A DNA stretch of 64,000 nt from a virus. The number at the start of each line of letters is the position of its first letter. Position 1 is the first letter of the stretch. The position numbers were made by a program, and so were the translations under genes. Below the pieces are notes generated by a model. That model was not told where the DNA came from. It saw only the letters and a list, made by a program, of their open reading frames with translations, and searched no databases. Of the stretch, positions 1 through 64,000 are shown piece by piece. The stretch is from positions 1 through 64,000 of the IMG/VR virus record IMGVR_UViG_3300025168_000053; one strand, given 5' to 3'.

Positions 1-1432
1 AAACGCAGCAAAAAAGATACCAACGGCAACGAAAAAGCCGATTACTTCATTAAAGCCTAATGGCGGCAAGGGCGAGCCAGCCGCAAAGAAAACAACGGCG
101 CAATCTAACATGGAACTCATTAACCGCAAGGTGGCATCGGAGAAAGGAAAGAATACTGTATCGGAACGTGCTGCCGCAATGGTGGCGGCAGGTATGAAGG
201 GCCAGAAGCCCTCCAACGACAAAACCACCGAAGCGGCAAAGAAAGCCGCAAAAGGTTCTAAAAAAAAAAGTGAAGTGAAAGAAGAAACGCAAGATTTATC
301 AGCCGTTGATTCAAAAAAACCAACTGATTATCGGCGTTCAGCCGACTCTTTAGAACTCGATTCAGCAAGTGATCTTTTGAAAAGACTCACAATGAATGAT
401 TTGCGAATGTTTGGTAAATTAAAAACCGACCCTTTGTTGATGTTGGATAGTCAAGGCTACATTGATTCGGCAGGGGCAGTTGATCCATCGCATGTTTATC
501 AACACGCAGTTGGTCCAAGAAGCATGTTTGATGATAAAGGATTTTTTGTTCCTCCAAAGGAAAGGGGGGCAATAGGTCTTGACACGGATAAAATTATGAG
601 TATGTCATCTGGTGGCGGGGGTTTGAGCGCACGTTCAAAAAGTGATAGGATAGACGAGATGGATCGGTTCTTGAGGATCCCAGGAGAACATAACAAAAGA
701 GTTTCAAGTTGGGTCACACCGAAACCATATCCTTCAATGCCTCGAATTATCGCAGGGAGTCCTGAGCCACTTAGGAGGTATGAAGGTCTTCCAAAAGGAA
801 CAACAAACAATCCAGAAGGATATTTTAGAGAAGATGGCTCAAGAATCATGTCCTCTTCCCCAGAAGGACAAAGAATAATCAATGCAAAGAGCAAAAATCC
901 TTTTCCTTCAATTAAAGGTCCAAATATGCTTTCGCCACGATATAATCCAAACTCAGGCTTTTTAGATTTTCCATTTGAAAGGGGCGTAAATCTCGGTGCA
1001 AAATCACATGAACTTCCTGGCTATTTGTTAGGAGAACGTTCAATTAGACCACTGGATGGTCAAACCATTACTCCTTTTGTTGGGCTGGATGACACTTCTT
1101 CAATGAAGGAGATTCTTTCCATGACTCCAAAAGAGTTCAAAGCAAGAGTCAAAGGCGCATCCCCTCAACAGAATATGTTGCGTATTGGTGAGGCCGCTTT
1201 TTCAGCCCCTAATATAAACCGATTCGCAAATATGTTCCAATCAAACAGTATAGACCCAAACCAAGAAATTACGTTTCATGGTGGAGAACATACGCCCCTT
1301 AGTTTGTCAGGCTTGGCTCACATGAATACTGAGGATAATGATAATCTGTTTCAAACATTGATTGCGCCGAGGCTACAATCCAATGATGATGGAAACCCTG
1401 TGTGGACCAGCATGAATGATTTATTTGAGTAG
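1..1432 (+). CDS. Hypothetical protein upstream of terminase (5' partial)
   Basis: The reading frame is open from base 2 without a stop, so the gene starts left of the window. A methionine at 110 is an internal candidate start, but the 36 upstream codons are open and rich in Lys, Ala, Thr and Pro like the residues after it, so they are probably coding. The N-terminal third is a basic, low-complexity Ala/Lys linker, which suggests a disordered, nucleic-acid-binding tail. The rest is Pro/Ser/Gly-rich and has no recognised domain. It ends 10 bases before the large terminase. That position would suit a small terminase or another packaging or virion protein, but no helix-turn-helix is visible and the function is not assigned. 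Confidence 0.75.
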   Translation, partial: NAAKKIPTATKKPITSLKPNGGKGEPAAKKTTAQSNMELINRKVASEKGKNTVSERAAAMVAAGMKGQKPSNDKTTEAAKKAAKGSKKKSEVKEETQDLSAVDSKKPTDYRRSADSLELDSASDLLKRLTMNDLRMFGKLKTDPLLMLDSQGYIDSAGAVDPSHVYQHAVGPRSMFDDKGFFVPPKERGAIGLDTDKIMSMSSGGGGLSARSKSDRIDEMDRFLRIPGEHNKRVSSWVTPKPYPSMPRIIAGSPEPLRRYEGLPKGTTNNPEGYFREDGSRIMSSSPEGQRIINAKSKNPFPSIKGPNMLSPRYNPNSGFLDFPFERGVNLGAKSHELPGYLLGERSIRPLDGQTITPFVGLDDTSSMKEILSMTPKEFKARVKGASPQQNMLRIGEAAFSAPNINRFANMFQSNSIDPNQEITFHGGEHTPLSLSGLAHMNTEDNDNLFQTLIAPRLQSNDDGNPVWTSMNDLFE

Positions 1433-1442
1433 GTGATCGCAA

Positions 1443-2879
1443 ATGTCCGAAGCCCTCAAACAATTAACTGCTAATGTTGATTTTGAAATGGGTCGCCGTG
1501 ATTTCAAGTATTTTTTTGAAGAGGTATGTGGGAAGTATGAAGCAAAGAATCCCTGGATTTTAACAAAGTTTCACCAAGAATGGTTTGAGTTATCCGAAGG
1601 GAATAGTAAGACCTGCATTATTGCCAGTCGTGATCATGGAAAATCTGTATTTTATCGGGTTTATCTCCTTTGGAAAATGGCTTACAATCCTGGCACAGAA
1701 GTTCTTTTCTTCTCTCACAGCCAACACCAATCTATCGAACACATGGGTAAAATGAATGAGTTGATTGAATCAATCCCTGCATTACAACATCTCAAGCCAA
1801 AAAGAGGATGGGCGAAACAGAAGTTCAAGTTCACCAACAAATCATCCATATCGGCTATGTCTGTCGGGAAAGCAGTTCGTGGGGCGCACCCTCAAATCGT
1901 AGTGCTTGACGATATTTTGTCAAGTGAGGCGCAAACCCAACTCAAGCACATATCCTCATGGTTTTACACAGCATTATTGCCAGTTCTTCACCACACAGCC
2001 CAGTTATGTATTGTTGGAACTCCGTTTTCATATACCGATCTTTACGCTGAATTGAAGAAATTAAAATCATACGCTGTTCGAGAATATCCCGCTATCAATG
2101 AGCAAACAGGAGAATGTTTGTTCCCTGAGCGTTGGGATATGGAGGCATTGAACTCAAGACGCAATGATATGACTTCTATTGCATTCACAAGAGAATACCT
2201 GTGCAAACCAATTGCGAGCGAAGCAAGTCTATTCCCAGAAGAGGTGCTAAACAAAGTCAAAGACGAAGAGTTAGCGTTGTCTTACTATCCGCATGATGGC
2301 GAAGCCTACAACTATTACATCGGATGGGATCCTGCAATCTCAGCAGATCGGAGAGCCGACTACACGTGCATGATGGTTATTGCCGTTGATGAAAACAAAA
2401 ACAAACACATCATTCATACTCATCACGAAAAGGGAATGGACTTTTCATCTCAAATTGACAAAATCATTGAATTGAATGCTCGCTTCAATCCAGTTATCAT
2501 CGAACTTGAAACAAACAACTTCGCAATTGCATTCAATCAAGTGCTAAACGAAATCAGCGATCTTCCAATAAAACCATTCAATATGAGCCGTATGAAGAAA
2601 GAGGCTTTAATTCATACCCTCCAACTGCAATTTGAACAGGGCAAGTTGAATATACCCTACAAAGACGAAGGAGGGACACGGAGATTGATGAACACTTTAT
2701 TGACTGAACTCTCCACGTTCACTATGTTGGATAACGGGAGGATGGAGAGTTTGGGCGGTCACGACGACATGGTTATTGCTCTCGCATTAGGCGTTCAAGC
2801 AACAAAAGAATATCGAGATAGCATCGTCATTTTAGATGCTGAATTATGGCAAGGAAGGTTGGGATGGGCAAATGTTTGA
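1443..2879 (+). CDS. terL: Terminase large subunit (packaging ATPase-nuclease)
   Basis: This is the motor that translocates viral DNA into the prohead through the portal and cuts it. The N-terminal ATPase has a Walker A-like segment ASRDHGKS at residues 61-68 and a Walker B, QIVVLDDIL, with acidic residues at 156-157. The C-terminal RNase H-like nuclease shows the expected acidic set: D296 in YYIGWDPA, E354 in VIIELE, and D441/D442 in GGHDDMV. The length of 478 residues is normal for the family. The start ATG follows a GGTGATC stretch. The last 8 bases overlap the next gene, and the portal lies one gene further on, the usual packaging order. Confidence 0.95.
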   Translation: MSEALKQLTANVDFEMGRRDFKYFFEEVCGKYEAKNPWILTKFHQEWFELSEGNSKTCIIASRDHGKSVFYRVYLLWKMAYNPGTEVLFFSHSQHQSIEHMGKMNELIESIPALQHLKPKRGWAKQKFKFTNKSSISAMSVGKAVRGAHPQIVVLDDILSSEAQTQLKHISSWFYTALLPVLHHTAQLCIVGTPFSYTDLYAELKKLKSYAVREYPAINEQTGECLFPERWDMEALNSRRNDMTSIAFTREYLCKPIASEASLFPEEVLNKVKDEELALSYYPHDGEAYNYYIGWDPAISADRRADYTCMMVIAVDENKNKHIIHTHHEKGMDFSSQIDKIIELNARFNPVIIELETNNFAIAFNQVLNEISDLPIKPFNMSRMKKEALIHTLQLQFEQGKLNIPYKDEGGTRRLMNTLLTELSTFTMLDNGRMESLGGHDDMVIALALGVQATKEYRDSIVILDAELWQGRLGWANV

Positions 2880-4116
2880 AGGAAGAATAGAGGGTGTTTT
2901 TGACGTTCAATCACCCGCCGATGCAATCATCAAAGTTCTCGACACCAAATTGGTTGAGATGGAATTAAAAAACAACGTTCAAGAAAAGAAATTACTTGAG
3001 CAAAAAAAGAAAGAGGCGGCAAATCAAAAGGATGCAGCAGCCGCAGGTAGCCCACGTGATGAAGCGTCTATTGATGGTCTTGAATCATCAAATACTGGTG
3101 GCGGTGATAAACAACCTGGAACATCTGTTCAAACGGCTACATCTCCCTTGCCCGTATCAAAGACATGGTTTGTTGATAATTTCGGAATGCAGGGAACTGA
3201 GATTGTTGATTTGTTAATCAAATCTGGGAAAACGCAAATCGTTGGAATTATTCAGCCGTTGATTGTTGAAGAACGAAAATCGTTGCTAAAATCCTTTCCT
3301 TCTGTATCAGCCGATCTTGTTGATAAAATACCGTTCACTGATTTTGATTGGAAAATGTTGCATAAAAATACATCATCATTAGAAATCCCGTTTAGAAGAT
3401 TTGTAAAAAGTTGGAATGATGGGAATGATGATGCTTATGATATTTGGTCGAATCGAATTACCAAAGAGCAACATTTGAGTCTCCCTGAAAGAAAGACGCT
3501 ACAAAAAACACATGAGGTTCTTGACAAACATGGGAACATGAATACACAATCGCTACAAACCTATGGGGTTGATGGAAGCACGACTAAAATTGCTATGCTT
3601 ATCAAATCACATGGATTCCTTTACGACATAGAGGCATTTGGTTCAGGTTCAAAGAATAATGCAAGGTCTTTGTTTTATGGCTTAAAGAAAAATGACATCA
3701 TAGTGAAGGATGCAGGGGCTTTAATCGGCAATTTGTATGAAATGGGGGGGCATTATGAAATTAGTCCACGTGGAACTCCAAGAATTATTTTACCATTCAA
3801 TTCAAGAGTATGCAAAGAATATGCTCATGCACTTAATTCTCAATTAGAGGTGCGAGGAATTATAGCCGAGGGCAAAGGGTTGGTCATTGAGGGGGAATCC
3901 TCAGTCGCCAAGTCTCTTGATTTGGCGTTGCCCCATTTGAATGAGAAGAAAGGTGAGATCGTGGTTTTGAAGAAAGCACTTGAGGATGACGAGGATGCGT
4001 TAAGATGTTTGGCATATTCTCAAGCAAATACCCAAAAGCAGGTAAAGTTGTTGAAGTCATGGAATCTCTCACTTGAAGCATTTGATGAGTTAATTAGTGG
4101 TGTTGTAAATGGCTGA
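2872..4116 (+). CDS. Hypothetical protein between terminase and portal
   Basis: A protein of 414 residues counted from ATG 2872, which overlaps the terminase stop. An in-frame ATG at 2836 would add 12 residues read across the end of terL and is less likely. Residues 30-60 form a Lys/Glu/Gln-rich helix, probably coiled coil, followed by a Ser/Gly/Thr linker. The remainder is a mixed alpha/beta region with no motif I can name. It is wedged between terL and the portal and overlaps both, so it is probably co-translated with the packaging genes and acts in head assembly or packaging. That role is inference from position only. Confidence 0.8.
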   Translation: MFEGRIEGVFDVQSPADAIIKVLDTKLVEMELKNNVQEKKLLEQKKKEAANQKDAAAAGSPRDEASIDGLESSNTGGGDKQPGTSVQTATSPLPVSKTWFVDNFGMQGTEIVDLLIKSGKTQIVGIIQPLIVEERKSLLKSFPSVSADLVDKIPFTDFDWKMLHKNTSSLEIPFRRFVKSWNDGNDDAYDIWSNRITKEQHLSLPERKTLQKTHEVLDKHGNMNTQSLQTYGVDGSTTKIAMLIKSHGFLYDIEAFGSGSKNNARSLFYGLKKNDIIVKDAGALIGNLYEMGGHYEISPRGTPRIILPFNSRVCKEYAHALNSQLEVRGIIAEGKGLVIEGESSVAKSLDLALPHLNEKKGEIVVLKKALEDDEDALRCLAYSQANTQKQVKLLKSWNLSLEAFDELISGVVNG

Positions 4117-5914
4117 TAAAGAGAGAATGGAACGTTTGTTCTCAGCCATTGGAATTGACATGGAAAGGCATACAACGCCTAAGCCAACAATGCCTTTGTT
4201 TCAATCTGGCATTCAAGAACCTCCGCTTTTACAAGGAATCACCATCCCTGCACTTTACGCTGCAACCTTTGAATGTGTAGTGCTGCGATCAATTTTGAAT
4301 CATTTGTCTGTTGAAGCGTTTAGAAAGGGCTATGGATGGAAGCCAAAGTTTGTAGTAAAATGTAGGGAATGTGAAGAGAAATACCACCAAGAAGTCGAAT
4401 CATGCAAAAAATGTGGCGGTGATGTTCGTAAAGCGGATAAATCCGAACTCGAATATGCTGAAACATTGCTGGAAAGCAAGAACAGCATGATGCAATCATT
4501 TATTGAAATTATGAAAGAAGTTGAAATGGACTTAAACATCGTTGATGATGCTTATTTGGTTTTAACCAAAGAATACTTTGTTGATCCTGATACAAAGAAA
4601 GTTATGTTTTTTAGGGTCAAAGAGATTACACGTGCCGACCCTATTTTCATGCGTATGCTTGCCGACAAGAGAGGTATGCGTGGCGGGAGTCAATATACCA
4701 GCCTTGTTGATCGAACATTCCGAACCAGCGACCCAAAAGACAAATGCCCTGTGACTGGAATGCCAGTAGTTCCAATTCACTACATGAACCTCGCAGGTGT
4801 TGGTAAAGGTCAAGTATATACTGAGGGTGAAGTCATTCACCTTAGCAAATGGTCGCCTGGTAAATTGTATGGCCGTAGTCCTATCGCAACAATGTGGCGA
4901 CAGGTCAATACTCTCATTGCGATGGATAATTACGTTTATTCAGCATATCAAAAGAAGCGTATGCCGAGAGGGGTTATGGTCATCAAATCATCCAACATGG
5001 AAACGGTTGAGCGAACTGCCCGAAACATTCAGGAACACCTTGAGCGTGATCCTTCTTACATCCCAACAATTGGTGTTGAAACCGAATCTGGGCGAGGTGG
5101 CCTTGAATATGTGCGTATGATGGACACCCTCGAAGAACTACAATACATTCCAATTAAAGACGATATTCGCCAGCGCATTGCAGCATTCTTTGGTGTTTCA
5201 AATGTGTTTATGAATGATGTATCAGGTGGTGGACTCAATAACGAAGGAATGCAAATTGTAGTGAGCAATAGAGCCGTTGCCTTTGCTCAATCAATTTACA
5301 ATCGAGTTTTATTTCCTCAAATCATCGAAGCATTTGAAATTAAAGAATGGGAATTGGTCTTGAATCCGCATGAGGAAGAGGATGAGATTATGCAACTGCG
5401 AAGAGATGAAATGGCAATTCGCAACATGATGCAAATGAAGCAAGCAGGGTATGAAGCAAACCTGCGTGATGGAATAGATGACAAGATACTCCACTTCGAT
5501 TTCAAGCAACCCGACCCTCAAGCGGTTGCTGCGGCTGAGGCTCAACAGGCTCAACAACAAGGTGGAGGCGGAGGTCAGCCAGTCCAAAAGGGAGATGATA
5601 CCTTCTCCGATCCAAACGCACTTTTCAAGCGAACTAATTTTGATGCAAGCAGGGGGTCTGTTCCTTTTGCTGATTCATTGGCTACAACTGCTGGAACTGA
5701 TTTGCCGCCTTTGAGGAATCAAAGCGAAAACACACGTCAAAGCGGAGGTCAAAGTCCAGGTATGATTCGCAGGGTTGAGGGTGCGCCAACTGGCGCATCG
5801 GTAAAAACGGATAAAAGAGAACATAAGTCTCCACAGGAAAAAGCCATTGACCACCAAATCAAAGAAACAGAAAAACGACACGGTTTGGGCGGTTCAAGGG
5901 GCAACAGTCAATAA
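4109..5914 (+). CDS. Portal protein with zinc-ribbon insertion
   Basis: The portal forms the ring at the head vertex through which DNA is packed and to which the tail attaches. The central region has the HK97/SPP1-like portal character: long helices around residues 270-330, then the segment IKDDIRQRIAAFFGVSNVF and a following N-E-G-M stretch that recall portal core and crown helices. Residues 85-102 carry two CxxC knuckles (C85, C88, C99, C102), a zinc ribbon set into the N-terminal wing, which is unusual for portals. The C-terminal 120 residues are Gln/Gly/Pro-rich and probably disordered. The start overlaps the previous gene by 8 bases. Confidence 0.9.
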   Translation: MADKERMERLFSAIGIDMERHTTPKPTMPLFQSGIQEPPLLQGITIPALYAATFECVVLRSILNHLSVEAFRKGYGWKPKFVVKCRECEEKYHQEVESCKKCGGDVRKADKSELEYAETLLESKNSMMQSFIEIMKEVEMDLNIVDDAYLVLTKEYFVDPDTKKVMFFRVKEITRADPIFMRMLADKRGMRGGSQYTSLVDRTFRTSDPKDKCPVTGMPVVPIHYMNLAGVGKGQVYTEGEVIHLSKWSPGKLYGRSPIATMWRQVNTLIAMDNYVYSAYQKKRMPRGVMVIKSSNMETVERTARNIQEHLERDPSYIPTIGVETESGRGGLEYVRMMDTLEELQYIPIKDDIRQRIAAFFGVSNVFMNDVSGGGLNNEGMQIVVSNRAVAFAQSIYNRVLFPQIIEAFEIKEWELVLNPHEEEDEIMQLRRDEMAIRNMMQMKQAGYEANLRDGIDDKILHFDFKQPDPQAVAAAEAQQAQQQGGGGGQPVQKGDDTFSDPNALFKRTNFDASRGSVPFADSLATTAGTDLPPLRNQSENTRQSGGQSPGMIRRVEGAPTGASVKTDKREHKSPQEKAIDHQIKETEKRHGLGGSRGNSQ

Positions 5915-5944
5915 GTGGGAGATAGTGCCAAAGGGTGAGCGAAG

Positions 5945-6283
5945 ATGTTTGATATTATTGAAAAGATGGACCCAATGGCTCGAAAGGCATTAGCAGCAGT
6001 TGAAGGAATACAAAAGGCAATTGCCTCAAATGACCCAAACGCAATCTCCGCAGGGATTATGGCTGCTGAAAACGCACTATCAATGTTAAAGGGCGATTTG
6101 GCACTACATGACCAAGTTCAAAAGTCCATTTCAAAGAATCAACCTGCTGATTTATTTATGGGAGTTATCCCTCAATTCGACAACTTAGCATCCGATTATA
6201 ACGGGACTGAAAATGCGGTGGCTCAGGGAGTAAGTCGTCATGGTCGTGCCACTGGTTTCTTTACACCTCATCGGGTGGTTTGA
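5945..6283 (+). CDS. Small helical protein after the portal
   Basis: 112 residues, mostly Ala-rich amphipathic helix, then a glycine-rich C terminus ending TPHRVV. No family is recognised. The ATG follows GGGTGAGCGAAG, a good ribosome-binding site. It sits between the portal and two more small helical proteins, so it could be a scaffold-like or portal-associated protein. Function is not assigned. Confidence 0.75.
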   Translation: MFDIIEKMDPMARKALAAVEGIQKAIASNDPNAISAGIMAAENALSMLKGDLALHDQVQKSISKNQPADLFMGVIPQFDNLASDYNGTENAVAQGVSRHGRATGFFTPHRVV

Positions 6284-6286
6284 ACA

Positions 6287-6730
6287 ATGTGGAAAATAGA
6301 CGGGTGGGTAGATCGTCGCCAAACAGCGCACATCTATGATCTTTACAAGAACTCTCCTGTGACTTCTGTTTCAACCGCACCTGCGGCTTTGCTCATTAAC
6401 GCAATTGATGACGGAATCCAAATGCTTGCATCACAATGCAATGAAATGAACCAACTCATGTCTCAAGCACGTGCAACAAATGTTGAGTCCGAACCAACTT
6501 TGGCACTTCAAAAGAACATGGAAGCACTTCGTCAAAAAGTCCTATCTCTCTCTCAAGACATTTCAATGATTAGAACCGCACATGATTCAATCGCAAATAT
6601 GCAACCGCTTGGACCAATTCAACCAGGAATGGAAGGTATGCCACAAGGTATGCCACCACAAGGTATGCCGCCACAAGGTATGCCACCACAAGGTATGCCA
6701 CCACAGGGCGGCATGGGGGTGGGAATGTGA
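6287..6730 (+). CDS. Small virion-region protein with PPQGM repeats
   Basis: 147 residues. The first 115 are helical with no named domain. The C terminus is a run of a Gly-Met-Pro-Pro-Gln unit repeated about five times, encoded by the 15-base tandem repeat at 6635-6706. Such Pro/Gly/Met-rich tails are flexible linkers or interaction tails. The stop overlaps the GTG start of the next gene. It may pair with the following coiled-coil protein, but this is unproved. Confidence 0.75.
   Translation: MWKIDGWVDRRQTAHIYDLYKNSPVTSVSTAPAALLINAIDDGIQMLASQCNEMNQLMSQARATNVESEPTLALQKNMEALRQKVLSLSQDISMIRTAHDSIANMQPLGPIQPGMEGMPQGMPPQGMPPQGMPPQGMPPQGGMGVGM
6635..6706 (+). repeat. 15-base in-frame tandem repeat (Pro-Pro-Gln-Gly-Met)
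   Basis: One 12-base unit is followed by four 15-base units (GGTATGCCRCCACAR), differing only at wobble positions. The period is a multiple of three, so copy number could vary by slippage without breaking the reading frame. Confidence 0.9.
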
Positions 6731-7041
6731 GCGATGAACAAGAGCAAATTGACATTCTAAAAGAATTGATTGGCGAAGTTCGAGTTCTCAATCAAAGAGT
6801 CCAAGCACTTGAGGCTGAGAACACTTCTTTAGCAAAAGCAATTGGCGATCCCGAAGTGATGATGAAAAAGCATGGTTGGAAAAAGTTCACCACGCCCCAT
6901 GCTGATGAAACTTTCGATCCATTGAATCGTCAAATACCAAACGACAATACTCCGTTTTCAGGAAGCGGTGACTTATTCCTTAAATCAAGAGATGAAAGAC
7001 TCAAGGATTGGGAAGCAGCAGAACAACAGGTGAGAGCATGA
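6727..7041 (+). CDS. Small coiled-coil protein
   Basis: 104 residues starting at GTG 6727, which overlaps the upstream stop (GTGA). Residues 3-40 show heptad spacing of Leu, Ile and Val with Glu, a short coiled coil of the kind used for oligomerisation. The C-terminal half is polar and ends in another short helix. No family recognised. It is translationally coupled on both sides and is probably a scaffold or portal-associated protein by position. Confidence 0.75.
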   Translation: MSDEQEQIDILKELIGEVRVLNQRVQALEAENTSLAKAIGDPEVMMKKHGWKKFTTPHADETFDPLNRQIPNDNTPFSGSGDLFLKSRDERLKDWEAAEQQVRA

Positions 7042-8027
7042 GTATTCAATGGTTTAATCCAATGACCGACACCCCAGAAGGGCTTCTTTTAGGCGACGTG
7101 CAAGAATTGTTGAAAGCAGTTCGCAATAAGAAAAAAGCCGACTTGGATAAAGACGGTAAATTGTCAGGTTATGAAAAGAAAAGAGCAAAAGCCATCGAAA
7201 GAAACATGAACCCAAAGATGGGGCAATACAAATCAGATCGTGGTCAAAGAACGCCTCCAAATATGCCAACTCCAAAAGGCAACAAAATCAAGATTGACAA
7301 AACAACCGAGATTCTTCAAGAAATGGGTATTTTCGTAAAAAACACCACTTGTAGCGTGTGCATGAGCGACGATGACAAAATGAATTGCTCGGATTGCATG
7401 AGCGACATGAAAAAGTCAAGTATGGATTCAAAAAACGCATACTGTCAAAAGAACTTCCAATGCAATTATTCTCAATGCACACCTAAGCAAAAAGCAAAAT
7501 GCGACAGGGAATGCGGAAAAGAATTGTCGAAAGCCGACATGAGCGAGAAGAATAAATACTGTCAAAAGCACTTTAATTGCAGTTATTCCGAATGTTCATC
7601 CAAACAAAAAGCGCAATGCGATAGGGAATGCGGAAAAGAACTCAAAAAATATAGTCAAGAATCAAGTGTTGAGAACTTATTCCCCAAGTTCCAAAACGTT
7701 GATGGCGGAATGCCAGTTGATGCACACGGATTCACAACCAATGGCACATACCCTGCAACTAACGACGGACCTAAAAAATCCATTATCAGTGAAACCGCTA
7801 AAATCCCTGCATACGCTCAAAACGGCTACACAGTAAAGAGTAGTAGCCTTCACATGCACTACAATGATGCTGGCGGAACTCGAAAGAATCCTCCAAACAT
7901 TGACACTATCGAACAACGCCTTGCATCATTAACAAAACACGCAGGGCGAAACAATCTTGGAATGATCGGAGAGATTGAAGGATTGTTGAAGCAGGTCAAA
8001 GACCTAATCGAAACCCCTTCAAATTGA
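7038..8027 (+). CDS. Cysteine-rich protein with EF-hand and duplicated Cys module
   Basis: 329 residues from ATG 7038, chosen because GGTGA lies just upstream and the ATG overlaps the previous stop. Residues 35-46 form a textbook EF-hand calcium loop (D35, D37, D39, G40, S43, E46). Residues 105-202 hold about twenty cysteines, including two near-identical modules (Y135-L163 and Y174-L202, period 39 residues) of the form YCQKxFxCxYSxC...KCDRECGKEL. Many metal- or disulphide-bonded cysteines in a late gene suggest a rigid virion component stabilised by calcium and either zinc or disulphides. No known family is recognised. Confidence 0.85.
   Translation: MSIQWFNPMTDTPEGLLLGDVQELLKAVRNKKKADLDKDGKLSGYEKKRAKAIERNMNPKMGQYKSDRGQRTPPNMPTPKGNKIKIDKTTEILQEMGIFVKNTTCSVCMSDDDKMNCSDCMSDMKKSSMDSKNAYCQKNFQCNYSQCTPKQKAKCDRECGKELSKADMSEKNKYCQKHFNCSYSECSSKQKAQCDRECGKELKKYSQESSVENLFPKFQNVDGGMPVDAHGFTTNGTYPATNDGPKKSIISETAKIPAYAQNGYTVKSSSLHMHYNDAGGTRKNPPNIDTIEQRLASLTKHAGRNNLGMIGEIEGLLKQVKDLIETPSN
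7436..7647 (+). repeat. Two direct copies of a cysteine-module coding unit, period 117 bases
   Basis: The stretches at about 7438-7527 and 7555-7644 are similar at DNA and protein level and encode the two Cys-rich modules. Many differences are synonymous, so the duplication is old enough to have drifted but is kept under protein selection. Confidence 0.8.
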
Positions 8028-8038
8028 GGGGGGTTTAG

Positions 8039-11000
8039 ATGACAACGGATTTAGACAGATTGCGAACTGATGCAATTATATCCATTCACAAAGCAAGTCC
8101 TTTTGATTTTAAGCATTATGCGGGTCAAATACCAGAAGGTGAAGAAACACCACTTGACACAGCAACCATGCTTGGAGGCATGAGTCCTGAGTTGCCCGAG
8201 TTTAGAATGACAAATCTATCAGCACCAATGGCCGTATCTCAAATGAAGATACCAAGTCATGCTGATTTTATTGCAGGTCATACAAAAGTTTCAAACAGTC
8301 CATTAACAGATTGGCCGATTGCATCTCCTGAAAATCAATTTGGGGAACATCAACCCTTTGGCATGAAATCGAATAGTTGCCCTTTGCTACATGGCGCAGC
8401 ATGGGGCGACCCTGCGTATGCTGAACATTTGGCTCACGCTATGCCAAACCTAAAAGAAATCGCCCAACGTGAAAAACGAATCAATTTTGACCCAGACCGA
8501 TACGGGCAACCAAAAGAAACACTTCATGACTTAATGATACGTGATCGAAATCGCTACAACACTTATTCCGATGAAGAATACCGTGATGGCAAAGTGAATG
8601 AATGGCAAAAACGTTTGGGATTATTGCCTTATTTGTTCGGTCTTGAATACAATAGCGAGGATCAACGTGAACATTTTATTCGACTTATGAAAAAAATGGG
8701 AACAAAGAAAGATTTGAACTCCCCTGATTCAAGAGTCTTGCGAAATAAAATGCAAGAAAAAGCAGGTATCTCTTGGGGTCGAGCATTGCGTTCATTTCGA
8801 GCAAGGTTCATTCCCCTCCTTCAATGGTGGAGAAGGGCAAGTGATCGACATGGGCCAGTCACCCCTGCTCAAATGCCAATGCCTATGATGATGCCAAATG
8901 TTGATTTGATGAAAAGTGACCCCTCCAATGCTGATTTACACTTCGTCAGTCCTTATGTCGAAATGCCGCAGGGAGTTGAAGAATCATTTACGCATCATTG
9001 GTGGGACATATTTCAGCCCTGGGGCGGGGTTGGCCGAGATTACAACTCACTACACGATATATTGAAACAATCATATCCCGAAGTATTTGACAATGGTTGG
9101 TTAGATGATGTTTTGATGAACACTTCAAACAATATGCTTGACACCTATGACTCCGATGGAGGGAGTCATTTTCCTAATGTCACCAACCATCCAGATGCTA
9201 AAGGACATCCCGACCACGCATCTCTTAAATCCAATTTTAACGATGCTGAGTTCTTTGAAAAAAGAAGGGCGAATTGGAGTCATGCTTCAAACCTTCACTT
9301 TTTGCATCCAAGTGAAGTTCAAGGTCAAGGAGGCCGAATGCTTATTCCATCCGACCAAATGATGATGAGTCGTTTAGGTCGTTCATTATCTGGTCAAGCC
9401 GACATGGGTTCTCCAAGAATTGGTATGTTCCGTGAAGAACACCCATCATCGAACCCCACATATTGGGATAATCACAATGCTCTATTCGCAGCAAATGACA
9501 TGCACATGGGTAAAGTGATGAACAATATGGCTCAAAAAGTGATGAAACAACTTGGTTCAGGAATACTCAATCCAGCCGATCCAAAGAATATGGAACAAGC
9601 GACTCTTGCACGTGGCAACTTACAACAACTCGCAAGTGCGGCTGATTTTGCCATGAAGAAAGTCAATATGGGGGATGAATACAGGGCATTAGCCCCTTCA
9701 ATGAATGGAACCGATATGGCAATGCAATTGAAATCAATTGGCCCAGTTCATCCATCATCTTTCGCAACCACCCCTCCGATTTACAATACAGGAAACACGC
9801 ATCTTTGGGGTCATGAAATGCCAGCAACGCTCACATGGAAACATGATCCTCAAAGCGGAGGAATCAGTTTTGGCATGGCCGAGGAACCTTTCAACATCAT
9901 GCAAAGAACCGTTCATGAAAATAAAATAAAAGCAGTTTTACCTTCATTATTGGAATCAAGCATTATGCCAAAGCAAAGAGACATTCATGCTTTATCAGCA
10001 TTAGATTCCAGGGGGCTATCTCCTATCGCCACAGGGAGTATTCTCAAAGCCGAGGACTATGAGCCAACAGGCGTGTTCACAACCAAGATTATTCCAGCAT
10101 ATACAATTCACAAATTAGAAGACATGGATAAGTTGAAGGGATTTTCGGGCGATTGGATTGTTCAAAAGATGCCGCAGGGAAAGCGAATGTTTGTTGAAAA
10201 GAAAGGCAACCATTTGAAAACAGATAAATTGCCAAGTAAAATTAAAAAGCAACTTCGTGAGATAAAAGGCGATTTCATATTTGATGGATATTTGGATGGA
10301 AAAACGCTCAAAGTTGTTGATTTGTTGGTTCATAAAGGCTCGGATTTGCACCTCGAACCTCTTGATGATCGAATCAATGCACTACGAACTCTTTACGACT
10401 CAACAGAAAATGTTCACTTCCCAATGCCAACAAATTGTGTATCAACCGATCATGAAGGTTTGGATAAAGCAATAAGCAATTTTGATGAAAACGAATTATT
10501 GATTAGAGATTCCAAATCAACATTTATGAAAGAAAAAGAAGTTCACCCTAAGTGGATTCGTTATGCTAAGGAATCAATTGCTAAGGCATTCTATCCGCCA
10601 ATGCCTGAACTCATTGTATATCCAAATCAAATCAAATTGGTTTATCCGTCAATTTATGACCCTGTGATTGTTAAGGGTGACTTCGATGGAAAAGGATTCA
10701 ACATCTCATCATTTGAAGGGTATGATGCTATATTCGACAAAGCAAGAAAAGATATTCCATTATGGGGTCCAGTTGCTATTGATTTGCTCAAAGAGGGTGC
10801 TGCGGCAGGTGGTGGCGGTGGTGCATCGTCGGCAGGTGGCGCATCTGGGGCATTTACTTCAAGTGATGCTGGTTCTTATCAACCGCTTCATTCAACACCT
10901 AAAAGAAAGAAGCCACGTAAGTTGAAAATAACAAAACAAACCTTGCTACGTGCGCCATCAATTATTGGTGAAAACGAAGAAGGCGACAATGTAGCCGCTA

Positions 11001-11509
11001 TTATGCAGTTCACACGTAAAGCAATCACTAAAGACGATACCGCTAAAACAACAGAATATCTTTTGAAAAATGTCAAGGGATTGAATAAGAAAATGCTTGA
11101 GATGTATTGCGGTGAATATGGTATCGAAAAAACAGAAGATAGCAAAAAGTGGACTGTGAATCAAGCAATTGATGATGATGTCATCGAAAATATGTTTCCT
11201 CGAATGAATCGGGTTTCACCAGATGGTGGCGCATGGTCTGGCCTTCAAGCGGATATTACCGCACCAAGAGGCCCAACAGAACTTATTGAGGATAGTGGGA
11301 CTACATTTTACGATCCCAAAGAATCCGAAGAGGTTGAAGAGATTCCAATGAAACATTTGCAGGTCAAAGATAACGCAACTGGGGATCAAGCCGTTGTTGA
11401 TATTGAAAATGGCAAGGCAACATTAAGAATGCCTCTAAAAACGCAACAGGGGATGGCTGATGAGCAAGAATCCGAACCTGATGATAGGTCGGAAGCCGAA
11501 GAGATTTGA
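8039..11509 (+). CDS. Large virion-region protein with degenerate DNA-ligase-like domain
   Basis: 1156 residues. The first 680 are a Met/Pro/His-rich region with no recognised fold. They include a DLMKSD stretch near residue 289 that matches the tag core seen elsewhere. Residues about 690-860 resemble the nucleotidyltransferase domain of ATP-dependent DNA ligases: WIVQKMPQGKR at the place of motif I, DFIFDGYLDG then VVDLLVHKG as motifs III/IIIa, and ELLIRDS...HPKWIRYAKE like motifs IV/V. The motif I lysine spacing is wrong and the usual acidic residues differ, so catalysis is doubtful. A Gly/Ala linker (about 922-945) leads to a C-terminal helical region. It sits directly before the prohead protease, which suggests a structural or ejected protein. 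Confidence 0.8.
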   Translation: MTTDLDRLRTDAIISIHKASPFDFKHYAGQIPEGEETPLDTATMLGGMSPELPEFRMTNLSAPMAVSQMKIPSHADFIAGHTKVSNSPLTDWPIASPENQFGEHQPFGMKSNSCPLLHGAAWGDPAYAEHLAHAMPNLKEIAQREKRINFDPDRYGQPKETLHDLMIRDRNRYNTYSDEEYRDGKVNEWQKRLGLLPYLFGLEYNSEDQREHFIRLMKKMGTKKDLNSPDSRVLRNKMQEKAGISWGRALRSFRARFIPLLQWWRRASDRHGPVTPAQMPMPMMMPNVDLMKSDPSNADLHFVSPYVEMPQGVEESFTHHWWDIFQPWGGVGRDYNSLHDILKQSYPEVFDNGWLDDVLMNTSNNMLDTYDSDGGSHFPNVTNHPDAKGHPDHASLKSNFNDAEFFEKRRANWSHASNLHFLHPSEVQGQGGRMLIPSDQMMMSRLGRSLSGQADMGSPRIGMFREEHPSSNPTYWDNHNALFAANDMHMGKVMNNMAQKVMKQLGSGILNPADPKNMEQATLARGNLQQLASAADFAMKKVNMGDEYRALAPSMNGTDMAMQLKSIGPVHPSSFATTPPIYNTGNTHLWGHEMPATLTWKHDPQSGGISFGMAEEPFNIMQRTVHENKIKAVLPSLLESSIMPKQRDIHALSALDSRGLSPIATGSILKAEDYEPTGVFTTKIIPAYTIHKLEDMDKLKGFSGDWIVQKMPQGKRMFVEKKGNHLKTDKLPSKIKKQLREIKGDFIFDGYLDGKTLKVVDLLVHKGSDLHLEPLDDRINALRTLYDSTENVHFPMPTNCVSTDHEGLDKAISNFDENELLIRDSKSTFMKEKEVHPKWIRYAKESIAKAFYPPMPELIVYPNQIKLVYPSIYDPVIVKGDFDGKGFNISSFEGYDAIFDKARKDIPLWGPVAIDLLKEGAAAGGGGGASSAGGASGAFTSSDAGSYQPLHSTPKRKKPRKLKITKQTLLRAPSIIGENEEGDNVAAIMQFTRKAITKDDTAKTTEYLLKNVKGLNKKMLEMYCGEYGIEKTEDSKKWTVNQAIDDDVIENMFPRMNRVSPDGGAWSGLQADITAPRGPTELIEDSGTTFYDPKESEEVEEIPMKHLQVKDNATGDQAVVDIENGKATLRMPLKTQQGMADEQESEPDDRSEAEEI

Positions 11510-11516
11510 ACATATC

Positions 11517-11528
11517 CCTTCATATAGG
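11517..11528 (+). promoter_or_regulatory. Putative TATA-like promoter of the capsid operon
   Basis: CTTCATATAGGA lies in the 42-base gap before the protease gene, 24 bases upstream of its ATG. That is the spacing expected for an archaeal TATA box and a leaderless or short-leader mRNA. The CTTCATATA core recurs on the - strand before the helicase-like gene (48199-48213). Confidence 0.4.
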
Positions 11529-11551
11529 ATTACACGAAGTCGTATAGTTTA

Positions 11552-12895
11552 ATGGCGACCAGTCTTGAACTCCACACCGCATCTTGGAATGCGGAAGGTT
11601 CGGACTTTTTATTGAAGTCGTCTGGTAGTCAAGGCGAACTTTATGTTGCTGGCTACGCATCTGTTGATATGGTGGATAAGCAGGGAGATAGAATCCCAAC
11701 TGCTGCTCTAAAGAAAGCATTCGGTCAATTCATGGATAACAAAGCATTCCGCAACGTTCAGTTGGCACATTCTGGTATTCAAGTCGGTGAAGTTGTTGGC
11801 AACCACACAGACTCCGATGGCCGAGTATGGAAATCAGAAGTGGATGATCACGGACTATTCGTAGTATGTAAGATTCGCAATGATATTCAAAAAGCACGTG
11901 AAGTGCAAAAACAGATTCGCAACGGAGATTTGCGAGCATTCTCGATTGGGGGTCAAGCCCTATTCCGTGTGAGTAAAACCACACCAGAACTTGGCAACCA
12001 TCGAGAGATTACCGATCTTGAACTGCATGAAATTACGCTGTGCAAGAAAGGAATAAACCCAGAATCAACCTACACGATACTAAAAATGGAAGATGATAAC
12101 ATGAGCAATACGGAAACCCTAAATGAAATTAAGGCTGGACTGAACACAGTCCTCAAAGAACTGAGCGAAAAAGCCGATGACAAGGAAATGAAAGAAGAAA
12201 AGTTGTATAACGAAGATAAAACGGATGCCAAAAAATCCTTTGAGGAAGAAGCGGCACTCGAATACATCACAACTCTTGAAAAGTTTGCTCAAGAATCTGG
12301 CGTTGATTTGAATGCGGTTCGTGATCACTTTGGTTTGGAGAAGGCTTACCTCCCAGAACAAGGTCGTGGCGGTTATTCTCACCGAGGACAAGGAGATGAA
12401 GTCGGATCTGGCGAAGGTGCAACCGAGCCATCTTATCCATCTCTCCCATCCCCAAGTGGCAATCAAAACGTCATCAAAGCCCCAAGTGTTCGCCCAATGG
12501 CAATGAACGCACCAAGCGGCAATGAAAACGTTATCAAGTCCTTGACTCCTGAAACATTGGAAAAAGGCTATCGAACTTACGCTGCACTTCGAGATGAAGA
12601 AGCAGTAAAGGGTCTTGTTGAGAAAGAATGGCAAGAGCGATACAATGTTGAAACAACTCAGGCAATCGAGATGCGAAAAGCAAACGATGTTGGCGTTCAG
12701 TTGAACTCTCTCCGTGAAGAGATCGCAATGCTCAAGTCGGAAAATGATACGTTGTCAAAGAGCGACTTGACACCTACAACCCCATCAACTTCAATCCGTG
12801 TTCCAACTCATGCTGAGTTTGGCGCAATGGGAAGCGACCTCGACGGCTGGCGAGCAGCAGAAATGCTCGCTCAACGTGCTTTGCGGGGCGAGTGA
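11552..12895 (+). CDS. Prohead protease fused to scaffold
   Basis: Caspid maturation serine protease of the HK97/herpesvirus assemblin fold. The N-terminal 165 residues hold the protease core, with candidate catalytic His73 (QLAHSGIQVGEVVG) and Ser131 (LRAFSIGG), and a strand YVAGYASVDMVDKQGD typical of the family. The C-terminal 270 residues are acidic, Glu/Lys/Ser-rich and end in helices, as expected for an internal scaffold (delta domain) removed during maturation. Residues 18-24, DFLLKSS, resemble the tag core found in many late proteins and may be a self-cleavage or targeting site. The capsid protein follows at once. Confidence 0.9.
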   Translation: MATSLELHTASWNAEGSDFLLKSSGSQGELYVAGYASVDMVDKQGDRIPTAALKKAFGQFMDNKAFRNVQLAHSGIQVGEVVGNHTDSDGRVWKSEVDDHGLFVVCKIRNDIQKAREVQKQIRNGDLRAFSIGGQALFRVSKTTPELGNHREITDLELHEITLCKKGINPESTYTILKMEDDNMSNTETLNEIKAGLNTVLKELSEKADDKEMKEEKLYNEDKTDAKKSFEEEAALEYITTLEKFAQESGVDLNAVRDHFGLEKAYLPEQGRGGYSHRGQGDEVGSGEGATEPSYPSLPSPSGNQNVIKAPSVRPMAMNAPSGNENVIKSLTPETLEKGYRTYAALRDEEAVKGLVEKEWQERYNVETTQAIEMRKANDVGVQLNSLREEIAMLKSENDTLSKSDLTPTTPSTSIRVPTHAEFGAMGSDLDGWRAAEMLAQRALRGE

Positions 12896-12900
12896 AAACC

Positions 12901-12924
12901 AAAAAATAAATGGAGATGAATAAG
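12901..12924 (+). promoter_or_regulatory. Shared A-rich leader with GGAGATGA ribosome-binding site (capsid gene)
   Basis: The 24 bases before the capsid ATG are nearly identical to those before 14108 (an A tract followed by TATGGAGATGAAT-type sequence and AAG). In the second copy an in-frame TAA separates the leader from the gene, so here too the leader is read as untranslated. This places the capsid start at 12925 rather than at the in-frame ATG at 12910. Confidence 0.7.
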
Positions 12925-14073
12925 ATGACACAAGGATATATCCGAACAATCGAAGACATGGAACGCCTTTACTACGGTGCGGGTGCTGGAACAAACGCAT
13001 GGGCATACAGTGGAACAGACTTACTCAAGGCTGATAACCCATTGATGTCCTCAACATCAGGAACTTACCAAGCGATCTTTGGTCGTAAAGTTTGGTCACA
13101 GTTGAACCAAGAGTTCAACGCCTTCTCAATTCTTCCTAAGAAACCCTGGGAAAAGAGTGGATGGCGTGTCGTGACTGGCAAGCCAACTGATGCTGTCGGT
13201 GTCCCTGAAAACGGTGCGCTTCCAGATTCGACCAAGCCAACCTTTGAAGAAGTCAGCACAAAGCCAAAGACTGTGGCTTCTAAGTTTGACCTCAGCGAAA
13301 CCGCCATGTTCCTTGCAGACAAGGATGATGGACTGGGCGATGCAAGGGCTGTTATCAAGATGGAAATGTCGAAATCTCACGCTGAGAGCATTAACAAAAT
13401 GCTTCTTCGAGATGTTGATACCGTTGCTTCAAACAACTTTGAATCACTTGATCGTGCAACTTCTTCCTCTTTCACTGAACCAGCAAGTTTCGGTGACATC
13501 TCGGCTTTGACAGACCACAACATGTATTCCATTACCCGCAACTCAACTGGCGCAAACAGTTGGTTTGATGCAAACGTGGATGCTGGAACTGCTGGTGCTG
13601 AACGCCCTCTCACCCTGAATGTCCTTGACGGAATGTTCCGCAAGGTCTGGGAACGTGGAGGTCAGCCAAAGGTCATGCTCACTGGATATGATACCATTGA
13701 GAAGATTCAACAACTGCTTCAACCTCAGCAGCGTTTCACTGAAATGAAGCGTGTCACGCCATCCGTGAACGGTGTTCAAGGAATCCCTGGTATGGAAGGC
13801 GGATTTGTTGTCGCAACCTACAATGGTGTGCCAATCATCCCTGCAAAGGATGTTCACGCACCAGCAGGTGGACTATCTCGAATCTATATGCTTGATACAG
13901 ATTACATGTATTTTTGCACAGCAAAACCAACTCTTTACCACGAAAGCGGAATTGAGACTGGCGATCCATTCGGTATCAACCGTCTTGGTCAAGTCGGACT
14001 CTTCCACACAATGGGTGAACTTTGGCAACTCTTCTATGGCGCACACGGCAAGATTCGTGACCTATCCGCCTGA
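12925..14073 (+). CDS. HK97-fold major capsid protein
   Basis: 382 residues that form the icosahedral shell. The position directly after the protease-scaffold gene, the length, and the pattern of an extended N-arm followed by an alpha/beta A/P-domain region (FDLSETAMFLADKDDGLGD, then a long helix with SKSHAESINKMLLRDVD) match HK97-type capsid proteins. Residues 31-38, TDLLKADN, resemble the tag core seen in many late proteins and lie where an N-terminal processing site might fall. The start was chosen by comparison with the leader of the next gene. No separate delta domain is present, in keeping with scaffold fused to the protease. Confidence 0.88.
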   Translation: MTQGYIRTIEDMERLYYGAGAGTNAWAYSGTDLLKADNPLMSSTSGTYQAIFGRKVWSQLNQEFNAFSILPKKPWEKSGWRVVTGKPTDAVGVPENGALPDSTKPTFEEVSTKPKTVASKFDLSETAMFLADKDDGLGDARAVIKMEMSKSHAESINKMLLRDVDTVASNNFESLDRATSSSFTEPASFGDISALTDHNMYSITRNSTGANSWFDANVDAGTAGAERPLTLNVLDGMFRKVWERGGQPKVMLTGYDTIEKIQQLLQPQQRFTEMKRVTPSVNGVQGIPGMEGGFVVATYNGVPIIPAKDVHAPAGGLSRIYMLDTDYMYFCTAKPTLYHESGIETGDPFGINRLGQVGLFHTMGELWQLFYGAHGKIRDLSA

Positions 14074-14083
14074 TACTCAAAAC

Positions 14084-14107
14084 AAAAAAATATGGAGATG
14101 AATTAAG
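14084..14107 (+). promoter_or_regulatory. Second copy of the shared A-rich leader (decoration gene)
   Basis: An A tract, TATGGAGATGAAT and TAAG precede the ATG at 14108. It closely matches the capsid leader, and the core TATGGAGATG recurs before 18143. High-expression ribosome-binding leader is the likely role. The A/T-rich start could also serve as a TATA element. Confidence 0.6.
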
Positions 14108-14524
14108 ATGGCAAATGCAAACCTAACTGGAAATGGAACTGTTGTCCTTAACGCCGCACTATGGGCTGGCGTTGGTGGACTTACAAAAGTGAACAACGCT
14201 GGCACATTGATTGATGCTGGCGATACTGATTGGCTACAAAGCCCAATTGGATCGAATGCAGCAAATGGCACTGTTCACCTGGGCGTAGTTGATGTGGTCG
14301 TCGCTGATGGTGACGCTGCTTTCGCTTATGACCTTGCTTTGGCTACAAACGCTGTGTCTGGAACAACCCTTGTTGGGCTTCTTTCAGCACACAACATCAC
14401 AACCGCAGGTGGAAACGCTTTCACGGTTGCTGGAAACGTTTCAACCACAACACTGATCAAATTGACCCCCGCAGCAGCAGGTCAAGATGGCGACACTGTT
14501 CGATTGACTTTCTTATACCGTTGA
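14108..14524 (+). CDS. Putative capsid decoration protein
   Basis: 138 residues, rich in Gly, Ala, Thr and Val and predicted all-beta, with no charged tails. It lies directly after the capsid gene and shares its ribosome-binding leader, which suggests matched high expression. Head decoration or stabilisation proteins such as lambda gpD commonly occupy this place. The family itself is not recognised, so the assignment rests on position, size and composition. Confidence 0.6.
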   Translation: MANANLTGNGTVVLNAALWAGVGGLTKVNNAGTLIDAGDTDWLQSPIGSNAANGTVHLGVVDVVVADGDAAFAYDLALATNAVSGTTLVGLLSAHNITTAGGNAFTVAGNVSTTTLIKLTPAAAGQDGDTVRLTFLYR

Positions 14525-14535
14525 GGTGAACCTTG

Positions 14536-14931
14536 ATGGTTAAGGTCCAATATGTGGGCGGCAGTTCTTACACTGAGTTCGCTCTTGATGGCGTGAGAAC
14601 TGGTTTTTCACGTGGCATGATTCGAGATTTACCAGATTCATTTGTTGATACAATGATCCGACCTGGTATTGAACACGGCACAACTATGTGGAAAATCATT
14701 GAAGATTCAAAACCTGATGAAAAAACAGAAGCAATGAAGGCTACAATTGAGCCGACTGTTGAAGAGATCGTTGAAGAACTGGTTGAAGAAACAGAAAGCG
14801 AAGAAGCAGTTGAAGAGGTTAATTACTCATCCTTGACGAGAGCAAAATTGATGTCTCTATGCAAAGAACGTGGAATTGCTGTTAAGAACACTTCAAAGAA
14901 AGCAGAACTCATTGAACTTTTGTCGGCATGA
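14536..14931 (+). CDS. Virion-region protein with C-terminal SAP/LEM-like domain
   Basis: 131 residues from ATG 14536 (GAGGTGA upstream; a TTG one codon earlier is possible). Residues 1-60 form a small beta-rich domain, then comes a Glu-rich acidic linker (about 75-105). The last 35 residues, starting YSSLTRAKLMSLCKERGI, look like a SAP/HeH-type helix-extension-helix DNA-binding motif. A comparable domain ends the protein at 21073. It could tether DNA or head proteins at the neck, or be a head-tail joining protein of the FluMu/Mu gp35-like kind. Confidence 0.75.
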   Translation: MVKVQYVGGSSYTEFALDGVRTGFSRGMIRDLPDSFVDTMIRPGIEHGTTMWKIIEDSKPDEKTEAMKATIEPTVEEIVEELVEETESEEAVEEVNYSSLTRAKLMSLCKERGIAVKNTSKKAELIELLSA

Positions 14932-14945
14932 TAAGGTGATTTATC

Positions 14946-15467
14946 ATGACGGGCAACAGGCAAACAATGACTGATGGAGAGAATTACCTCAGCCGTTGCC
15001 GTGTTAATCGTTATGTTGTTGAAATCTCAGGTGAGAATCCCGCAGTTCAAGTCCGAATAAACGGAAAGGTTTCAAAGGTCATTGTTGATGCAACAGGGGC
15101 GACAACACTTGGCTCAACTTCCAATGTAGGAGAACTCCAATTTTTAATGGATGTTGAAACAGATGGGGGATCCGAACACCCTTACTTTGATAAAATATCA
15201 AAATTGAACTTTACTGGTTCTGGCGGAGATATGGTTTCAATGCACGAAGTCACGCAAGGATCGAATCAAGGAACTGCTAATTCAAAGAACTCACTTCACT
15301 TTTCAGTTTCAACCACCTCCGCTTCCGAATCGGGGGCTGGCGCAATTAACGAACCCGCAGCATGGAACGGCCTTGTTTGCGGAAATGTTAGGATTGTTAT
15401 TGGTTGCACAGCACCAGCCGCAGTAGCCCCACCATCCGTTGTCCGAGTCATTATCCTTACTGAATAA
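14946..15467 (+). CDS. Hypothetical beta-rich structural protein
   Basis: 173 residues, mostly beta-strand with Gly/Ser/Thr loops and an Ala/Pro-rich C terminus. No domain recognised. The ATG follows AAGGTGATTTATC, a usable ribosome-binding site. It lies in the head/decoration block between a SAP-like protein and another small beta protein, so it is likely a head or neck component. Function not assigned. Confidence 0.75.
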   Translation: MTGNRQTMTDGENYLSRCRVNRYVVEISGENPAVQVRINGKVSKVIVDATGATTLGSTSNVGELQFLMDVETDGGSEHPYFDKISKLNFTGSGGDMVSMHEVTQGSNQGTANSKNSLHFSVSTTSASESGAGAINEPAAWNGLVCGNVRIVIGCTAPAAVAPPSVVRVIILTE

Positions 15468-15485
15468 GCATCTATTATGAAAAGG

Positions 15486-15493
15486 GATATAAA
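15486..15493 (+). promoter_or_regulatory. Putative TATA box (GATATAAA)
   Basis: GATATAAA lies in the 49-base gap upstream of 15517, with 23 bases between it and the ATG, a spacing typical of archaeal TATA elements. A GAGGAAT ribosome-binding site is also present, so it may not be leaderless. Sequence evidence only. Confidence 0.35.
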
Positions 15494-15516
15494 CAAAAAC
15501 GAACTGAGGAATAAAT

Positions 15517-15831
15517 ATGGCATTGACGGTCACACAAGAAGGAAGAGATAACGTAAGCGGTTCACGAAAAACCGTTGTATTGAAAGTAGTGCCTGATGCT
15601 TCATGGCTTGCTGCTGGCGAAGCACTTGTTCTCACTGATTATGTCAAAACAATTGAATCAATCTCCCTTGATGGTGGCGCAACAGGATATGTCTGGCAAT
15701 ATGATCGGGCAAACAACAAGTTGCTCGCTTTTGAAGCGGGATCTGATGGTGCGGCTTTGGATGCCGTCGCTGATGCAACCAACCTTTCAACTCACACCGT
15801 CTATATCACCGTGACTGGCCGACGTGCATGA
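15517..15831 (+). CDS. Small beta-rich structural protein
   Basis: 104 residues with alternating hydrophobic strands and Gly/Asp turns. It ends at a boundary where the downstream gene starts 14 bases later. No family recognised. Size and location fit a head-decoration or connector subunit. A TATA-like element precedes it. Confidence 0.7.
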   Translation: MALTVTQEGRDNVSGSRKTVVLKVVPDASWLAAGEALVLTDYVKTIESISLDGGATGYVWQYDRANNKLLAFEAGSDGAALDAVADATNLSTHTVYITVTGRRA

Positions 15832-15844
15832 GGGGGAATACCCC

Positions 15845-16159
15845 ATGCCAAGACTCGAATTAGGCGACATAGACCTTGACACTTCGCTTGAGATTAAAAA
15901 GCGAAGGAATACTCGAATGTTTGAGTTAGCAACGAATCAAGGTTCGATTGCCGAGGATCAATCTCCTTTCAGCAAAGAAAACATGGCGAGAGCAGCGAAC
16001 ACCTTTGTTAAGGTGACACAGCAACAAGCCAAAGACATTCAAAACATCGGCTCAGGAACACGTTGTTTGTCCTGTGGTATGCTTCACTTCTGTTGGACTC
16101 CCGAATGCGCCGTATGTGGAGATCAAATGCACTACAACTTAGGAGGACACCACCAATGA
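15845..16159 (+). CDS. Small protein with C-terminal zinc ribbon
   Basis: 104 residues from ATG 15845, preceded by GGGGGAATA. The N-terminal part is charged and helical. The C terminus has CLSCG...CWTPECAVCG, four to five cysteines arranged as a zinc ribbon. The 3' end overlaps the next gene. Function unknown. It is one of several small zinc-ribbon proteins of this virus and may act as an adaptor in head assembly. Confidence 0.75.
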   Translation: MPRLELGDIDLDTSLEIKKRRNTRMFELATNQGSIAEDQSPFSKENMARAANTFVKVTQQQAKDIQNIGSGTRCLSCGMLHFCWTPECAVCGDQMHYNLGGHHQ

Positions 16160-16521
16160 GCAAAAAAGACTCCAACCCATTCAACCCAACAAAGAAAAAC
16201 CCTGATTCTCAGCCGTATAATGAACCAGTTAATCCAAAGAAAAGACAGCCTTTTGCACCAAAGCGGGATGTCGCTGCGGATAAGAAAAATATGGAGAACA
16301 ACATGATGAATGATCCAAAGAACTTTGGTAAATCAAAGGATGTTGTTTTTGACACTTCATGGGATTTGATGAAGTTTGGCGATTGCCCAGTTTGTCTTGG
16401 CGATCATATGGCTTGCCCTACACCTGATGTTCCAATGTCAGCATGTGGGACTCGAAGAAACGCAATTAAACACATGATGCGAGGCAAAGGTGGAAGACCC
16501 CCAATGATCCTCCGCCAGTAA
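16156..16521 (+). CDS. Tagged small Cys-rich protein (FxxxWDLMK)
   Basis: 121 residues starting at ATG 16156 with AGGAGG 10 bases upstream. The first 60 residues are Lys/Asn/Pro-rich and probably disordered. Residues 65-73 are FDTSWDLMK, the recurrent tag of this genome, followed by a cysteine-rich segment (CPVCLGDHMACP, then a further Cys). The tag is internal, between a disordered arm and a probable metal-binding domain. It lies just before the connector gene, far from the main cluster of tagged genes at 39687-42268. Confidence 0.8.
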   Translation: MSKKDSNPFNPTKKNPDSQPYNEPVNPKKRQPFAPKRDVAADKKNMENNMMNDPKNFGKSKDVVFDTSWDLMKFGDCPVCLGDHMACPTPDVPMSACGTRRNAIKHMMRGKGGRPPMILRQ

Positions 16522-16534
16522 GGAGGGATAGACG

Positions 16535-18115
16535 CTGCCAGAAATCTTCAATCCAGGTCATCGGCCAAGTTCGCCTTTGTTCCCAGAAGAACTGGTATAT
16601 TGTAGCGTTGATGACGTTGCCAATTTTCTTCAACTGCCCCTCCCCGATCCAGTGGCACTATCTGGCGATAGCATCGTTGCTGGTGATAATTTGAAATTGC
16701 CAATAACTGGTGCAAATTACAGGCGTTGGAAAATTGAGAAGGACACCTCAATTACTGTTTATGATGATGCAAATGCGCTTGGCGATACCTACACTGTATT
16801 GACCGTTGAAAGCGGCAGTAGTGGCAACGTCAATGTCATTGTTGAGCAAATAGCCAGCGAAACATATTCCACCGCCAATGGCGCACAAATACAAATCAAT
16901 TCGGCATTAACCAATAGCAAAGAACGTGGATTGACGAAATCACAGGTTGAATCACTTATCCGTGAAAAGCAAGATTACATTGATACCGTGTGCCGTATGA
17001 CATGGAGGCCGCATATTGCTTCTGATCAGTATTACAATTTCACCACCTTCAAACCGTATAGAAGACGGTATTATACTGATTATGTGGGTGCTGTTTATCT
17101 TCGACATAGGGCAGTTCAAAGAATCCTTCGTTTGAGCGTTTGGCAAGGCGACAAATACCGAGAGTTGGGTTCGTCAATTGCTAAGTTTGAAGTTAAGCAT
17201 AATTCAATCACCGCTACGGATAAGTTGTTCCTATGCCCTGGTGTGCCTCATACGGCTACGCTGGAACGTGGAAAGACTTTGACTACGTGGGATGGGGATT
17301 TTGGGCATAAAACAACCGCACAGAACATTGCGAATCTCATTAACAAAGATACGGCAACTTCACGTGGAGATATTGCGATTGGGACTTTGACTGAGAATAG
17401 CAAACAACTCAATGTGGATAATGAGTATTTGGCAACGGCCAATAGTGATGAAGGAGATGGATTTGTCACTATCTCATCTATGCGTTCAACAGAAGAAGGT
17501 GAGGATTCAACCATTGCTACAACCAATCGAGAGGCTTTTGAGTTCTCATTGGTGCATGACCCTGAAAGCGCAATCACTAATGTTGATGGATCGAACTTTA
17601 CCGTTGCTAATGGAAGCACCTTTAGCGAAAGAATAGGGTTGGTTTTTTACACCAAATCGGAAACAACTTATGTTGCTCGATGTAGCCGTTTGGCGAATGT
17701 ATTCACTGTTCAAGCCGAGTTGGTGGCAGGTTTTACATCAAATCTGGCAACTGATATTGTAGTGAAGCAATTGCGATTCAAAACCGACATCATAGATGAA
17801 GCCCGTCAAAAGGATTGGTGGGCTATGGAGGATAACGGGGCAATCATGTTCAACAATCAATATCCGTTCTATGAAAACCATTCAATCAAAGTATCATACA
17901 TATTTGGAGAGCGATATTTGGATAAGGTCATTAAAGAGGCTTGCATCAAAATGGTTTGCATGGATATATACCTCACTGATGATTATACAGTTCTTTTCCC
18001 AGAAGGAACAAGCAACATAGACTTGAATACAAAAGTGCAAAAGTTGGATGAAGAAGTCAAGCGAATGTTAATTCCTTATCAAGAAACAATCATTGTTGCA
18101 GGGATGGGTGGTTAA
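16535..18115 (+). CDS. Head-tail connector-like protein (possible CTG start)
   Basis: 526 residues if translation begins at CTG 16535, which has AGGAGGG 7 bases upstream. The first TTG is at 16577, without a ribosome-binding site, and no upstream ATG is in frame. The segments CSVDDVANFLQLP and LTKSQVESLIREKQDYIDTVCRMTWRP resemble the helical adaptor of gp6-type head-tail connectors, which sit under the portal. A long beta-rich insertion (roughly residues 30-120 and 210-420) is unusual and makes the protein several times longer than typical connectors. The C terminus returns to helices. Confidence 0.65.
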   Translation: MPEIFNPGHRPSSPLFPEELVYCSVDDVANFLQLPLPDPVALSGDSIVAGDNLKLPITGANYRRWKIEKDTSITVYDDANALGDTYTVLTVESGSSGNVNVIVEQIASETYSTANGAQIQINSALTNSKERGLTKSQVESLIREKQDYIDTVCRMTWRPHIASDQYYNFTTFKPYRRRYYTDYVGAVYLRHRAVQRILRLSVWQGDKYRELGSSIAKFEVKHNSITATDKLFLCPGVPHTATLERGKTLTTWDGDFGHKTTAQNIANLINKDTATSRGDIAIGTLTENSKQLNVDNEYLATANSDEGDGFVTISSMRSTEEGEDSTIATTNREAFEFSLVHDPESAITNVDGSNFTVANGSTFSERIGLVFYTKSETTYVARCSRLANVFTVQAELVAGFTSNLATDIVVKQLRFKTDIIDEARQKDWWAMEDNGAIMFNNQYPFYENHSIKVSYIFGERYLDKVIKEACIKMVCMDIYLTDDYTVLFPEGTSNIDLNTKVQKLDEEVKRMLIPYQETIIVAGMGG

Positions 18116-18142
18116 ATGCTCTTTCTTTTTATGGAGATGTAT

Positions 18143-18388
18143 ATGAAAGAACTATCAAAGTCTTTCAAGGACATAGCCCGTTCAACTGAGGCTGCTATCA
18201 AAGGCGAATCGGATTATCGAAAACAAATTAAAGATCGTGAAATTAAAATGGCTGAAGCCGATAGTGATAGCATTGAGATGGATGATGAAGAAATTGATAG
18301 AAACGTATCTATACTTGCAGAATCAAGCCCTTACAAGAGAAAGGTTGATGAGGATTTGAAACGCACTTTGAAAGCGATGAATAGGTGA
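18143..18388 (+). CDS. Small charged helical protein
   Basis: 81 residues from ATG 18143, selected because the TATGGAGATG leader seen before the capsid genes lies immediately upstream. An in-frame ATG at 18116 would read through that leader. The protein is almost all charged helix (Lys/Asp/Glu). No family recognised. It lies between connector and tail completion genes, so a neck or tail assembly role is plausible. Confidence 0.65.
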   Translation: MKELSKSFKDIARSTEAAIKGESDYRKQIKDREIKMAEADSDSIEMDDEEIDRNVSILAESSPYKRKVDEDLKRTLKAMNR

Positions 18389-18394
18389 TAATTT

Positions 18395-18832
18395 ATGGCT
18401 AAAGATGCTTTGTTTGCTATTCGAGATTTGTTGGACTCAAATTGGAATATCTCGCCAAAACCTTCTATTGAGGATATTGCAGTATTGGATCGTGGCGAAG
18501 GTAAAAGAGGCCGACTTCAAGATCACGATGTCATCCGACTTTTTGAAACGGCTCATAACGAGGCGCAACCAGAATTGCTCTTTGATTTTGTAAATATAAA
18601 CGTCAATTTGACGATTGATATTCGCACCGTCAAGAGTCGAGAGCGTCTTGCCGCCCTCCGTGACGAGGTTCGACGCATCATTCATAAGCACAGAAAGGGC
18701 AACAATACCGACTTTGATAGGGTTATCTTCAAGACGAGAACCGATTTGTCGGACCGTAGTAAGAGGTTCTTTCGATACACAATGCAAGCCGAAGTGATCA
18801 CGTTTGCTGATGCTTTAGAAACAATAACATGA
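18395..18832 (+). CDS. Putative tail terminator / neck protein
   Basis: 145 residues, alpha/beta, with no named motif. Its position directly before the tail tube gene, length near 140 residues and alternating helix-strand pattern resemble tail terminator proteins (lambda gpU-like), which cap the growing tube and bind the neck. Sequence alone does not prove it. The start ATG follows AGGTGATAATTT. Confidence 0.55.
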   Translation: MAKDALFAIRDLLDSNWNISPKPSIEDIAVLDRGEGKRGRLQDHDVIRLFETAHNEAQPELLFDFVNINVNLTIDIRTVKSRERLAALRDEVRRIIHKHRKGNNTDFDRVIFKTRTDLSDRSKRFFRYTMQAEVITFADALETIT

Positions 18833-18842
18833 GGAATGAAAA

Positions 18843-21032
18843 ATGGTTGGAACGATATTCAAGGGTGACGTAGCCGAAGTGTCATGGGGCAAAGAAACAG
18901 GATTGATGGCGACTGGCACAGGTTCAGCAACAGGATGGACTCACACCTCTAAATCGGGCAATACAAGCCTCATCACCATTGGAACAGCCAATTATTGGCA
19001 TACAGGAAGTGGAAATGATGTTGAAATCCCAGACAATGCTCTTGTTGGCTGCATTATGAGAATTACAGGTGGAAGTGCCTTCGCATTAGATGACCATGCT
19101 TCAACAAAACGCACGTATTATGTGATTGCTAACGATACTACGGCTGGAACAATTACCGTTCAACCCTCGCTTGTCACCGCAGCAGGTGGATCTTCACACG
19201 CCGCCACAACCGATTTGCTTATTCTTGATTCACTACGATCTCCAACTTTTGAATCGGCTATGACCGATGCTGCACAGCAGGTTAAGACTGATCAGTTCTT
19301 TGGACTTCTTGACAACTTCTCTCTCCCTGAGCCTGAGATTGATGTTCGCAAACAACACATCATCGGCATGGGTCGAGATGTCAATGTTTTGACAAGTGGC
19401 CGTGAAACGCTTGCTGGCGGTTCTTTCGCCCTTAACGCTCACACCCTTCGGTGGATGAAGTATGCGCTTGGAGGCCATGTAGCAAAGAGCAAAGGCGAGT
19501 TTGTCACGCTTTCCGATGGCTCAGGCGGCATTACAGGCGGAGAACAACCGCTTAACATCAAGGCCGCAACTAAAGTGTATCAAGCACAGCAATACGGAAC
19601 AGCCGACACCGATACCCTTAGTGCTGTTTCATCAAGCACTTTGACAGGAACAAGCAGTTTGGTTTCAGGTGATCATGTTCTTGTTGGGGCAAAGACCAAC
19701 ACTTCAACAGATGCAGCAAGTATAATTACACTTCTCACAAACATTGCCGCCGACACTCACGTATCGGTTGATACTTCAAATGGAGGCATATTCAAAACCC
19801 TAAGCAACACAGGCGATGTTTTGTTTGGGTCATATACAGGCATTGACGCACTAAATCTAACAGGGGCGGCAGATATTGATACTGGCGCATTAGCAAGAGC
19901 AGCAGCATCAGGGAATACCGTTTATCTCCTTGCCCCTCTTACTGCCGTCATATCTCGAAGAGATGTTCGAGTAAAGGTTGGTGCAACAATACGGGCATTA
20001 TTCACAGCAGGTGATTATATCCAAATCATTGACAAAGATACGCACACTATTCCTGGTCAAGACGACACCTTGCCGACAGTATTCAAGAATGAGATTCGAC
20101 GGGTTATTGCTGTTGATGGTGATTACGTTTATGTCGAAGAACCGTTCTTTTTCGCTCACGCTGTTGGATCGGCTGGTGTTGAAAGACTTCAATACACCGC
20201 AACGGATTTAAGAGGAAGTCCAAACATTGATGCAACAACAAAAGAACTCCAATTCGGCGTTGAACACACCCTATTTGGTGACACTTCTCTTCCAACATTT
20301 ATGATTGAGCAATCATTCCGCAGGGATAACGCAACACCTGGTTCTAATCAGTTGCTACGCCTTTACAATGGATGCAAAGTTCAAGGAATCTCCTTTGCAG
20401 CAAATACTGAGGGTGAAGTTAAGTTGCAGGTTGATTATGAAGGTGGCCGACACTACACAGATACGGCAAATGCGTTCACGCCTCACCGCATGTTTGAGAA
20501 TACTGCAAACACAGCAATTAACAGGAAAGCATCTGGAATTGCAGTTAATGGAGAGAAGCCATACCTATTCCAAGACTTGAACTTTGAAGTCTTTGGCCGA
20601 CCTGTTCTAAGAGCATCACAGGTTGATTTTACCATCGCTAATGGGAATCAAGCACGACACTTTATTCGAGGGTATGAAGGGGCTACAACCGATTCAGATC
20701 AAGTTCAACTTGGTGCAGTTCAAATGCCTCTTGATATTACAGAAGCACAGCGAGAATACACCTTTTCCTTTACTGCCATGATCGAAGATGACCAACTTTG
20801 GGAACAGATTCGCACACGCAAGCATCATCAAAACACAAACGACATTACATTGAGCATGAAAAAGCGTGGAAGCAGTAGCACACGTGAAAATGCAACAATT
20901 ACAATTGAGGATTATACCATCATTAAGGCCGACCATCAAATGCCAGAAGACAAAGGGGCAGTTATGGTTCAAGTCGAACTGGCGGTCCGACACCTCAAAG
21001 TGACGGAGAACTCGCCTTATTTCACGCTTTGA
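18843..21032 (+). CDS. Major tail tube protein with large insertions
   Basis: 729 residues. The N- and C-terminal regions read like a tail tube fold: an N-terminal strand block, a central PEPEIDVRKQHIIGMGRDVN region and, near the end, strands such as EYTFSFTAMIEDDQLWEQI and AVMVQVELAVRHLKV. Between them are Ser/Thr/Gly-rich beta insertions (about residues 20-125 and 230-400), likely Ig-like or other exposed domains, which explain the size (classical tube subunits are 150-250 residues). It precedes the tail assembly chaperone pair and tape measure, as expected for the major tail protein. Confidence 0.7.
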   Translation: MVGTIFKGDVAEVSWGKETGLMATGTGSATGWTHTSKSGNTSLITIGTANYWHTGSGNDVEIPDNALVGCIMRITGGSAFALDDHASTKRTYYVIANDTTAGTITVQPSLVTAAGGSSHAATTDLLILDSLRSPTFESAMTDAAQQVKTDQFFGLLDNFSLPEPEIDVRKQHIIGMGRDVNVLTSGRETLAGGSFALNAHTLRWMKYALGGHVAKSKGEFVTLSDGSGGITGGEQPLNIKAATKVYQAQQYGTADTDTLSAVSSSTLTGTSSLVSGDHVLVGAKTNTSTDAASIITLLTNIAADTHVSVDTSNGGIFKTLSNTGDVLFGSYTGIDALNLTGAADIDTGALARAAASGNTVYLLAPLTAVISRRDVRVKVGATIRALFTAGDYIQIIDKDTHTIPGQDDTLPTVFKNEIRRVIAVDGDYVYVEEPFFFAHAVGSAGVERLQYTATDLRGSPNIDATTKELQFGVEHTLFGDTSLPTFMIEQSFRRDNATPGSNQLLRLYNGCKVQGISFAANTEGEVKLQVDYEGGRHYTDTANAFTPHRMFENTANTAINRKASGIAVNGEKPYLFQDLNFEVFGRPVLRASQVDFTIANGNQARHFIRGYEGATTDSDQVQLGAVQMPLDITEAQREYTFSFTAMIEDDQLWEQIRTRKHHQNTNDITLSMKKRGSSSTRENATITIEDYTIIKADHQMPEDKGAVMVQVELAVRHLKVTENSPYFTL

Positions 21033-21035
21033 TGA

Positions 21036-21047
21036 TGAGGCTTTAAG
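21036..21047 (+). promoter_or_regulatory. Putative promoter element TGAGGCTTTAAG
   Basis: It lies 4 bases after the tail tube stop and 25 bases before ATG 21073. The same TGAGGCTTTAA core appears on the - strand upstream of 56893 and of 60883, and a variant before 48147. The position fits an archaeal BRE/TATA element. Confidence 0.45.
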
Positions 21048-21072
21048 ACAAAAGAAAACAACGGTGAATACA

Positions 21073-21429
21073 ATGCGATTAACGGGAACTGTGAATGTTG
21101 ATGGAAAGCGAGTAAGTTTAGATTGGCGAATTGACGGCATATCTGTCAAGGCTGGACCAGGGCTATCAGCCGATGATGTCCGAGTTCATACCTCAATTCC
21201 CGATTTGGCGGCATCTGTTCGTGGCGCACCTGCGCCTCTAAAAGAAGTCGAAACAAACCGATGGGATGCAATGACTGTCACCGATCTTCGAGTCGAATTA
21301 ACAAACCGAGGATTGACTGTATCTGGTAAAAAGGATGAACTGATTGCACGTTTGCTCGAATACGATGCCGAACCTGTTGAAGAAGAAGTTGTTGAAGAAG
21401 GAGAGGATGAGGATGAGCAATCCGAATAA
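21073..21429 (+). CDS. Small tail-region protein with SAP domain
   Basis: 118 residues from ATG 21073, with GGTGA upstream (GTG 21064 is an alternative). The N-terminal half is a small beta domain. Residues about 68-97, MTVTDLRVELTNRGLTVSGK and the following K-D-E-L-I-A-R-L, form a SAP-type DNA-binding helix-extension-helix, and the C terminus is very acidic. It overlaps the chaperone gene by 17 bases. SAP domains bind DNA in other proteins; a role next to tail chaperones is not obvious. Confidence 0.75.
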   Translation: MRLTGTVNVDGKRVSLDWRIDGISVKAGPGLSADDVRVHTSIPDLAASVRGAPAPLKEVETNRWDAMTVTDLRVELTNRGLTVSGKKDELIARLLEYDAEPVEEEVVEEGEDEDEQSE

Positions 21430-21772
21430 TCCCTTTGTATTAAGCAACAAACCTCAACGCCACGAATTAGAAACCCCAGTTGGTTTGTTGGTTGTTTATG
21501 TCAAACCCTTGTCTTGGGTTGAGCAGCAAGAGGCCATGTCACAATTCGTTTCATTCAAAACAGGAGAAGATGGAGGACTTGCGCCGAACATTGATTTGGG
21601 CGGTTATTGGAAATATGTCTTGACGAATTGTATTCAAAAGACTGAGCCAAACCTCAGCAAAAAAGACCTTCTCAATCTTACGCCAGAAGTAGGGGCTGTT
21701 ATCAAAACAGTTCTCCCAGACCTCAATGAAATCATCGGACAATTTGCGGCTGGTGTAAGCCCTTTGGATTGA
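21413..21772 (+). CDS. Tail assembly chaperone, upstream frame (gpG-like)
   Basis: 119 residues from ATG 21413, preceded by GGAGAGGATGA. Helical after a beta N terminus, with no enzymatic motif. It lies directly before an overlapping second frame and the tape measure, the arrangement of gpG/gpGT in lambda-like tails, where both products coat the tape measure during assembly. A canonical slippery heptamer is found at its 3' end (21760-21766), so about 239-residue fusion with the next frame is expected. Confidence 0.75.
   Translation: MSNPNNPFVLSNKPQRHELETPVGLLVVYVKPLSWVEQQEAMSQFVSFKTGEDGGLAPNIDLGGYWKYVLTNCIQKTEPNLSKKDLLNLTPEVGAVIKTVLPDLNEIIGQFAAGVSPLD
21760..21766 (+). promoter_or_regulatory. 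-1 programmed ribosomal frameshift site CCCTTTG
   Basis: The heptamer reads C CCT TTG in the zero frame, an exact X XXY YYZ slip site. It is followed by one sense codon and the TGA stop at 21770. A -1 slip leads directly into the frame of 21769-22131, which is open upstream to the site. Lambda uses GGGAAAG at the same place in its chaperone pair. Confidence 0.75.
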
Positions 21773-22131
21773 CTTACGAGGATTTAGTTTCATTCCTCGA
21801 TGAAGATTTAGATGAAGATGAGCGACCCGATCTCAATGTCACTCAGGCAACAATACTTTCTTATCAAGCAATCACTTTTGGTCTTGGAACTCATTTTGGT
21901 TGCCCCCCTCACTTTTGGGATGATCAACCACCAGACCGTGTTATGCTTGATTACATGATTATGCGAGCAGCAAATGAAAAGAAAGCGGAGATGCTTGAGA
22001 GAATGAAAAAACAGGCTGAAAGGCAAATGAAACACGGAAGAGGCAATAAGGGGCAACCTATACGCACAACGAGCGATGGCGACTCTTTAGATGATTTCTT
22101 TGAGCGACATAATCAAAAAGTGATGGAGTGA
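21769..22131 (+). CDS. Tail assembly chaperone, downstream frame (gpT-like)
   Basis: 120 residues counted from a TTG that overlaps the upstream stop (TTGA). Independent initiation is possible, but the slip site at 21760 makes a gpGT-like fusion more likely. The N-terminal half is helical with an aromatic/Pro core; the C-terminal half is basic and Met/Lys/Gln-rich, then acidic. It ends 4 bases before the tape measure, consistent with a chaperone that binds it. Confidence 0.75.
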   Translation: MTYEDLVSFLDEDLDEDERPDLNVTQATILSYQAITFGLGTHFGCPPHFWDDQPPDRVMLDYMIMRAANEKKAEMLERMKKQAERQMKHGRGNKGQPIRTTSDGDSLDDFFERHNQKVME

Positions 22132-22135
22132 TAAA

Positions 22136-23563
22136 ATGTCCGATGAGATGAATAAGTTTCTATCGGCACAGTCCAAGTTGAACACCCTTGCGAAAGAACA
22201 GGGTAAATCAATGAACATTCTTAACATGAAATACAAATTGATTAACAAAACATTAGGTCCATTTTATCGCAAGTATGTTGATTTGAAAAATACTGCTGAA
22301 ACCGTAGTGGATGTTTTTGAAGAGGTCGGTGCTTCGACTGAAAAATTGGCTAAGGCAACCGATCTTCTTCTAAAGCCAGTGACAGGAGTTTTGAAAGCAT
22401 TCACCCAAATAAACACAATTATGATTTTTGTTTTAGGCGCATTTGCATTGGTTGGTGCGGCTATATTTTTACTCACCAAATCATTTGGAGGTGGTGAATC
22501 GGCCTTTGCCGCTTTCGGAATGGTTGTTGAGGCAGGTAAAGGTGTCATTGAGGCTTTTATGGGTGTTGTAAGTGCTGTCGGAGATGCGGTGGGCGGTATT
22601 GACTTTGAAGGGTCGGCAGGGGTGTTTATACCAATGTTAGAAGGTATTTTTGTATTCCTTTCAAACATCCTCACCTTGTATCTTACTTTCATTGGTGCGG
22701 TATTGACTGGAATTGGAGATATTGTCACACGTATGGATGAAGCGGGTATGTTTCAAAGGATCGTGGATGCCTTCGGAACATTCTTTGGTCTTGTCGGCAT
22801 GGCTTTAGGAATCATAATGGATGCGTTTGATGATACAGGAATTACAATGGATGATTTAATTTCAGGTATTGAGAACGCTGTAAATGGATTTGTCAATTTC
22901 TTGTTCAACAGTGGACTCATTGAGTTTGCAGTTCAAGTGATTGAATACGTTGCGGTGTTTTATGGCGTATTAGCAGTTGTTATTGCTTCTGTTATTGCAC
23001 TTTTCATCAAGATTTGGGGAATTGTTGGCCCCCCATTGGTTCGATTTGTTAGTGCGTTTTTCAGTTTCCTTGAGCCAATTATTCGGATTGTGACGGGAAT
23101 AATCGGACTAATTATGAATGCAATTATGGGGCTTATTGGCTGGCTTGCGCCATATTTTGAGGATGCGATGGATGGCCTAATGTATATCCTTGAGCCGATT
23201 CTTGACGTTATCACCACGATTATTGATGGGGCTTCGGAAGCACTTTCATTTGGAGGCGATCTATTGGGCGGTGCTGCTGATTTCATGGGCTTTAATGACG
23301 GCGGAGTAGCAAGTGGACCGAAAAGCGGCTATCCAGTCACACTACACGGAACGGAGGCAGTTGTCCCTCTTCCAGATGGTCGAACAATCCCCGTATCAAT
23401 CAAAGGCGGCATGGGGGGCGGTTCATCCACCAATACCAACATTACAATCAATGTAAGCGGTGGAGGGAATGCTAAAGAAATCGCAAAGGCCGTCAGCGAT
23501 GAAGTAAGTAAAGTCATGAGAAACCGTTCAAGGGGCGGCAACTTCACAAGAGGGGTGATTTGA
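22136..23563 (+). CDS. Tape measure protein
   Basis: 475 residues that set tail length and probably help DNA pass the membrane. The central 300 residues are very hydrophobic and Gly/Ala/Ile-rich with several potential membrane helices (about 95-120, 170-200, 275-300 and 310-345). The C terminus has the typical tape measure end, GGVASGPKSGYPVTLHGTEA then VVPLPDG, and a Ser/Gly tail. At about 1.5 angstrom per helical residue the length would specify a tail of only about 70 nm. The start follows GGAGTGATAAA. Confidence 0.85.
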   Translation: MSDEMNKFLSAQSKLNTLAKEQGKSMNILNMKYKLINKTLGPFYRKYVDLKNTAETVVDVFEEVGASTEKLAKATDLLLKPVTGVLKAFTQINTIMIFVLGAFALVGAAIFLLTKSFGGGESAFAAFGMVVEAGKGVIEAFMGVVSAVGDAVGGIDFEGSAGVFIPMLEGIFVFLSNILTLYLTFIGAVLTGIGDIVTRMDEAGMFQRIVDAFGTFFGLVGMALGIIMDAFDDTGITMDDLISGIENAVNGFVNFLFNSGLIEFAVQVIEYVAVFYGVLAVVIASVIALFIKIWGIVGPPLVRFVSAFFSFLEPIIRIVTGIIGLIMNAIMGLIGWLAPYFEDAMDGLMYILEPILDVITTIIDGASEALSFGGDLLGGAADFMGFNDGGVASGPKSGYPVTLHGTEAVVPLPDGRTIPVSIKGGMGGGSSTNTNITINVSGGGNAKEIAKAVSDEVSKVMRNRSRGGNFTRGVI

Positions 23564-24844
23564 TTGCCAAAGATTCAATTGATACGAAGGGATAGCACTA
23601 TCATAGAACTCGAAGCAACAAGCATCGGCATTTCGATCCAACGCAACGTTTTGGTTCACCCTATTCCTTTGTTGGCGACACGTGCAGCGTTGGACCTTAA
23701 CCAACCTCAAGTTGGCATTGTTATTGATGGAATTATTACCGATGATGAAGAAGCAAAAGGGGCTTCGGCTGCTGAATTAACTCTTGATTTATCCCTTGCA
23801 TTTGGAAATGCAGGTGCAACTTCATGGTATCTATCCGCCCTTCCAAACGGATTCGCATTGGGTGGCGGTCTTGGCGCAAATTGGCCTAACATCAAAACAC
23901 AAATCCATTTAGCAACAATCAAGTTTCAAACCAAAGGCCAAGTTGTGGCTGGACTGGGTGAAGCAAATGAAATTAGGCTGTATAATGGCAGTTTAGCGAA
24001 TACAGTTGCTACAAAAAGCGTCATCAATGTGAACGTTTCATCCACCACCAACACATCAACGCTTTCAACGGCCATTGTAAATGCTTTGAATGCGGCAAGT
24101 ATCAAAGTTGATACTGCAACCGTATCTCTTTCATCCCATGTCACCGTTTCAACCAAAGCAGGTCAAGCGGCGGCAGTATCATATCAAAATCAAAACGGTT
24201 CAATCGGAACATACTCGAATGAAATGATTTCAATAAGAAACGTTCAAACAGGAGAATTAGGCAATACGATTACAAACGTGATGAAACAAAGTGGAACGAG
24301 CAATACCTCATGGGAGAAGCAATTCTTTGTCACCAATATGACTGGCGGTGTTGATGGAATACAGATGACACGTGGAGATAAATTACAAGACCTCATCAAC
24401 GCTGTGACAAATCCAAGTGCTGGTGGTGCTTTAATTAGTCCACAGGTATTGACTGGATCGGCAATTGACTTGCCAGATTCTATTGCTTCTTTTGATTCAG
24501 CGCAATTTTTACGCATAGATCAAGCAAAGTCTGTTAAAAAATACATTGTAGGAGTTCGCATCCCCTATGAATCGCTTGTTTCATCAGCATCAGGCAACAG
24601 GGAATTGAGGCAATTCTTGATACCTGCTGGACCAGGAACCGACCATTCGGCAATATCGAATACTGAATCTTATGACCCAGTGGATATTATCAACAACAAG
24701 GCAGTTCGCCCAAACCCGTTTTTGAGGCAAGGTGTGGCTATACCAGTTGTTGTTCAATCCTTCGACCCTGGTTATGAAGCGGGTGATTCGGTGTGGACTT
24801 ATCAAATCAACCTCGCACCAGTTGAACAGTTGGTGGGGTTGTGA
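23564..24844 (+). CDS. Putative distal tail protein
   Basis: 426 residues from TTG 23564, with GGGGTGATT upstream and no better ATG. Beta-rich throughout, with a Ser/Thr/Ala-rich central section (about 145-260). Its location directly after the tape measure and before tail-tip proteins is where distal tail proteins are found in siphoviruses. No diagnostic motif was seen. Confidence 0.6.
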   Translation: MPKIQLIRRDSTIIELEATSIGISIQRNVLVHPIPLLATRAALDLNQPQVGIVIDGIITDDEEAKGASAAELTLDLSLAFGNAGATSWYLSALPNGFALGGGLGANWPNIKTQIHLATIKFQTKGQVVAGLGEANEIRLYNGSLANTVATKSVINVNVSSTTNTSTLSTAIVNALNAASIKVDTATVSLSSHVTVSTKAGQAAAVSYQNQNGSIGTYSNEMISIRNVQTGELGNTITNVMKQSGTSNTSWEKQFFVTNMTGGVDGIQMTRGDKLQDLINAVTNPSAGGALISPQVLTGSAIDLPDSIASFDSAQFLRIDQAKSVKKYIVGVRIPYESLVSSASGNRELRQFLIPAGPGTDHSAISNTESYDPVDIINNKAVRPNPFLRQGVAIPVVVQSFDPGYEAGDSVWTYQINLAPVEQLVGL

Positions 24845-24845
24845 A

Positions 24846-27203
24846 ATGGGGCTTCACAGAATCAAGAGCAAAGCCATTCGTTTCAATGGTTTTACGGATG
24901 GAATAGTCGTTCCAACAGGGCAATTCAAAGAATCGGGAGTCAATTTACTCCGCCCAACATACGCAGGTGGATCGGCAACCACCACCAGTCAAGCAACCAA
25001 AATTGGTCGAAAACATTTGCCAAATGAAACGAACCCTCTCAATAACATATTGGGTGCATTTACAATCAATGCTTACGTTGTTCCAAATTATGGTGGAACT
25101 GTTGTTGTTAAGCCAGAATGTTTTGAACTGAAAGTGGGCGACCCTTTCAAAGCAGCACCAATTCAGTTCTCTATACATTGTATTGGCAGGGTTTTTACTT
25201 TGATTACCCCCTTTGACGTTAATACATTGATGGAATCTCATTCAGGGGCATATACTGGGGGTGAACACCTTCCAAATGACCTATCCGAAGGGGCGCAACC
25301 ATTGATGCTCATTACTGCTCAATTTACAGGAGATGCAATGCGTTTGTATGTCAATACAAATCTTGTTGCTTCATTGAATCTAATTGAACAGCGTATTTTA
25401 GATAACGTTTCATCGGATTTGTTTATCGGCGGGAGAGGGGGAGAGTTTCGAGGTATAATCGAAAGTATTCGCATTGACAGTGGCGAAGATATGCCAATCC
25501 TCGCCCCATTATCGGTTATTGATGATACACTGGGTTTTTGGGATTTTGAAGATGAGTTGCATATACCCAATTTACATTTTTTCAATAACAGAAACGAAGC
25601 CACGCCGTATCAAGGAAGAGATGGAACTTCCGATCACAAAGAGAACTTTGAATTGCCTTTGGTTTTTATTGGATATGATTTTCAAAACATCAACGATTTG
25701 GGATATTTCAAGGTATATCAAAAGCCAGCACATCCAAACGGCAACGATGACTCATACTCAGCATTGGAAAAAATTGCTTCTTTTGCTACGGGAATTGAAC
25801 TTGAAAAAATAAAAGAACAAACATGGTTTTCCACTTCTTTGAACTTAAACGCATACGCTTACGGAACTAACATTGGAACGTTGGATTACTTAGCATCGGA
25901 TCGAATTAAGCATTCAACGTTAAACGCAGTTATCAATCAATCTGGAACGCACCCAATAACTGGCCTTGCTAAAAGTGCAAGTGGTCGTTTAATCAATATG
26001 ACATCAGGCTCGGACATAGCACTTGCCAATATCGCTGATTTAGATCCGATGGTTAATCCAATTGAAAGAGTTCGGATTATCGCTCTCGATTTTGCTAATG
26101 ACAGAATTATTTGTCAATCCGTTCACCTTGCTAATGATGCTACAAGCGGGGCTACAACCGATAATCACCCAAAGGGTCAAGGAATGTTATTCGATCATGA
26201 TGACGGAACTCCAATTTGGTTGGTTTTAGGGAATGCTGATTTGGTTATTGACGATGGGAATAAAACGACATCGGCGGCGGTTGGGGGTCAAGTCACAAGA
26301 CAAAAAGATGCTTTTACAAGAGCCATTTTTACTCAAGGGCAAAGATTCAATGATAAAAGCGGAAATGGCAATACTGCTTTTTTTACTTCAATTCAAAGTC
26401 GAATACCTTCAACTCTTGCAGCCTCACCGCCTTCAACTGAGGTATCATTGCCCGACCCCCCAAAGTTCAGTTCTTCATTGATTATGTGGCTTCCAGTAAG
26501 TGCTTTGACTGGTTTATCGGATGGGGCGACAGTCACGCATCTTCCCGATTATAGCGGGAATGATTTTGGAGTTTATACCGTAGGAACATGGGCTTATGAG
26601 GCTCAAAGTGCAGTATTCAATTCATTCCCTGCATTGAAAATTACCTCAGCAACGGGCGCATTGGTCAATATCGGAACTAACGATGGTGAATCAAAGCAAA
26701 TAACTCACGATCTCACTACAAATGGTTTTACTGCCTTTTTCATGGTTCAAAGACCGTCTGGAACGTTAAGTGCAAATTATGATTTGATAGGGGAAAACGC
26801 TTCCACGCAAAAGACGTTTTTCGGACAAGACCCAAACCCCGATAAGTTCTTTTTGACAAATCATGGGGCAACTACAATTGTAAGTGGTGCGAACTTGACT
26901 CAAGCAGGTTTGTTTTCAATCACCTTCAATCACACAACGACCAATGCGACACTTCATCATCATTCAAATGCAGGTGGAACTTTTGTTGGAAAGGTTGTCG
27001 CAAATTATCGCTTTGACAATCGTTTGTTTGGTCTTTTCGGCAGGGCTTTAAGCACCAACCCTGCCGCTAAAACAGGAACGGCAAGCGATAAAGCCCCCCA
27101 AAATATGAGATTGGCTGAGTTCTTGCTCTATGACAGGGTTCTTACAGATGCGGAAAGACTTCAAGTTCAAGGTTATTTTATTGACAAATACACGGTGATA
27201 TGA
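24846..27203 (+). CDS. Tail-tip protein with two LamG/ConA-like domains
   Basis: 785 residues from ATG 24846. The N-terminal part (about 20-215) and the C-terminal 230 residues have the jelly-roll character of laminin-G/concanavalin A-like lectins. The C-terminal copy has LWxPxSALTGLSDG-type opening and closes with LLYDRVLTDAERLQVQGYF, a typical C-terminal strand-helix signature of this superfamily. Between them lies a linker region of unassigned fold. Such domains bind sugars or surface proteins, so a host-receptor role is likely. The next two genes have related domains. Confidence 0.75.
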   Translation: MGLHRIKSKAIRFNGFTDGIVVPTGQFKESGVNLLRPTYAGGSATTTSQATKIGRKHLPNETNPLNNILGAFTINAYVVPNYGGTVVVKPECFELKVGDPFKAAPIQFSIHCIGRVFTLITPFDVNTLMESHSGAYTGGEHLPNDLSEGAQPLMLITAQFTGDAMRLYVNTNLVASLNLIEQRILDNVSSDLFIGGRGGEFRGIIESIRIDSGEDMPILAPLSVIDDTLGFWDFEDELHIPNLHFFNNRNEATPYQGRDGTSDHKENFELPLVFIGYDFQNINDLGYFKVYQKPAHPNGNDDSYSALEKIASFATGIELEKIKEQTWFSTSLNLNAYAYGTNIGTLDYLASDRIKHSTLNAVINQSGTHPITGLAKSASGRLINMTSGSDIALANIADLDPMVNPIERVRIIALDFANDRIICQSVHLANDATSGATTDNHPKGQGMLFDHDDGTPIWLVLGNADLVIDDGNKTTSAAVGGQVTRQKDAFTRAIFTQGQRFNDKSGNGNTAFFTSIQSRIPSTLAASPPSTEVSLPDPPKFSSSLIMWLPVSALTGLSDGATVTHLPDYSGNDFGVYTVGTWAYEAQSAVFNSFPALKITSATGALVNIGTNDGESKQITHDLTTNGFTAFFMVQRPSGTLSANYDLIGENASTQKTFFGQDPNPDKFFLTNHGATTIVSGANLTQAGLFSITFNHTTTNATLHHHSNAGGTFVGKVVANYRFDNRLFGLFGRALSTNPAAKTGTASDKAPQNMRLAEFLLYDRVLTDAERLQVQGYFIDKYTVI

Positions 27204-30200
27204 TGGTTGATCTCAAAGAATCCAATGAAGACGGACTGGCTGGAATGTCAGGAATGACCGCATACAACAGGGTTGATGGAGAGTTTTTCTTACATCAAAT
27301 GCCGATTCCAGAAGAACAGGTGGTGAAGCAAACAATTCAAGGCGTTGTTGATGAGTTCATTTATTCCAGCGAAGAAGTCTCTCTTCAATCAATTCTAAAA
27401 CAAAATGAGCCAGTCAAGATAACAGAAAACACATACATTGGTGAAACAAAGTCGGTTTATAACCGAACTGAAACATCATACTCAACCGATTCAGGCGGCG
27501 ATCCTTTCAACCGAATTATCATTCAAGGTGGTGCAGGTTCTTATGATGAAACATTGGCTACAAATCTATCAGCATCAGTTCACGATGAGATAATTGCAGT
27601 TGCGGTTGATGACATAAGGCCATTTTTAATCAAGGGTCTTGATACAGATTACACAGGCGAAATTAAAAACGACAAACCAACAAATGACGGCTACATTAAG
27701 CACTTAACCCCTACGGATCGAACTGTTATTGCATCAATTAAATCCCCTGCTATACTTACCTCAGCAGGTGGTCCAAGTCGCATATTGGTGTATTATGATG
27801 CAATTGATTTGACGGGAGAAGTTGTTGCTGGAACAGGTTTGACTCCTTCTCAAGTCAATCCTCGAATTAGGCCATATCATGTTCAAAGCAATAAACCATA
27901 TTTGGTTGTAAAAAAGACTGTTCCATCTGGTTCAACACTGTTCAATATAGCGGGAACATACCGTTCATTATCCGATATTTTGTTGAAACCCTACACCTCG
28001 GCACCTGGAACTGCTTCGGATGTTCAGTTGGAAGTTATTGCAGCAGGGGGCATTGTTGAAATACCAACACAAGATTTCAAACGACCTATCAAATCTCATT
28101 TATTGAAGGCTCATGGTTTCGATGGTTCTTTTCCATCACCTTTCATCAACATTGAAAATTGCGTTTTAACCATAAAGGATGGTTTATCTGGATATGGTCG
28201 GCCTAAAGCAATTGAAAACACCAATACTCCCGATCCAACCGCCAATCCCTCACATCACGTTATGACTGTTTCATCATCCGTTGGAGAAAACCTTACTGCT
28301 TACACAGGAACAACACAAACCCCTTCATCTTTCGCACGTTCCTCTTTACAAGTGTTCAACATTCTTGATAATGAAATAACGCAAAATCAACATTTCATTT
28401 TAGTTGCACCAGCAAATCCCAACCGTTATGCTGGACTTGAAGACTTCTTATCGGCATCGGAATCAGTAAATCCGCCATTGATTACAATTGAAATTGCTTT
28501 ACTCAATGGTCGTGCGGAAGAGTTCAACACTTTGATTGGAAACGAGGGCGCAAGCCTTGAGATAAGAGGCCGTTCAAACCTAATGGATGTGACCGATTCG
28601 GAGATCAAGCGCAACTTAAATCTTGGTGAAACAACTCCACTTAAAGAAATTGGGGATTTAGGAACTCCTACTGTCTCAATGACTTTAGGAGGTGTCGGTC
28701 AAGGTGGTGTTGATGTCAAGACTCAGCGAACTGAGCATGATTCATTAAAAGGATGGAAGGATAAAATTGTCAGTTCTGGCAACGTTTCAGTTCGCAATGA
28801 TAAGCAAACATCAACTGATTACGCATCAACACGTGCTTTGGTTGAGTTGCCTATTTTTCCGACAATGTTTTTCGATAAAAAGGGGTTGTATGAGGAAATT
28901 GATGGAATTACAACGGGAGTCCACGCAAGAGGTAAAGAGTTCAAGATCGGAATTGATTGCACTATGACGGCAATGAATCGGGTTCAAATGCAAACCTATG
29001 AGGCTCGAAATGCTGTTGATTGGGGGGCAGTTGGAGGGGCTACAATTACTTACAATGATCGAACCGCTTTGAGTAAAACAGATACCCCTTATTCATTTGG
29101 TTTGAAAGCGATTCACCCTAAGATTCAAGCCGTCATTGCGTCTATTGGAACGCCTGGGGCTGCAATAGATTACATCACTGTGGATAGTGTTGATGCCTTT
29201 GTAAATGACACCTTACAAGGCGTTGGCGGTATAAATCGAAATACAAGTTCAGGGGAACTGGGGCAAAAGTTCTATGTTCTTGTTGGGCAAGGAGAAGTTT
29301 CAGCAACAAGCACTTATGATTTAAGTTATGCAACTTACTTCCACATGAGGGTTTGGAAAATTGATACCTCGAACAACCGTCTTTACATTGACAAGGCTTT
29401 TTTGCGCCACCCAAGAGCCGACATTACACAAAATCTTACTTCATCTTCACCTGCGGCATCAGCACTATTGCGAGTTGGAATGTCAGTTCAAATGGGCGGC
29501 GTTATTGTCAATAATTTAGCATCACATAACGCTGAAATGGCGGTTGATTGGGGGAATGCAAATATCCCCGCCGCCGCAATTCAAACGGCTATCCAAGAAT
29601 GCGTTGGCATGTCTTCCTCAATTTGTTCATTTCAAGGGACAACTCATGAACTTGGGATGGGTTGCCTCGAATGGGATGTTTTCAATGAATGGGGGCATGA
29701 CAACAACAGGCAGTTGAAAGAACCAATTGAAGTAAAAAGTGTTTCAAACGGTTTGGCGGGGATTAAAAGTGATGGAACAGGACTCACCTCAGTTCAAGTT
29801 CAACATATCAATTTTCGACATATCGCCTTAAAATCCGCCAGTTTTGAAGAAGCCGTGAATAATTTGATTCGTAAAATAAACATGGCGGGTCATCCAGATG
29901 CAATTGAGATCGGTATTTTCGATGCGAATGATGCGGATTTGACACCAGGAAGTGCTTACACATCCCACATGGGTTATGTTCGTGCCTTCTTAGGTGATGC
30001 CGTTGAATCAAGAGATGGTGAAGACGGAGTTTCTATTGTCATTCATAGCACAGTTCCAGGTGCGTCAGGTCGCAACTTTGCTGTCACACTATCAAACGAC
30101 TCATATTATCCTTATCGCCCAATTCAGGCTTTTGGTCATGGTGGCTTATTGGCTACAAATAGCAGATCATACCAATTGAACTCATTCCCTGCACCTATGC

Positions 30201-32143
30201 CTATTGGTGCTGATGGAGAAACATACGCCCCAATAACGACATTTACTGGGGCGGTTCACGGACCAATTACCCACCCCCATGATGCTTTGAATACGCAAAG
30301 AACTTACAATGGCATTGGGCAAAGAATGACAGTCACGACTAAGGCAACGAGTTCGACACTTAGCGCACCCTATTCATGGGATGCTGGAAATAATCGAATG
30401 AGTTATGTGGTTGTTGATGGGAAGGCTGCGGATTACAGAATGAGGGCGAATGGAACTGGCAAAGGAGGCATTGTGAGAATCAATGGTCGGTATGCAACCT
30501 TTGACGATTTAAGAGTAAATTATGACTCAACCGTTTATAATCATGATGAGATGTATTTTATCAACGTCACACCATTGATTGAACCTGATAAGTTTGAAGA
30601 CAGTTTCAAGAACTCAGGAGGAACAAATGTGACAGGTCTTGAGGTTGAAATTGTATATCCCTTGATGGATTCGGAAGGAATCATTTTCTTTGGTGGAGGG
30701 CATACTGGCCTTACATTCGACATAAGCGATGGATCGAAAAACGATTATTCCAATTTTTACAAACACCCGCTTGCCAACGGACCAACTGGTTTTTCTGGTT
30801 TCCAAAATCTCGGCAGATTCAGCCAAGCCCATGCTGTATTGGATTTTACCGATATTGTCAATGAAGATACAATCAATGACGATACGCTTAGAGGGCTACA
30901 TCATAAAACCATATTTAATTCAAACAATGAGCCAGAAGGAAAGTGTGCTTTCTATTGTCGTGTCGCTAATGGCGTTCATATTGGAGAGGATGTGTTTTAC
31001 AATCCCTCCGCTTCTGGATCCGCAGCAGCGACCTACAATATGCACACTTCAAACGGAGTTCAACCAGGAATGAGAGAGGAACTTTACAATCGAAAGGTAA
31101 GACTCTCAGGTGACTTTGTTAATGATCTTGCAGGTCCAACGAATGGAACAGAAGTCACTCCAACGGGGGCATCTTTAGACATTAAAGAGTTCATGTTCGG
31201 CCATTCAATTGCTCTTTTCAACAATAACGGTGGAACAATCGAACATGAACATGGAGAAGTCAAAGATTTTGTTGTAGCAGGGAATACGGATTGGTGCGTG
31301 TCATGTGTTGTTAAACAAGGGTCGCATCAGCCATATTATCCAACTGGTCCAATTTGGCATGGAATTACGAATGATGGAACTACGGCTGGAAAGCCGTATG
31401 GATTGCATTTAGGGGCGCAACCAACTACTGCCAGCCCTGGTGCAGCAAACGTATTCCCAATCACTTTTGCGATCTCATATCCAAAGCCAGTTGGGAGTCC
31501 AGTCGCAGTTAGCGTTCTTTGCCCTGCCGCAACGCCATCTGGAACTGTTGAAATCCGAGGTGGCGGTTGGACTTTCATAATGGCTGGAAGAGTCGGAGGT
31601 TTGTCATTTTTGTATTTAGGAAATACTGCGGGGATTACAAATCCATTGTCAGGGGCAAGCGAAGTGGGTATTTTTGATTATTCGGATTTTCTTTTGAATA
31701 CGACAGATAACAATTATCTTGTAGGGATAGGTCCAAACGCAAGATCTTCATTTGATACTCGTTCCAATTCATACGGAGGGGGTGTTCCCGATCACCCTAA
31801 TGTTTCAGCAGGTCAAAACACAATAAGAGATATTGATATGACTTTGATTGGAGGTGCTTTAATTGGTGCGCCTTTCATCCATCACCTTGCGCCAACTACG
31901 ACTCAAGGAGGGCATACACAGCCACCAATTTCAGGCTATTTTACTGAACTTGCCTCCCCTACACAAACCTATGGGGTTGTTGCTGCTCAAGCATTTGGTT
32001 CAGGAACGGCAACTCATGGCACTGGAACAAACCATGCTGGACCAATTCATTTCAACGGATATTTAGGCGAAGTTGCTTTATGGAAGCGCAGTTTGTCATT
32101 TGCTGAGGCGCAAGAATGGTTCAACTCCAGAACCGTGTGGTGA
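27200..32143 (+). CDS. Giant tail-tip / adhesin protein
   Basis: 1647 residues. The start is ATG 27200 (ATGATG; 27203 is equally possible), overlapping the upstream stop. The sequence is beta-rich, with Gly/Ser/Thr/Asn throughout and few charged helices, as expected for an extended fibrous baseplate component. The last 100 residues end with FNGYLGEVALWKRSLSFAEA and QEWF, the closing signature of a LamG/ConA-like domain. It is placed between two other LamG-bearing proteins. Likely a tail-tip or side-fibre protein that contacts the cell. Confidence 0.7.
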   Translation: MMVDLKESNEDGLAGMSGMTAYNRVDGEFFLHQMPIPEEQVVKQTIQGVVDEFIYSSEEVSLQSILKQNEPVKITENTYIGETKSVYNRTETSYSTDSGGDPFNRIIIQGGAGSYDETLATNLSASVHDEIIAVAVDDIRPFLIKGLDTDYTGEIKNDKPTNDGYIKHLTPTDRTVIASIKSPAILTSAGGPSRILVYYDAIDLTGEVVAGTGLTPSQVNPRIRPYHVQSNKPYLVVKKTVPSGSTLFNIAGTYRSLSDILLKPYTSAPGTASDVQLEVIAAGGIVEIPTQDFKRPIKSHLLKAHGFDGSFPSPFINIENCVLTIKDGLSGYGRPKAIENTNTPDPTANPSHHVMTVSSSVGENLTAYTGTTQTPSSFARSSLQVFNILDNEITQNQHFILVAPANPNRYAGLEDFLSASESVNPPLITIEIALLNGRAEEFNTLIGNEGASLEIRGRSNLMDVTDSEIKRNLNLGETTPLKEIGDLGTPTVSMTLGGVGQGGVDVKTQRTEHDSLKGWKDKIVSSGNVSVRNDKQTSTDYASTRALVELPIFPTMFFDKKGLYEEIDGITTGVHARGKEFKIGIDCTMTAMNRVQMQTYEARNAVDWGAVGGATITYNDRTALSKTDTPYSFGLKAIHPKIQAVIASIGTPGAAIDYITVDSVDAFVNDTLQGVGGINRNTSSGELGQKFYVLVGQGEVSATSTYDLSYATYFHMRVWKIDTSNNRLYIDKAFLRHPRADITQNLTSSSPAASALLRVGMSVQMGGVIVNNLASHNAEMAVDWGNANIPAAAIQTAIQECVGMSSSICSFQGTTHELGMGCLEWDVFNEWGHDNNRQLKEPIEVKSVSNGLAGIKSDGTGLTSVQVQHINFRHIALKSASFEEAVNNLIRKINMAGHPDAIEIGIFDANDADLTPGSAYTSHMGYVRAFLGDAVESRDGEDGVSIVIHSTVPGASGRNFAVTLSNDSYYPYRPIQAFGHGGLLATNSRSYQLNSFPAPMPIGADGETYAPITTFTGAVHGPITHPHDALNTQRTYNGIGQRMTVTTKATSSTLSAPYSWDAGNNRMSYVVVDGKAADYRMRANGTGKGGIVRINGRYATFDDLRVNYDSTVYNHDEMYFINVTPLIEPDKFEDSFKNSGGTNVTGLEVEIVYPLMDSEGIIFFGGGHTGLTFDISDGSKNDYSNFYKHPLANGPTGFSGFQNLGRFSQAHAVLDFTDIVNEDTINDDTLRGLHHKTIFNSNNEPEGKCAFYCRVANGVHIGEDVFYNPSASGSAAATYNMHTSNGVQPGMREELYNRKVRLSGDFVNDLAGPTNGTEVTPTGASLDIKEFMFGHSIALFNNNGGTIEHEHGEVKDFVVAGNTDWCVSCVVKQGSHQPYYPTGPIWHGITNDGTTAGKPYGLHLGAQPTTASPGAANVFPITFAISYPKPVGSPVAVSVLCPAATPSGTVEIRGGGWTFIMAGRVGGLSFLYLGNTAGITNPLSGASEVGIFDYSDFLLNTTDNNYLVGIGPNARSSFDTRSNSYGGGVPDHPNVSAGQNTIRDIDMTLIGGALIGAPFIHHLAPTTTQGGHTQPPISGYFTELASPTQTYGVVAAQAFGSGTATHGTGTNHAGPIHFNGYLGEVALWKRSLSFAEAQEWFNSRTVW

Positions 32144-32149
32144 TGATTT

Positions 32150-35100
32150 ATGGCTGAAACCTTTTCACGTGTTCTTGAACCCGCTAAGAATGAATCTTGG
32201 GGAAGCACAAGCACTGGAAAATACCCGTCTGGCGTATTTGCGATACACCTTACTTACCCCGATACTGGATATTTAGACAGCGTGACAAATTGGGTATCTG
32301 GAACTAATACAGGGAGTTGGAAACAAGGACTTACAGTGCTTGTAAAAACACCATTAGCCGCCACAGGTTCAACAATAGCGGAAGCATCCAATGGAAACGT
32401 TATCGCTGTTGATTTGAAAGCGGCGGCTACGGCGGCTCTCACTGGTGATGGGAGTTGGGATTTAGGATCGGAAAATGCAACCCGTATGATTGCCGCTAAA
32501 ATCAATTCAAGACGAATAAAAATGATTGGCGGTCATAGTCGGACAAAATACTTGAAAGCAACTTATGTTCGTCAATCTTTGCCTCATAAATACCAAGTTT
32601 TGAGCGCAAGGGCTGGTGCTGGTTCAGCAAACGTTATCAATTTAGAATTGGCAACGTGTAGTCGAAGTGGATTCCCAACTGAATTGAAAAACGATTTTAT
32701 TTTACGGGTTGAAAATGCAAGCAGCACGAAAAATGTCACTAACGGTGATTATCAAAATCCCGCTTTGAGGTGGCTACGATCTCCCGATGGAGGGGCGTTT
32801 AATGCGGTTGTTGAAGCAACTATTGGTTCTTCAAATATCAATGGATCTCCAACAGGCGGGTTAGCACTTGCAGGTGATGTCTTAAACAACGATTTCACAC
32901 TTATTGGCGAATCTCCAAAACATACAATTGTCCTTTCATGGCTTCATAAAGGTCCAACAGATGGGGATTATTGGGGTGAGCAAAACGGAGGTCCATTTAT
33001 TCAAGGAATGGGGGCAATCGGAGTTCATCGTTTAGTCGCAAAACCGATGGATGGCGGGAATAGAGGAATACCTGCTGTTAATTATTCTTCATCAAATGGT
33101 AAGGCGGCAACAGCGCATACTACGGGAGAAGGATTCAACCGTTTTTCAATTGAAGGTCTTAACTCATGCAATATGCCTGATATGCCCCCCCCTGATTTTC
33201 ATTCTATATACCCTACAATTCGAGGTATCACGACAGTTCATCCAAATGCAAAGACGGATGCGGTGACAAATAACAGATTGAGAATACAGCCATTGGAATA
33301 TGGAACTGAGTTCCCGATAATGGGAACCGCAGGTGGTCAAGGGATTGGCGTTGAAACAGGCTATAACCACGCATTTTCTGGAACGGATGCTCAAGCCTAT
33401 GTTCCGACAGGTTCTAATGGCATTCACATCAAAAATATATCCGTTTCAAATACCAATTATATTGCGTCAATCTCAAGTTCATTATTCTCGGATTCGGGCT
33501 ATGCACGTGAGATAATGACGACTATGACCGTGAATGATGAAAAGGTCATTGGTTTTCAAATCAGCAATGAAGAACGTGTTTTTGAGGACATCGAAGTTAT
33601 TGATGATTTAGGGAATACAATGACCCTTAATGGTGGCTCACCCTTTGGAACTGTTATTCGAGATTACAAAATAACAAATGAAAGAGAAGATAAATCAACT
33701 GGCAACCTATTTTTAGGTCCATCAAACCCTGGTGGTGAAGTTGAACCGAACTTGCGAATCCAACTCCCAAAGCAAGAAGATATTCCTGGTGGCATATTTG
33801 TCCGAAGCGGTCATGATCGTGTGCAAGCATGGTCGAATCAATCATGGGGCATGGGTGGCCTTTCAGCACCAAATCCGCAAGTGGCAGGTATTCTTGAAGC
33901 AGATGGAAAACCTTCTCAGTATGACACCCATGACCGTTCTTTGATTTTTCATTGTCAGCGAATTATCGGAGATCACATTGAAGACATATTCGGATTATCA
34001 GCGAATCAAGAAAATGGCGGTGCATCATCAGGAGAAACCCGCATCTTTTCAGCACATCGGGCATCTGATCATGTGGAAAGAGGAAGCCTTCTAAGACAGA
34101 CAAATAATGGAGTCGAAACAGGCAATTTATTCCCCCATCACAGAATAAGATTTGGAAGACAGGGGCATTCTTTTGTCATGCCTTTTTGTCATCGTGGAAC
34201 TCCTATGTCGTTAAGGCGACAATTGCACCGATCTCACGGCTCGGCTTATTCTCTAATGTTTGAAGGTGAAAGCGAGTATAAGCATCATGGATTTGGAAAT
34301 GGTGCGGCAACAAATACCTCATCTGTATTCCAACTTGACACCATAGACGTAAAGAACTCAGGGAGTTTATACGATACTGGGTCTTTTGCATCCGATGGAT
34401 TACCTCTTGATGAAATCAAAGGAAAAAGACATTTTGATGCCGACGTGAAATACACCTCAGCGACCCATAGAAGTGTTGCTGATTTCTTATTCGCACCAGG
34501 TCAAAAACACACCAATGTTGAAGGAACTCCTGAGTTTGTATCGTTTGCTGAAAGCGGCATTGATGGTTCAATTCCAACTGGTTCAGCAACTAAATTAAAT
34601 CTTCAAGGAAGCACTTTTTCTGTAAGAAACAGGCATAATACAGCCAGTGAAGTTATGGTAAATGGATTTTTTATCAACAATTATATTGGCATGGGAGGAA
34701 GACCTGAGCCAATTAAGATAATGGCGCAAGATTCTCAAAACAACTTCTTTGTTAGAGGCCACCATGAAGGAATCATTATACCACGTGTAGCGACTGAATT
34801 AGCCACTGTTCCTCCACTATTGGTTCACGATCCAGAAAGGATGAATGCAAGTCGAGATGACGGCCAACGTGATTTTGGTTTAATCAAAGGAAGTGAAACC
34901 ATTTCAGGTGGAACACCAGACGCATTCCTTTGTCATTGGTTGGCTGAGTATAGCCATCCGATTTATTTTGGAACTACAAGAGAGCATTACATGACATTCC
35001 GTTATCGTGAATCGGGTATGCCACGTGCCGTTAGTTATCCATCTGTAAATGGATTGCTTTTACGCAATCATTCTAATTCAACAACTGAGGGGCAACCTGA

Positions 35101-38100
35101 AAAGGCTTTGCCATTTGAAAGAATGTATGTTGCTCAATGGCTACAAAATTATGGCTACAATGCCCTAAATGCAGGGGGTCATGGGAACGTTGAAGGCTTG
35201 AGAGCGTGGAATGCTGTCATGATGGGGCATACAACAATTCGAGAAGCAAATGGAACTATTCAACTGTATAATCAAAATGGAACTAAACGCCTTTCACGTG
35301 GAGAAGGTATTGGAGATTCTTTGAATCCGAGCAGAATACGTGTCGTAAAAGGTATTGACTTAGATGGTGATTCGGAGGACTTAAACCGCTTATTCTATGT
35401 TCCAGAACCTTATGTTGGAATTGATATTAGCCGAAGATTGCCTGTTAGAGCATGGGGAATAAGAGGTGCAACAAATCCTATCACTATTTTAGGCGGCGAT
35501 CCTACGGAAAATCAAAACACGTATGCAAATCATCTCCCTGTGAGATTCGATGGTGGGCCACAAGACTCACAACAAGAATCGGCTTACCCTATATCGGCGG
35601 TGGATGTTTCCTCAATGCCAGTTCCAAGTGGAGGTTCTAATTATGTTGAAAAATCAGTTCCAGTTGGATTTGTTGCTAATGACTTTACGACTGAGGCTCA
35701 CCCCTTTGAAAGAAACATAAGGCAAAGCAATGACCCAATTAGGCAACAAGAAGTTCCAATTGGGATCGGTGCGAGTTTAGGTATTACTCAAAATGGAATG
35801 CTCGCCCCTGATGCGATGGCCGCAGGTGCTTGGGATTATGAATTGAATGATTTGAGGCCAGAAACATTACCCCTTAGCAATCCTGTGTTATGGTTGAAGG
35901 CTGATTCTTTGAACTTAGACGATGGCGCATCTGTCGCTTCATGGACTGATTCATCACCCAATAAATGGGCATTTACTCAAGGAACTGCCTCAGCGCAACC
36001 ATCTTTGGTTAAACGTGATGCTGATTTCAACCTAAAACCTCATGTTCATTTCGACGGGGGAGATAACCTCGCTGTTTCTTTTGATGCAAAATTGAACCCA
36101 AATAACATGACTGTTTTTGTTGTATCAACTGTTGATTCGGACAATAACGCATATCATGGAATCATAGATAATATGAATGGGAATACTGGGTGGCTTCTTT
36201 ACGCCAAGATGAGTGGTTCGGACAATTATTGGCAATGGAGAACTGGAACTGGTTCTGGGCAAACAATAATTTCAGCCGCCGCCGACACCGTAGTTCCAAA
36301 CACACCTTCGATAGTGACATTGAAAATGCAGGGAAGCAACGGGGCAGGTGGGGGAACAACAACTCAAACATTATCTGTTAATGGCAAATCCGAGGCAACA
36401 TCAAGTGCGGTATTTACTAAGAAAACGGCAACAACAAGCACACCAATGCTCGGCAAAGTCGGGTCATTCCAATTAACGGGTCAAATGGCCGAGGTGATTA
36501 TTTATGATCGAGATTTGACTACGGCTGAACAGTATGAAGTTGAAGCATACTTGTCTCGAAAATACGGAGTTTCAATATCAACATCGGCATCATCGTCACA
36601 TACAGGAATACTGCACCCAGTTGATACAATCCCAATCAACAAAGGGAGTGATCCTTTCATTGACCTTGTTCAAAGAAGTGGAAGCCCAAGTTATCCTCAA
36701 CAGGATTCAGCAGGTGCATTCTTGACTCCTGATGATAGAAGATTCGGTCATGGAAGCAACTTTTACCATCTTAGAGGCAACGCTTTACACGCTAACTATC
36801 ACGCCATAAATGAAACAAAAGGGCGTTTTTCATATCCACCAGGCGGAATTGCTGAGGCCGAAATCGCTTCAAATGCAATTTCACGTGTGACTCCAGATTT
36901 AATGGCTGAAATCTCCGATACACGACAGATACAATCTCGAACAGAACCACGCTTAGGATTGGTTATGGAGGTTGAAAGTGAGCGTAAAGAAAATAAGAAC
37001 GTGGATTATGCAGTTGTTGGAACAAGAGCAGTTTCGCTGCATACCGACAAAATGTTGGGTTATCAATTCCCAGTTCTTCCATCGCACGTCATAAATACTT
37101 ACTTCGCAAATAGCGGATTTACGACGAATGGAACAGGTTCAACATCAACGAAACCTGATTTCTCTAAAAAGCCAACATGGAGTCCAGATTCCAATTCGGC
37201 TAAAGGTGATGTGTTGGGGGCATTTTCAAGCGATACGACCAGAAGCGATTTCAAGACTCACGCTTTAGACGCTTGGGCTGTTCGTGGCGTTTCCGATCTT
37301 CCCGCATGGGGCGGAGTATATATTCTCCGAAAAACATACTTGAGGCGTGAAGAAGATAGCGACACTTTGAGAACAGAAGTGGATGGCGGCAATGGAAAGG
37401 CAACTCCTTCTCACCCAACCAGAAGGTATGTTGATTACATTGTAAGACCTGTAAGGCCGTTGAAAATGTTTGGTTTTGCATCCGATGTATTACAAGACGG
37501 TTGGACTCTCGGACCAAGATGTAAGATTTCAACGGCTGGATTTAATCATCAGCCGTTTGCACGTGACAAGCGGTATGGAATCTTTGAAATGAATGCTTTG
37601 AGAGGGGTCAATGGCATCGAACCTATCACCTCCGCAACCTCGGCCTTTACAATGGATTATCCAGATGCAAACGATTACGACGTGACTTGGCATCTCATAC
37701 CTACTGCAAATATGCTTCAACATTTCAAATCCGATGCACACCGATTCGATGATTCAGGAGAGTTTAACTCAAAGATTGAGGCTCGCTATTCACAAGCAAC
37801 TCATACTGGCGGTGGCGAACCAGTCTATCAGTCGGAAACCAAGTATTCAGTTCAAAATGGAATAATGGGAGATCATTCAATACACGCCAAAGAATCAAAA
37901 GCAACACAAGCAAAACAAGCGTTGAGGATTTACCCAAATGTCACCGTAGTTGCTCATAAAGGGGGAAGCGTGTATTCAGTTGATGAAGGATCGGTTCTTC
38001 CAGCAGCAGGTTATCTCCTTGCCCTTGATTTCAAAGGGCTTTTGAAATACACACGTTCTGGAAACGACCTTACTTTTGATTTTAGCGGTTATCTATTGTA

Positions 38101-39685
38101 TAATCAATTGAATGCTGCCGTGAGCGATTACACAGGGTTTGTTTTGTATTATTCGGATGTATCGCACACTTACCATCCCACAGATATGCCAATTCGCACT
38201 ATAAAGGATGTAAGAAGCAACCCTGTTGTTATGCAAGCCGTGTCTCCAACCTTTGTTGATAATGCAGTTGTCGCAATGAAGATACAAACGCAATCATGGT
38301 ATCATTTCGATGAGATAAGAAATACTGTGAGCAAAACCGCTTTGAATTATCGTGGTCTTATGCACTATGAACCCAGTGATTTCTTTATGGTTTCACAACA
38401 AGCATTCAACATATTCGATGGCAAGGATCGTGGCGTTATTGAGCATTTGAATGGTTCAAAGGATATTTATGTTGATGGAACTAAATTGTCGCCATCTTAC
38501 TTCCCCCCTTATTTGATTGATTCAAACAACATCAAATGGCGTGTTGCTGAGATTACCCAAGTGCAGAAAAATACCCTCATGAACTTCAAGGGTATGTCTA
38601 AGAAAAGTTTGAGCGAATCAGGAATGGCCGTTGGAGGGGTCTTATCGGGGCAATTGGGCTATATTGGCATTAGAACCACAGATGCCGCTTTGCACCTCTT
38701 GAATGACGCAGGGGGCAATAAATCGGGCGTATCAATCACGCCAACAGATGAGTTCCATAAAAACACAAGAGATGTTGAAAATTATTTGGGCGCACATCCT
38801 ATGATTAGGCAAATCAATGATCACAGCACACGCTACGTTGCACGTGATACGAGAGGACTGAACACAATGGAGGTTATGAGAAACCTTTCACAACTTGATG
38901 GTCGGCAAATAATGAGCGAAAAGAACGGAACCATACTCTTCTCAAATGATGTATTCAAAGAAAGAGGCTTGCGTATTGGAAGCGATAACGGTTCCGATCT
39001 CATTGAAGTCAGCAAGTTATTTGATTCGCCAAATGAAATCGTCATTGTTGGTGACGTTATCGCAGGGAATGAAATTGTATTCATTCGAGTTCATGATACC
39101 GAGAAAATCCGAGAAGCCGCCGCAAGCGGGGCTGAGGGTGTAGTCAAGACGCTTCGACAAAGCATACCTGGAATCAAGAGCGTTGCAGCCGCAAGAAAGT
39201 TGGCTAAAACCCTCTTAGCAAGGGCTGAAAACGGTGCGCCGATGATTAACATAAAAGGATTGATGAACGCCACTTCTATTGTTGCTGGCGACATCATAGA
39301 TGTCAATTTACCAAATCAAGGGGTCGTTGGAAAGTTCGCTGTGTTTGAAGCAAAACATAAGTTCCAATCACTACGTTCCGATTTGGTGATCGGCCAGTAT
39401 GAAAAAGGAATTGAAGGTCTGTTATCCGATGTCAAGACAGATACGATTGACATAAGCGGTTTGAGCGAAAGCGTAGGTGATAAGGACATCACAGATAACC
39501 TCACTATGTCGGCATCAGTCAATGTCGTTTCAGTTCACAGAATCCGTGTTCGCAACGTCAATGAAACAGGTTTCATCATCGGTGCAAAACACAAAAACGG
39601 ACTTGGGAAGATAGGTGTTAGGGATGATAATAAAAGAGCGTTCCCTATCGGCATGAGTAAGAGTCGCAACTTCGTGGTGAAATGA
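32150..39685 (+). CDS. Giant tail-tip hub protein with LamG domain
   Basis: 2511 residues, the largest product in the window. Residues about 1240-1470 form a LamG/ConA-like domain (PVLWLKADSLNLDDGASVAS opening, AEVIIYDRDLTTAEQYEVEA closing). The last 450 residues read like a tail hub of the gpD/gp27 kind, with strands NEIVIVGDVIAGNEIVFI, a helix AARKLAKTLLARA and a beta-barrel DIIDVNLPNQGVVGKF. The rest is beta-rich and repetitive in composition. It may combine the central tail hub with a receptor-binding arm in one chain. Confidence 0.75.
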   Translation: MAETFSRVLEPAKNESWGSTSTGKYPSGVFAIHLTYPDTGYLDSVTNWVSGTNTGSWKQGLTVLVKTPLAATGSTIAEASNGNVIAVDLKAAATAALTGDGSWDLGSENATRMIAAKINSRRIKMIGGHSRTKYLKATYVRQSLPHKYQVLSARAGAGSANVINLELATCSRSGFPTELKNDFILRVENASSTKNVTNGDYQNPALRWLRSPDGGAFNAVVEATIGSSNINGSPTGGLALAGDVLNNDFTLIGESPKHTIVLSWLHKGPTDGDYWGEQNGGPFIQGMGAIGVHRLVAKPMDGGNRGIPAVNYSSSNGKAATAHTTGEGFNRFSIEGLNSCNMPDMPPPDFHSIYPTIRGITTVHPNAKTDAVTNNRLRIQPLEYGTEFPIMGTAGGQGIGVETGYNHAFSGTDAQAYVPTGSNGIHIKNISVSNTNYIASISSSLFSDSGYAREIMTTMTVNDEKVIGFQISNEERVFEDIEVIDDLGNTMTLNGGSPFGTVIRDYKITNEREDKSTGNLFLGPSNPGGEVEPNLRIQLPKQEDIPGGIFVRSGHDRVQAWSNQSWGMGGLSAPNPQVAGILEADGKPSQYDTHDRSLIFHCQRIIGDHIEDIFGLSANQENGGASSGETRIFSAHRASDHVERGSLLRQTNNGVETGNLFPHHRIRFGRQGHSFVMPFCHRGTPMSLRRQLHRSHGSAYSLMFEGESEYKHHGFGNGAATNTSSVFQLDTIDVKNSGSLYDTGSFASDGLPLDEIKGKRHFDADVKYTSATHRSVADFLFAPGQKHTNVEGTPEFVSFAESGIDGSIPTGSATKLNLQGSTFSVRNRHNTASEVMVNGFFINNYIGMGGRPEPIKIMAQDSQNNFFVRGHHEGIIIPRVATELATVPPLLVHDPERMNASRDDGQRDFGLIKGSETISGGTPDAFLCHWLAEYSHPIYFGTTREHYMTFRYRESGMPRAVSYPSVNGLLLRNHSNSTTEGQPEKALPFERMYVAQWLQNYGYNALNAGGHGNVEGLRAWNAVMMGHTTIREANGTIQLYNQNGTKRLSRGEGIGDSLNPSRIRVVKGIDLDGDSEDLNRLFYVPEPYVGIDISRRLPVRAWGIRGATNPITILGGDPTENQNTYANHLPVRFDGGPQDSQQESAYPISAVDVSSMPVPSGGSNYVEKSVPVGFVANDFTTEAHPFERNIRQSNDPIRQQEVPIGIGASLGITQNGMLAPDAMAAGAWDYELNDLRPETLPLSNPVLWLKADSLNLDDGASVASWTDSSPNKWAFTQGTASAQPSLVKRDADFNLKPHVHFDGGDNLAVSFDAKLNPNNMTVFVVSTVDSDNNAYHGIIDNMNGNTGWLLYAKMSGSDNYWQWRTGTGSGQTIISAAADTVVPNTPSIVTLKMQGSNGAGGGTTTQTLSVNGKSEATSSAVFTKKTATTSTPMLGKVGSFQLTGQMAEVIIYDRDLTTAEQYEVEAYLSRKYGVSISTSASSSHTGILHPVDTIPINKGSDPFIDLVQRSGSPSYPQQDSAGAFLTPDDRRFGHGSNFYHLRGNALHANYHAINETKGRFSYPPGGIAEAEIASNAISRVTPDLMAEISDTRQIQSRTEPRLGLVMEVESERKENKNVDYAVVGTRAVSLHTDKMLGYQFPVLPSHVINTYFANSGFTTNGTGSTSTKPDFSKKPTWSPDSNSAKGDVLGAFSSDTTRSDFKTHALDAWAVRGVSDLPAWGGVYILRKTYLRREEDSDTLRTEVDGGNGKATPSHPTRRYVDYIVRPVRPLKMFGFASDVLQDGWTLGPRCKISTAGFNHQPFARDKRYGIFEMNALRGVNGIEPITSATSAFTMDYPDANDYDVTWHLIPTANMLQHFKSDAHRFDDSGEFNSKIEARYSQATHTGGGEPVYQSETKYSVQNGIMGDHSIHAKESKATQAKQALRIYPNVTVVAHKGGSVYSVDEGSVLPAAGYLLALDFKGLLKYTRSGNDLTFDFSGYLLYNQLNAAVSDYTGFVLYYSDVSHTYHPTDMPIRTIKDVRSNPVVMQAVSPTFVDNAVVAMKIQTQSWYHFDEIRNTVSKTALNYRGLMHYEPSDFFMVSQQAFNIFDGKDRGVIEHLNGSKDIYVDGTKLSPSYFPPYLIDSNNIKWRVAEITQVQKNTLMNFKGMSKKSLSESGMAVGGVLSGQLGYIGIRTTDAALHLLNDAGGNKSGVSITPTDEFHKNTRDVENYLGAHPMIRQINDHSTRYVARDTRGLNTMEVMRNLSQLDGRQIMSEKNGTILFSNDVFKERGLRIGSDNGSDLIEVSKLFDSPNEIVIVGDVIAGNEIVFIRVHDTEKIREAAASGAEGVVKTLRQSIPGIKSVAAARKLAKTLLARAENGAPMINIKGLMNATSIVAGDIIDVNLPNQGVVGKFAVFEAKHKFQSLRSDLVIGQYEKGIEGLLSDVKTDTIDISGLSESVGDKDITDNLTMSASVNVVSVHRIRVRNVNETGFIIGAKHKNGLGKIGVRDDNKRAFPIGMSKSRNFVVK

Positions 39686-39686
39686 T

Positions 39687-40184
39687 ATGGGCGCATTTGA
39701 ACAAACATGGGCGTTTATCAAGTTTGATGATGAATCACCAACGCCTTATTTGAGCAATTCTTGTAAGCGTTGCGAAGAACAATACCCGTTAATGCACGAC
39801 CCCGACATACCCCCTTCAAGTCCCGACTTTCCAATACATGAACATCTCGCAACTTCTATGTGTAAAAAATGTCGCCACGATAAATTATCGGAATTAAAAT
39901 GGACTCACGAAAACCACCCCGCACCAGACGTTATTGGCCTTGATGATCGACGAATGCTTAATCACCTTGTTGATATTGGGAAATTAAAGGATGGGCAAGA
40001 GTCCACACAGAATGAGTTGGACTTTTTGAACACCCCTTGTATGATGAGTCAAACACGGTATGAAAATGACAGGGAAGATTCTTCGAGAGCATGGATGAAA
40101 CCTTTGCCCCCATGCACTTGCGGAGGATGCCCACCTCTAAGGTGGTATGAACGAATGCAGGGAATACCAGAAGGGATGGAATGA
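39687..40184 (+). CDS. Tagged Cys-rich protein (N-terminal FxxxWxxIK)
   Basis: 165 residues. Residues 4-12 are FEQTWAFIK, a divergent form of the genome-wide tag, placed right at the N terminus. After it come several CxxC pairs (CKRCE, MCKKC, CTCGGC), so one or two metal-binding knuckles are likely. No known family. It is first of a run of small late genes, 39687-42268, almost all of which bear the tag. It starts one base after the upstream stop and shares the operon of the giant tail proteins. Confidence 0.75.
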   Translation: MGAFEQTWAFIKFDDESPTPYLSNSCKRCEEQYPLMHDPDIPPSSPDFPIHEHLATSMCKKCRHDKLSELKWTHENHPAPDVIGLDDRRMLNHLVDIGKLKDGQESTQNELDFLNTPCMMSQTRYENDREDSSRAWMKPLPPCTCGGCPPLRWYERMQGIPEGME

Positions 40185-40185
40185 A

Positions 40186-40791
40186 ATGAGCGATGGGAAC
40201 TGTTATCAATGCGCTTTTCAAGCACTTATGACTGGAAATCCTGATTGGAAAAACCCACGTTTGATTCATAGCGACATAACGCATTCCAAAACAGGTGAAC
40301 CATATTCTCATGCCTATGTTGCTTATGATAAGGAACTTGAGTTTCCTGAACCGATGCCCGAAGAATGGGGTGGGAACATTCCAACAATGCAATTTGTTCA
40401 CGACCAATCCAATTCATTCAAAGGATCAGGCGATATACCACGTATGTTTTATGAAATGAATGCAAAGCCAATACGTGATACAATGCGTGAATACACGCTG
40501 GAACAAATGATGGAACAGGCAATGAAGCATTCACATTACGGACCCTGGCCTAATGAAGAAGCATTTGGAAAATCATGGGATTTGATGAAATCAGGGGTCA
40601 AACGCCTCAATACCAATAAGAAAGTTCCTATGCCCTGCCCTGAATGTAGGGGTCCGATGGAACATCAAGATGGTTATGTTGGTTCAAGTGGCCGTTATGT
40701 TGAACCTGCCTATATGTGCATGGACCCCAAAACAAGTTATTGCGAAGCAAGAAGGCATGATGTGAAAAGTTCATTGAAGGAGATGAAATAA
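40186..40791 (+). CDS. Tagged zinc-ribbon protein (FxxxWDLMK)
   Basis: 201 residues from ATG 40186, two bases after the upstream stop. Residues 1-120 have an N-terminal CYQC knuckle and a helical region with no named fold. Residues 127-135 are FGKSWDLMK, the tag, followed by a Lys-rich linker and a C-terminal ribbon (CPEC at 151-154, C178, C186). As in other tagged proteins, the peptide separates two structured parts and is followed by Ser-Gly. Confidence 0.8.
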   Translation: MSDGNCYQCAFQALMTGNPDWKNPRLIHSDITHSKTGEPYSHAYVAYDKELEFPEPMPEEWGGNIPTMQFVHDQSNSFKGSGDIPRMFYEMNAKPIRDTMREYTLEQMMEQAMKHSHYGPWPNEEAFGKSWDLMKSGVKRLNTNKKVPMPCPECRGPMEHQDGYVGSSGRYVEPAYMCMDPKTSYCEARRHDVKSSLKEMK

Positions 40792-41132
40792 TGCCAGTCC
40801 TCGACCCCCTAAAAGCCGCTTTGACCGACCACCTCCAAACGCTCATCAAGAAGTGTTCACTTGGTTCTGGGGCTTCCGATGCCTCAAGCCGTGATGGAGG
40901 CGCAGGGAATACAAAGATGAGTCAAAATACACTGGTTCAACGCATTGATGATCGAACCATCTCAGTTAGTGCGTTGTTCGATTCGCAATTGAGCAGCGAA
41001 CAGGCGATTACCGAAGTTGTTCTTCATGGGGAAAACCCTCTTGACTCACCATCCTTTAGGGCAACATTCATGCCAATAAACAAGAACGGCACAAATGAAG
41101 TCCGAATTGATATTCTAATGGAAGTGAGATAG
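40791..41132 (+). CDS. Small hypothetical virion-region protein
   Basis: 113 residues; the ATG overlaps the upstream TAA and has GGAGATGA upstream, and the stop overlaps the GTG of the next gene. The sequence is an N-terminal helix, a Gly/Ser linker and a beta-rich C-terminal domain. It has no tag, in contrast to its neighbours on both sides. Function not assigned. Confidence 0.75.
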   Translation: MPVLDPLKAALTDHLQTLIKKCSLGSGASDASSRDGGAGNTKMSQNTLVQRIDDRTISVSALFDSQLSSEQAITEVVLHGENPLDSPSFRATFMPINKNGTNEVRIDILMEVR

Positions 41133-41485
41133 TGTCCGATAAAAAATCCGAAGAAAAGAACGATGAAAAGATAGCCCCAGTGGTTGCAGGTGCGGCGAGA
41201 GTCGGAGTTGCAGCAGCAAAGAATCCAGCAGTTCGAGGGGCTGTTGGTGGTGCGGTTCAAGGAATGATGAAGAAACGGATTGATGAACCATTTGAGATGA
41301 CATGGGAATTGATGAAAAGCGACGAGAAGGGCGACAACGCCCCAACCAACCCTGGTCTTTGGTCGCAAGCCAAATCAAAGGCACGTTCTAAGTTCAAGGT
41401 TTATCCATCAGCCTACGCTAACGGTTGGGCTTCTAAATGGTATAAATCCAAAGGCGGCGGCTGGAAGAAAAAGAGCAAGGAGTGA
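41132..41485 (+). CDS. Tagged protein with VYPSAYANGWASK family C terminus
   Basis: 117 residues from GTG 41132, overlapping the previous stop. An Ala/Val/Gly-rich N-terminal helix is followed at 54-62 by the tag FEMTWELMK and then SD. The C terminus, KFKVYPSAYANGWASKWYK plus GGGW, belongs to a short basic domain that I recall from many marine virus and phage proteins of unknown function. So the tag is joined here to a widespread viral module. Confidence 0.8.
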   Translation: MSDKKSEEKNDEKIAPVVAGAARVGVAAAKNPAVRGAVGGAVQGMMKKRIDEPFEMTWELMKSDEKGDNAPTNPGLWSQAKSKARSKFKVYPSAYANGWASKWYKSKGGGWKKKSKE

Positions 41486-41490
41486 ATGTC

Positions 41491-41685
41491 ATGGTTGAGT
41501 TGAAGAAAAAAGAATGTTGCTGTGGTGCAACTGAAAAAAACCCATGCGCTTGTATGAAAAAAGGAATTATGAAATGTTCCGCAAAAGTTCCTATGTGTCA
41601 ATGCTACAAAGACCTCAAAAAAGAAGGCAAGCATCCTGATGATTTGAAAAAGGCATTTACCATTGCGTGGGATTATACATTCTAA
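41491..41685 (+). CDS. Tagged Cys-rich miniprotein (C-terminal tag)
   Basis: 64 residues from ATG 41491, chosen because AAGGAGTGA lies 8 bases upstream; GTG 41482 would overlap that site. Ten cysteines within residues 9-38 (CCCG...CACMKK...CSAK...CQC) indicate a compact metal-bound or disulphide core. The last nine residues, FTIAWDYTF, are a variant of the tag, here exactly at the C terminus and lacking the lysine. Function unknown. Confidence 0.75.
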   Translation: MVELKKKECCCGATEKNPCACMKKGIMKCSAKVPMCQCYKDLKKEGKHPDDLKKAFTIAWDYTF

Positions 41686-41696
41686 AGGTGATATAA

Positions 41697-42227
41697 TTGA
41701 TTGACGTTCCTATCGCCGATCTCATCTCAAAGGATTTGAGGCGATGGTTCAAAGAAAAGTGGGTGGATGTTGGCAGTAAGGACAAAGACGGCAACCACCC
41801 TCCCTGTGGCCGTAGTGACGCAAAGACTGATAGCAAAGGCTATCCCAAGTGCCGACCATCAAAGAAGGTCAGCAGCAAGACCCCTGAAACGACACGTGGC
41901 ATCAGTTCAAAGGAGAAGAAGGCTATGACTCGAAGAAAGCGTTCAAAGCCACAGGGCGTTGGTGGAAAGCCAACGGTGGTTAAGAGCGATCCATTTGAAG
42001 CCGTATGGGATTCAATCATCAAAGGTCGCTTTCGAGGCTACACGCAATCAAACATCGGTGACAGGCCATACCGACAGGCCGAACATAGAATCTGGGATAT
42101 ATCCCGTAAAGTCAAACGTGAGCGAACAAAACGACGATATAAGCGCAATAAAAGCAGGGGAACTGTTCGGCCAGCCATGCGCCGTCAATTAGGCGCAGGG
42201 GGCAAAAGAGCCTCCACAAAGAGGTGA
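41697..42227 (+). CDS. Tagged basic protein (WFKEKWVD family)
   Basis: 176 residues from TTG 41697 with AGGTGAT upstream. Residues 12-60 (LRRWFKEKWVDVGSKDKDG, CGR, YPKCRP and SKKT) match a basic domain I know from many marine viral proteins of unknown role, sometimes annotated DUF5872. Residues 100-109 are FEAVWDSIIK, a longer variant of the tag. The C-terminal 65 residues are Arg/Lys-rich and disordered, fit for binding DNA inside a head. Overall a tagged, DNA-binding virion cargo is plausible. Confidence 0.75.
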   Translation: MIDVPIADLISKDLRRWFKEKWVDVGSKDKDGNHPPCGRSDAKTDSKGYPKCRPSKKVSSKTPETTRGISSKEKKAMTRRKRSKPQGVGGKPTVVKSDPFEAVWDSIIKGRFRGYTQSNIGDRPYRQAEHRIWDISRKVKRERTKRRYKRNKSRGTVRPAMRRQLGAGGKRASTKR

Positions 42228-42235
42228 GGCTTGAT

Positions 42236-43438
42236 ATGATTTTTGATGCTGCATGGGATATGATGAAAGCCGACATTTTTCATGAGGGGCGAGCCTATTC
42301 CAGCATGGATGATTTGATGCCTAAATTGAATCAGCAAATTGAAGGATGGGGGGGAAGCAACAAACAATTGTCGCCATTCCCATTCCCGTATAAAAGCGGA
42401 AACTATCGGCATAAATCGTGGAAAGGAATGTCAGATCGAGGGCTTGATGATTTCATAAATAAAAATCCAGGTTTCAAATCAAGCAGCGAGATGTTGCCAG
42501 CAATGATGCCCTGGGTTGGTGGAAAAACACAAATCCAGCCATACATTAGGGGTCTTGCCGATTTTTTCCCTAATGCCCGACCTGCTGAACTTTATGGGGG
42601 AAGCGGTTCGACAATTCTCGGTATGAACAGGGGAACTGGTTTTTATGCAGACATAAACCCCGATAATACTAACGCATTTCAACACTTAAAAGATGGTTTA
42701 GGGGTCGTTGAAATCCCAAAAACAAGAGAGCGTATGGCTGAGATGGTTTCAAGAATGAATGATTTGAGATTTAGGCGTGATGTGAAAGGAGAACAATTGT
42801 CAAGCGATGAATTATCGGAACTCGCATCTCATTACATTGGAACAAATCATCAAGCATTTGGCAATTTGAAATATCCTAATCAAAAACAAAGGAAAAACTA
42901 TCCTGAATGGTATGGTGGTTCACGATATACCGAAGGACCAATTATGGATAAACAAGGATGGCGTAAGAGTTCGGTGAGAGTTATGCCGCACAAAGTCGGA
43001 GGTCTTGATTTGAGCGCATACCCAGATAGGATGCGTGATGTTGAGATTCATACTGGGGATCTTCGAGACACACATAAATTGCTACAAGGCGACGAATACC
43101 TTTACCTCGACCCTCAATATATTGACCGAATGCACCAATATGGAGGTTCGGATGAACAACTATCAGGTGGGGGTTATGACCAACTTCAACGAGACACCAT
43201 AAGGATTGGTGCTGAACATGACGGGCCAGTTCTTTATTCAAATTATTTGGTTGGTCCAAAATCAGGTTTGCCCAACGAAGAGATGATTGCAGATCTGCTG
43301 GATAGTGGTTTCGATGCACATACATGGATGAGAAAACCAAAGGGCAACTCAAGACCCGTAGTTGAAGTTCTTGGATTGAGAAATCATCCTGAACACGTTC
43401 AAAGAGGATTGAAAACAAAAAGACTTTTTGATTACTGA
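42236..43438 (+). CDS. Tagged Dam-like DNA adenine methyltransferase
   Basis: 400 residues from ATG 42236 (GAGGTGA 8 bases upstream; GTG 42224 is the alternative). Residues 3-11, FDAAWDMMK, put the tag at the very N terminus, followed by AD. The enzyme part follows at about residue 85: PWVGGKTQIQPYI (D12-class motif), AELYGGSGSTIL (AdoMet-binding), FYADINP, and the catalytic tetrad as DPQY in YLYLDPQYIDR where DPPY is usual. This is a D12-class N6-adenine methylase by fold. Its place in the late virion block, apart from the other methylases on the - strand, and its tag suggest it is packaged in the head. Confidence 0.8.
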   Translation: MIFDAAWDMMKADIFHEGRAYSSMDDLMPKLNQQIEGWGGSNKQLSPFPFPYKSGNYRHKSWKGMSDRGLDDFINKNPGFKSSSEMLPAMMPWVGGKTQIQPYIRGLADFFPNARPAELYGGSGSTILGMNRGTGFYADINPDNTNAFQHLKDGLGVVEIPKTRERMAEMVSRMNDLRFRRDVKGEQLSSDELSELASHYIGTNHQAFGNLKYPNQKQRKNYPEWYGGSRYTEGPIMDKQGWRKSSVRVMPHKVGGLDLSAYPDRMRDVEIHTGDLRDTHKLLQGDEYLYLDPQYIDRMHQYGGSDEQLSGGGYDQLQRDTIRIGAEHDGPVLYSNYLVGPKSGLPNEEMIADLLDSGFDAHTWMRKPKGNSRPVVEVLGLRNHPEHVQRGLKTKRLFDY

Positions 43439-43548
43439 TGGCGAAGAAAATGGATAATCTGGATAAGGTGTTAATCCCAATTGTCATCGTTGCCACAATC
43501 ATTTGGATTTATTCAATTGTGATGCACCACGAATGGTTGAGGAAATAA
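43438..43548 (+). CDS. Single-span membrane miniprotein
   Basis: 36 residues; the ATG overlaps the stop of the methylase (TGATG). Lysine-rich N terminus, then one hydrophobic helix (residues 11-28, VLIPIVIVATIIWIYSIV), then a short polar tail. It is the last + strand gene, and size plus topology would suit a holin-like or host-membrane protein at the end of the late operon. No further evidence for a lysis role. Its TAA touches the convergent gene at 43549. Confidence 0.7.
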   Translation: MAKKMDNLDKVLIPIVIVATIIWIYSIVMHHEWLRK

Positions 43549-43824
43549 CTAACTCAACGGGTTTTGCACATTACGATCACCAAGAGTCCATCGGAGGGTC
43601 TTGATTACACCCTCCAATGCTTTCTTGTTTCGAGCGCATTCTTTCATCATGTCTTTGTCGCTGTTTTGCTTTGCTTTATGGAACTTGAGAATCCAGTCGT
43701 TTTGCTTAGATTCCGCACGAACTAACATCTGTTCGATTTGTTCCCATGAACGGTCATAGGAGAAGATTTCATGCTCTAATTGCATCATGCGAACAAAGTT
43801 GCCGCATCGTTTCAAGTATATCAA
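43549..43824 (-). CDS. Small charged helical protein at the convergent junction
   Basis: Up to 91 residues from a TTG that overlaps the upstream stop (TTGA); internal ATGs 12 codons in are alternatives. Almost entirely helical and charged, with a possible coiled coil. No family recognised. It is the last gene of the - strand arm and ends flush against the + strand arm. Function not assigned. Confidence 0.6.
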   Translation of the reverse strand: MIYLKRCGNFVRMMQLEHEIFSYDRSWEQIEQMLVRAESKQNDWILKFHKAKQNSDKDMMKECARNKKALEGVIKTLRWTLGDRNVQNPLS

Positions 43825-44969
43825 GCGTGTTGCGAATGAACATAAGTGATATGAACAAAAGCAGCAGGTATTCCAAGCGGTGCGGGATCGAGAAGTGTCA
43901 AATCGCCAGCATTCATAGCGAAATGATGAGGATGAACCAACTTTCCTAAAAAGTTGTTTGCACCGTCAAATACATCCACGCTAACCAAAGGTTCGACCCC
44001 ATCCTCTTCACTTAACAATGGCTTGTAAAGAAGCCCTGCTGGTGCTGCTGCGCCGAAAGGTAAAACCTTTGGCGCACCTGGGGTGAAAGGAATTGCAGTT
44101 GTTTTTGATGTTCTGTGAACGGGAGTTAATTGATATGTTCCACCGCCGCCAGGATGCAAACCAACCCCCACATCGGATTGATAAAATAAGTGAGTTTGAC
44201 CGCCTCCTTGAACTGTGGAAAAGAAACCATTAGGATTTCGTGCAAATAAGACTCCGAGATCGGTGATTGGCAAGTTGGCGGCATTGAAACCTGCGACAAA
44301 ATCATTCCTTAGAGAAGATTCCGAACCGTCGCTATGCTCAATTGCCGACAAAGCAACTGGACCAGGGCGAACAAACACCCTCTTGTCCTCTATGGCGAGG
44401 ATAACAGGCCCAGATGAACCCTTGCCGACTCGAACTGCTGCCAAGACTGTATTTTGTAAGACAAGGTGATTTGAAGGGGATTGAGGGTATAGCCCTGTGG
44501 CAGTATCAACATACGAACCGTAAGTGAAGCCAACATTACTTGGTTTGCGAGGATCAACATAAGCCAAGAGAATTGCCTCATCTCCAGGGTTTGTTCCGTT
44601 GGGTATGGCTGAACCATGATATGTTGATTGATAGTTCGTTGCAGCCGCAATATCCAACACTGAGCCAGAACCGACGTTGAAAAACATTCCATCGAGTTGA
44701 ACTACGCCAGCATCAACATAAAGTTGCGAGGTGCTTCCCAATGTTCCGTTTGGTCGAACACAGCAATTGCCGCTAACAGGGTTGTTTCTATTCGCTTCAT
44801 CATATCGGTTGAGGGTGATCGGAATCACGCCGTTGCCAAGTCCACGTTCAACGTTGTTTGTCAATGATGGGCTGGTAAGGACATCGGAATCACGGAGGCC
44901 ATCGTTTTGATAGGTTGATGCACCCGTAGCCGTTTTTTCATGACCCTCAGCCAGATTGGTGTTAGACAT
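43821..44969 (-). CDS. Putative tail fibre or appendage protein
   Basis: 382 residues, beta-rich with Gly/Asn/Ser-rich turns, low Lys content and no enzymatic motif. The N-terminal VIPITLNRYDEA and QLYVDAGVVQLDGMFFN pattern, followed by repeated strand-turn units and a C-terminal VDVFDGANNF stretch, is the kind of sequence seen in fibre or baseplate appendage proteins. It is the only clearly structural-looking gene on the - strand. The ATG follows AGAGGATTGATTGA. Confidence 0.55.
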   Translation of the reverse strand: MSNTNLAEGHEKTATGASTYQNDGLRDSDVLTSPSLTNNVERGLGNGVIPITLNRYDEANRNNPVSGNCCVRPNGTLGSTSQLYVDAGVVQLDGMFFNVGSGSVLDIAAATNYQSTYHGSAIPNGTNPGDEAILLAYVDPRKPSNVGFTYGSYVDTATGLYPQSPSNHLVLQNTVLAAVRVGKGSSGPVILAIEDKRVFVRPGPVALSAIEHSDGSESSLRNDFVAGFNAANLPITDLGVLFARNPNGFFSTVQGGGQTHLFYQSDVGVGLHPGGGGTYQLTPVHRTSKTTAIPFTPGAPKVLPFGAAAPAGLLYKPLLSEEDGVEPLVSVDVFDGANNFLGKLVHPHHFAMNAGDLTLLDPAPLGIPAAFVHITYVHSQHA

Positions 44970-44973
44970 TCAA

Positions 44974-45354
44974 TCAATCCTCTTCCAATTCCATCAATCT
45001 TTTTATCCTTTCACGCATTTCAACGCTCATGATGTCGCCTTTGTCGTGCATTCGATACTCAGGATTGGGCTTTATGATTTTCCCTGAACCATCTTCCATC
45101 AATCTTTTCATCTTTTCACGCATTTCAACGCTCATGATGTCGCCTTTGTCGTGCATTCGATACGGAGGATCAATCATTTGGGTTTTTCCTGAACCAGCCA
45201 GTGCAGCAATAAGATGAGGCGGCGCACCACCTTTCCCTGCATAGGCATTCATGACCTTGAGTTGTTCTTCGCTCATTGGAGGTTTTAATTCTTCATCATT
45301 CGTGGTTTCCCACCAATCGGCCTTCATCAAATCCCATGCTCTTTGAAAAACCAT
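44974..45354 (-). CDS. Tagged protein with SF1-helicase fragment and 35-residue repeat
   Basis: 126 residues from ATG 45354, which overlaps the upstream stop (TGATG); a GTG at 45366 is the alternative. Residues 3-11, FQRAWDLMK, place the tag at exactly the same position as in the methylase at 42236, again followed by AD. Residues 27-62 (MSEEQLKVMNAY ... ALAGSGKTQMI) resemble the Q-motif and Walker A of UvrD/SF1 helicases, but the rest of the helicase is absent. The remainder is a 35-residue unit, YRMHDKGDIMSVEMRE and KRLME, present twice. Possibly a degraded gene kept as tagged cargo. Confidence 0.75.
   Translation of the reverse strand: MVFQRAWDLMKADWWETTNDEELKPPMSEEQLKVMNAYAGKGGAPPHLIAALAGSGKTQMIDPPYRMHDKGDIMSVEMREKMKRLMEDGSGKIIKPNPEYRMHDKGDIMSVEMRERIKRLMELEED
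44989..45163 (-). repeat. Two direct 70-base repeats, period 105 bases
   Basis: The stretches 44989-45058 and 45094-45163 are nearly identical over 70 bases, differing at only a few positions near one end, and encode the duplicated 35-residue unit. The near-identity at synonymous sites indicates a recent duplication. Confidence 0.85.
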
Positions 45355-45881
45355 CAACAATTCCACCTTTTCAATGCTGCACCTTTCGGAGTCATTTTGC
45401 CACCTTTACTGGTCGGACCTTTGACTCCACCCATTCGAGCGCAAAAAGACTTTCGCCTCTTGGCCTTCTTCGATCCAGCCTTGAGTTTGCTTGGTTTAGT
45501 GGTGACTGGGGGCTTGAGATTTGCACCTTCTTCACGCTTGAACTTGGCTCGACCCTTTGCATTTAATCCACCTTTACGGCTATGCTTGTTTGGGTTGTAG
45601 CCGTGAAATGGTTTTGACTTCTTTTTACCTTTGAGTAAAGCATCAACCAATAGTTCGTCGGACTTTGTAAAAGAACGTTTCCTCCATTGCGAAGGTTTTG
45701 TTGCCCTCATCGTTCCGTATGGTGTGCTTTCAAAGCCGCATCCATCGCATTTAGGAGTTGAGCCTTTTCCATTGCATTGACCGCACACGTGCTTTCCTTT
45801 CTTTGCATCGGGGGTTGGCTTTTTCTCACGCCCAATAACGGTTTTGGTTAAGAGGTTGCAGGTATCGCAATCACACGTCAT
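45354..45881 (-). CDS. Basic zinc-ribbon protein of a marine-virus family (DUF6321-like)
   Basis: 175 residues. The N terminus has a CDCDTC knuckle, then CGQCNGKG...CDGCG, a DnaJ-like pair of metal knuckles. The C-terminal 70 residues, GGLNAKGRAKFKREEGANLK through RRKSFCARMGGVKG to LKRWNC, match a basic domain common in marine phages, which I associate with the DUF6321 label. It contains a weak tag-like stretch near residue 73 (SFTKSDELLVDALLK), too divergent to count. Adjacent to the tagged gene 44974, with overlapping stop and start. Confidence 0.75.
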   Translation of the reverse strand: MTCDCDTCNLLTKTVIGREKKPTPDAKKGKHVCGQCNGKGSTPKCDGCGFESTPYGTMRATKPSQWRKRSFTKSDELLVDALLKGKKKSKPFHGYNPNKHSRKGGLNAKGRAKFKREEGANLKPPVTTKPSKLKAGSKKAKRRKSFCARMGGVKGPTSKGGKMTPKGAALKRWNC

Positions 45882-46050
45882 TGTTTTTCACCACAGGTTT
45901 TGGCTTGCGCCAGATAAATTGACACAAAGGACATTCCCATAAAAAGATTCTATCTCGACTCCCCGCATAAAACCCGTTTATACGAATTGCCAAAACATCG
46001 GTATCGCAACTCGAACAGGTTTGCATTACCCGATCACGATACTCTTTCAT
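45871..46050 (-). CDS. Zinc-ribbon miniprotein
   Basis: 59 residues, overlapping the genes on both sides. Two knuckles, CSSCD near residue 12 and CPLC near residue 40, form a complete four-cysteine zinc ribbon with a beta-hairpin between (IRINGFYAG...IFLWECPLC). This resembles transcription-type or ribosomal zinc ribbons. Function not assigned. Confidence 0.75.
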   Translation of the reverse strand: MKEYRDRVMQTCSSCDTDVLAIRINGFYAGSRDRIFLWECPLCQFIWRKPKPVVKNNDV

Positions 46051-46691
46051 TCCTCTTCCGACCCTAATTTGATTCTTTTGTGCTTGCCGTTTTCATCCTT
46101 TACATTCAGGGATTTATGTTTGATCATTCGATAAGTCAATTGAGATACCCATTTTAATTCACTTCTCAACTTTTTGACAATGTTTCTTTTTGAACCATTG
46201 AACCAATCGGTTATGATTTTTAATTTGTTAAATTGAAACACATGAGATATTCTTGATGCGTCTTCACAGGCGTTCCAAAAGGCTAAATTGAATAATTTAT
46301 ACCTTTTTCCTGTCACGTCTGTTATCATTTTCGATAAATCAATTGGGTTTGGATTGCCCCAGACATGAGCCGATTCACTGGGTCGGCAATTAGCATCAAG
46401 CAATTTTATTGTGAACTCTAAATCATAACCACATAGAGTCATTCCTTCAATAAATGATGGCAACTCGCTGAAAGGATGCGACTTTACTCTTTGTTCTTGA
46501 ATGACAAATTGTTGTTCGGTGATGTCTTGAAACACATGGAAATAATCGCTTTTGTGAACCATCACCATGTCAAGAGAGAACTTAGATGGATCGGAATATC
46601 CTGTTTCTAATTCGGCTGCTTCTGTTGATGAGAAAATGGCGATTGGGAGTATGTTGTTTTCTGTTAAGAACTTCTCAACTTTACGCTTCAT
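46047..46691 (-). CDS. Hypothetical protein beside the helicase
   Basis: 214 residues, alpha/beta, with a basic C-terminal third rich in Lys/Arg. No motif recognised. It is 5 bases from the helicase-like gene and overlaps the zinc-ribbon gene, so it is in the replication operon. A nucleic-acid-binding accessory role would fit composition and context but is speculative. Confidence 0.7.
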   Translation of the reverse strand: MKRKVEKFLTENNILPIAIFSSTEAAELETGYSDPSKFSLDMVMVHKSDYFHVFQDITEQQFVIQEQRVKSHPFSELPSFIEGMTLCGYDLEFTIKLLDANCRPSESAHVWGNPNPIDLSKMITDVTGKRYKLFNLAFWNACEDASRISHVFQFNKLKIITDWFNGSKRNIVKKLRSELKWVSQLTYRMIKHKSLNVKDENGKHKRIKLGSEEE

Positions 46692-46695
46692 GTCA

Positions 46696-48147
46696 TCACC
46701 AATTCATTGCTATGAAAGCATTTCGACCATCCATGAGCCTGTCAGCATCAGGGGATTCAGTCAATTTCTTCAACCTTCTTTCAGCCGTCTTTTTGCTTAC
46801 ACCTTGATTGACGGCATAAACACTTTCCAATTCCTTCTTCGCAACGCATTCACGCTTTGAACGTGAATGTGCCAACTTCTTGCATTTGTTGTATGCAATT
46901 TTCCATTCGTGGAGGCTTGCATCACGCTTTTTCTTTGCTTTGAAATCCTGTTTCTGTTCGAGCCAGATAACCAGGTTGTGCAAGTTGTCATAGATAATTT
47001 CAGTTGCCATCATTATGTGGTCGGCTGTGATCACTGTCGAACCCATGATGGTTGCGATAATGTTTCCAAATGTGATTGTGTAGTTCTCTATGTTTGGAAT
47101 GAAAGATGTAGCAGTTTCTTTGACGTTTGGATCGTGTATTTGATTGACTAATTCATAATAGTCGGTGGTCGCATTGAGCAACGCTGCGTGGTATGATTCA
47201 TCAACTGTAAATATGTCATAACAATGACGATTGGCAATCATATCTCTATCATAATCCTCCAACTCATCCCATTCTTCAAGGGTCATTTTAGCCGCTTTCA
47301 ATAAACGTGTTCGCACATCATCCCTTCTTTCGAGGATAAATGCGGCAAGTGCATCATACCCCCATACCTTCTCAGGAACGGGAACATAAGTGCCTTGAAG
47401 TCGGTGTTCGCTGGTGGTTTGACGCAATTCATTGCTTACGTCATTTTGATATAGGAATACACGCTGGAAGAATCCCTTTTCCAATACGTGGTGCATGATG
47501 TCCTTTGGAGGGAATGTCGTCGCCCAAATTGATACACCAGAAGTCACTTGAATATCAGCACCTTTCAAAACCTTAGCCAAATTGTTTGTCGCCGATCCTA
47601 TGGGGGCCATCGCCTCTTGAAGATACAGAATCTTTTCCGAGAAGTATGACTTTTTATCATCAAGCAAAACACTTGCTTCATCGAATAGAAGGGTCTTGTA
47701 GCCGTTAAGCAAACCTTTGGTGACGACATACTTCATTTTCCCTGTTGGCTTTCCCGCTTCATCATACTCAGGTTCAGCATCAACGTGACCTAAAAGCCCT
47801 GCATCCGAACCAGATGTGAACTTAGCACTTTCAACCTCGCAAGCGTCAAGCAATTGCTTGGTGAACTCATAGGCTGCTGATTTACCAGTTCTTGATTGTT
47901 GAATCCAATAGACGTGAACCCTGGTGTCGAGATGAGTTCCGTGAATTGGAACTCGAACATAAGGAGAGATAACTTGGCCGACTACATAGAACAAAGAGAG
48001 CATACCTGCGAACTCATTGAAGAAAGAAACAGTGTTGAATCTCTCAATGTATTCTTTGATGTATTTGCTTCCTTCGTATGGTGTCTTGACGAGCGAGTAG
48101 TCAAACCATTTGCGATCTCCTGAGTCCGATGTGGGTTTCAATATCAT
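46696..48147 (-). CDS. P-loop ATPase, likely replicative helicase
   Basis: 483 residues from ATG 48147, chosen because AGGAGGAAACAAC is directly upstream; ATG 48186 without a site is rejected. A Walker A (QQSRTGKS, residues 83-90), Walker B (KTLLFDEAS, about 151-159) and a following sensor-like ATT segment near 209 form an AAA+/RecA-type ATPase core, similar to the helicase halves of viral primase-helicases. The C terminus holds a helix-turn-helix-like segment (YAVNQGVSKKTAERRLKKLT). With the primase at 49168 it could unwind the replication fork; an MCM-like or DUF3987-like origin cannot be decided here. Confidence 0.7.
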   Translation of the reverse strand: MILKPTSDSGDRKWFDYSLVKTPYEGSKYIKEYIERFNTVSFFNEFAGMLSLFYVVGQVISPYVRVPIHGTHLDTRVHVYWIQQSRTGKSAAYEFTKQLLDACEVESAKFTSGSDAGLLGHVDAEPEYDEAGKPTGKMKYVVTKGLLNGYKTLLFDEASVLLDDKKSYFSEKILYLQEAMAPIGSATNNLAKVLKGADIQVTSGVSIWATTFPPKDIMHHVLEKGFFQRVFLYQNDVSNELRQTTSEHRLQGTYVPVPEKVWGYDALAAFILERRDDVRTRLLKAAKMTLEEWDELEDYDRDMIANRHCYDIFTVDESYHAALLNATTDYYELVNQIHDPNVKETATSFIPNIENYTITFGNIIATIMGSTVITADHIMMATEIIYDNLHNLVIWLEQKQDFKAKKKRDASLHEWKIAYNKCKKLAHSRSKRECVAKKELESVYAVNQGVSKKTAERRLKKLTESPDADRLMDGRNAFIAMNW

Positions 48148-48198
48148 GTTGTTTCCTCCTGTTGTTCTTTGGGCATCCCTATCCACCGTAAGTAGGGT

Positions 48199-48213
48199 AT
48201 ATGAAGCCTCACT
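48199..48213 (-). promoter_or_regulatory. Putative promoter (AGTGAGGCTTCATAT)
   Basis: It lies in the 69-base gap between the nuclease and helicase-like genes, one of the largest gaps of the window, 51 bases before the helicase ATG. It joins the AGTGAGGCTT element found at 56937 and 60910 with the CTTCATATA element found before 11552. Confidence 0.45.
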
Positions 48214-48216
48214 AAA

Positions 48217-48927
48217 TCAAGCCCTCGACATCTTCACTTTCTCTTGAGCAATTGGTTCTTCACTGTTGAAAGATGCAAGGATTCTCTTTGCTCTTACCTT
48301 GCCAATCCCTTCAACCATTTGAAGTTCCTTTTCAGTAAGAGATGAGATTTCAATAACTGATCCGTATTGTTCGAGTAAGCGTTTGGCGATGGCTACGCTG
48401 CAACCAGCACCCTGCAAAATATCAATCCTCATATCCTCAGTAGCGGTTTTTCTAAGCAATTTGTATGTTGATGATGACCCAAGCGTTCCATGCTTCTCAA
48501 AACGCTTACAGATGAAACGTGCTGCTGTGGATTTATCAGGGAAAATTAAAATCGAAACGTCAAAGTCGGTGTGATAGCGAGCAAGCGAGCCAGTGAATGA
48601 TGCAAATGCGGTTGGGTATCGAATCTTTCTTCCTCTCTTAACCGATTTAGCAACATACTGATCGAGCGTTCCATGAATCAAAAGAACTGGATTTGTATAA
48701 TTGTCCTCAAGATTTTGCAGTTGTCTTTCGAGATGACCAGAATACATACTGCTCATGTAGTCCTCAATTGATTTAGCCTCTATTCCCACATCAGCAAACG
48801 AATAATCCGTGATGATTGTTTGTCGAACTTCATATTTGAGTTTCTTCTTATCACAATACTTGATGACAAGACCTTCCAAGCCTGAACGCTCTCGATTGTC
48901 AATGAAGAGTATTCTTTCAGTTGCCAT
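48217..48927 (-). CDS. XPF/ERCC4-type nuclease with HhH domain
   Basis: 236 residues from ATG 48927 (GGTGG upstream; TTG 48933 is possible). N-terminal ERCC4 nuclease: FIDNRE (D10, E13), D41 and then IEAKSIED, where the family normally has ERKxxxD; here Arg is replaced by Ala (E50-A51-K52, D56). A helical linker leads to a C-terminal tandem helix-hairpin-helix domain (about 168-222, LQGAGCSVAIAKRLLEQYG and VEGIGKVRAKRI). XPF/Hef enzymes cut branched or flap DNA; in a virus it could resolve replication or recombination structures. Strongly archaeal/eukaryotic in type. Confidence 0.88.
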   Translation of the reverse strand: MATERILFIDNRERSGLEGLVIKYCDKKKLKYEVRQTIITDYSFADVGIEAKSIEDYMSSMYSGHLERQLQNLEDNYTNPVLLIHGTLDQYVAKSVKRGRKIRYPTAFASFTGSLARYHTDFDVSILIFPDKSTAARFICKRFEKHGTLGSSSTYKLLRKTATEDMRIDILQGAGCSVAIAKRLLEQYGSVIEISSLTEKELQMVEGIGKVRAKRILASFNSEEPIAQEKVKMSRA

Positions 48928-49171
48928 CGCCAACCACCTGTTGTGCGAGAGTTATACTGTTCAACATATCCACGACCAAGTTCGCCCAATTTGGGTCTTG
49001 AGTTATCGCAACCATGTTTTCTTTTTGGCATATTTCAAAGAAGCCAGATTGATTGTTTCGACGGAATGACCAGTCTAACACTTCTGGCGGTGCTTCACCC
49101 TTATGGTGTGCTTGTAGCATTTCTTCGGCTTTCTTTCTTCGGATTTCTTCTAATTCTTGTTCTTCTGTCAT
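48917..49171 (-). CDS. Small acidic helical protein
   Basis: 84 residues, acidic N-terminal helix and then a mixed region with a hydrophobic helix near the C terminus. It overlaps the nuclease gene by 11 bases and the primase by 4, so it is translationally coupled to both. No family recognised. Confidence 0.75.
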   Translation of the reverse strand: MTEEQELEEIRRKKAEEMLQAHHKGEAPPEVLDWSFRRNNQSGFFEICQKENMVAITQDPNWANLVVDMLNSITLAQQVVGDGN

Positions 49172-50268
49172 GCGGTTGCCCCCTTTTCATCATAATACGG
49201 ACACTTGCCAACGCACAATCCCTCATGGTAAATCGTGGGGCAAGTTGGAGTCAAATAATACCGATCAACACCATGTTGGAGGTATTTTGAGGTTTCTTTT
49301 GGGCTATAATCCGACCATTCTAAAGAACGTATGAATGCGTGAGTCAATGTCAAGACCTCGCTATTGGGAACTATGGCCTCTCTCGCAGGTCTGGCGAAGT
49401 TCCTGAAATAGTCCATTAGATACATCATCAAGTAAGATCGTGGCTTGTGTGGAGGGTTGCTGCCCTTCTCACAGGCTGCTTGAGCCAAACAGGGAAGCAT
49501 TGGAATGTTATTGATTCTTTGAATATCAACTTCTAAATCCTCCATCTCAAATGTTCTTGTTTCGCTGTTATATCTCCCTTTGAACATATCCACAGAATCA
49601 CGTTCAACAATTTCAAGTTGCATTCCTCGGCCATCATAGAGGTGCATACCAGGGAGGGGGTTGTCGGCTTTCTCAACGATAAAATCCCAACCTTGTTCTA
49701 AATCCTCATGTTGAATTGGGATGCCCCAGATTTGACGTTTGAAATTGTATGTGTTTGGAATGCGTATGTGCCTGTCTGGTCGAAACGATACCACAGGATC
49801 AAGAGTTTTCATATTGTATTGCTTGACCCATTCATTGATTTTCATTCGGCCTGAGAATAGCAAGTCGGCCATCTTATCAGGTGGCAAGACATACTCCCTG
49901 TCAAGTTTAGTCCAAATGTGGAATCCTCCGCCAGTGAACCAAATAGCGTGGCGATAGCCTTTTCTTTTGAAATGTTTTGAAAGAGTCAAAACCTCATCAC
50001 AGCACTTTTCCTTTGCGACTTTCTCATCCAGTCCGTGAACTCGAACACCTTGATCGGCATCGAAGTCCATAACAAAGTGAGGGATAATCGCCGTGTTGTA
50101 TTCACATCGGTTTCCTTTAGGCTTCAACGCTCTAAATCCATACACAGTCGTTGTAAGGTTTCCCTTGCCGTTGGTGGTGTTGATGTAGTGCTGCAACTGT
50201 TTTTCGGTGGAGATAACCTTTCGAGTCCTCATGTCAATTTCACGTGGGAAATGATTGAATAGAGCCAT
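49168..50268 (-). CDS. Archaeo-eukaryotic primase, PriS-like core fused to PriL-like Fe-S end
   Basis: 366 residues. The N-terminal catalytic core shows the archaeo-eukaryotic primase signature: FVMDFDAD (D68, D70) for metal binding, FTGGGFHIW (the s-x-H nucleotide-binding motif, H117), and D158 with SFRPDRHIRIP. The C-terminal 115 residues have four spaced cysteines, C260, C343, C352 and C356, with TPTCPTIYHEGLCVGKC looking like the 4Fe-4S domain of the large primase subunit PriL. A single chain combining both would be self-sufficient for primer synthesis. Located among the repair and modification genes; probably works with the ATPase at 46696. Confidence 0.85.
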   Translation of the reverse strand: MALFNHFPREIDMRTRKVISTEKQLQHYINTTNGKGNLTTTVYGFRALKPKGNRCEYNTAIIPHFVMDFDADQGVRVHGLDEKVAKEKCCDEVLTLSKHFKRKGYRHAIWFTGGGFHIWTKLDREYVLPPDKMADLLFSGRMKINEWVKQYNMKTLDPVVSFRPDRHIRIPNTYNFKRQIWGIPIQHEDLEQGWDFIVEKADNPLPGMHLYDGRGMQLEIVERDSVDMFKGRYNSETRTFEMEDLEVDIQRINNIPMLPCLAQAACEKGSNPPHKPRSYLMMYLMDYFRNFARPAREAIVPNSEVLTLTHAFIRSLEWSDYSPKETSKYLQHGVDRYYLTPTCPTIYHEGLCVGKCPYYDEKGATA

Positions 50269-50272
50269 ATAA

Positions 50273-51367
50273 TCACCATAATTTCATCTGTTTAGTTGCT
50301 TTGGGATTATCCCGATTTGAAAGGTCTATTGAATCCAACATATCAATCCTCTCTCCGATCCATCGCATGACTGGAACGGCCATGCTATTGCCTAATGCTT
50401 TGTATCTATGAGTGTCTGGGCATTCTTCAACAGTTTTTCCTTTCCATGCAATCTGTGTGTAGTTGTCAGGGAAGCCCTGCAATCGCTCGCATTCCATCGG
50501 CGTGAGGCGGCGAACCAAAACCTCTTGCATAACCGCAGGTGCGCCATGCCCGCCAGCCGTTCTTAATGGGCAATGCACATCGCCAGTAAGTTCTTGGTTG
50601 TATAAATCAACACCAGTTCCCTTTTGCACAACCAATGCCTCATGCTCAACTCTTTCGTTTCCAGTCCGTGAATACGGTGGACCAGAACTCGTCATTGTTG
50701 GTCCGACTTTTTCACAATGAACTATTCCTCTTCGCTGAGGTAATCCCCTGCTCTCATCTCCAACGCTTCCCTGAGAGAAGAGGGTAGCACCTTTTCTCTT
50801 CGATCTGCTCTTTTTAAGATCCCTGCTGATGCTCGACTTGTCAAATAAAATCGCTGCGGCACTTCGCCAATCTCCATCAGCACATCCGACAACAAAGACT
50901 CTTCGCCTTCGTTGGGGAACTCCGAAGTATTGAGCGTCAAGAACTCGGTATGCGAACCCATACCCGAGTTTCGCCACTTCTCCGAGGAAGGAGGCGAAAT
51001 CTTCCCCTTCGTTTGAAGACAATAAACCTGGCACGTTTTCATAAATGAACCACCTCGGTTGAATGTTCCTAACAATTCGGAGATAGTGAAGGGCGAGGTT
51101 GCCACGTGGATCATCCATTCCAAGTCGCTTTCCAGCATGGGAGAAAGACTGGCAGGGGCTTCCTCCGACAATGAGTTCGCATTTTCCTTTGTATTGAGTC
51201 CAGTCATGTTTCAACACATCCCCCGCATTTGGAACTTCTGGATAATGATGCTTGAGAACGGCTGATGGGAACTCATCGAAATCAGCGAAAGCGACTGGTT
51301 GCCAGTTGAGGTCTTTCCATCCAACAGAACAGGCTTCGATTCCACTAAACAGGCTGATATATCGCAC
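50273..51367 (-). CDS. dcm: C5-cytosine DNA methyltransferase
   Basis: 364 residues from GTG 51367, after GAGGGGAATT. The order of motifs is canonical: SLFSGIEACS (I, AdoMet), DFDEFP (II), GGSPCQSFSHAGK with catalytic C72 (IV), YENVPGL (VI), FGVPQRRRRVF (VIII), a target-recognition region, then RLTPMECERLQGFPD (IX) and ALGNSMAVPV (X). It methylates cytosine in DNA, likely to mask viral DNA from host restriction. It is one of three DNA-modification genes in sequence, together with the adenine methylase and a PAPS-reductase-like enzyme. Confidence 0.95.
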   Translation of the reverse strand: MRYISLFSGIEACSVGWKDLNWQPVAFADFDEFPSAVLKHHYPEVPNAGDVLKHDWTQYKGKCELIVGGSPCQSFSHAGKRLGMDDPRGNLALHYLRIVRNIQPRWFIYENVPGLLSSNEGEDFASFLGEVAKLGYGFAYRVLDAQYFGVPQRRRRVFVVGCADGDWRSAAAILFDKSSISRDLKKSRSKRKGATLFSQGSVGDESRGLPQRRGIVHCEKVGPTMTSSGPPYSRTGNERVEHEALVVQKGTGVDLYNQELTGDVHCPLRTAGGHGAPAVMQEVLVRRLTPMECERLQGFPDNYTQIAWKGKTVEECPDTHRYKALGNSMAVPVMRWIGERIDMLDSIDLSNRDNPKATKQMKLW

Positions 51368-51368
51368 A

Positions 51369-52388
51369 TCAATTCCCCTCCGATTTTGCCCTCATTTCAT
51401 GGGGCATCATGTGACGTTCATATTTAGGACAGAAACCTTTGACTCCACACCAGGGCTGGCAAAAATACCTTTCAGCACCAACTGGCTTTGTAGCAAAGTG
51501 CTTTCCATTCAAATCTCCTTTGTAGCGGAGATGTGCTGAAACAAGTGCTTTGAGATCGGTGAGCATATCGGCAACAATACCTGCCTTGACAGGTTCAATA
51601 AAGCGGTATATCTCATTAGGAGAGCCTTCGATGCCCTTTGTATGATCCCAACCCCAATAGCGGATATTCACGCCACCATGATTCGGTTGCTGCGATTTAC
51701 TGAGCATATACACATAGAAAGCCATTTCTTTTGCCATGCTTTCATACTTGGTTTTCTTGTCTTTCCATAGTCCTGTTTTCAATTCGTGAACGTGATAGTC
51801 GCCGTTATCATCCATGAACAGGCGGTCAATGAATCCGTTTAAGTGAACCTGAACCTTTGTTCCGTTAATATCGAGTTCAACGATTGCATCAACGCCAAGT
51901 TCGTTTCCAACTGGTAAAAACGCATTTGGGTTTGAACCCATGAACCGCTTTGCTTCGGACTCCATCAATCGAGATAGGTGTTCAGGCTCGCCCAAATGAT
52001 AATCTTCGCCTGTCGGCAAAGCGTATTCATCATCCCATCCTTTCTTGAGTCGTTCAAGAGGGATTAAAGATTCAAAATATCCTCTTACACCATCATAGCC
52101 ATGTTCATTTTTCATCTGTGTTGCGTATTCAACATCAAGGCTACGATCCATAATGAACTCGTATGCGTCATGCACGTTTGTTCCTCGAATCATGTTATCG
52201 TTTTCAGGTTCTTTGACTCCAAGCACATATTTGATGAAATACTGTTGCTCGCAGGTTTGAAATGTTCCAAGTGATGATTTACTCACACGGAGTATTTTAT
52301 CATCGGCCATCTCAGGATGCCATGCGTATGTTGAATACAAATCTCCGCTTACGGGAACTGGTCTTGGTTGAGGCGGTCTAATTTTCAT
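51369..52388 (-). CDS. Cas4-like RecB-type Fe-S nuclease
   Basis: 339 residues. PD-(D/E)XK nuclease motifs: H73 (GTNVHDAYEF), D188 (LNGFIDRL), and E202-x-K204 (HELKTG). Cysteines C46 (FQTCEQQYF) and C310, C314, C320 (FCQPWCGVKGFC) form the four-cysteine 4Fe-4S cluster pattern seen in Cas4, AddB and Dna2-like nucleases. Such proteins process DNA ends by resecting single strands. No CRISPR genes lie nearby, so a recombination or replication role with the RecA-like ATPase at 54320 is more likely. Confidence 0.88.
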   Translation of the reverse strand: MKIRPPQPRPVPVSGDLYSTYAWHPEMADDKILRVSKSSLGTFQTCEQQYFIKYVLGVKEPENDNMIRGTNVHDAYEFIMDRSLDVEYATQMKNEHGYDGVRGYFESLIPLERLKKGWDDEYALPTGEDYHLGEPEHLSRLMESEAKRFMGSNPNAFLPVGNELGVDAIVELDINGTKVQVHLNGFIDRLFMDDNGDYHVHELKTGLWKDKKTKYESMAKEMAFYVYMLSKSQQPNHGGVNIRYWGWDHTKGIEGSPNEIYRFIEPVKAGIVADMLTDLKALVSAHLRYKGDLNGKHFATKPVGAERYFCQPWCGVKGFCPKYERHMMPHEMRAKSEGN

Positions 52389-52939
52389 TTATCCCCCTCC
52401 TGAAAAAGAGTCGTTTGTTTTGCCGATGGGTAATTTGCTTTATCGCCTTTCACTTCAAGTGTCACGATTGTATCATTATGGTTGCCACCGTGACATACAA
52501 GCAATATGCGCTCTATTTTGAAATCGAGTGTCAAACCAATACCGCAGGTATTCCATCCAAATGATATGACTTTTCCACCAGGTCTTACTATTCTGGCTAT
52601 TTCTTTTTTCCAATTCGACCAAACCGAACTTTTTGTATCATGGAGAGGGATTCCTATTTTATCATACACCTCCTTAATTTGACGTGGGGAATAGGGAGGA
52701 TCAAAAAGAACTCCGTCAAGGGAATCATTCTCAAAAGTTTTCAAAAAGTCCAATGCTTCCAAATTAGATTGGGCTTTGGTGTTGGGATTAAGATCGTTTG
52801 TGTATTTCGCCAAATCTGTATTCCTTGCGAATGGATCAGCCCATTCCTCCCCTTTGATTTCTTCCTCCAAAAACAATTTTATTGGTTGGATTGAAAATGT
52901 AAGTGCATTTGGCATTGACCATGATCTATCAATTTTCAT
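52385..52939 (-). CDS. Adenine-specific DNA methyltransferase
   Basis: 184 residues from ATG 52939. It has the AdoMet-region pattern (LTFSIQPIKLF, ADPFARNTDLAKYTNDLNP) and the catalytic DPPY in GVLFDPPYSPRQI, followed by RPGGKVISFGW, typical of compact N6-adenine or N4-cytosine methylases found in phages. It is shorter than full R-M methylases and has no clear target-recognition domain. It overlaps genes on both sides. Specificity cannot be read from sequence. Confidence 0.85.
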   Translation of the reverse strand: MKIDRSWSMPNALTFSIQPIKLFLEEEIKGEEWADPFARNTDLAKYTNDLNPNTKAQSNLEALDFLKTFENDSLDGVLFDPPYSPRQIKEVYDKIGIPLHDTKSSVWSNWKKEIARIVRPGGKVISFGWNTCGIGLTLDFKIERILLVCHGGNHNDTIVTLEVKGDKANYPSAKQTTLFQEGDK

Positions 52940-53909
52940 CAAAAGACCCCCCTACAATATCACAGGTGATGTCCTCTTCTGGCTCAAGCAATACTTCGCA
53001 AGCGGTTGGTTCTTCATCAATGAACTTCTCATCAATACGTTCTATCGCATCATCGCTGTCAAAATCCTCTAACTTCATTTGACCGAGAGCAGTAAAAGAA
53101 ACCGCTTTGCATGATTTACAATCGAACTTTCCTTTCTTTGATGGGGGTTTGTAGCCTTTCTTGAATCGTTCTTCCAATTCTTCAAGCAAATAACCATCCT
53201 TTCCAGGCTTCATGGATCGGAGGCCATGATTGCTCACTTTTACGCTCTCCTTATCCCAGTGCTTGGCTATCTCCCAAAAATCAGGATAGCCACGCCATAG
53301 ATTCCACCATGATTCAAGCGGTTGCTTGATGCAATGGAAGCATCCTAAGCGGTCAAAGTGAACGTAAAGTTCGTTCACCATTTCGAGTCCATCAAGGTAT
53401 TCAATGCAATCCTTCTCAGTCCATCCCCATTCAACCAATGGGTATCTGTTCTTGGCGTTGCGTGGATCATCCTCTTTTCCGACACGGTGCGCTTCATCAG
53501 CAGCGATTCCAATGTATGCAAAATCCGCTTCCTTAGCGACTTTCTGTAAAGGCTGAACCTTTGCTTCTCTCGCCCAGTAGCAAGGATATGCTCGAAGAGG
53601 TGCGCCACGTTGTTTTCCTTTGTTGTTGCCCCTTTTCATCACGCCATAGAACCATTCATCCCAGGTCTTAGGCGAGCCGACCATCTCAAGTTCAAGGTTC
53701 TTTTCAGGATATTTCATGTTAATATATTTCATGACCTCTTTCATGTAGTCAAGCAATTCGGGGAACTCAAATCCTGTATCGGCAAAGACAATTCGATTGA
53801 CGGGCATATCGGGGTCGTTCAATTCCAACATACGCAGCAACATAGCGGTGCTATCCTTACCGCCTGAAAAACAAACCAAACCGATCTTCTCATCCATAAT
53901 ATCAATCAT
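52929..53909 (-). CDS. PAPS-reductase-like PP-loop enzyme
   Basis: 326 residues from ATG 53909, with M at 53897 also possible. The N-terminal PP-loop SGGKDST identifies the PAPS reductase/ATP-sulphurylase superfamily that activates a substrate with ATP. Downstream are GIAADEAHR, GCFHCIKQP and a C-terminal CKSC pair. Members in phages and mobile elements are thought to serve sulphur chemistry or nucleic-acid modification such as the DndC step of DNA phosphorothioation. The other dnd genes are absent here. It sits beside two DNA methylases, so DNA modification is the leading guess. Confidence 0.8.
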   Translation of the reverse strand: MIDIMDEKIGLVCFSGGKDSTAMLLRMLELNDPDMPVNRIVFADTGFEFPELLDYMKEVMKYINMKYPEKNLELEMVGSPKTWDEWFYGVMKRGNNKGKQRGAPLRAYPCYWAREAKVQPLQKVAKEADFAYIGIAADEAHRVGKEDDPRNAKNRYPLVEWGWTEKDCIEYLDGLEMVNELYVHFDRLGCFHCIKQPLESWWNLWRGYPDFWEIAKHWDKESVKVSNHGLRSMKPGKDGYLLEELEERFKKGYKPPSKKGKFDCKSCKAVSFTALGQMKLEDFDSDDAIERIDEKFIDEEPTACEVLLEPEEDITCDIVGGSFDEN

Positions 53910-54168
53910 CCGTGTATGTCTTAACGACCACATCATATTCAAGTTTGGCTTCATCAAGACGTTTCTTAACGTGTTTCACAGCATCCTCTCTTGAGATTTC
54001 GTCGCTATGTCGTAGCGACCAGTCTAAGAACCAATCATAGCCCTTAGCACCATATCCTGTATCGAAAGAGATTTTGTGGTCATCAATCAACTGGCCTCGG
54101 ACACGAAACGCATCTTCCATGTCGCCAGATGTGATGGTAATTTGGCAACCTATTTTGACAGAAACCAT
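53902..54168 (-). CDS. Small hypothetical protein
   Basis: 88 residues from ATG 54168, whose A is the last base of the upstream stop (TGATG); GGTGAAGAAGTG lies upstream. Alpha/beta, with an N-terminal strand pair and a long C-terminal basic helix. No family recognised. A longer ATG 60 bases further back is rejected because it would lie within the upstream gene's last codons without a ribosome-binding site. Confidence 0.7.
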   Translation of the reverse strand: MVSVKIGCQITITSGDMEDAFRVRGQLIDDHKISFDTGYGAKGYDWFLDWSLRHSDEISREDAVKHVKKRLDEAKLEYDVVVKTYTDD

Positions 54169-54323
54169 CACTTCTTCACCCCAAGTAAAAGCAATCTCGC
54201 AACATCCGATTGGCCGCATTGATAGCAATAAACAGATACAGTCAATCCCTTATTGGGATCGGACTTGACATCAGGCAATGCTCGCCATTGATGCTTGCAG
54301 GTTTGATCCCCGCTTAGAATCAT
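54168..54323 (-). CDS. Zinc-binding miniprotein
   Basis: 51 residues, starting with ATGA over the stop of the RecA-like gene and ending TGATG over the next start. The sequence has C9, H11 and then CYQCG near residues 33-37, i.e. a CxH...CxxC zinc site. No family recognised. Coupled to the RecA-like ATPase on one side. Confidence 0.7.
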   Translation of the reverse strand: MILSGDQTCKHQWRALPDVKSDPNKGLTVSVYCYQCGQSDVARLLLLGVKK

Positions 54324-55570
54324 TCCGAATCCTCAGTAATGAGTTCAAGGGTATCTTCTGGATGCTCAAAGGAACCGTCTTGCAGCCCCTTGTAGCCAAA
54401 CCATTGACCGTCTGTGCCGACCTCTTGCTCAAAGAGGATAACTGGCGCAGGGAGGCGCAGGGAGGTTCTATTGAACTTCAATTGCGCTCTTGATATGGTT
54501 TTGCCTGTGAGTTCTCCGATCTCGCTTCTTTCTTGCTCTAAAGAAACCTCAATCAATTGTTCGAGGTCACGCTCAGTATCTTTCATCCATGCCGCAATAT
54601 CAGCACCCATGATTTCGTTTCCGTTGGAATCGTAAGATGGCTTTTGACCTGTGACGACATAGACGTGAACGTTTAGTCGGCTGAGTTCTTGGAATGTGTT
54701 CATGGCTGCTTGGTATCGGTTCTTTCGGAACTCCCAGTTGAAACGGCCAACCTTAGTGGCCGTCTTTCGACCAGAAACCTCAACCGCATCATCACCAAGT
54801 TCCAAATCCTCTATCTTCATTGCAGTTCCACAGATATGCAACCAATGATCCATTCCGTCGAAAACAAACGTCTTGAGGTATGGGTTTGGCATTTTACCGT
54901 GAATCTTGAAGTATTCATCCTGAGATTCAGCGACCTCAAGCGCATACAACAAATCATCCATAGTCTTGTTGAATGTTTCAGGGTAATTGAAAGGCACACG
55001 GCTCTTGGATGCTTTGTTTGTAATCCAGGGGTTGAGGACAACGATGTTCTCTTGCTTGTCCTTGTGATGTGCTGATACGGTGGAATCACCGCCAGCATCA
55101 AAGTCCTCAAGGAAAATCATTGCGCCATTGGCGACTTCCTCATCAGTCAATGAATCAACGAGCATTCCAGATTTACCAGCCTTTCGAGGTCCGACAACGC
55201 CACAAAGAACCTTGCGGTCTGTTCGCACGTGGGCTGATCGAGCAGCAGCAATCCGCTTCCATGCAGGGTTGGCTGATTGGGGCAGCGACCATGCACCGTT
55301 TGGTGCTGAGGCTACGATTGCATCCTCTTCAAGTTCTAATGGTGCTGAATCCACAAGGGCTTCCATTGGGAAGTCCTCAGCAGCGAATCCAGAAACCATT
55401 CCTGTTTGCCTCTCAGCAACAGAAACCCCTGTTGCCGAAATGAGGGGGAGGTTTTGAGCCACCTCAGCAGTTGAAGGGAGGTTTGTAGCCTCAGCCTTCT
55501 TCTCTTGCTGAGAAGGTTCTTTGTTCGTATCAACGGGCTTCCAATTGTCTAAAAATCCTGTTCCAGTCAT
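54320..55570 (-). CDS. RecA-like recombination ATPase (Sak4/RadA-type)
   Basis: 416 residues. A disordered, acidic N-terminal 110 residues is followed by a RecA-type ATPase core: Walker A GPRKAGKS (127-134), Walker B KTFVFDGMDHW near D238, and a later VYVVTGQKP segment. This resembles Sak4-type single-strand annealing ATPases, compact RadA relatives common in viruses. It would pair single strands in recombination-dependent replication, together with the Cas4-like and XPF-like nucleases. Confidence 0.8.
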   Translation of the reverse strand: MTGTGFLDNWKPVDTNKEPSQQEKKAEATNLPSTAEVAQNLPLISATGVSVAERQTGMVSGFAAEDFPMEALVDSAPLELEEDAIVASAPNGAWSLPQSANPAWKRIAAARSAHVRTDRKVLCGVVGPRKAGKSGMLVDSLTDEEVANGAMIFLEDFDAGGDSTVSAHHKDKQENIVVLNPWITNKASKSRVPFNYPETFNKTMDDLLYALEVAESQDEYFKIHGKMPNPYLKTFVFDGMDHWLHICGTAMKIEDLELGDDAVEVSGRKTATKVGRFNWEFRKNRYQAAMNTFQELSRLNVHVYVVTGQKPSYDSNGNEIMGADIAAWMKDTERDLEQLIEVSLEQERSEIGELTGKTISRAQLKFNRTSLRLPAPVILFEQEVGTDGQWFGYKGLQDGSFEHPEDTLELITEDSE

Positions 55571-55579
55571 ATAATCACC

Positions 55580-56893
55580 TCAAAAGTTGCTTGTGTGGGA
55601 AATGTCGTTTGCATCGTCTGGGGCTTCTTTAGCGACGATGGATCGGAGAGGCATAGCATACACGCTCTTTGCATCCATGTTGAGATTGACGCTGCCATCA
55701 GTGCCTTGCCATGTTCGAGAGCGAACAATGACCCACAGGCGGCTTCCACTTGCATAATCACGCCATCCACTGGCCTTCTTGACCTGGAATGCGTGTTGCT
55801 TCTCAACAAGGTGTCGGGACACATCAACCCAAAGACTTGCGTTGGCATCCTCTCTTCGGAGGCTGTTTGAAGTAAGGGTGATTGAATGTTTGAATCCACC
55901 CTCGGTGTAAAGATTCTCTTTCCCTGCGTGGTCAATGTAATCAACAGTTCCACTGATAGCGAAGAGGGGGCCGAAGTCCTTACCAGATGAAAGGATTTTG
56001 CGCTCGGCCATGTGATAATCAAAGACATCGGCCAAATCAACAGACGGCATGAAATTAGCAACGAACTGGTCTGGGGCAAACAAAGAGGCGACCTTTGGGC
56101 GGATTGATTCTTCAACCCAATCGAGGCCATACGTTGCATCAATGTCAAGTGCGGTCAATTGGTTCTCATCTGGTTCATCCGATCCAGCAGGTTTCCATGC
56201 TTTTTCCATTTCAGCCTTGAAGGTGATTGGTCGAAGCATTTCGAGTTCGGCATCAGCCGCACCGAAAGAACATTCAAGAGTCATAGGAGGCAAAGCACCT
56301 TCGCTCAAGAACTTCTCTTGGGTGTTGCCGATGAAAAGCCACTTGCGCTTGACCATGAATGCTCTCTTAGGAGAGCGATTGTCGGCCTTGAGCAAACAGA
56401 TGTGGGATGCACCATTATTGATGGCAATGACCCAAAGAGGAACTTTGTCATCGGTTGCCGATTCCTTGTAAAGCAGGGAATCATCAGCACTTTTCACAAT
56501 CCATTCGCTGTTTTCCTTGACAACACGGCCAAGTCCAACGCTTCTGTCGTTTTGCTTGATACCATAGCGTAATGCTTGACCCAAGTTGATTTCGGCTGCT
56601 TCAATGGCAGTATCACGCTGGCGTTCCATCATGTCACGTGTTCCATCATAGGCTACGATCATTCCGACCCATGTTTCGCCTTTACCGCCAGAACCCTTTC
56701 TTCGGACTGAGTTCACTTCAAATGCTGAGGAAAAGAAATCCATGTCGTCTTCTTCAAGATTAGCGAGGACAGTTCCCGCTTGAGTCCATATTTCAGGGTA
56801 ATTTTCTTTCACGAACTCGGAGAACGCTTTGAGCGTTTCTTCGTCAGTCCATCCTTTTTGCTTGCTAATTCGGGTTAATGCTTCATTCATCAT
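55580..56893 (-). CDS. Possible ssDNA-binding protein next to the recombinase
   Basis: 437 residues. An acidic, helical N terminus is followed by beta-rich segments (VGMIVAYDGTRDMMER, PLWVIAINNG, LFAISGTVDYIDHAGKENLY, ADLWVDVSRHL-like) suggestive of OB folds, but no cysteines of RPA zinc domains are seen. Its position directly before the RecA-like ATPase would suit an SSB/RPA-like partner. This is inference from context and weak pattern only. ATG 56893 follows GGAAGTGAAAACCT; a promoter-like element is 44 bases upstream. Confidence 0.5.
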   Translation of the reverse strand: MMNEALTRISKQKGWTDEETLKAFSEFVKENYPEIWTQAGTVLANLEEDDMDFFSSAFEVNSVRRKGSGGKGETWVGMIVAYDGTRDMMERQRDTAIEAAEINLGQALRYGIKQNDRSVGLGRVVKENSEWIVKSADDSLLYKESATDDKVPLWVIAINNGASHICLLKADNRSPKRAFMVKRKWLFIGNTQEKFLSEGALPPMTLECSFGAADAELEMLRPITFKAEMEKAWKPAGSDEPDENQLTALDIDATYGLDWVEESIRPKVASLFAPDQFVANFMPSVDLADVFDYHMAERKILSSGKDFGPLFAISGTVDYIDHAGKENLYTEGGFKHSITLTSNSLRREDANASLWVDVSRHLVEKQHAFQVKKASGWRDYASGSRLWVIVRSRTWQGTDGSVNLNMDAKSVYAMPLRSIVAKEAPDDANDISHTSNF

Positions 56894-56899
56894 AGGTTT

Positions 56900-57394
56900 T
56901 CACTTCCGTTGGGATTTATCCGAAGGAGGTTGGGTTCTTAAAGCCTCACTAATGCTCTCGATTTGAGCAAGGGCTTCTTCAACCTCTTCGTAATCAAGGG
57001 GTTGCGGCAATATACCATTAAGCCTATCCACCATTTTCAAGCCATTTGACTTTGAACTTAAATTGAAGAAGCGAGAGAACGTATGGCATAATTTTGTGAT
57101 GTCCTCAGTCCGAACAAAAGTCTGTTTCCAAGTAAGACCGATCTTCTCCAATGTTGAATCTAATTCTTCGGTTCGTTTGGAAAACCAAATAATGGGTCTT
57201 ACCTCATAACCGCATTTGAACTTAGTTGAAAGTCGGCAGCGTATTTCGCCTCTCAGCAACATAGCCGACATCAAAGTATTCATCATATCACTTTGTTGTA
57301 AAGCCATGCTATCGGGTAAAAAATCAGTATCAATATCAGCAAGACCAGACTCAGTGTTGATATTGCGAACATCACCATTGTTAATCTCAGCCAT
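56900..57394 (-). CDS. Hypothetical protein
   Basis: 164 residues from ATG 57394, with AAGAGGGG upstream. Alpha/beta N-terminal half with two cysteines, then helices, and a polar C terminus. No family recognised. Its first 37 codons overlap a membrane-protein reading frame (57283-57471). If that frame is not used, nothing else is unusual. Confidence 0.7.
   Translation of the reverse strand: MAEINNGDVRNINTESGLADIDTDFLPDSMALQQSDMMNTLMSAMLLRGEIRCRLSTKFKCGYEVRPIIWFSKRTEELDSTLEKIGLTWKQTFVRTEDITKLCHTFSRFFNLSSKSNGLKMVDRLNGILPQPLDYEEVEEALAQIESISEALRTQPPSDKSQRK
56937..56950 (-). promoter_or_regulatory. Putative promoter element AGTGAGGCTTTAAG
   Basis: It lies inside the 3' end of the preceding gene, 43 bases before the ATG at 56893. 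It is identical over 11 bases to the elements at 21036 and 60910. Confidence 0.45.
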
Positions 57395-57471
57395 CCTTTA
57401 ATCCCCTCTTCCTTTACAGCCCATGAAGTCCATGAAAGCCATATTTTAGTCAGTATCTCCATATTCTTCAT
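57283..57471 (-). CDS. Single-span membrane protein overlapping its neighbour
   Basis: 62 residues from ATG 57471 (57462 is equally possible). Residues 31-54 form a strong membrane helix (LTMVMFAISTLSLVLLILIL), preceded by a basic amphipathic region and followed by a short polar tail. It overlaps the next gene by 112 bases in another frame and the upstream gene by 26. The hydrophobic run is far too clean to be chance in most frames, but compact dual coding of this length is uncommon, so confidence is moderate. Confidence 0.5.
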   Translation of the reverse strand: MKNMEILTKIWLSWTSWAVKEEGIKGWLRLTMVMFAISTLSLVLLILILIFYPIAWLYNKVI

Positions 57472-58891
57472 CCCATCTCTTTGTTAAGGCTTCAATTTCA
57501 TCTATGCTCACACAGTCATTGAGTCCCGCACGACTGGCGACACCTTTAATCACGCCTTGAATGTAAGCCCCGTAATCACCCCAACCAGATGAAATGACAT
57601 TGACATTGACAAATACGGGACTGTTCATTGAAACCTGTTCTCCTTCGATTATTTTGTGTGGATTTGTAAATCTCATCAATGACACGGTGGGATCAATATC
57701 AACAAGCCCCACATCATAATGCGAATCTCCATCTCGAACAGCGATGCGCCATTTGGAAAGAACAGGCCTGGAAAGCGGATTCTCTTTGACATATAGCCCT
57801 CCAACCACCATAAAAACGGATTTATGCACTTGCTCAATGTTCATCAACGCTGATTCATAGACCGAACTTTCGTATGTCAATATACCATTTGCATTCCACA
57901 GGATCACTGGTTGTTTAGTTCCAACGTGTTCAAGATAAAACGTAGCATCTTCAATTTCATTCATCGGTTTCAAAGCCCATTTGGGGCAACCGATCTTCTT
58001 ACGCCTCTTTTCAAATGGCATTGTTTCAACAGAAGGAGTAAGTAAATCAACAAACATCATTTCAATATCCCTGCCACTTGCATATTCGACAAGATAAATC
58101 CCCTCTTTAACGCCAGACGCTTCAACAATCATTTGTAGTGTTGAATCTTCATCATCAATCCTTTCACCTGCAACATTGAACAATCTTATGTCGTCTTTGA
58201 GAACGTGCAAGGTCATTCTTTCACCTTCTGGAATCTCCAAGTAAGTTCTTCCAAAAGGAATATCTCGAACATTGCATATCGTCGGTGATGGAATCACCAT
58301 CGGCATTCCTATGGCTGGCCTTAGAACATCGTGAATGCTTTCTTGACGTGATAACCGATCACACACTTTCTCTAAGCCAATCAAAAACGATGCTTTCCTC
58401 ACGTGCCTCATCAGCCCTCCATTAGCATGAGCCAATGCCTTTGTCACGTCATGCCTATTGATTGCCCCCTGCCTATTGCTTAAACGGTAAAAGAAGCAAA
58501 GAAGGTCTTGAGAGGTTATCCTTGAAAACAAAGGTCTTATCAGGCTTGCACGTTGAACATTGTTTTCGCATGATTCTAAAACAGAATGAGTCGTTTCAAA
58601 TACACGATCTATTATCGCAACGGTTTTGTTTGCTTTGGATAAATCGGCCAACATCGAAATTGGGTTGGGGTTCTCTTCGACTTCTTCTGGATAGAGATCG
58701 GTCAAAAGAAAATAGATTTCCCGTAAATCCTCGTCGGAGAGCCTATGCTTTGATGATGGGGCATGACACAGATATGCAATTTTCCATTGACTCAAAGGAC
58801 ACATCAAAAGCATATTTTTTATGACCTTTGATTTGTCTTTAGGTATTGCTTTGCATACCCGTATTGATTCGCTGAAAAGGCGATAGTTCAC
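57446..58891 (-). CDS. Degenerate ATP-dependent DNA-ligase-like protein
   Basis: 481 residues from GTG 58891, preceded by GGTGATGGC. The N-terminal 180 residues look like the helical DNA-binding domain of archaeal/eukaryotic ligases. Then follow YLEIPEGERMTLHVL near 217-231, where motif I would be E-Y-K-x-D-G but the lysine position is Ile, MMFVDLLTPSVETMPFEKRR like motif III/IIIa, and LSKWRIAVRDGDSHYDVGLV like motif V plus the start of the OB domain. The architecture of a ligase is visible but the nucleophile is lost, so it should not seal nicks. Compare the degenerate ligase-like domain at 8039-11509. Confidence 0.6.
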   Translation of the reverse strand: MNYRLFSESIRVCKAIPKDKSKVIKNMLLMCPLSQWKIAYLCHAPSSKHRLSDEDLREIYFLLTDLYPEEVEENPNPISMLADLSKANKTVAIIDRVFETTHSVLESCENNVQRASLIRPLFSRITSQDLLCFFYRLSNRQGAINRHDVTKALAHANGGLMRHVRKASFLIGLEKVCDRLSRQESIHDVLRPAIGMPMVIPSPTICNVRDIPFGRTYLEIPEGERMTLHVLKDDIRLFNVAGERIDDEDSTLQMIVEASGVKEGIYLVEYASGRDIEMMFVDLLTPSVETMPFEKRRKKIGCPKWALKPMNEIEDATFYLEHVGTKQPVILWNANGILTYESSVYESALMNIEQVHKSVFMVVGGLYVKENPLSRPVLSKWRIAVRDGDSHYDVGLVDIDPTVSLMRFTNPHKIIEGEQVSMNSPVFVNVNVISSGWGDYGAYIQGVIKGVASRAGLNDCVSIDEIEALTKRWDEEYGDTD

Positions 58892-58895
58892 GCCA

Positions 58896-59264
58896 TCACC
58901 TATTCAAGAAATCTTCAAACGATTGCTCATCAGGTATCAGTTCCAGAACAATACCTTTCGCCCAGTCGGTTTCAATCCATATCACGCTGTCCCTTCTCCG
59001 ATCTTGATTGAATGGTTTAGTTCGTCTTTGAATAACCGACATAGCGGCATCTTTCATGTCGTTGATTGAACGTCTGTTGCCTGTCATGTGTGCAATCAAA
59101 TAAACACAATCAACAATCAAAGACTTAGGAACTCTTGCTGCTTTCAAACGTGTTCGATTCCAAAGTTCGCTTACAAGATTAGCCGTTTCTTCTGGTAAAT
59201 CCAAACGTGCAACCATCTGTGCAATGATTTCATTGTGATGCTCAATCCAACGTTCAATCATCAT
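58896..59264 (-). CDS. Mini TFB-like cyclin-fold protein
   Basis: 122 residues. Residues 10-80 match one cyclin repeat of archaeal TFB/eukaryal TFIIB: LDLPEETANLVSELWNRTRL, then ARVPKSLIVDCVYLIAHMTG and RRSINDMKDAAMSV, the helix pattern that binds TBP and promoter BRE. Only one repeat is present and there is no N-terminal zinc ribbon, so it cannot be a full TFB. It may be a decoy or an auxiliary factor that changes promoter choice. The start overlaps the preceding gene by 11 bases. Confidence 0.6.
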   Translation of the reverse strand: MMIERWIEHHNEIIAQMVARLDLPEETANLVSELWNRTRLKAARVPKSLIVDCVYLIAHMTGNRRSINDMKDAAMSVIQRRTKPFNQDRRRDSVIWIETDWAKGIVLELIPDEQSFEDFLNR

Positions 59265-59550
59265 CCATCACCACCATTTCATCTGGCTCATCTTCCCAAG
59301 CATCATCATCATGTATGACTTCAACCAATTTATCAAGCAAAGCCCTTGCTTCATCTCTTGAAAGCATGAAGCCTTGTTTTGTATATCCTGTATATCCTCG
59401 AACAGATGGAACGACTCGATTCAATCTTAGATTCAATACTCTTGAATTGTATGCTTCACTTGTCATAACATGAAGTTCAAAACCAGGTGTGAACGATGTC
59501 GTGACGACACCAAAAACCCTCGATTTGAAATCTTTTTCATCGGCCATCAT
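59254..59550 (-). CDS. PC4-like single-strand/transcription protein
   Basis: 98 residues from ATG 59550 (59547 is the next codon). Residues 38-80 (LNLRLNRVVPSVRGYTGYTK followed by GFMLSRDEARALLDKL) resemble the PC4 fold: strands, a 'gkGisLs' turn and a C-terminal helix that dimerises and binds single-stranded DNA. The C terminus is strongly acidic. It neighbours the TFB-like protein, so a transcription or replication role is plausible. Confidence 0.5.
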   Translation of the reverse strand: MMADEKDFKSRVFGVVTTSFTPGFELHVMTSEAYNSRVLNLRLNRVVPSVRGYTGYTKQGFMLSRDEARALLDKLVEVIHDDDAWEDEPDEMVVMDDD

Positions 59551-60077
59551 TCTTCCTCTTTCGCAATTTGTATTTTCTGTTGGTTTATTCGATAGCCTCG
59601 ATCATCAACAACAATGTGAACGCCTTTCAATGTCGGCTCTATTGTTTGTTCCTCTCCGCAACATGGGCAGGTCAATGATTCTGGAACTTTCACGTATTGT
59701 TGTGCTGGACTCAGTGATTCGACACGGAATACTGCGCCACACCGATTGGCGCACACTGATACCATGCCCACCAATTCATCAGGAATGTTGATTTCGCCAT
59801 CATTGTCAGTCGCCATGAGAACGGCTTCTTTTACCTCCCATCCTATGTTATCAGCGAGCGTCATAATCCAATGGTGATTGTCAAAGACCGATTGGCCGAA
59901 CTCATTTGTTTTAGGGTGTGAAAAGTGAATCTCTCGAAGAGTCAGTTCCTTAACGCCAGTTCGGACATAAGCACCAACATTCGGCAAAACCCATCGGCCA
60001 TCGCCAACAGATAGAGAGTTCCAAAGGTAATATGCCCATTCAATGTCTTCTTGATCGGGCGGTGGCATTTCAGTCAT
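59547..60077 (-). CDS. Zinc-ribbon protein
   Basis: 176 residues. The N-terminal 90 residues are mixed alpha/beta. Residues about 108-142 hold CANRCGAVF and CPCCGEE, a zinc ribbon. The C terminus is short and charged. No family recognised. It overlaps both neighbours and is one of a run of zinc-ribbon genes in this arm. Confidence 0.75.
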   Translation of the reverse strand: MTEMPPPDQEDIEWAYYLWNSLSVGDGRWVLPNVGAYVRTGVKELTLREIHFSHPKTNEFGQSVFDNHHWIMTLADNIGWEVKEAVLMATDNDGEINIPDELVGMVSVCANRCGAVFRVESLSPAQQYVKVPESLTCPCCGEEQTIEPTLKGVHIVVDDRGYRINQQKIQIAKEEE

Positions 60078-60216
60078 TGAACATCCACCTCCGACATTGT
60101 TTGCATTGAACTATTTGTTCGTGCTTTCCTGTAAATGGATTGAACCTCTTATCGGCCAATTTCATTTCATTCCCGCAATCAGGGCATTTGTGTATTTTGA
60201 TTGTGTAATCACCCAT
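60070..60216 (-). CDS. Zinc-ribbon miniprotein
   Basis: 48 residues with a clean CPDC...CKQC ribbon (C11, C14, C38, C41). CGGAGGAAG lies just upstream of the ATG. It follows the 40-residue Cys protein immediately and overlaps the next gene, so the three are co-translated. Function unknown. Confidence 0.75.
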   Translation of the reverse strand: MGDYTIKIHKCPDCGNEMKLADKRFNPFTGKHEQIVQCKQCRRWMFND

Positions 60217-60339
60217 TTATTCTTCCTCCGATTCAAACCTGCATTTTTTAGTGGCAATATAAGTGCGACAAAAACGATAACCAGGGTGAGCATTCTCATT
60301 GCATTCTTTACGAATACATGGTCGAGAAGTAAGCCTCAT
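60217..60339 (-). CDS. Cys/His miniprotein
   Basis: 40 residues. C8, C13, H18, C24 and C33 make a possible metal site; the rest is basic and ends in three Glu. The ATG overlaps the stop of the upstream gene. Too short to place in a family. Confidence 0.6.
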   Translation of the reverse strand: MRLTSRPCIRKECNENAHPGYRFCRTYIATKKCRFESEEE

Positions 60340-60590
60340 TCCTCTTCATCCTCCAAAGTGTTTCTCACGTTGGCAGCAAAGAACCTCATGCCGCTTGAAT
60401 CAACATGAACACGTTCCCAACGCCATTCTCGTTTGTCGTTGTTTTGACGGAACATCAAATCCTCCACTAAGTATTTTTCAACATCCTTGAGTATTTGCTT
60501 TTTATCTAATGAAGAATGTATTCCGATCAACACCTCTCGCCAACCTGCATTGTTTGTTGGTGAAATCACAAGGTTTGGTTGATTGTTCAT
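60336..60590 (-). CDS. Small hypothetical protein
   Basis: 84 residues from ATG 60590. Central charged helix with WRWERV, then a beta C terminus ending in acidic residues. No motif recognised. It overlaps the downstream miniprotein by 4 bases. Confidence 0.7.
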   Translation of the reverse strand: MNNQPNLVISPTNNAGWREVLIGIHSSLDKKQILKDVEKYLVEDLMFRQNNDKREWRWERVHVDSSGMRFFAANVRNTLEDEEE

Positions 60591-60625
60591 CAATACAAAC
60601 AGGCTTCCATCTTCGGTTTCATTCT

Positions 60626-60883
60626 CTAAGACTTCAAATTGCGTTTGTATCTCAATCCCTCCTGTTGTTTCAAATCTTTAATTTTGATTATTCGAGTATC
60701 AATCTCATTCAAAGCATCGAACTGTTCAACGCCCGACAAATCTTTGAATCGTGCGCTGCCAAGAAGCATTCCACGATCCGCAAACAATTCAACAAGCAAT
60801 TCATCGTATGCTGAAATAAAGTTCTGGTGATCACTGAGAATCCTTGCGGCTTTTTCGATGTCACGCTTTACAAAAGGCCACAT
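60626..60883 (-). CDS. Small helical protein
   Basis: 85 residues, almost all charged helix, likely coiled coil. A promoter-like element (60910-60922) ends 26 bases upstream of the ATG and no ribosome-binding site is visible, fitting a leaderless message. No family recognised. Confidence 0.7.
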   Translation of the reverse strand: MWPFVKRDIEKAARILSDHQNFISAYDELLVELFADRGMLLGSARFKDLSGVEQFDALNEIDTRIIKIKDLKQQEGLRYKRNLKS

Positions 60884-60909
60884 TATCTTAACCCAAAGCG
60901 GTTCGGCAA

Positions 60910-60922
60910 TTAAAGCCTCACT
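60910..60922 (-). promoter_or_regulatory. Putative promoter element AGTGAGGCTTTAA
   Basis: Located at the end of the preceding gene and 26 bases before ATG 60883, the distance expected of an archaeal TATA/BRE element for a leaderless transcript. Same core as 21036 and 56937. Confidence 0.5.
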
Positions 60923-61202
60923 GTTCTTTAATCATATCTTTAGTGGTTATTGCATACCGATGATATGAGATATGCCAACGCTGATAAGCAACCCAACGTG
61001 CAATCAAGTTGATTCTGTTTTTAGGATATTTGCTGCCGCAATAAGGGCAATATCGGAATCCCTCTAAAACCCAATTGAGATCGACTGGATGGCCGCACTT
61101 CCAAAGTGCAGATATTTTGGCCGATGGTTTGCGTGGTCTTGCTTCTGGAATCTCAAGGACTGGGATAGGCGCAGGGGCTAATTTGTCCTGTTCCTGTTCC
61201 AT
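60918..61202 (-). CDS. Zinc-ribbon protein
   Basis: 94 residues from ATG 61202; a GTG at 61223 inside the upstream gene would add 7. After a Pro/Ala/Lys-rich N terminus, KCGHPVD...YCPYCGSKYP forms a C-H-C-C zinc ribbon, and a basic helical tail with several Tyr/His/Trp follows. Function unknown. Confidence 0.7.
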   Translation of the reverse strand: MEQEQDKLAPAPIPVLEIPEARPRKPSAKISALWKCGHPVDLNWVLEGFRYCPYCGSKYPKNRINLIARWVAYQRWHISYHRYAITTKDMIKEQ

Positions 61203-61206
61203 CCCT

Positions 61207-61830
61207 TCACGCCCAATCTTCACCTAAGAACGAACTATTCTCATCAAAAGTTTCATCTAACTGTATAGTCACAGGTATGCCCCTCAAATGTTGATCTTCG
61301 GCTTCTTCCTTATTCGACCATTCACAGGCTTCGCATTTATCCTCTTTCGGATTTCCTCTCCCGTCATTCATTTTAGGATGGCCGCACCATTGGCAATCTG
61401 TCACTAAATCACAAGTTCCAAAGAATGCGCCAGGGGTCATGTCGTATGATTCATCATCAGTTCTCAATTGGAAGTGTTTCTTCCAGTCAATGGCCGACCA
61501 AAGGATCGGCGTTGCTTCCCATCCTTGACTCGCAAACGATGAAAAGAAAATCGCACAATCAACGTGTTTAGGATTCATCATATCGAAGTTCGCTGATACG
61601 TCATCTTTTGAAATCCAGCCCCGAAAGCCGTTTTCATCAATGAATGCAATGGCACGTTCCTCATCAAGAGCATAGTGTGGCAAGTCCAGATACGGGATGA
61701 ATGCGATAACATCTCCTTTGCTTGGTCGAGCCTCGTATGAGCCTAAGAATTGGCGGCTTTCCCTGCATCGCATGAAAGACACCATGATCGGTGAAAGCGG
61801 TGCTTTCGGGAACTCAACAAGTGTCGCCAT
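61207..61830 (-). CDS. Hypothetical protein with zinc-ribbon region
   Basis: 207 residues. The N-terminal 130 residues are alpha/beta with no named motif; near residues 138-170 lie CDLVTDCQWCG and CEACEW, a zinc ribbon. GAGGAATTGAA precedes the ATG. No family recognised. Confidence 0.75.
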   Translation of the reverse strand: MATLVEFPKAPLSPIMVSFMRCRESRQFLGSYEARPSKGDVIAFIPYLDLPHYALDEERAIAFIDENGFRGWISKDDVSANFDMMNPKHVDCAIFFSSFASQGWEATPILWSAIDWKKHFQLRTDDESYDMTPGAFFGTCDLVTDCQWCGHPKMNDGRGNPKEDKCEACEWSNKEEAEDQHLRGIPVTIQLDETFDENSSFLGEDWA

Positions 61831-61831
61831 T

Positions 61832-62125
61832 TCAATTCCTCATGGATGGTAGCATCTTCACTACACTTTTCGCTGGACCTGTTAGAATCAATAAGTCTTG
61901 CCCTTCATCATCAAAAGAAATCTCCCATCGAGATGTGTTGGTGAACTCCTTCTCGCCCTGTTCGTTTTCAAACCATCTTCTGGCGGGAATCATCCTCATC
62001 CATGAAGGCGGTTGCCCATAGACTGAATGAACCATGACCCACACTTTGTTTGCTGCGGATCGGGATTTAGGTTTCTTTTCATACGTGGTCATCTTTGGGC
62101 CACTGTTTTGCTTTGGTCGGTTCAT
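61832..62125 (-). CDS. Small basic protein
   Basis: 97 residues, a basic N terminus and a beta-rich core with Trp-rich strands. No motif recognised. Its start overlaps the preceding gene's stop by 4 bases. Confidence 0.7.
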   Translation of the reverse strand: MNRPKQNSGPKMTTYEKKPKSRSAANKVWVMVHSVYGQPPSWMRMIPARRWFENEQGEKEFTNTSRWEISFDDEGQDLLILTGPAKSVVKMLPSMRN

Positions 62126-62292
62126 TCAACCGCCTCCAAAACACCTGTTCGCATCCATTCATCCTGTATCACACCACGAAGGGCTTCAATGACACCATCA
62201 CGGTTCACGACAGGCACACCATCTAAGGTTTCATCACATTCGGCCAATGAGCCGATGAGCCTTGTCAATTCACTAACCATCTCGTCGCTCAT
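62122..62292 (-). CDS. Small acidic helical protein
   Basis: 56 residues from ATG 62292, directly after the stop of the large gene, with GGGG upstream. Longer upstream starts would read through that gene's coding end and are rejected. Mostly helix, acidic. No family recognised. Confidence 0.65.
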   Translation of the reverse strand: MSDEMVSELTRLIGSLAECDETLDGVPVVNRDGVIEALRGVIQDEWMRTGVLEAVE

Positions 62293-62293
62293 T

Positions 62294-64000
62294 TCAAAAC
62301 CCCATTGCGTTTGAAAAATTGAAACCATCAATGTCTTTGGTTGCTTCATCGTTTTCACGTTGTAGTTCGACTTCCTCATCATGCGCTGCTTGAAGTCCAT
62401 AGTGGCCTTCTGGCATCACTGGATTGCCTGTGTATTCCGCCCAATGCTGTTCGGATGCAAACCAACGCTCGCCAATGGCGGTCATGGCAATGAACTTTCC
62501 AGGCTCGGCTGATACAACACAACGCCCATTCTTTCCTTCAATGGCTGCAATGGGGGTGTCGATCATTGGAACTGGCGTGAAATCACGTTCTTCGAGGCGA
62601 GCATACGTTTCAATCATCGCCTCAGCATTCATGGCCTTAATCATAGCATAGTCGGCTTCAATTTCAGCATCGGTTTGCTCAGGTGCATATTCTGGTTCAT
62701 CATCAATCAATGCCTCAAGAGGTATTGGATTGTCTGTGATGGCTGGAACGTTCTCAATGGGCTTTGCCTCATAGATTGCACGTTGAGCCGAGCGTTCATT
62801 TGTTTGTTCAAACCATTCATCATCCTCAGCCATACGGACAGCATGACATTCTTCACAAATCCAATCGGGGGCATCATCAACGGCTTGTTCCTTTGAGATT
62901 GGAGTTCCGCAATCAGGGCAAGCGTGGAGGGATGGATCGGTGTCGTCAGCCTCTTTGAGAACTGGCGCATCGTCATCAACGGTTGGCCCACCAAAGGGCA
63001 AATCCCAAGCCTCACTAACCCTGAAAGAGATTGGTCGGCCACGTGCATAACGACCCGTTGGGGAACGCTCACAAGTGATGAGAAGGCGGAGGTTGTCGTT
63101 CAAGTTGAATCCGAGTTCGGTCCAGCCGCCACCGTGAACATTGTGTTCAATGTGATCCTCAGCCGTAATACTTGCCTCGAATTGGTCCAACACTCGCTTG
63201 ATGGTTTGCACATGGCAACCTGCGAGTTCGGCAACATCCTCAATCGTGCGATTTGTTTCAAGCGGTCCGTCGTTGGAAAGCCAAAGAGAGAACATTTGCC
63301 ACTTGATCCATTCAGTGGGTTGCTTCTTGAAATTGTGTGGGTTTTCCACGATCTCATCATCCACAGGTGGCGTTGGGTCAGCAACAACAACCACCACTTC
63401 TTCAACGTCATCGGTTTGCGGGGAAGCAACCTCTATCGAAGCGGGTTCAGGCTCAGTAAGGGAATGTGATACCCCGCCAACCTCCTGTTCCTCTTTGGGT
63501 GTGGAATCGTTAGCCAACAGTGCATCGGCTCTTGCAGCGAGTAAATCAGCAGGTGATGAAATCGGCTCAATTGCGATAACTTCAACCTCATCTGGCTTCT
63601 CTTCGAGTTCTTGAACATCAATGGTGAAATGCAATTTTACGCTGCCAGCCGACTTGCTGAGGAATGTGCGCTTGAAGGATTCCATCATCTCGCCAACAGC
63701 AATTGGGTGGCGGAGGTCTGGAAGTAAGGATTGGTCGATCTTGACCCTGCCTTCATCATTGACTTGCATGGCATTGTTGATTGCTGCATTGATGCCCTCA
63801 GCCCATTTGTAAGCAATGGTTGGGTCGCCTTCGCACATATCAATGAGAACGTCAATATACATGCCAATCAACCATTCTCTCGGAATGATTGCAGGTGTGG
63901 CTTTGTCGCTCATACCCACTGGAATTGAAACCATCGCTTTGCTTTCATCGGTTGGTTCAACCGTGAACAATTGGTTGCCAACACGGATTTGAATATCGGA
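62294..64000 (-). CDS. Large HTH and zinc-ribbon protein (5' partial)
   Basis: The reading frame stays open to base 64000, so the N terminus is off the window; a TTG at 63970 is an internal possibility only. In order: a folded N-terminal region, a long acidic Pro/Glu linker, a helix-turn-helix (EDVAELAGCHVQTIKRVLDQ), a WTELGFNL-like beta region, a zinc ribbon (ACPDCGTPI...CEECHAV), and an acidic C-terminal part. The HTH plus zinc ribbon recall transcription regulators or replication initiators. As the likely first gene of the - strand operon it could be an early regulator. Function not assigned. Confidence 0.75.
   Translation of the reverse strand, partial: SDIQIRVGNQLFTVEPTDESKAMVSIPVGMSDKATPAIIPREWLIGMYIDVLIDMCEGDPTIAYKWAEGINAAINNAMQVNDEGRVKIDQSLLPDLRHPIAVGEMMESFKRTFLSKSAGSVKLHFTIDVQELEEKPDEVEVIAIEPISSPADLLAARADALLANDSTPKEEQEVGGVSHSLTEPEPASIEVASPQTDDVEEVVVVVADPTPPVDDEIVENPHNFKKQPTEWIKWQMFSLWLSNDGPLETNRTIEDVAELAGCHVQTIKRVLDQFEASITAEDHIEHNVHGGGWTELGFNLNDNLRLLITCERSPTGRYARGRPISFRVSEAWDLPFGGPTVDDDAPVLKEADDTDPSLHACPDCGTPISKEQAVDDAPDWICEECHAVRMAEDDEWFEQTNERSAQRAIYEAKPIENVPAITDNPIPLEALIDDEPEYAPEQTDAEIEADYAMIKAMNAEAMIETYARLEERDFTPVPMIDTPIAAIEGKNGRCVVSAEPGKFIAMTAIGERWFASEQHWAEYTGNPVMPEGHYGLQAAHDEEVELQRENDEATKDIDGFNFSNAMGF

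What the first reader, a model, noticed from the sequence alone, without database searches (positions are those of the whole stretch)
39696..45348. A genome-wide peptide tag, FxxxWD[LM][LM]K[AS], on otherwise unrelated late proteins
Seen: one copy each at 16348-16374 (FDTSWDLMK), 39696-39722 (FEQTWAFIK), 40564-40590 (FGKSWDLMK), 41291-41317 (FEMTWELMK), 41656-41682 (FTIAWDYTF, C-terminal), 41994-42023 (FEAVWDSIIK), 42242-42268 (FDAAWDMMK) and, on the - strand, 45322-45348 (FQRAWDLMK). The hosts are different proteins: zinc-ribbon proteins, two basic viral families, a Dam-like methylase, a helicase fragment. In the methylase and the - strand protein it starts at residue 3 in both. Inference: a capsid-targeting and/or maturation-cleavage peptide that loads cargo into the head, like T4 internal-protein targeting sequences but with a different sequence. 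I know of no described system with this motif.
Basis: partly seen in the sequence, partly recalled or inferred. Interest (0 to 1): 0.88.

Follow-up and report, generated by a model that had tools for sequence, protein, structure and literature searches.

The report
Cargo leader peptide of archaeal viruses
A family of tailed viruses of marine archaea attaches the same 12-residue peptide to dozens of unrelated proteins, many of them predicted host-modifying enzymes, most likely so that the proteins are loaded into the virus head, cut free there and injected with the DNA.

Summary
Seven of the eight listed copies are accepted; 41656-41682 is not supported. In 24 related virus records the DNA-level motif has 69 matches against 0 for the reversed pattern. 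A position matrix finds 185 tags on 182 proteins, in 87 sequence clusters (about 1 expected by shuffling). The usual form is a start-site leader, M[TS]AF[DE]xAW[DE][LIV]hK. Internal copies sit at module junctions: the sequence after the K often aligns, from its first residue, with stand-alone proteins tagged at their own N-terminus. The tag's end, hxK|[AS], matches a site conserved in the major capsid protein (K-A-D invariant even in halovirus HVTV-1), the S78 prohead protease and a large head-region protein. Tagged proteins include ADP-ribosyltransferase-, acetyltransferase- and kinase-like domains, DNA methylases and Zn-ribbons, mostly co-oriented with the head genes. A relative lies in a Poseidoniales single-cell genome. 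Best reading: FxxxW targets cargo to the prohead, the protease cuts after K, and the freed effectors are injected, as with T4 capsid-targeting sequences but with unrelated sequence, a Lys site and a larger repertoire. Packaging, cleavage and injection are inferred, not shown.

The parts
39687..39722 (+). N-terminal tag MGAFEQTWAFIK on a Cys-rich protein (ORF 39687-40184)
   Evidence: 20.1 bits, F at residue 4 as in the canonical form
40564..40590 (+). Internal tag FGKSWDLMK|S upstream of a Zn-ribbon-like module (ORF 40147-40791)
   Evidence: 29.2 bits
41291..41317 (+). Internal tag FEMTWELMK|SD upstream of a DUF5872-like basic module (ORF 41132-41485)
   Evidence: 25.0 bits; the sequence after the tag aligns from residue 1 with stand-alone N-tagged proteins G003_81 and G023_31
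41994..42023 (+). Internal one-residue-longer tag FEAVWDSIIK|GRFRGY in a basic DUF5872 protein (ORF 41697-42227)
   Evidence: Variant enriched 40 against 0.5; the post-tag module of the identical protein in G001 aligns 1:1 with N-tagged G009_29, G011_29 and G014_34; DUF5872 above cut-off
42236..42268 (+). N-terminal tag M-I-FDAAWDMMK|AD on a D12-class adenine methylase (ORF 42224-43438; likely start ATG 42236)
   Evidence: 26.5 bits; MethyltransfD12 28.7 bits, cut-off 22
45322..45354 (-). N-terminal tag M-V-FQRAWDLMK|AD on a 130-aa protein of no confident family (ORF 44974-45366)
   Evidence: 31.0 bits
16348..16374 (+). Internal tag FDTSWDLMK|F before a Zn-ribbon-like module, in the head-tail gene region
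   Evidence: 33.2 bits; same arrangement in G001, G002 and G004
41656..41682 (+).
   Evidence: 7.0 bits, no K, at a C-terminus
11552..12895 (+). Prohead protease (Peptidase_S78), proposed processing enzyme; its long C-terminal region is possibly scaffold (inferred)
   Evidence: PF04586 44.2 bits, cut-off 21; phrog_23555 head maturation protease
11597..11623 (+). Predicted autoprocessing site GSDFLLK|SS in the protease N-terminus
   Evidence: K in 24/24 orthologues, [ASG] at P1' in 92%
12910..14073 (+). Major capsid protein (SU10/HK97 type, phrog_24667)
   Evidence: nearest named relatives HVTV-1 and HCTV-1
13012..13035 (+). Predicted MCP maturation site GTDLLK|AD after a pro-region of about 40 residues
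   Evidence: K40-A41-D42 invariant, including HVTV-1 and HCTV-1; IAK|AD in archaeal MAG locus L308
10034..10057 (+). Predicted processing site GSILK|AED between two regions of the 1156-aa head-region protein 8039-11509
   Evidence: K|[AS] conserved in all 23 orthologues in a variable linker

Best explanation
The peptide is a detachable cargo leader. The FxxxW part, an amphipathic helix, brings any protein fused to it into the assembling head (inferred; the binding partner is unknown, perhaps the scaffold-like C-terminal region of the protease, the MCP pro-region or the portal). Inside the prohead the S78 protease cuts after the K at h-x-K|[A/S/M], the same kind of site used to mature the MCP and the protease itself (inferred from shared, conserved sites). 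The freed proteins stay among the DNA and enter the host cell with it (inferred). There they act early: modifying host proteins (ADP-ribosyltransferase-, acetyltransferase- and kinase-like domains), methylating DNA or binding nucleic acid (inferred). Internal copies turn multidomain precursors into several separate cargo proteins (inferred). Shown here: the tag, its spread over dozens of unrelated proteins, exact module boundaries after K, conserved matching sites in MCP, protease and a head-region protein, co-orientation with head genes, near restriction to one virus lineage, and predicted folds of two cargo families.
For: 1) Tag far above chance and on 87 sequence clusters, including predicted unrelated folds. 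2) Across a diverse ART-like family (mean column identity 19%) most of the invariant or near-invariant residues are in the tag (A3, F4, A7, W8, K12); similar in the kinase-like and GNAT-like families. 3) Post-tag segments of many internal tags align with stand-alone N-tagged proteins at 1:1; the start pair (1,1) is the commonest. 4) P1' is enriched in A (3.7x), M (5.1x, read as a retained start Met) and S (1.9x); P1'P2' is AD or SD in 17, like MCP K|AD. 5) hxK|[AS] sites conserved in MCP, protease and protein 8039; MCP K-A-D invariant down to 34-36% identity and in an archaeal MAG as IAK|AD; HK97 is cut at K103/S104 (PMC10275583). 6) [ILMVF]xK[AS][DE] observed/shuffled: protease 12x, MCP 10x, protein 8039 4x; terminase 0, tape measure 0, other proteins 1.8x. 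7) 93% of tagged genes co-oriented with MCP against 65% of others (p about 1e-17), often in a block before the terminase gene. 8) In the kinase-like model residues 1-12 have pLDDT below 50, outside the fold; in the ART model the tag is a helix (3-11) and the domain begins at residue 14-15. 9) Cargo folds: ART (18 of the top 20 fold hits are Tpt1/KptA), kinase-like, GNAT-like (weak), methylases. 10) Of 45 further records with MTAFDxAW, 35 carry this MCP or terminase.
Against: No virion proteomics, N-terminal sequence or cleavage assay was available for these uncultured viruses. P1' in tags is not strict (N, G, E, F and D occur). Structural-protein sites lack FxxxW, so the targeting half has no known partner. 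The nearest named relatives (haloviruses) have the capsid site but no tag in the parts scanned. The site-enrichment counts use related orthologues and include hits inside folded domains. Some contigs have few or no tags (G019 and G021 none at 14 bits), perhaps because they are incomplete. Fold matches are modest in TM-score (about 0.45 for ART, 0.3-0.4 by query length for the kinase-like model).
Confidence: 0.8

Rival explanations
1. The tag is a docking helix that holds proteins inside the head or on the capsid lining but is not removed; the K-ended core is simply part of the helix.
For: The residue after K is variable; FxxxWxxhK is a plausible amphipathic helix (helix 3-11 in the ART model).
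Against: Exact 1:1 module boundary after K, enriched Met after K (5.1x), the same hxK|[AS] site conserved in MCP and protease, S78 protease present.
Confidence: 0.1
2. The tag recruits the proteins to some other site during late infection (a host factor or a viral assembly centre) and has nothing to do with the virion, like other short helical docking motifs.
For: Short helical docking motifs of this general shape exist in other systems (own knowledge, not tested).
Against: Does not explain the matching sites in MCP, protease and a head-region protein, nor the near restriction to this MCP lineage. The Poseidoniales single-cell genome that holds a virus contig gives only one relaxed-pattern match outside that contig.
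Confidence: 0.06
3. Tagged proteins are diverged paralogues, or the shared stretch is an RNA or DNA element at gene starts, so the peptide has no function of its own.
For: Several families are expanded within one genome; the tag is mostly at gene starts.
Against: Predicted unrelated folds carry it; internal copies lie far from any start; mixed synonymous codons at F, A, D, L and K; the tag is better conserved than the domains behind it.
Confidence: 0.02

Closest known systems
T4 capsid targeting sequence (CTS) on internal proteins and Alt
   Same: Short shared N-terminal leader on otherwise diverse cargo, prohead entry and removal by the prohead protease (here proposed); the T4 cargo includes an injected ADP-ribosyltransferase (PMC3012670, PMC5694885, PMC5512222).
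   Different: T4-type proteases cut after Glu, here the proposed P1 is Lys; motif FxxxWDhhK; up to about 16-18 tagged proteins per genome; copies also at internal junctions; archaeal viruses.
HK97-type maturation (MCP cut at K103/S104)
   Same: Prohead serine protease with Lys at P1 and a small residue at P1' (PMC10275583); Peptidase_S78 domain here.
   Different: I know of no targeting leader on cargo proteins described for HK97.
Phage P1 DarB N-terminal packaging signal
   Same: An N-terminal stretch (30 residues) is sufficient to send a foreign protein to the capsid (PMC9024508).
   Different: Described for one 250-kDa protein; here one peptide is shared by dozens of proteins.
Polyvalent proteins and MuF-fused effectors of phages
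   Same: ARTs and other host-modifying enzymes predicted to be packaged and injected, encoded near head genes (PMC5512222, PMC9503650).
   Different: There the effectors are fused in one polypeptide or to head proteins; here they are mostly separate proteins sharing a leader.
Druskaviridae (HVTV-1, HCTV-1)
   Same: Nearest named MCP relatives (about 32% identity) with the same K-A-D site.
   Different: No tag found in the 47-48 kb late stretches scanned.

Membership tests
T4-type capsid targeting sequence | Short N-terminal leader shared by otherwise unrelated late proteins | tested here: met
   139 of 185 tags within the first 25 residues; 87 protein clusters; 93% co-oriented with MCP; lateness itself is inferred from orientation
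T4-type capsid targeting sequence | Leader removed by the prohead protease at a site like that of the MCP | tested here: inconclusive
   Tag end and MCP/protease sites share hxK|[AS] and module boundaries follow K; cleavage itself not testable
T4-type capsid targeting sequence | Glu at P1 (T4 and giant-phage proteases cut after Glu, PMC5694885) | tested here: not met
   Position 8 is Lys in nearly all tags; it may work like a CTS but is not filed as a T4 CTS
T4-type capsid targeting sequence | Leader is sufficient to package foreign proteins; cargo is injected | not testable with these tools
   Needs particles or an infection system
T4-type capsid targeting sequence | Sequence homology to the T4 CTS | not tested
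   T4 internal-protein sequences were not fetched
HK97-type S78 prohead protease system | Peptidase_S78 gene next to the MCP gene | tested here: met
   PF04586 44.2 bits, cut-off 21; gene directly upstream of MCP
HK97-type S78 prohead protease system | Cleavage after Lys at the end of an MCP pro-region | tested here: inconclusive
   K40|A41-D42 invariant across the MCP groups compared; mature N-terminus not measured
Polyvalent (multidomain injected) proteins | Several effector domains in one polypeptide | tested here: not met
   Most tagged proteins are short (median 214 aa); internal tags show some fusions
ADP-ribosyltransferase superfamily (one cargo family) | ART fold and first NAD-binding motif | tested here: met
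   Profile hits Tpt1/KptA 5.6e-5 and DarT 0.004; Foldseek top hits Tpt1/KptA; YHGT motif. Activity not tested
Protein-kinase-like fold (one cargo family) | Kinase fold with conserved Lys and D..N..D residues | tested here: inconclusive
   Top Foldseek hits are nearly all kinase-fold proteins, E down to 1e-4 but low TM; conserved K74, D153, N158, D162, D171; the sequence profile finds nothing
GNAT acetyltransferases (one cargo family) | R-R-x-G-x-G/A motif and GNAT profile match | tested here: inconclusive
   YRRRGYATA motif conserved; PDB profile hits weak (best 0.014) but nearly all acetyltransferases; no fold predicted

The most novel reading that the evidence does not exclude
Poseidoniales viruses carry a general cargo code: any protein acquired behind FxxAWDLhK is packed into the head, cut free after Lys and injected, giving each virus a changeable arsenal of up to about 16-18 effectors that act on the archaeal cell before viral genes are expressed.
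Probability: 0.7. Interest if true: 0.92.

Novelty: new variant of a known kind. Interest (0 to 1): 0.87.

Why it matters
If true, this would be the first capsid-loading leader I know of in an archaeal virus and, at up to about 16-18 tagged proteins per genome, a larger repertoire than the at least eight internal proteins cited for T4 (PMC9503650). It would give a sequence rule for listing the injected proteins of uncultured viruses of Poseidoniales, including predicted host-modifying enzymes. It also yields exact, testable cleavage sites (before MCP Ala41, before protease Ser23, after the K of every tag).

Tried and rejected
Chance: rejected. Nucleotide element: rejected by mixed synonymous codons and internal positions. 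Use of the tag by the host: one relaxed-pattern match outside the virus contig in a 1.2-Mb Poseidoniales single-cell genome. Tag in Druskaviridae: none at 12 bits or more in the late halves of HVTV-1 and HCTV-1. Pfam, PHROGs and NCBIfam name only methylases, DUF5872/DUF6321, a few Zn-binding or weak models and some unnamed PHROGs among 85 cluster representatives; ART, GNAT and kinase assignments came from profiles and folds; ten further proteins gave no Pfam match. A phage-record search with the window's tagged methylase found nothing, and the DUF5872-like protein matched only a 30-residue stretch in Synechococcus phages. The Satyavativiridae reference PP497040 is not in the collections, so the lineage could not be placed in an ICTV family. 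The HVTV-1 virion paper and the Poseidoniales virus survey are not held. No paper describing this motif was found in the held library. A first iterative profile run timed out and was repeated in a faster form.
Full report
WHAT IS THERE. The window is part of an 80,261-base IMG/VR virus record with an SU10/HK97-type major capsid protein (MCP) at 12910-14073 and a Peptidase_S78 prohead protease at 11552-12895. All eight peptides are present as stated. Six score 20-33 bits; a seventh (41994) is a one-residue-longer variant that is itself enriched; the eighth (41656) is not supported.

HOW COMMON. An MCP search of IMG/VR gave 136 related stretches. In 24 related records the DNA pattern for F...W[DE]hhK occurs 69 times against 0 for the pattern read backwards. 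After fetching these genomes and calling genes with a simple hexamer caller, a position matrix gave 191 sites of 12 bits or more against 1.0 per shuffle. After dropping two recurrent false hits, 185 tags lie on 182 proteins in 87 sequence clusters; 139 are within the first 25 residues. The canonical form is M[TS]AF[DE]xAW[DE][LIV][LMV]K. Four genomes of a second MCP subgroup, not used for the matrix, have 19 more against about 1 in shuffles. The matrix was built from pattern matches in the same 25 genomes, so the reversed-pattern control and the second subgroup are the cleaner tests; the second subgroup was itself found through the tag.

PEPTIDE, NOT DNA. F is TTT or TTC, K is AAA or AAG, the small residue and the hydrophobics use many codons, and 187 tags have 180 different DNA versions. 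Internal copies exist far from any start codon.

MODULE BOUNDARY. Among 50 internal tags, the post-tag segments of many align with the post-tag part of N-tagged stand-alone proteins, and the commonest start of such alignments is residue 1 against residue 1. Examples: G007_50 (577 aa) carries after its internal tag the same domain that G008_46 carries after its N-terminal tag; in the window's own genome a Zn-ribbon-like stretch, an internal tag and a kinase-like domain form one protein just outside the window. After the K, A, M and S are enriched 3.7-, 5.1- and 1.9-fold; M is readily explained as the old start codon of a captured domain.

SHARED WITH HEAD PROTEINS. Orthologue alignments show an hxK|[AS] site in the MCP (DLLK|[AS]D, 25/25), the protease N-terminus (DF[LI]LK, K in 24/24) and a variable linker of the 1156-aa protein 8039-11509 (K|[AS], 23/23). 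In the MCP the K-A-D triplet is invariant even in haloviruses HVTV-1 and HCTV-1 (MSK|AD, VSK|AD; 34-36% identity) while the neighbours differ, and it is IAK|AD in a distant archaeal MAG. HK97 is cut at K103/S104 (PMC10275583). The wider site [ILMVF]xK[AS][DE] is 4-12 fold enriched in MCP, protease and protein 8039 and absent from terminase and tape measure; orthologues are not independent and some hits lie in folded domains, so this is supporting evidence only.

WHAT IS TAGGED. Named families are few: D12 and C5 DNA methylases, DUF5872, Zn-binding models. Three expanded families were identified by profile or fold. (a) ADP-ribosyltransferase-like (YHGT motif): profile hits to Tpt1/KptA (5.6e-5) and DarT (0.004); model pLDDT 84 with Foldseek top hits Tpt1/KptA. 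(b) GNAT-like: weak profile hits, nearly all acetyltransferases. (c) Kinase-like: model pLDDT 81.5, top hits nearly all kinase-fold proteins at modest TM. In (c) the first 12 residues are outside the fold; in (a) the tag is a separate helix. Across family (a) the tag is better conserved than the domain.

WHERE. 93% of tagged genes are co-oriented with the MCP gene against 65% of other genes, often as a block before the terminase gene. Of 45 further records with MTAFDxAW, 35 hold this MCP or terminase; the rest are mostly fragments, some with clear cargo genes, and three look like chance. A relative lies on a 106-kb contig of a Poseidoniales single-cell genome, where the relaxed pattern gives one match outside that contig. 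This points to Poseidoniales as host; it is one cell and could also be a co-sorted particle.

MECHANISM. FxxxW is absent from the structural-protein sites, so it is the likely targeting half; hhK is the likely cutting half. I propose prohead entry by FxxxW, cutting after K by the S78 protease, retention with the DNA, and injection. Entry, cutting and injection are inferred. T4 internal proteins and the injected ADP-ribosyltransferase Alt are the working model (PMC3012670, PMC5694885, PMC5512222); the Glu site of T4-type proteases is not met, so this is not filed as a T4 CTS. ARTs packaged in heads are a wider theme in phages (PMC9503650), which makes the cargo list a good fit.

VERDICT. The finding is real and larger than reported. 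That the tag exists is near certain; the targeting-and-cleavage reading stands at 0.8.

Noticed in passing
window 8039-11509: 1156-aa head-region protein with a K|[AS] site conserved in 23 orthologues in a variable linker; no Pfam match; the C-terminal half has ligase-like stretches by eye (unverified).
   Followed up: partly
window 7008-8027: Two tandem Cys-rich repeats (YCQKxFxCxYSxCxxKQKAxCDRECGKEL); no Pfam match.
   Followed up: no
internal tags in G000, G003, G006, G007, G024 and others: Internal tags are often preceded by [FY]xAS[ED]D (for example FTASEDPFEIAWD); a possible second signal, unexplained.
   Followed up: no
window 11552-12895, residues 304-331 and 399-406: Protease C-terminal region has repeated GNxNVIK and LSK|SD-type sites, conserved in orthologues; perhaps a scaffold cut into pieces.
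   Followed up: partly
L307 (CACGHY010000002.1, 106 kb): Contig of this virus lineage in Poseidoniales single-cell genome AG-422-I20: likely host link.
   Followed up: partly
G000 75629-76684 and 78312-79466 (outside the window): Further tagged proteins of the same virus: one with two tags, one with a Zn-ribbon-like stretch, an internal tag and a kinase-like domain.
   Followed up: partly
window 52929-53957 (-) and 50273-51367 (-): SGGKDS-motif protein (PAPS-reductase-like by eye) and a C5 cytosine methylase by motif, in the replication-side module; neither carries the tag.
   Followed up: no
G030, G035, G039, G040, G044, G066, G068: Several second-subgroup MCP genes are reported with one stop inside the matched span; not examined whether it is the natural end of the gene.
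   Followed up: no
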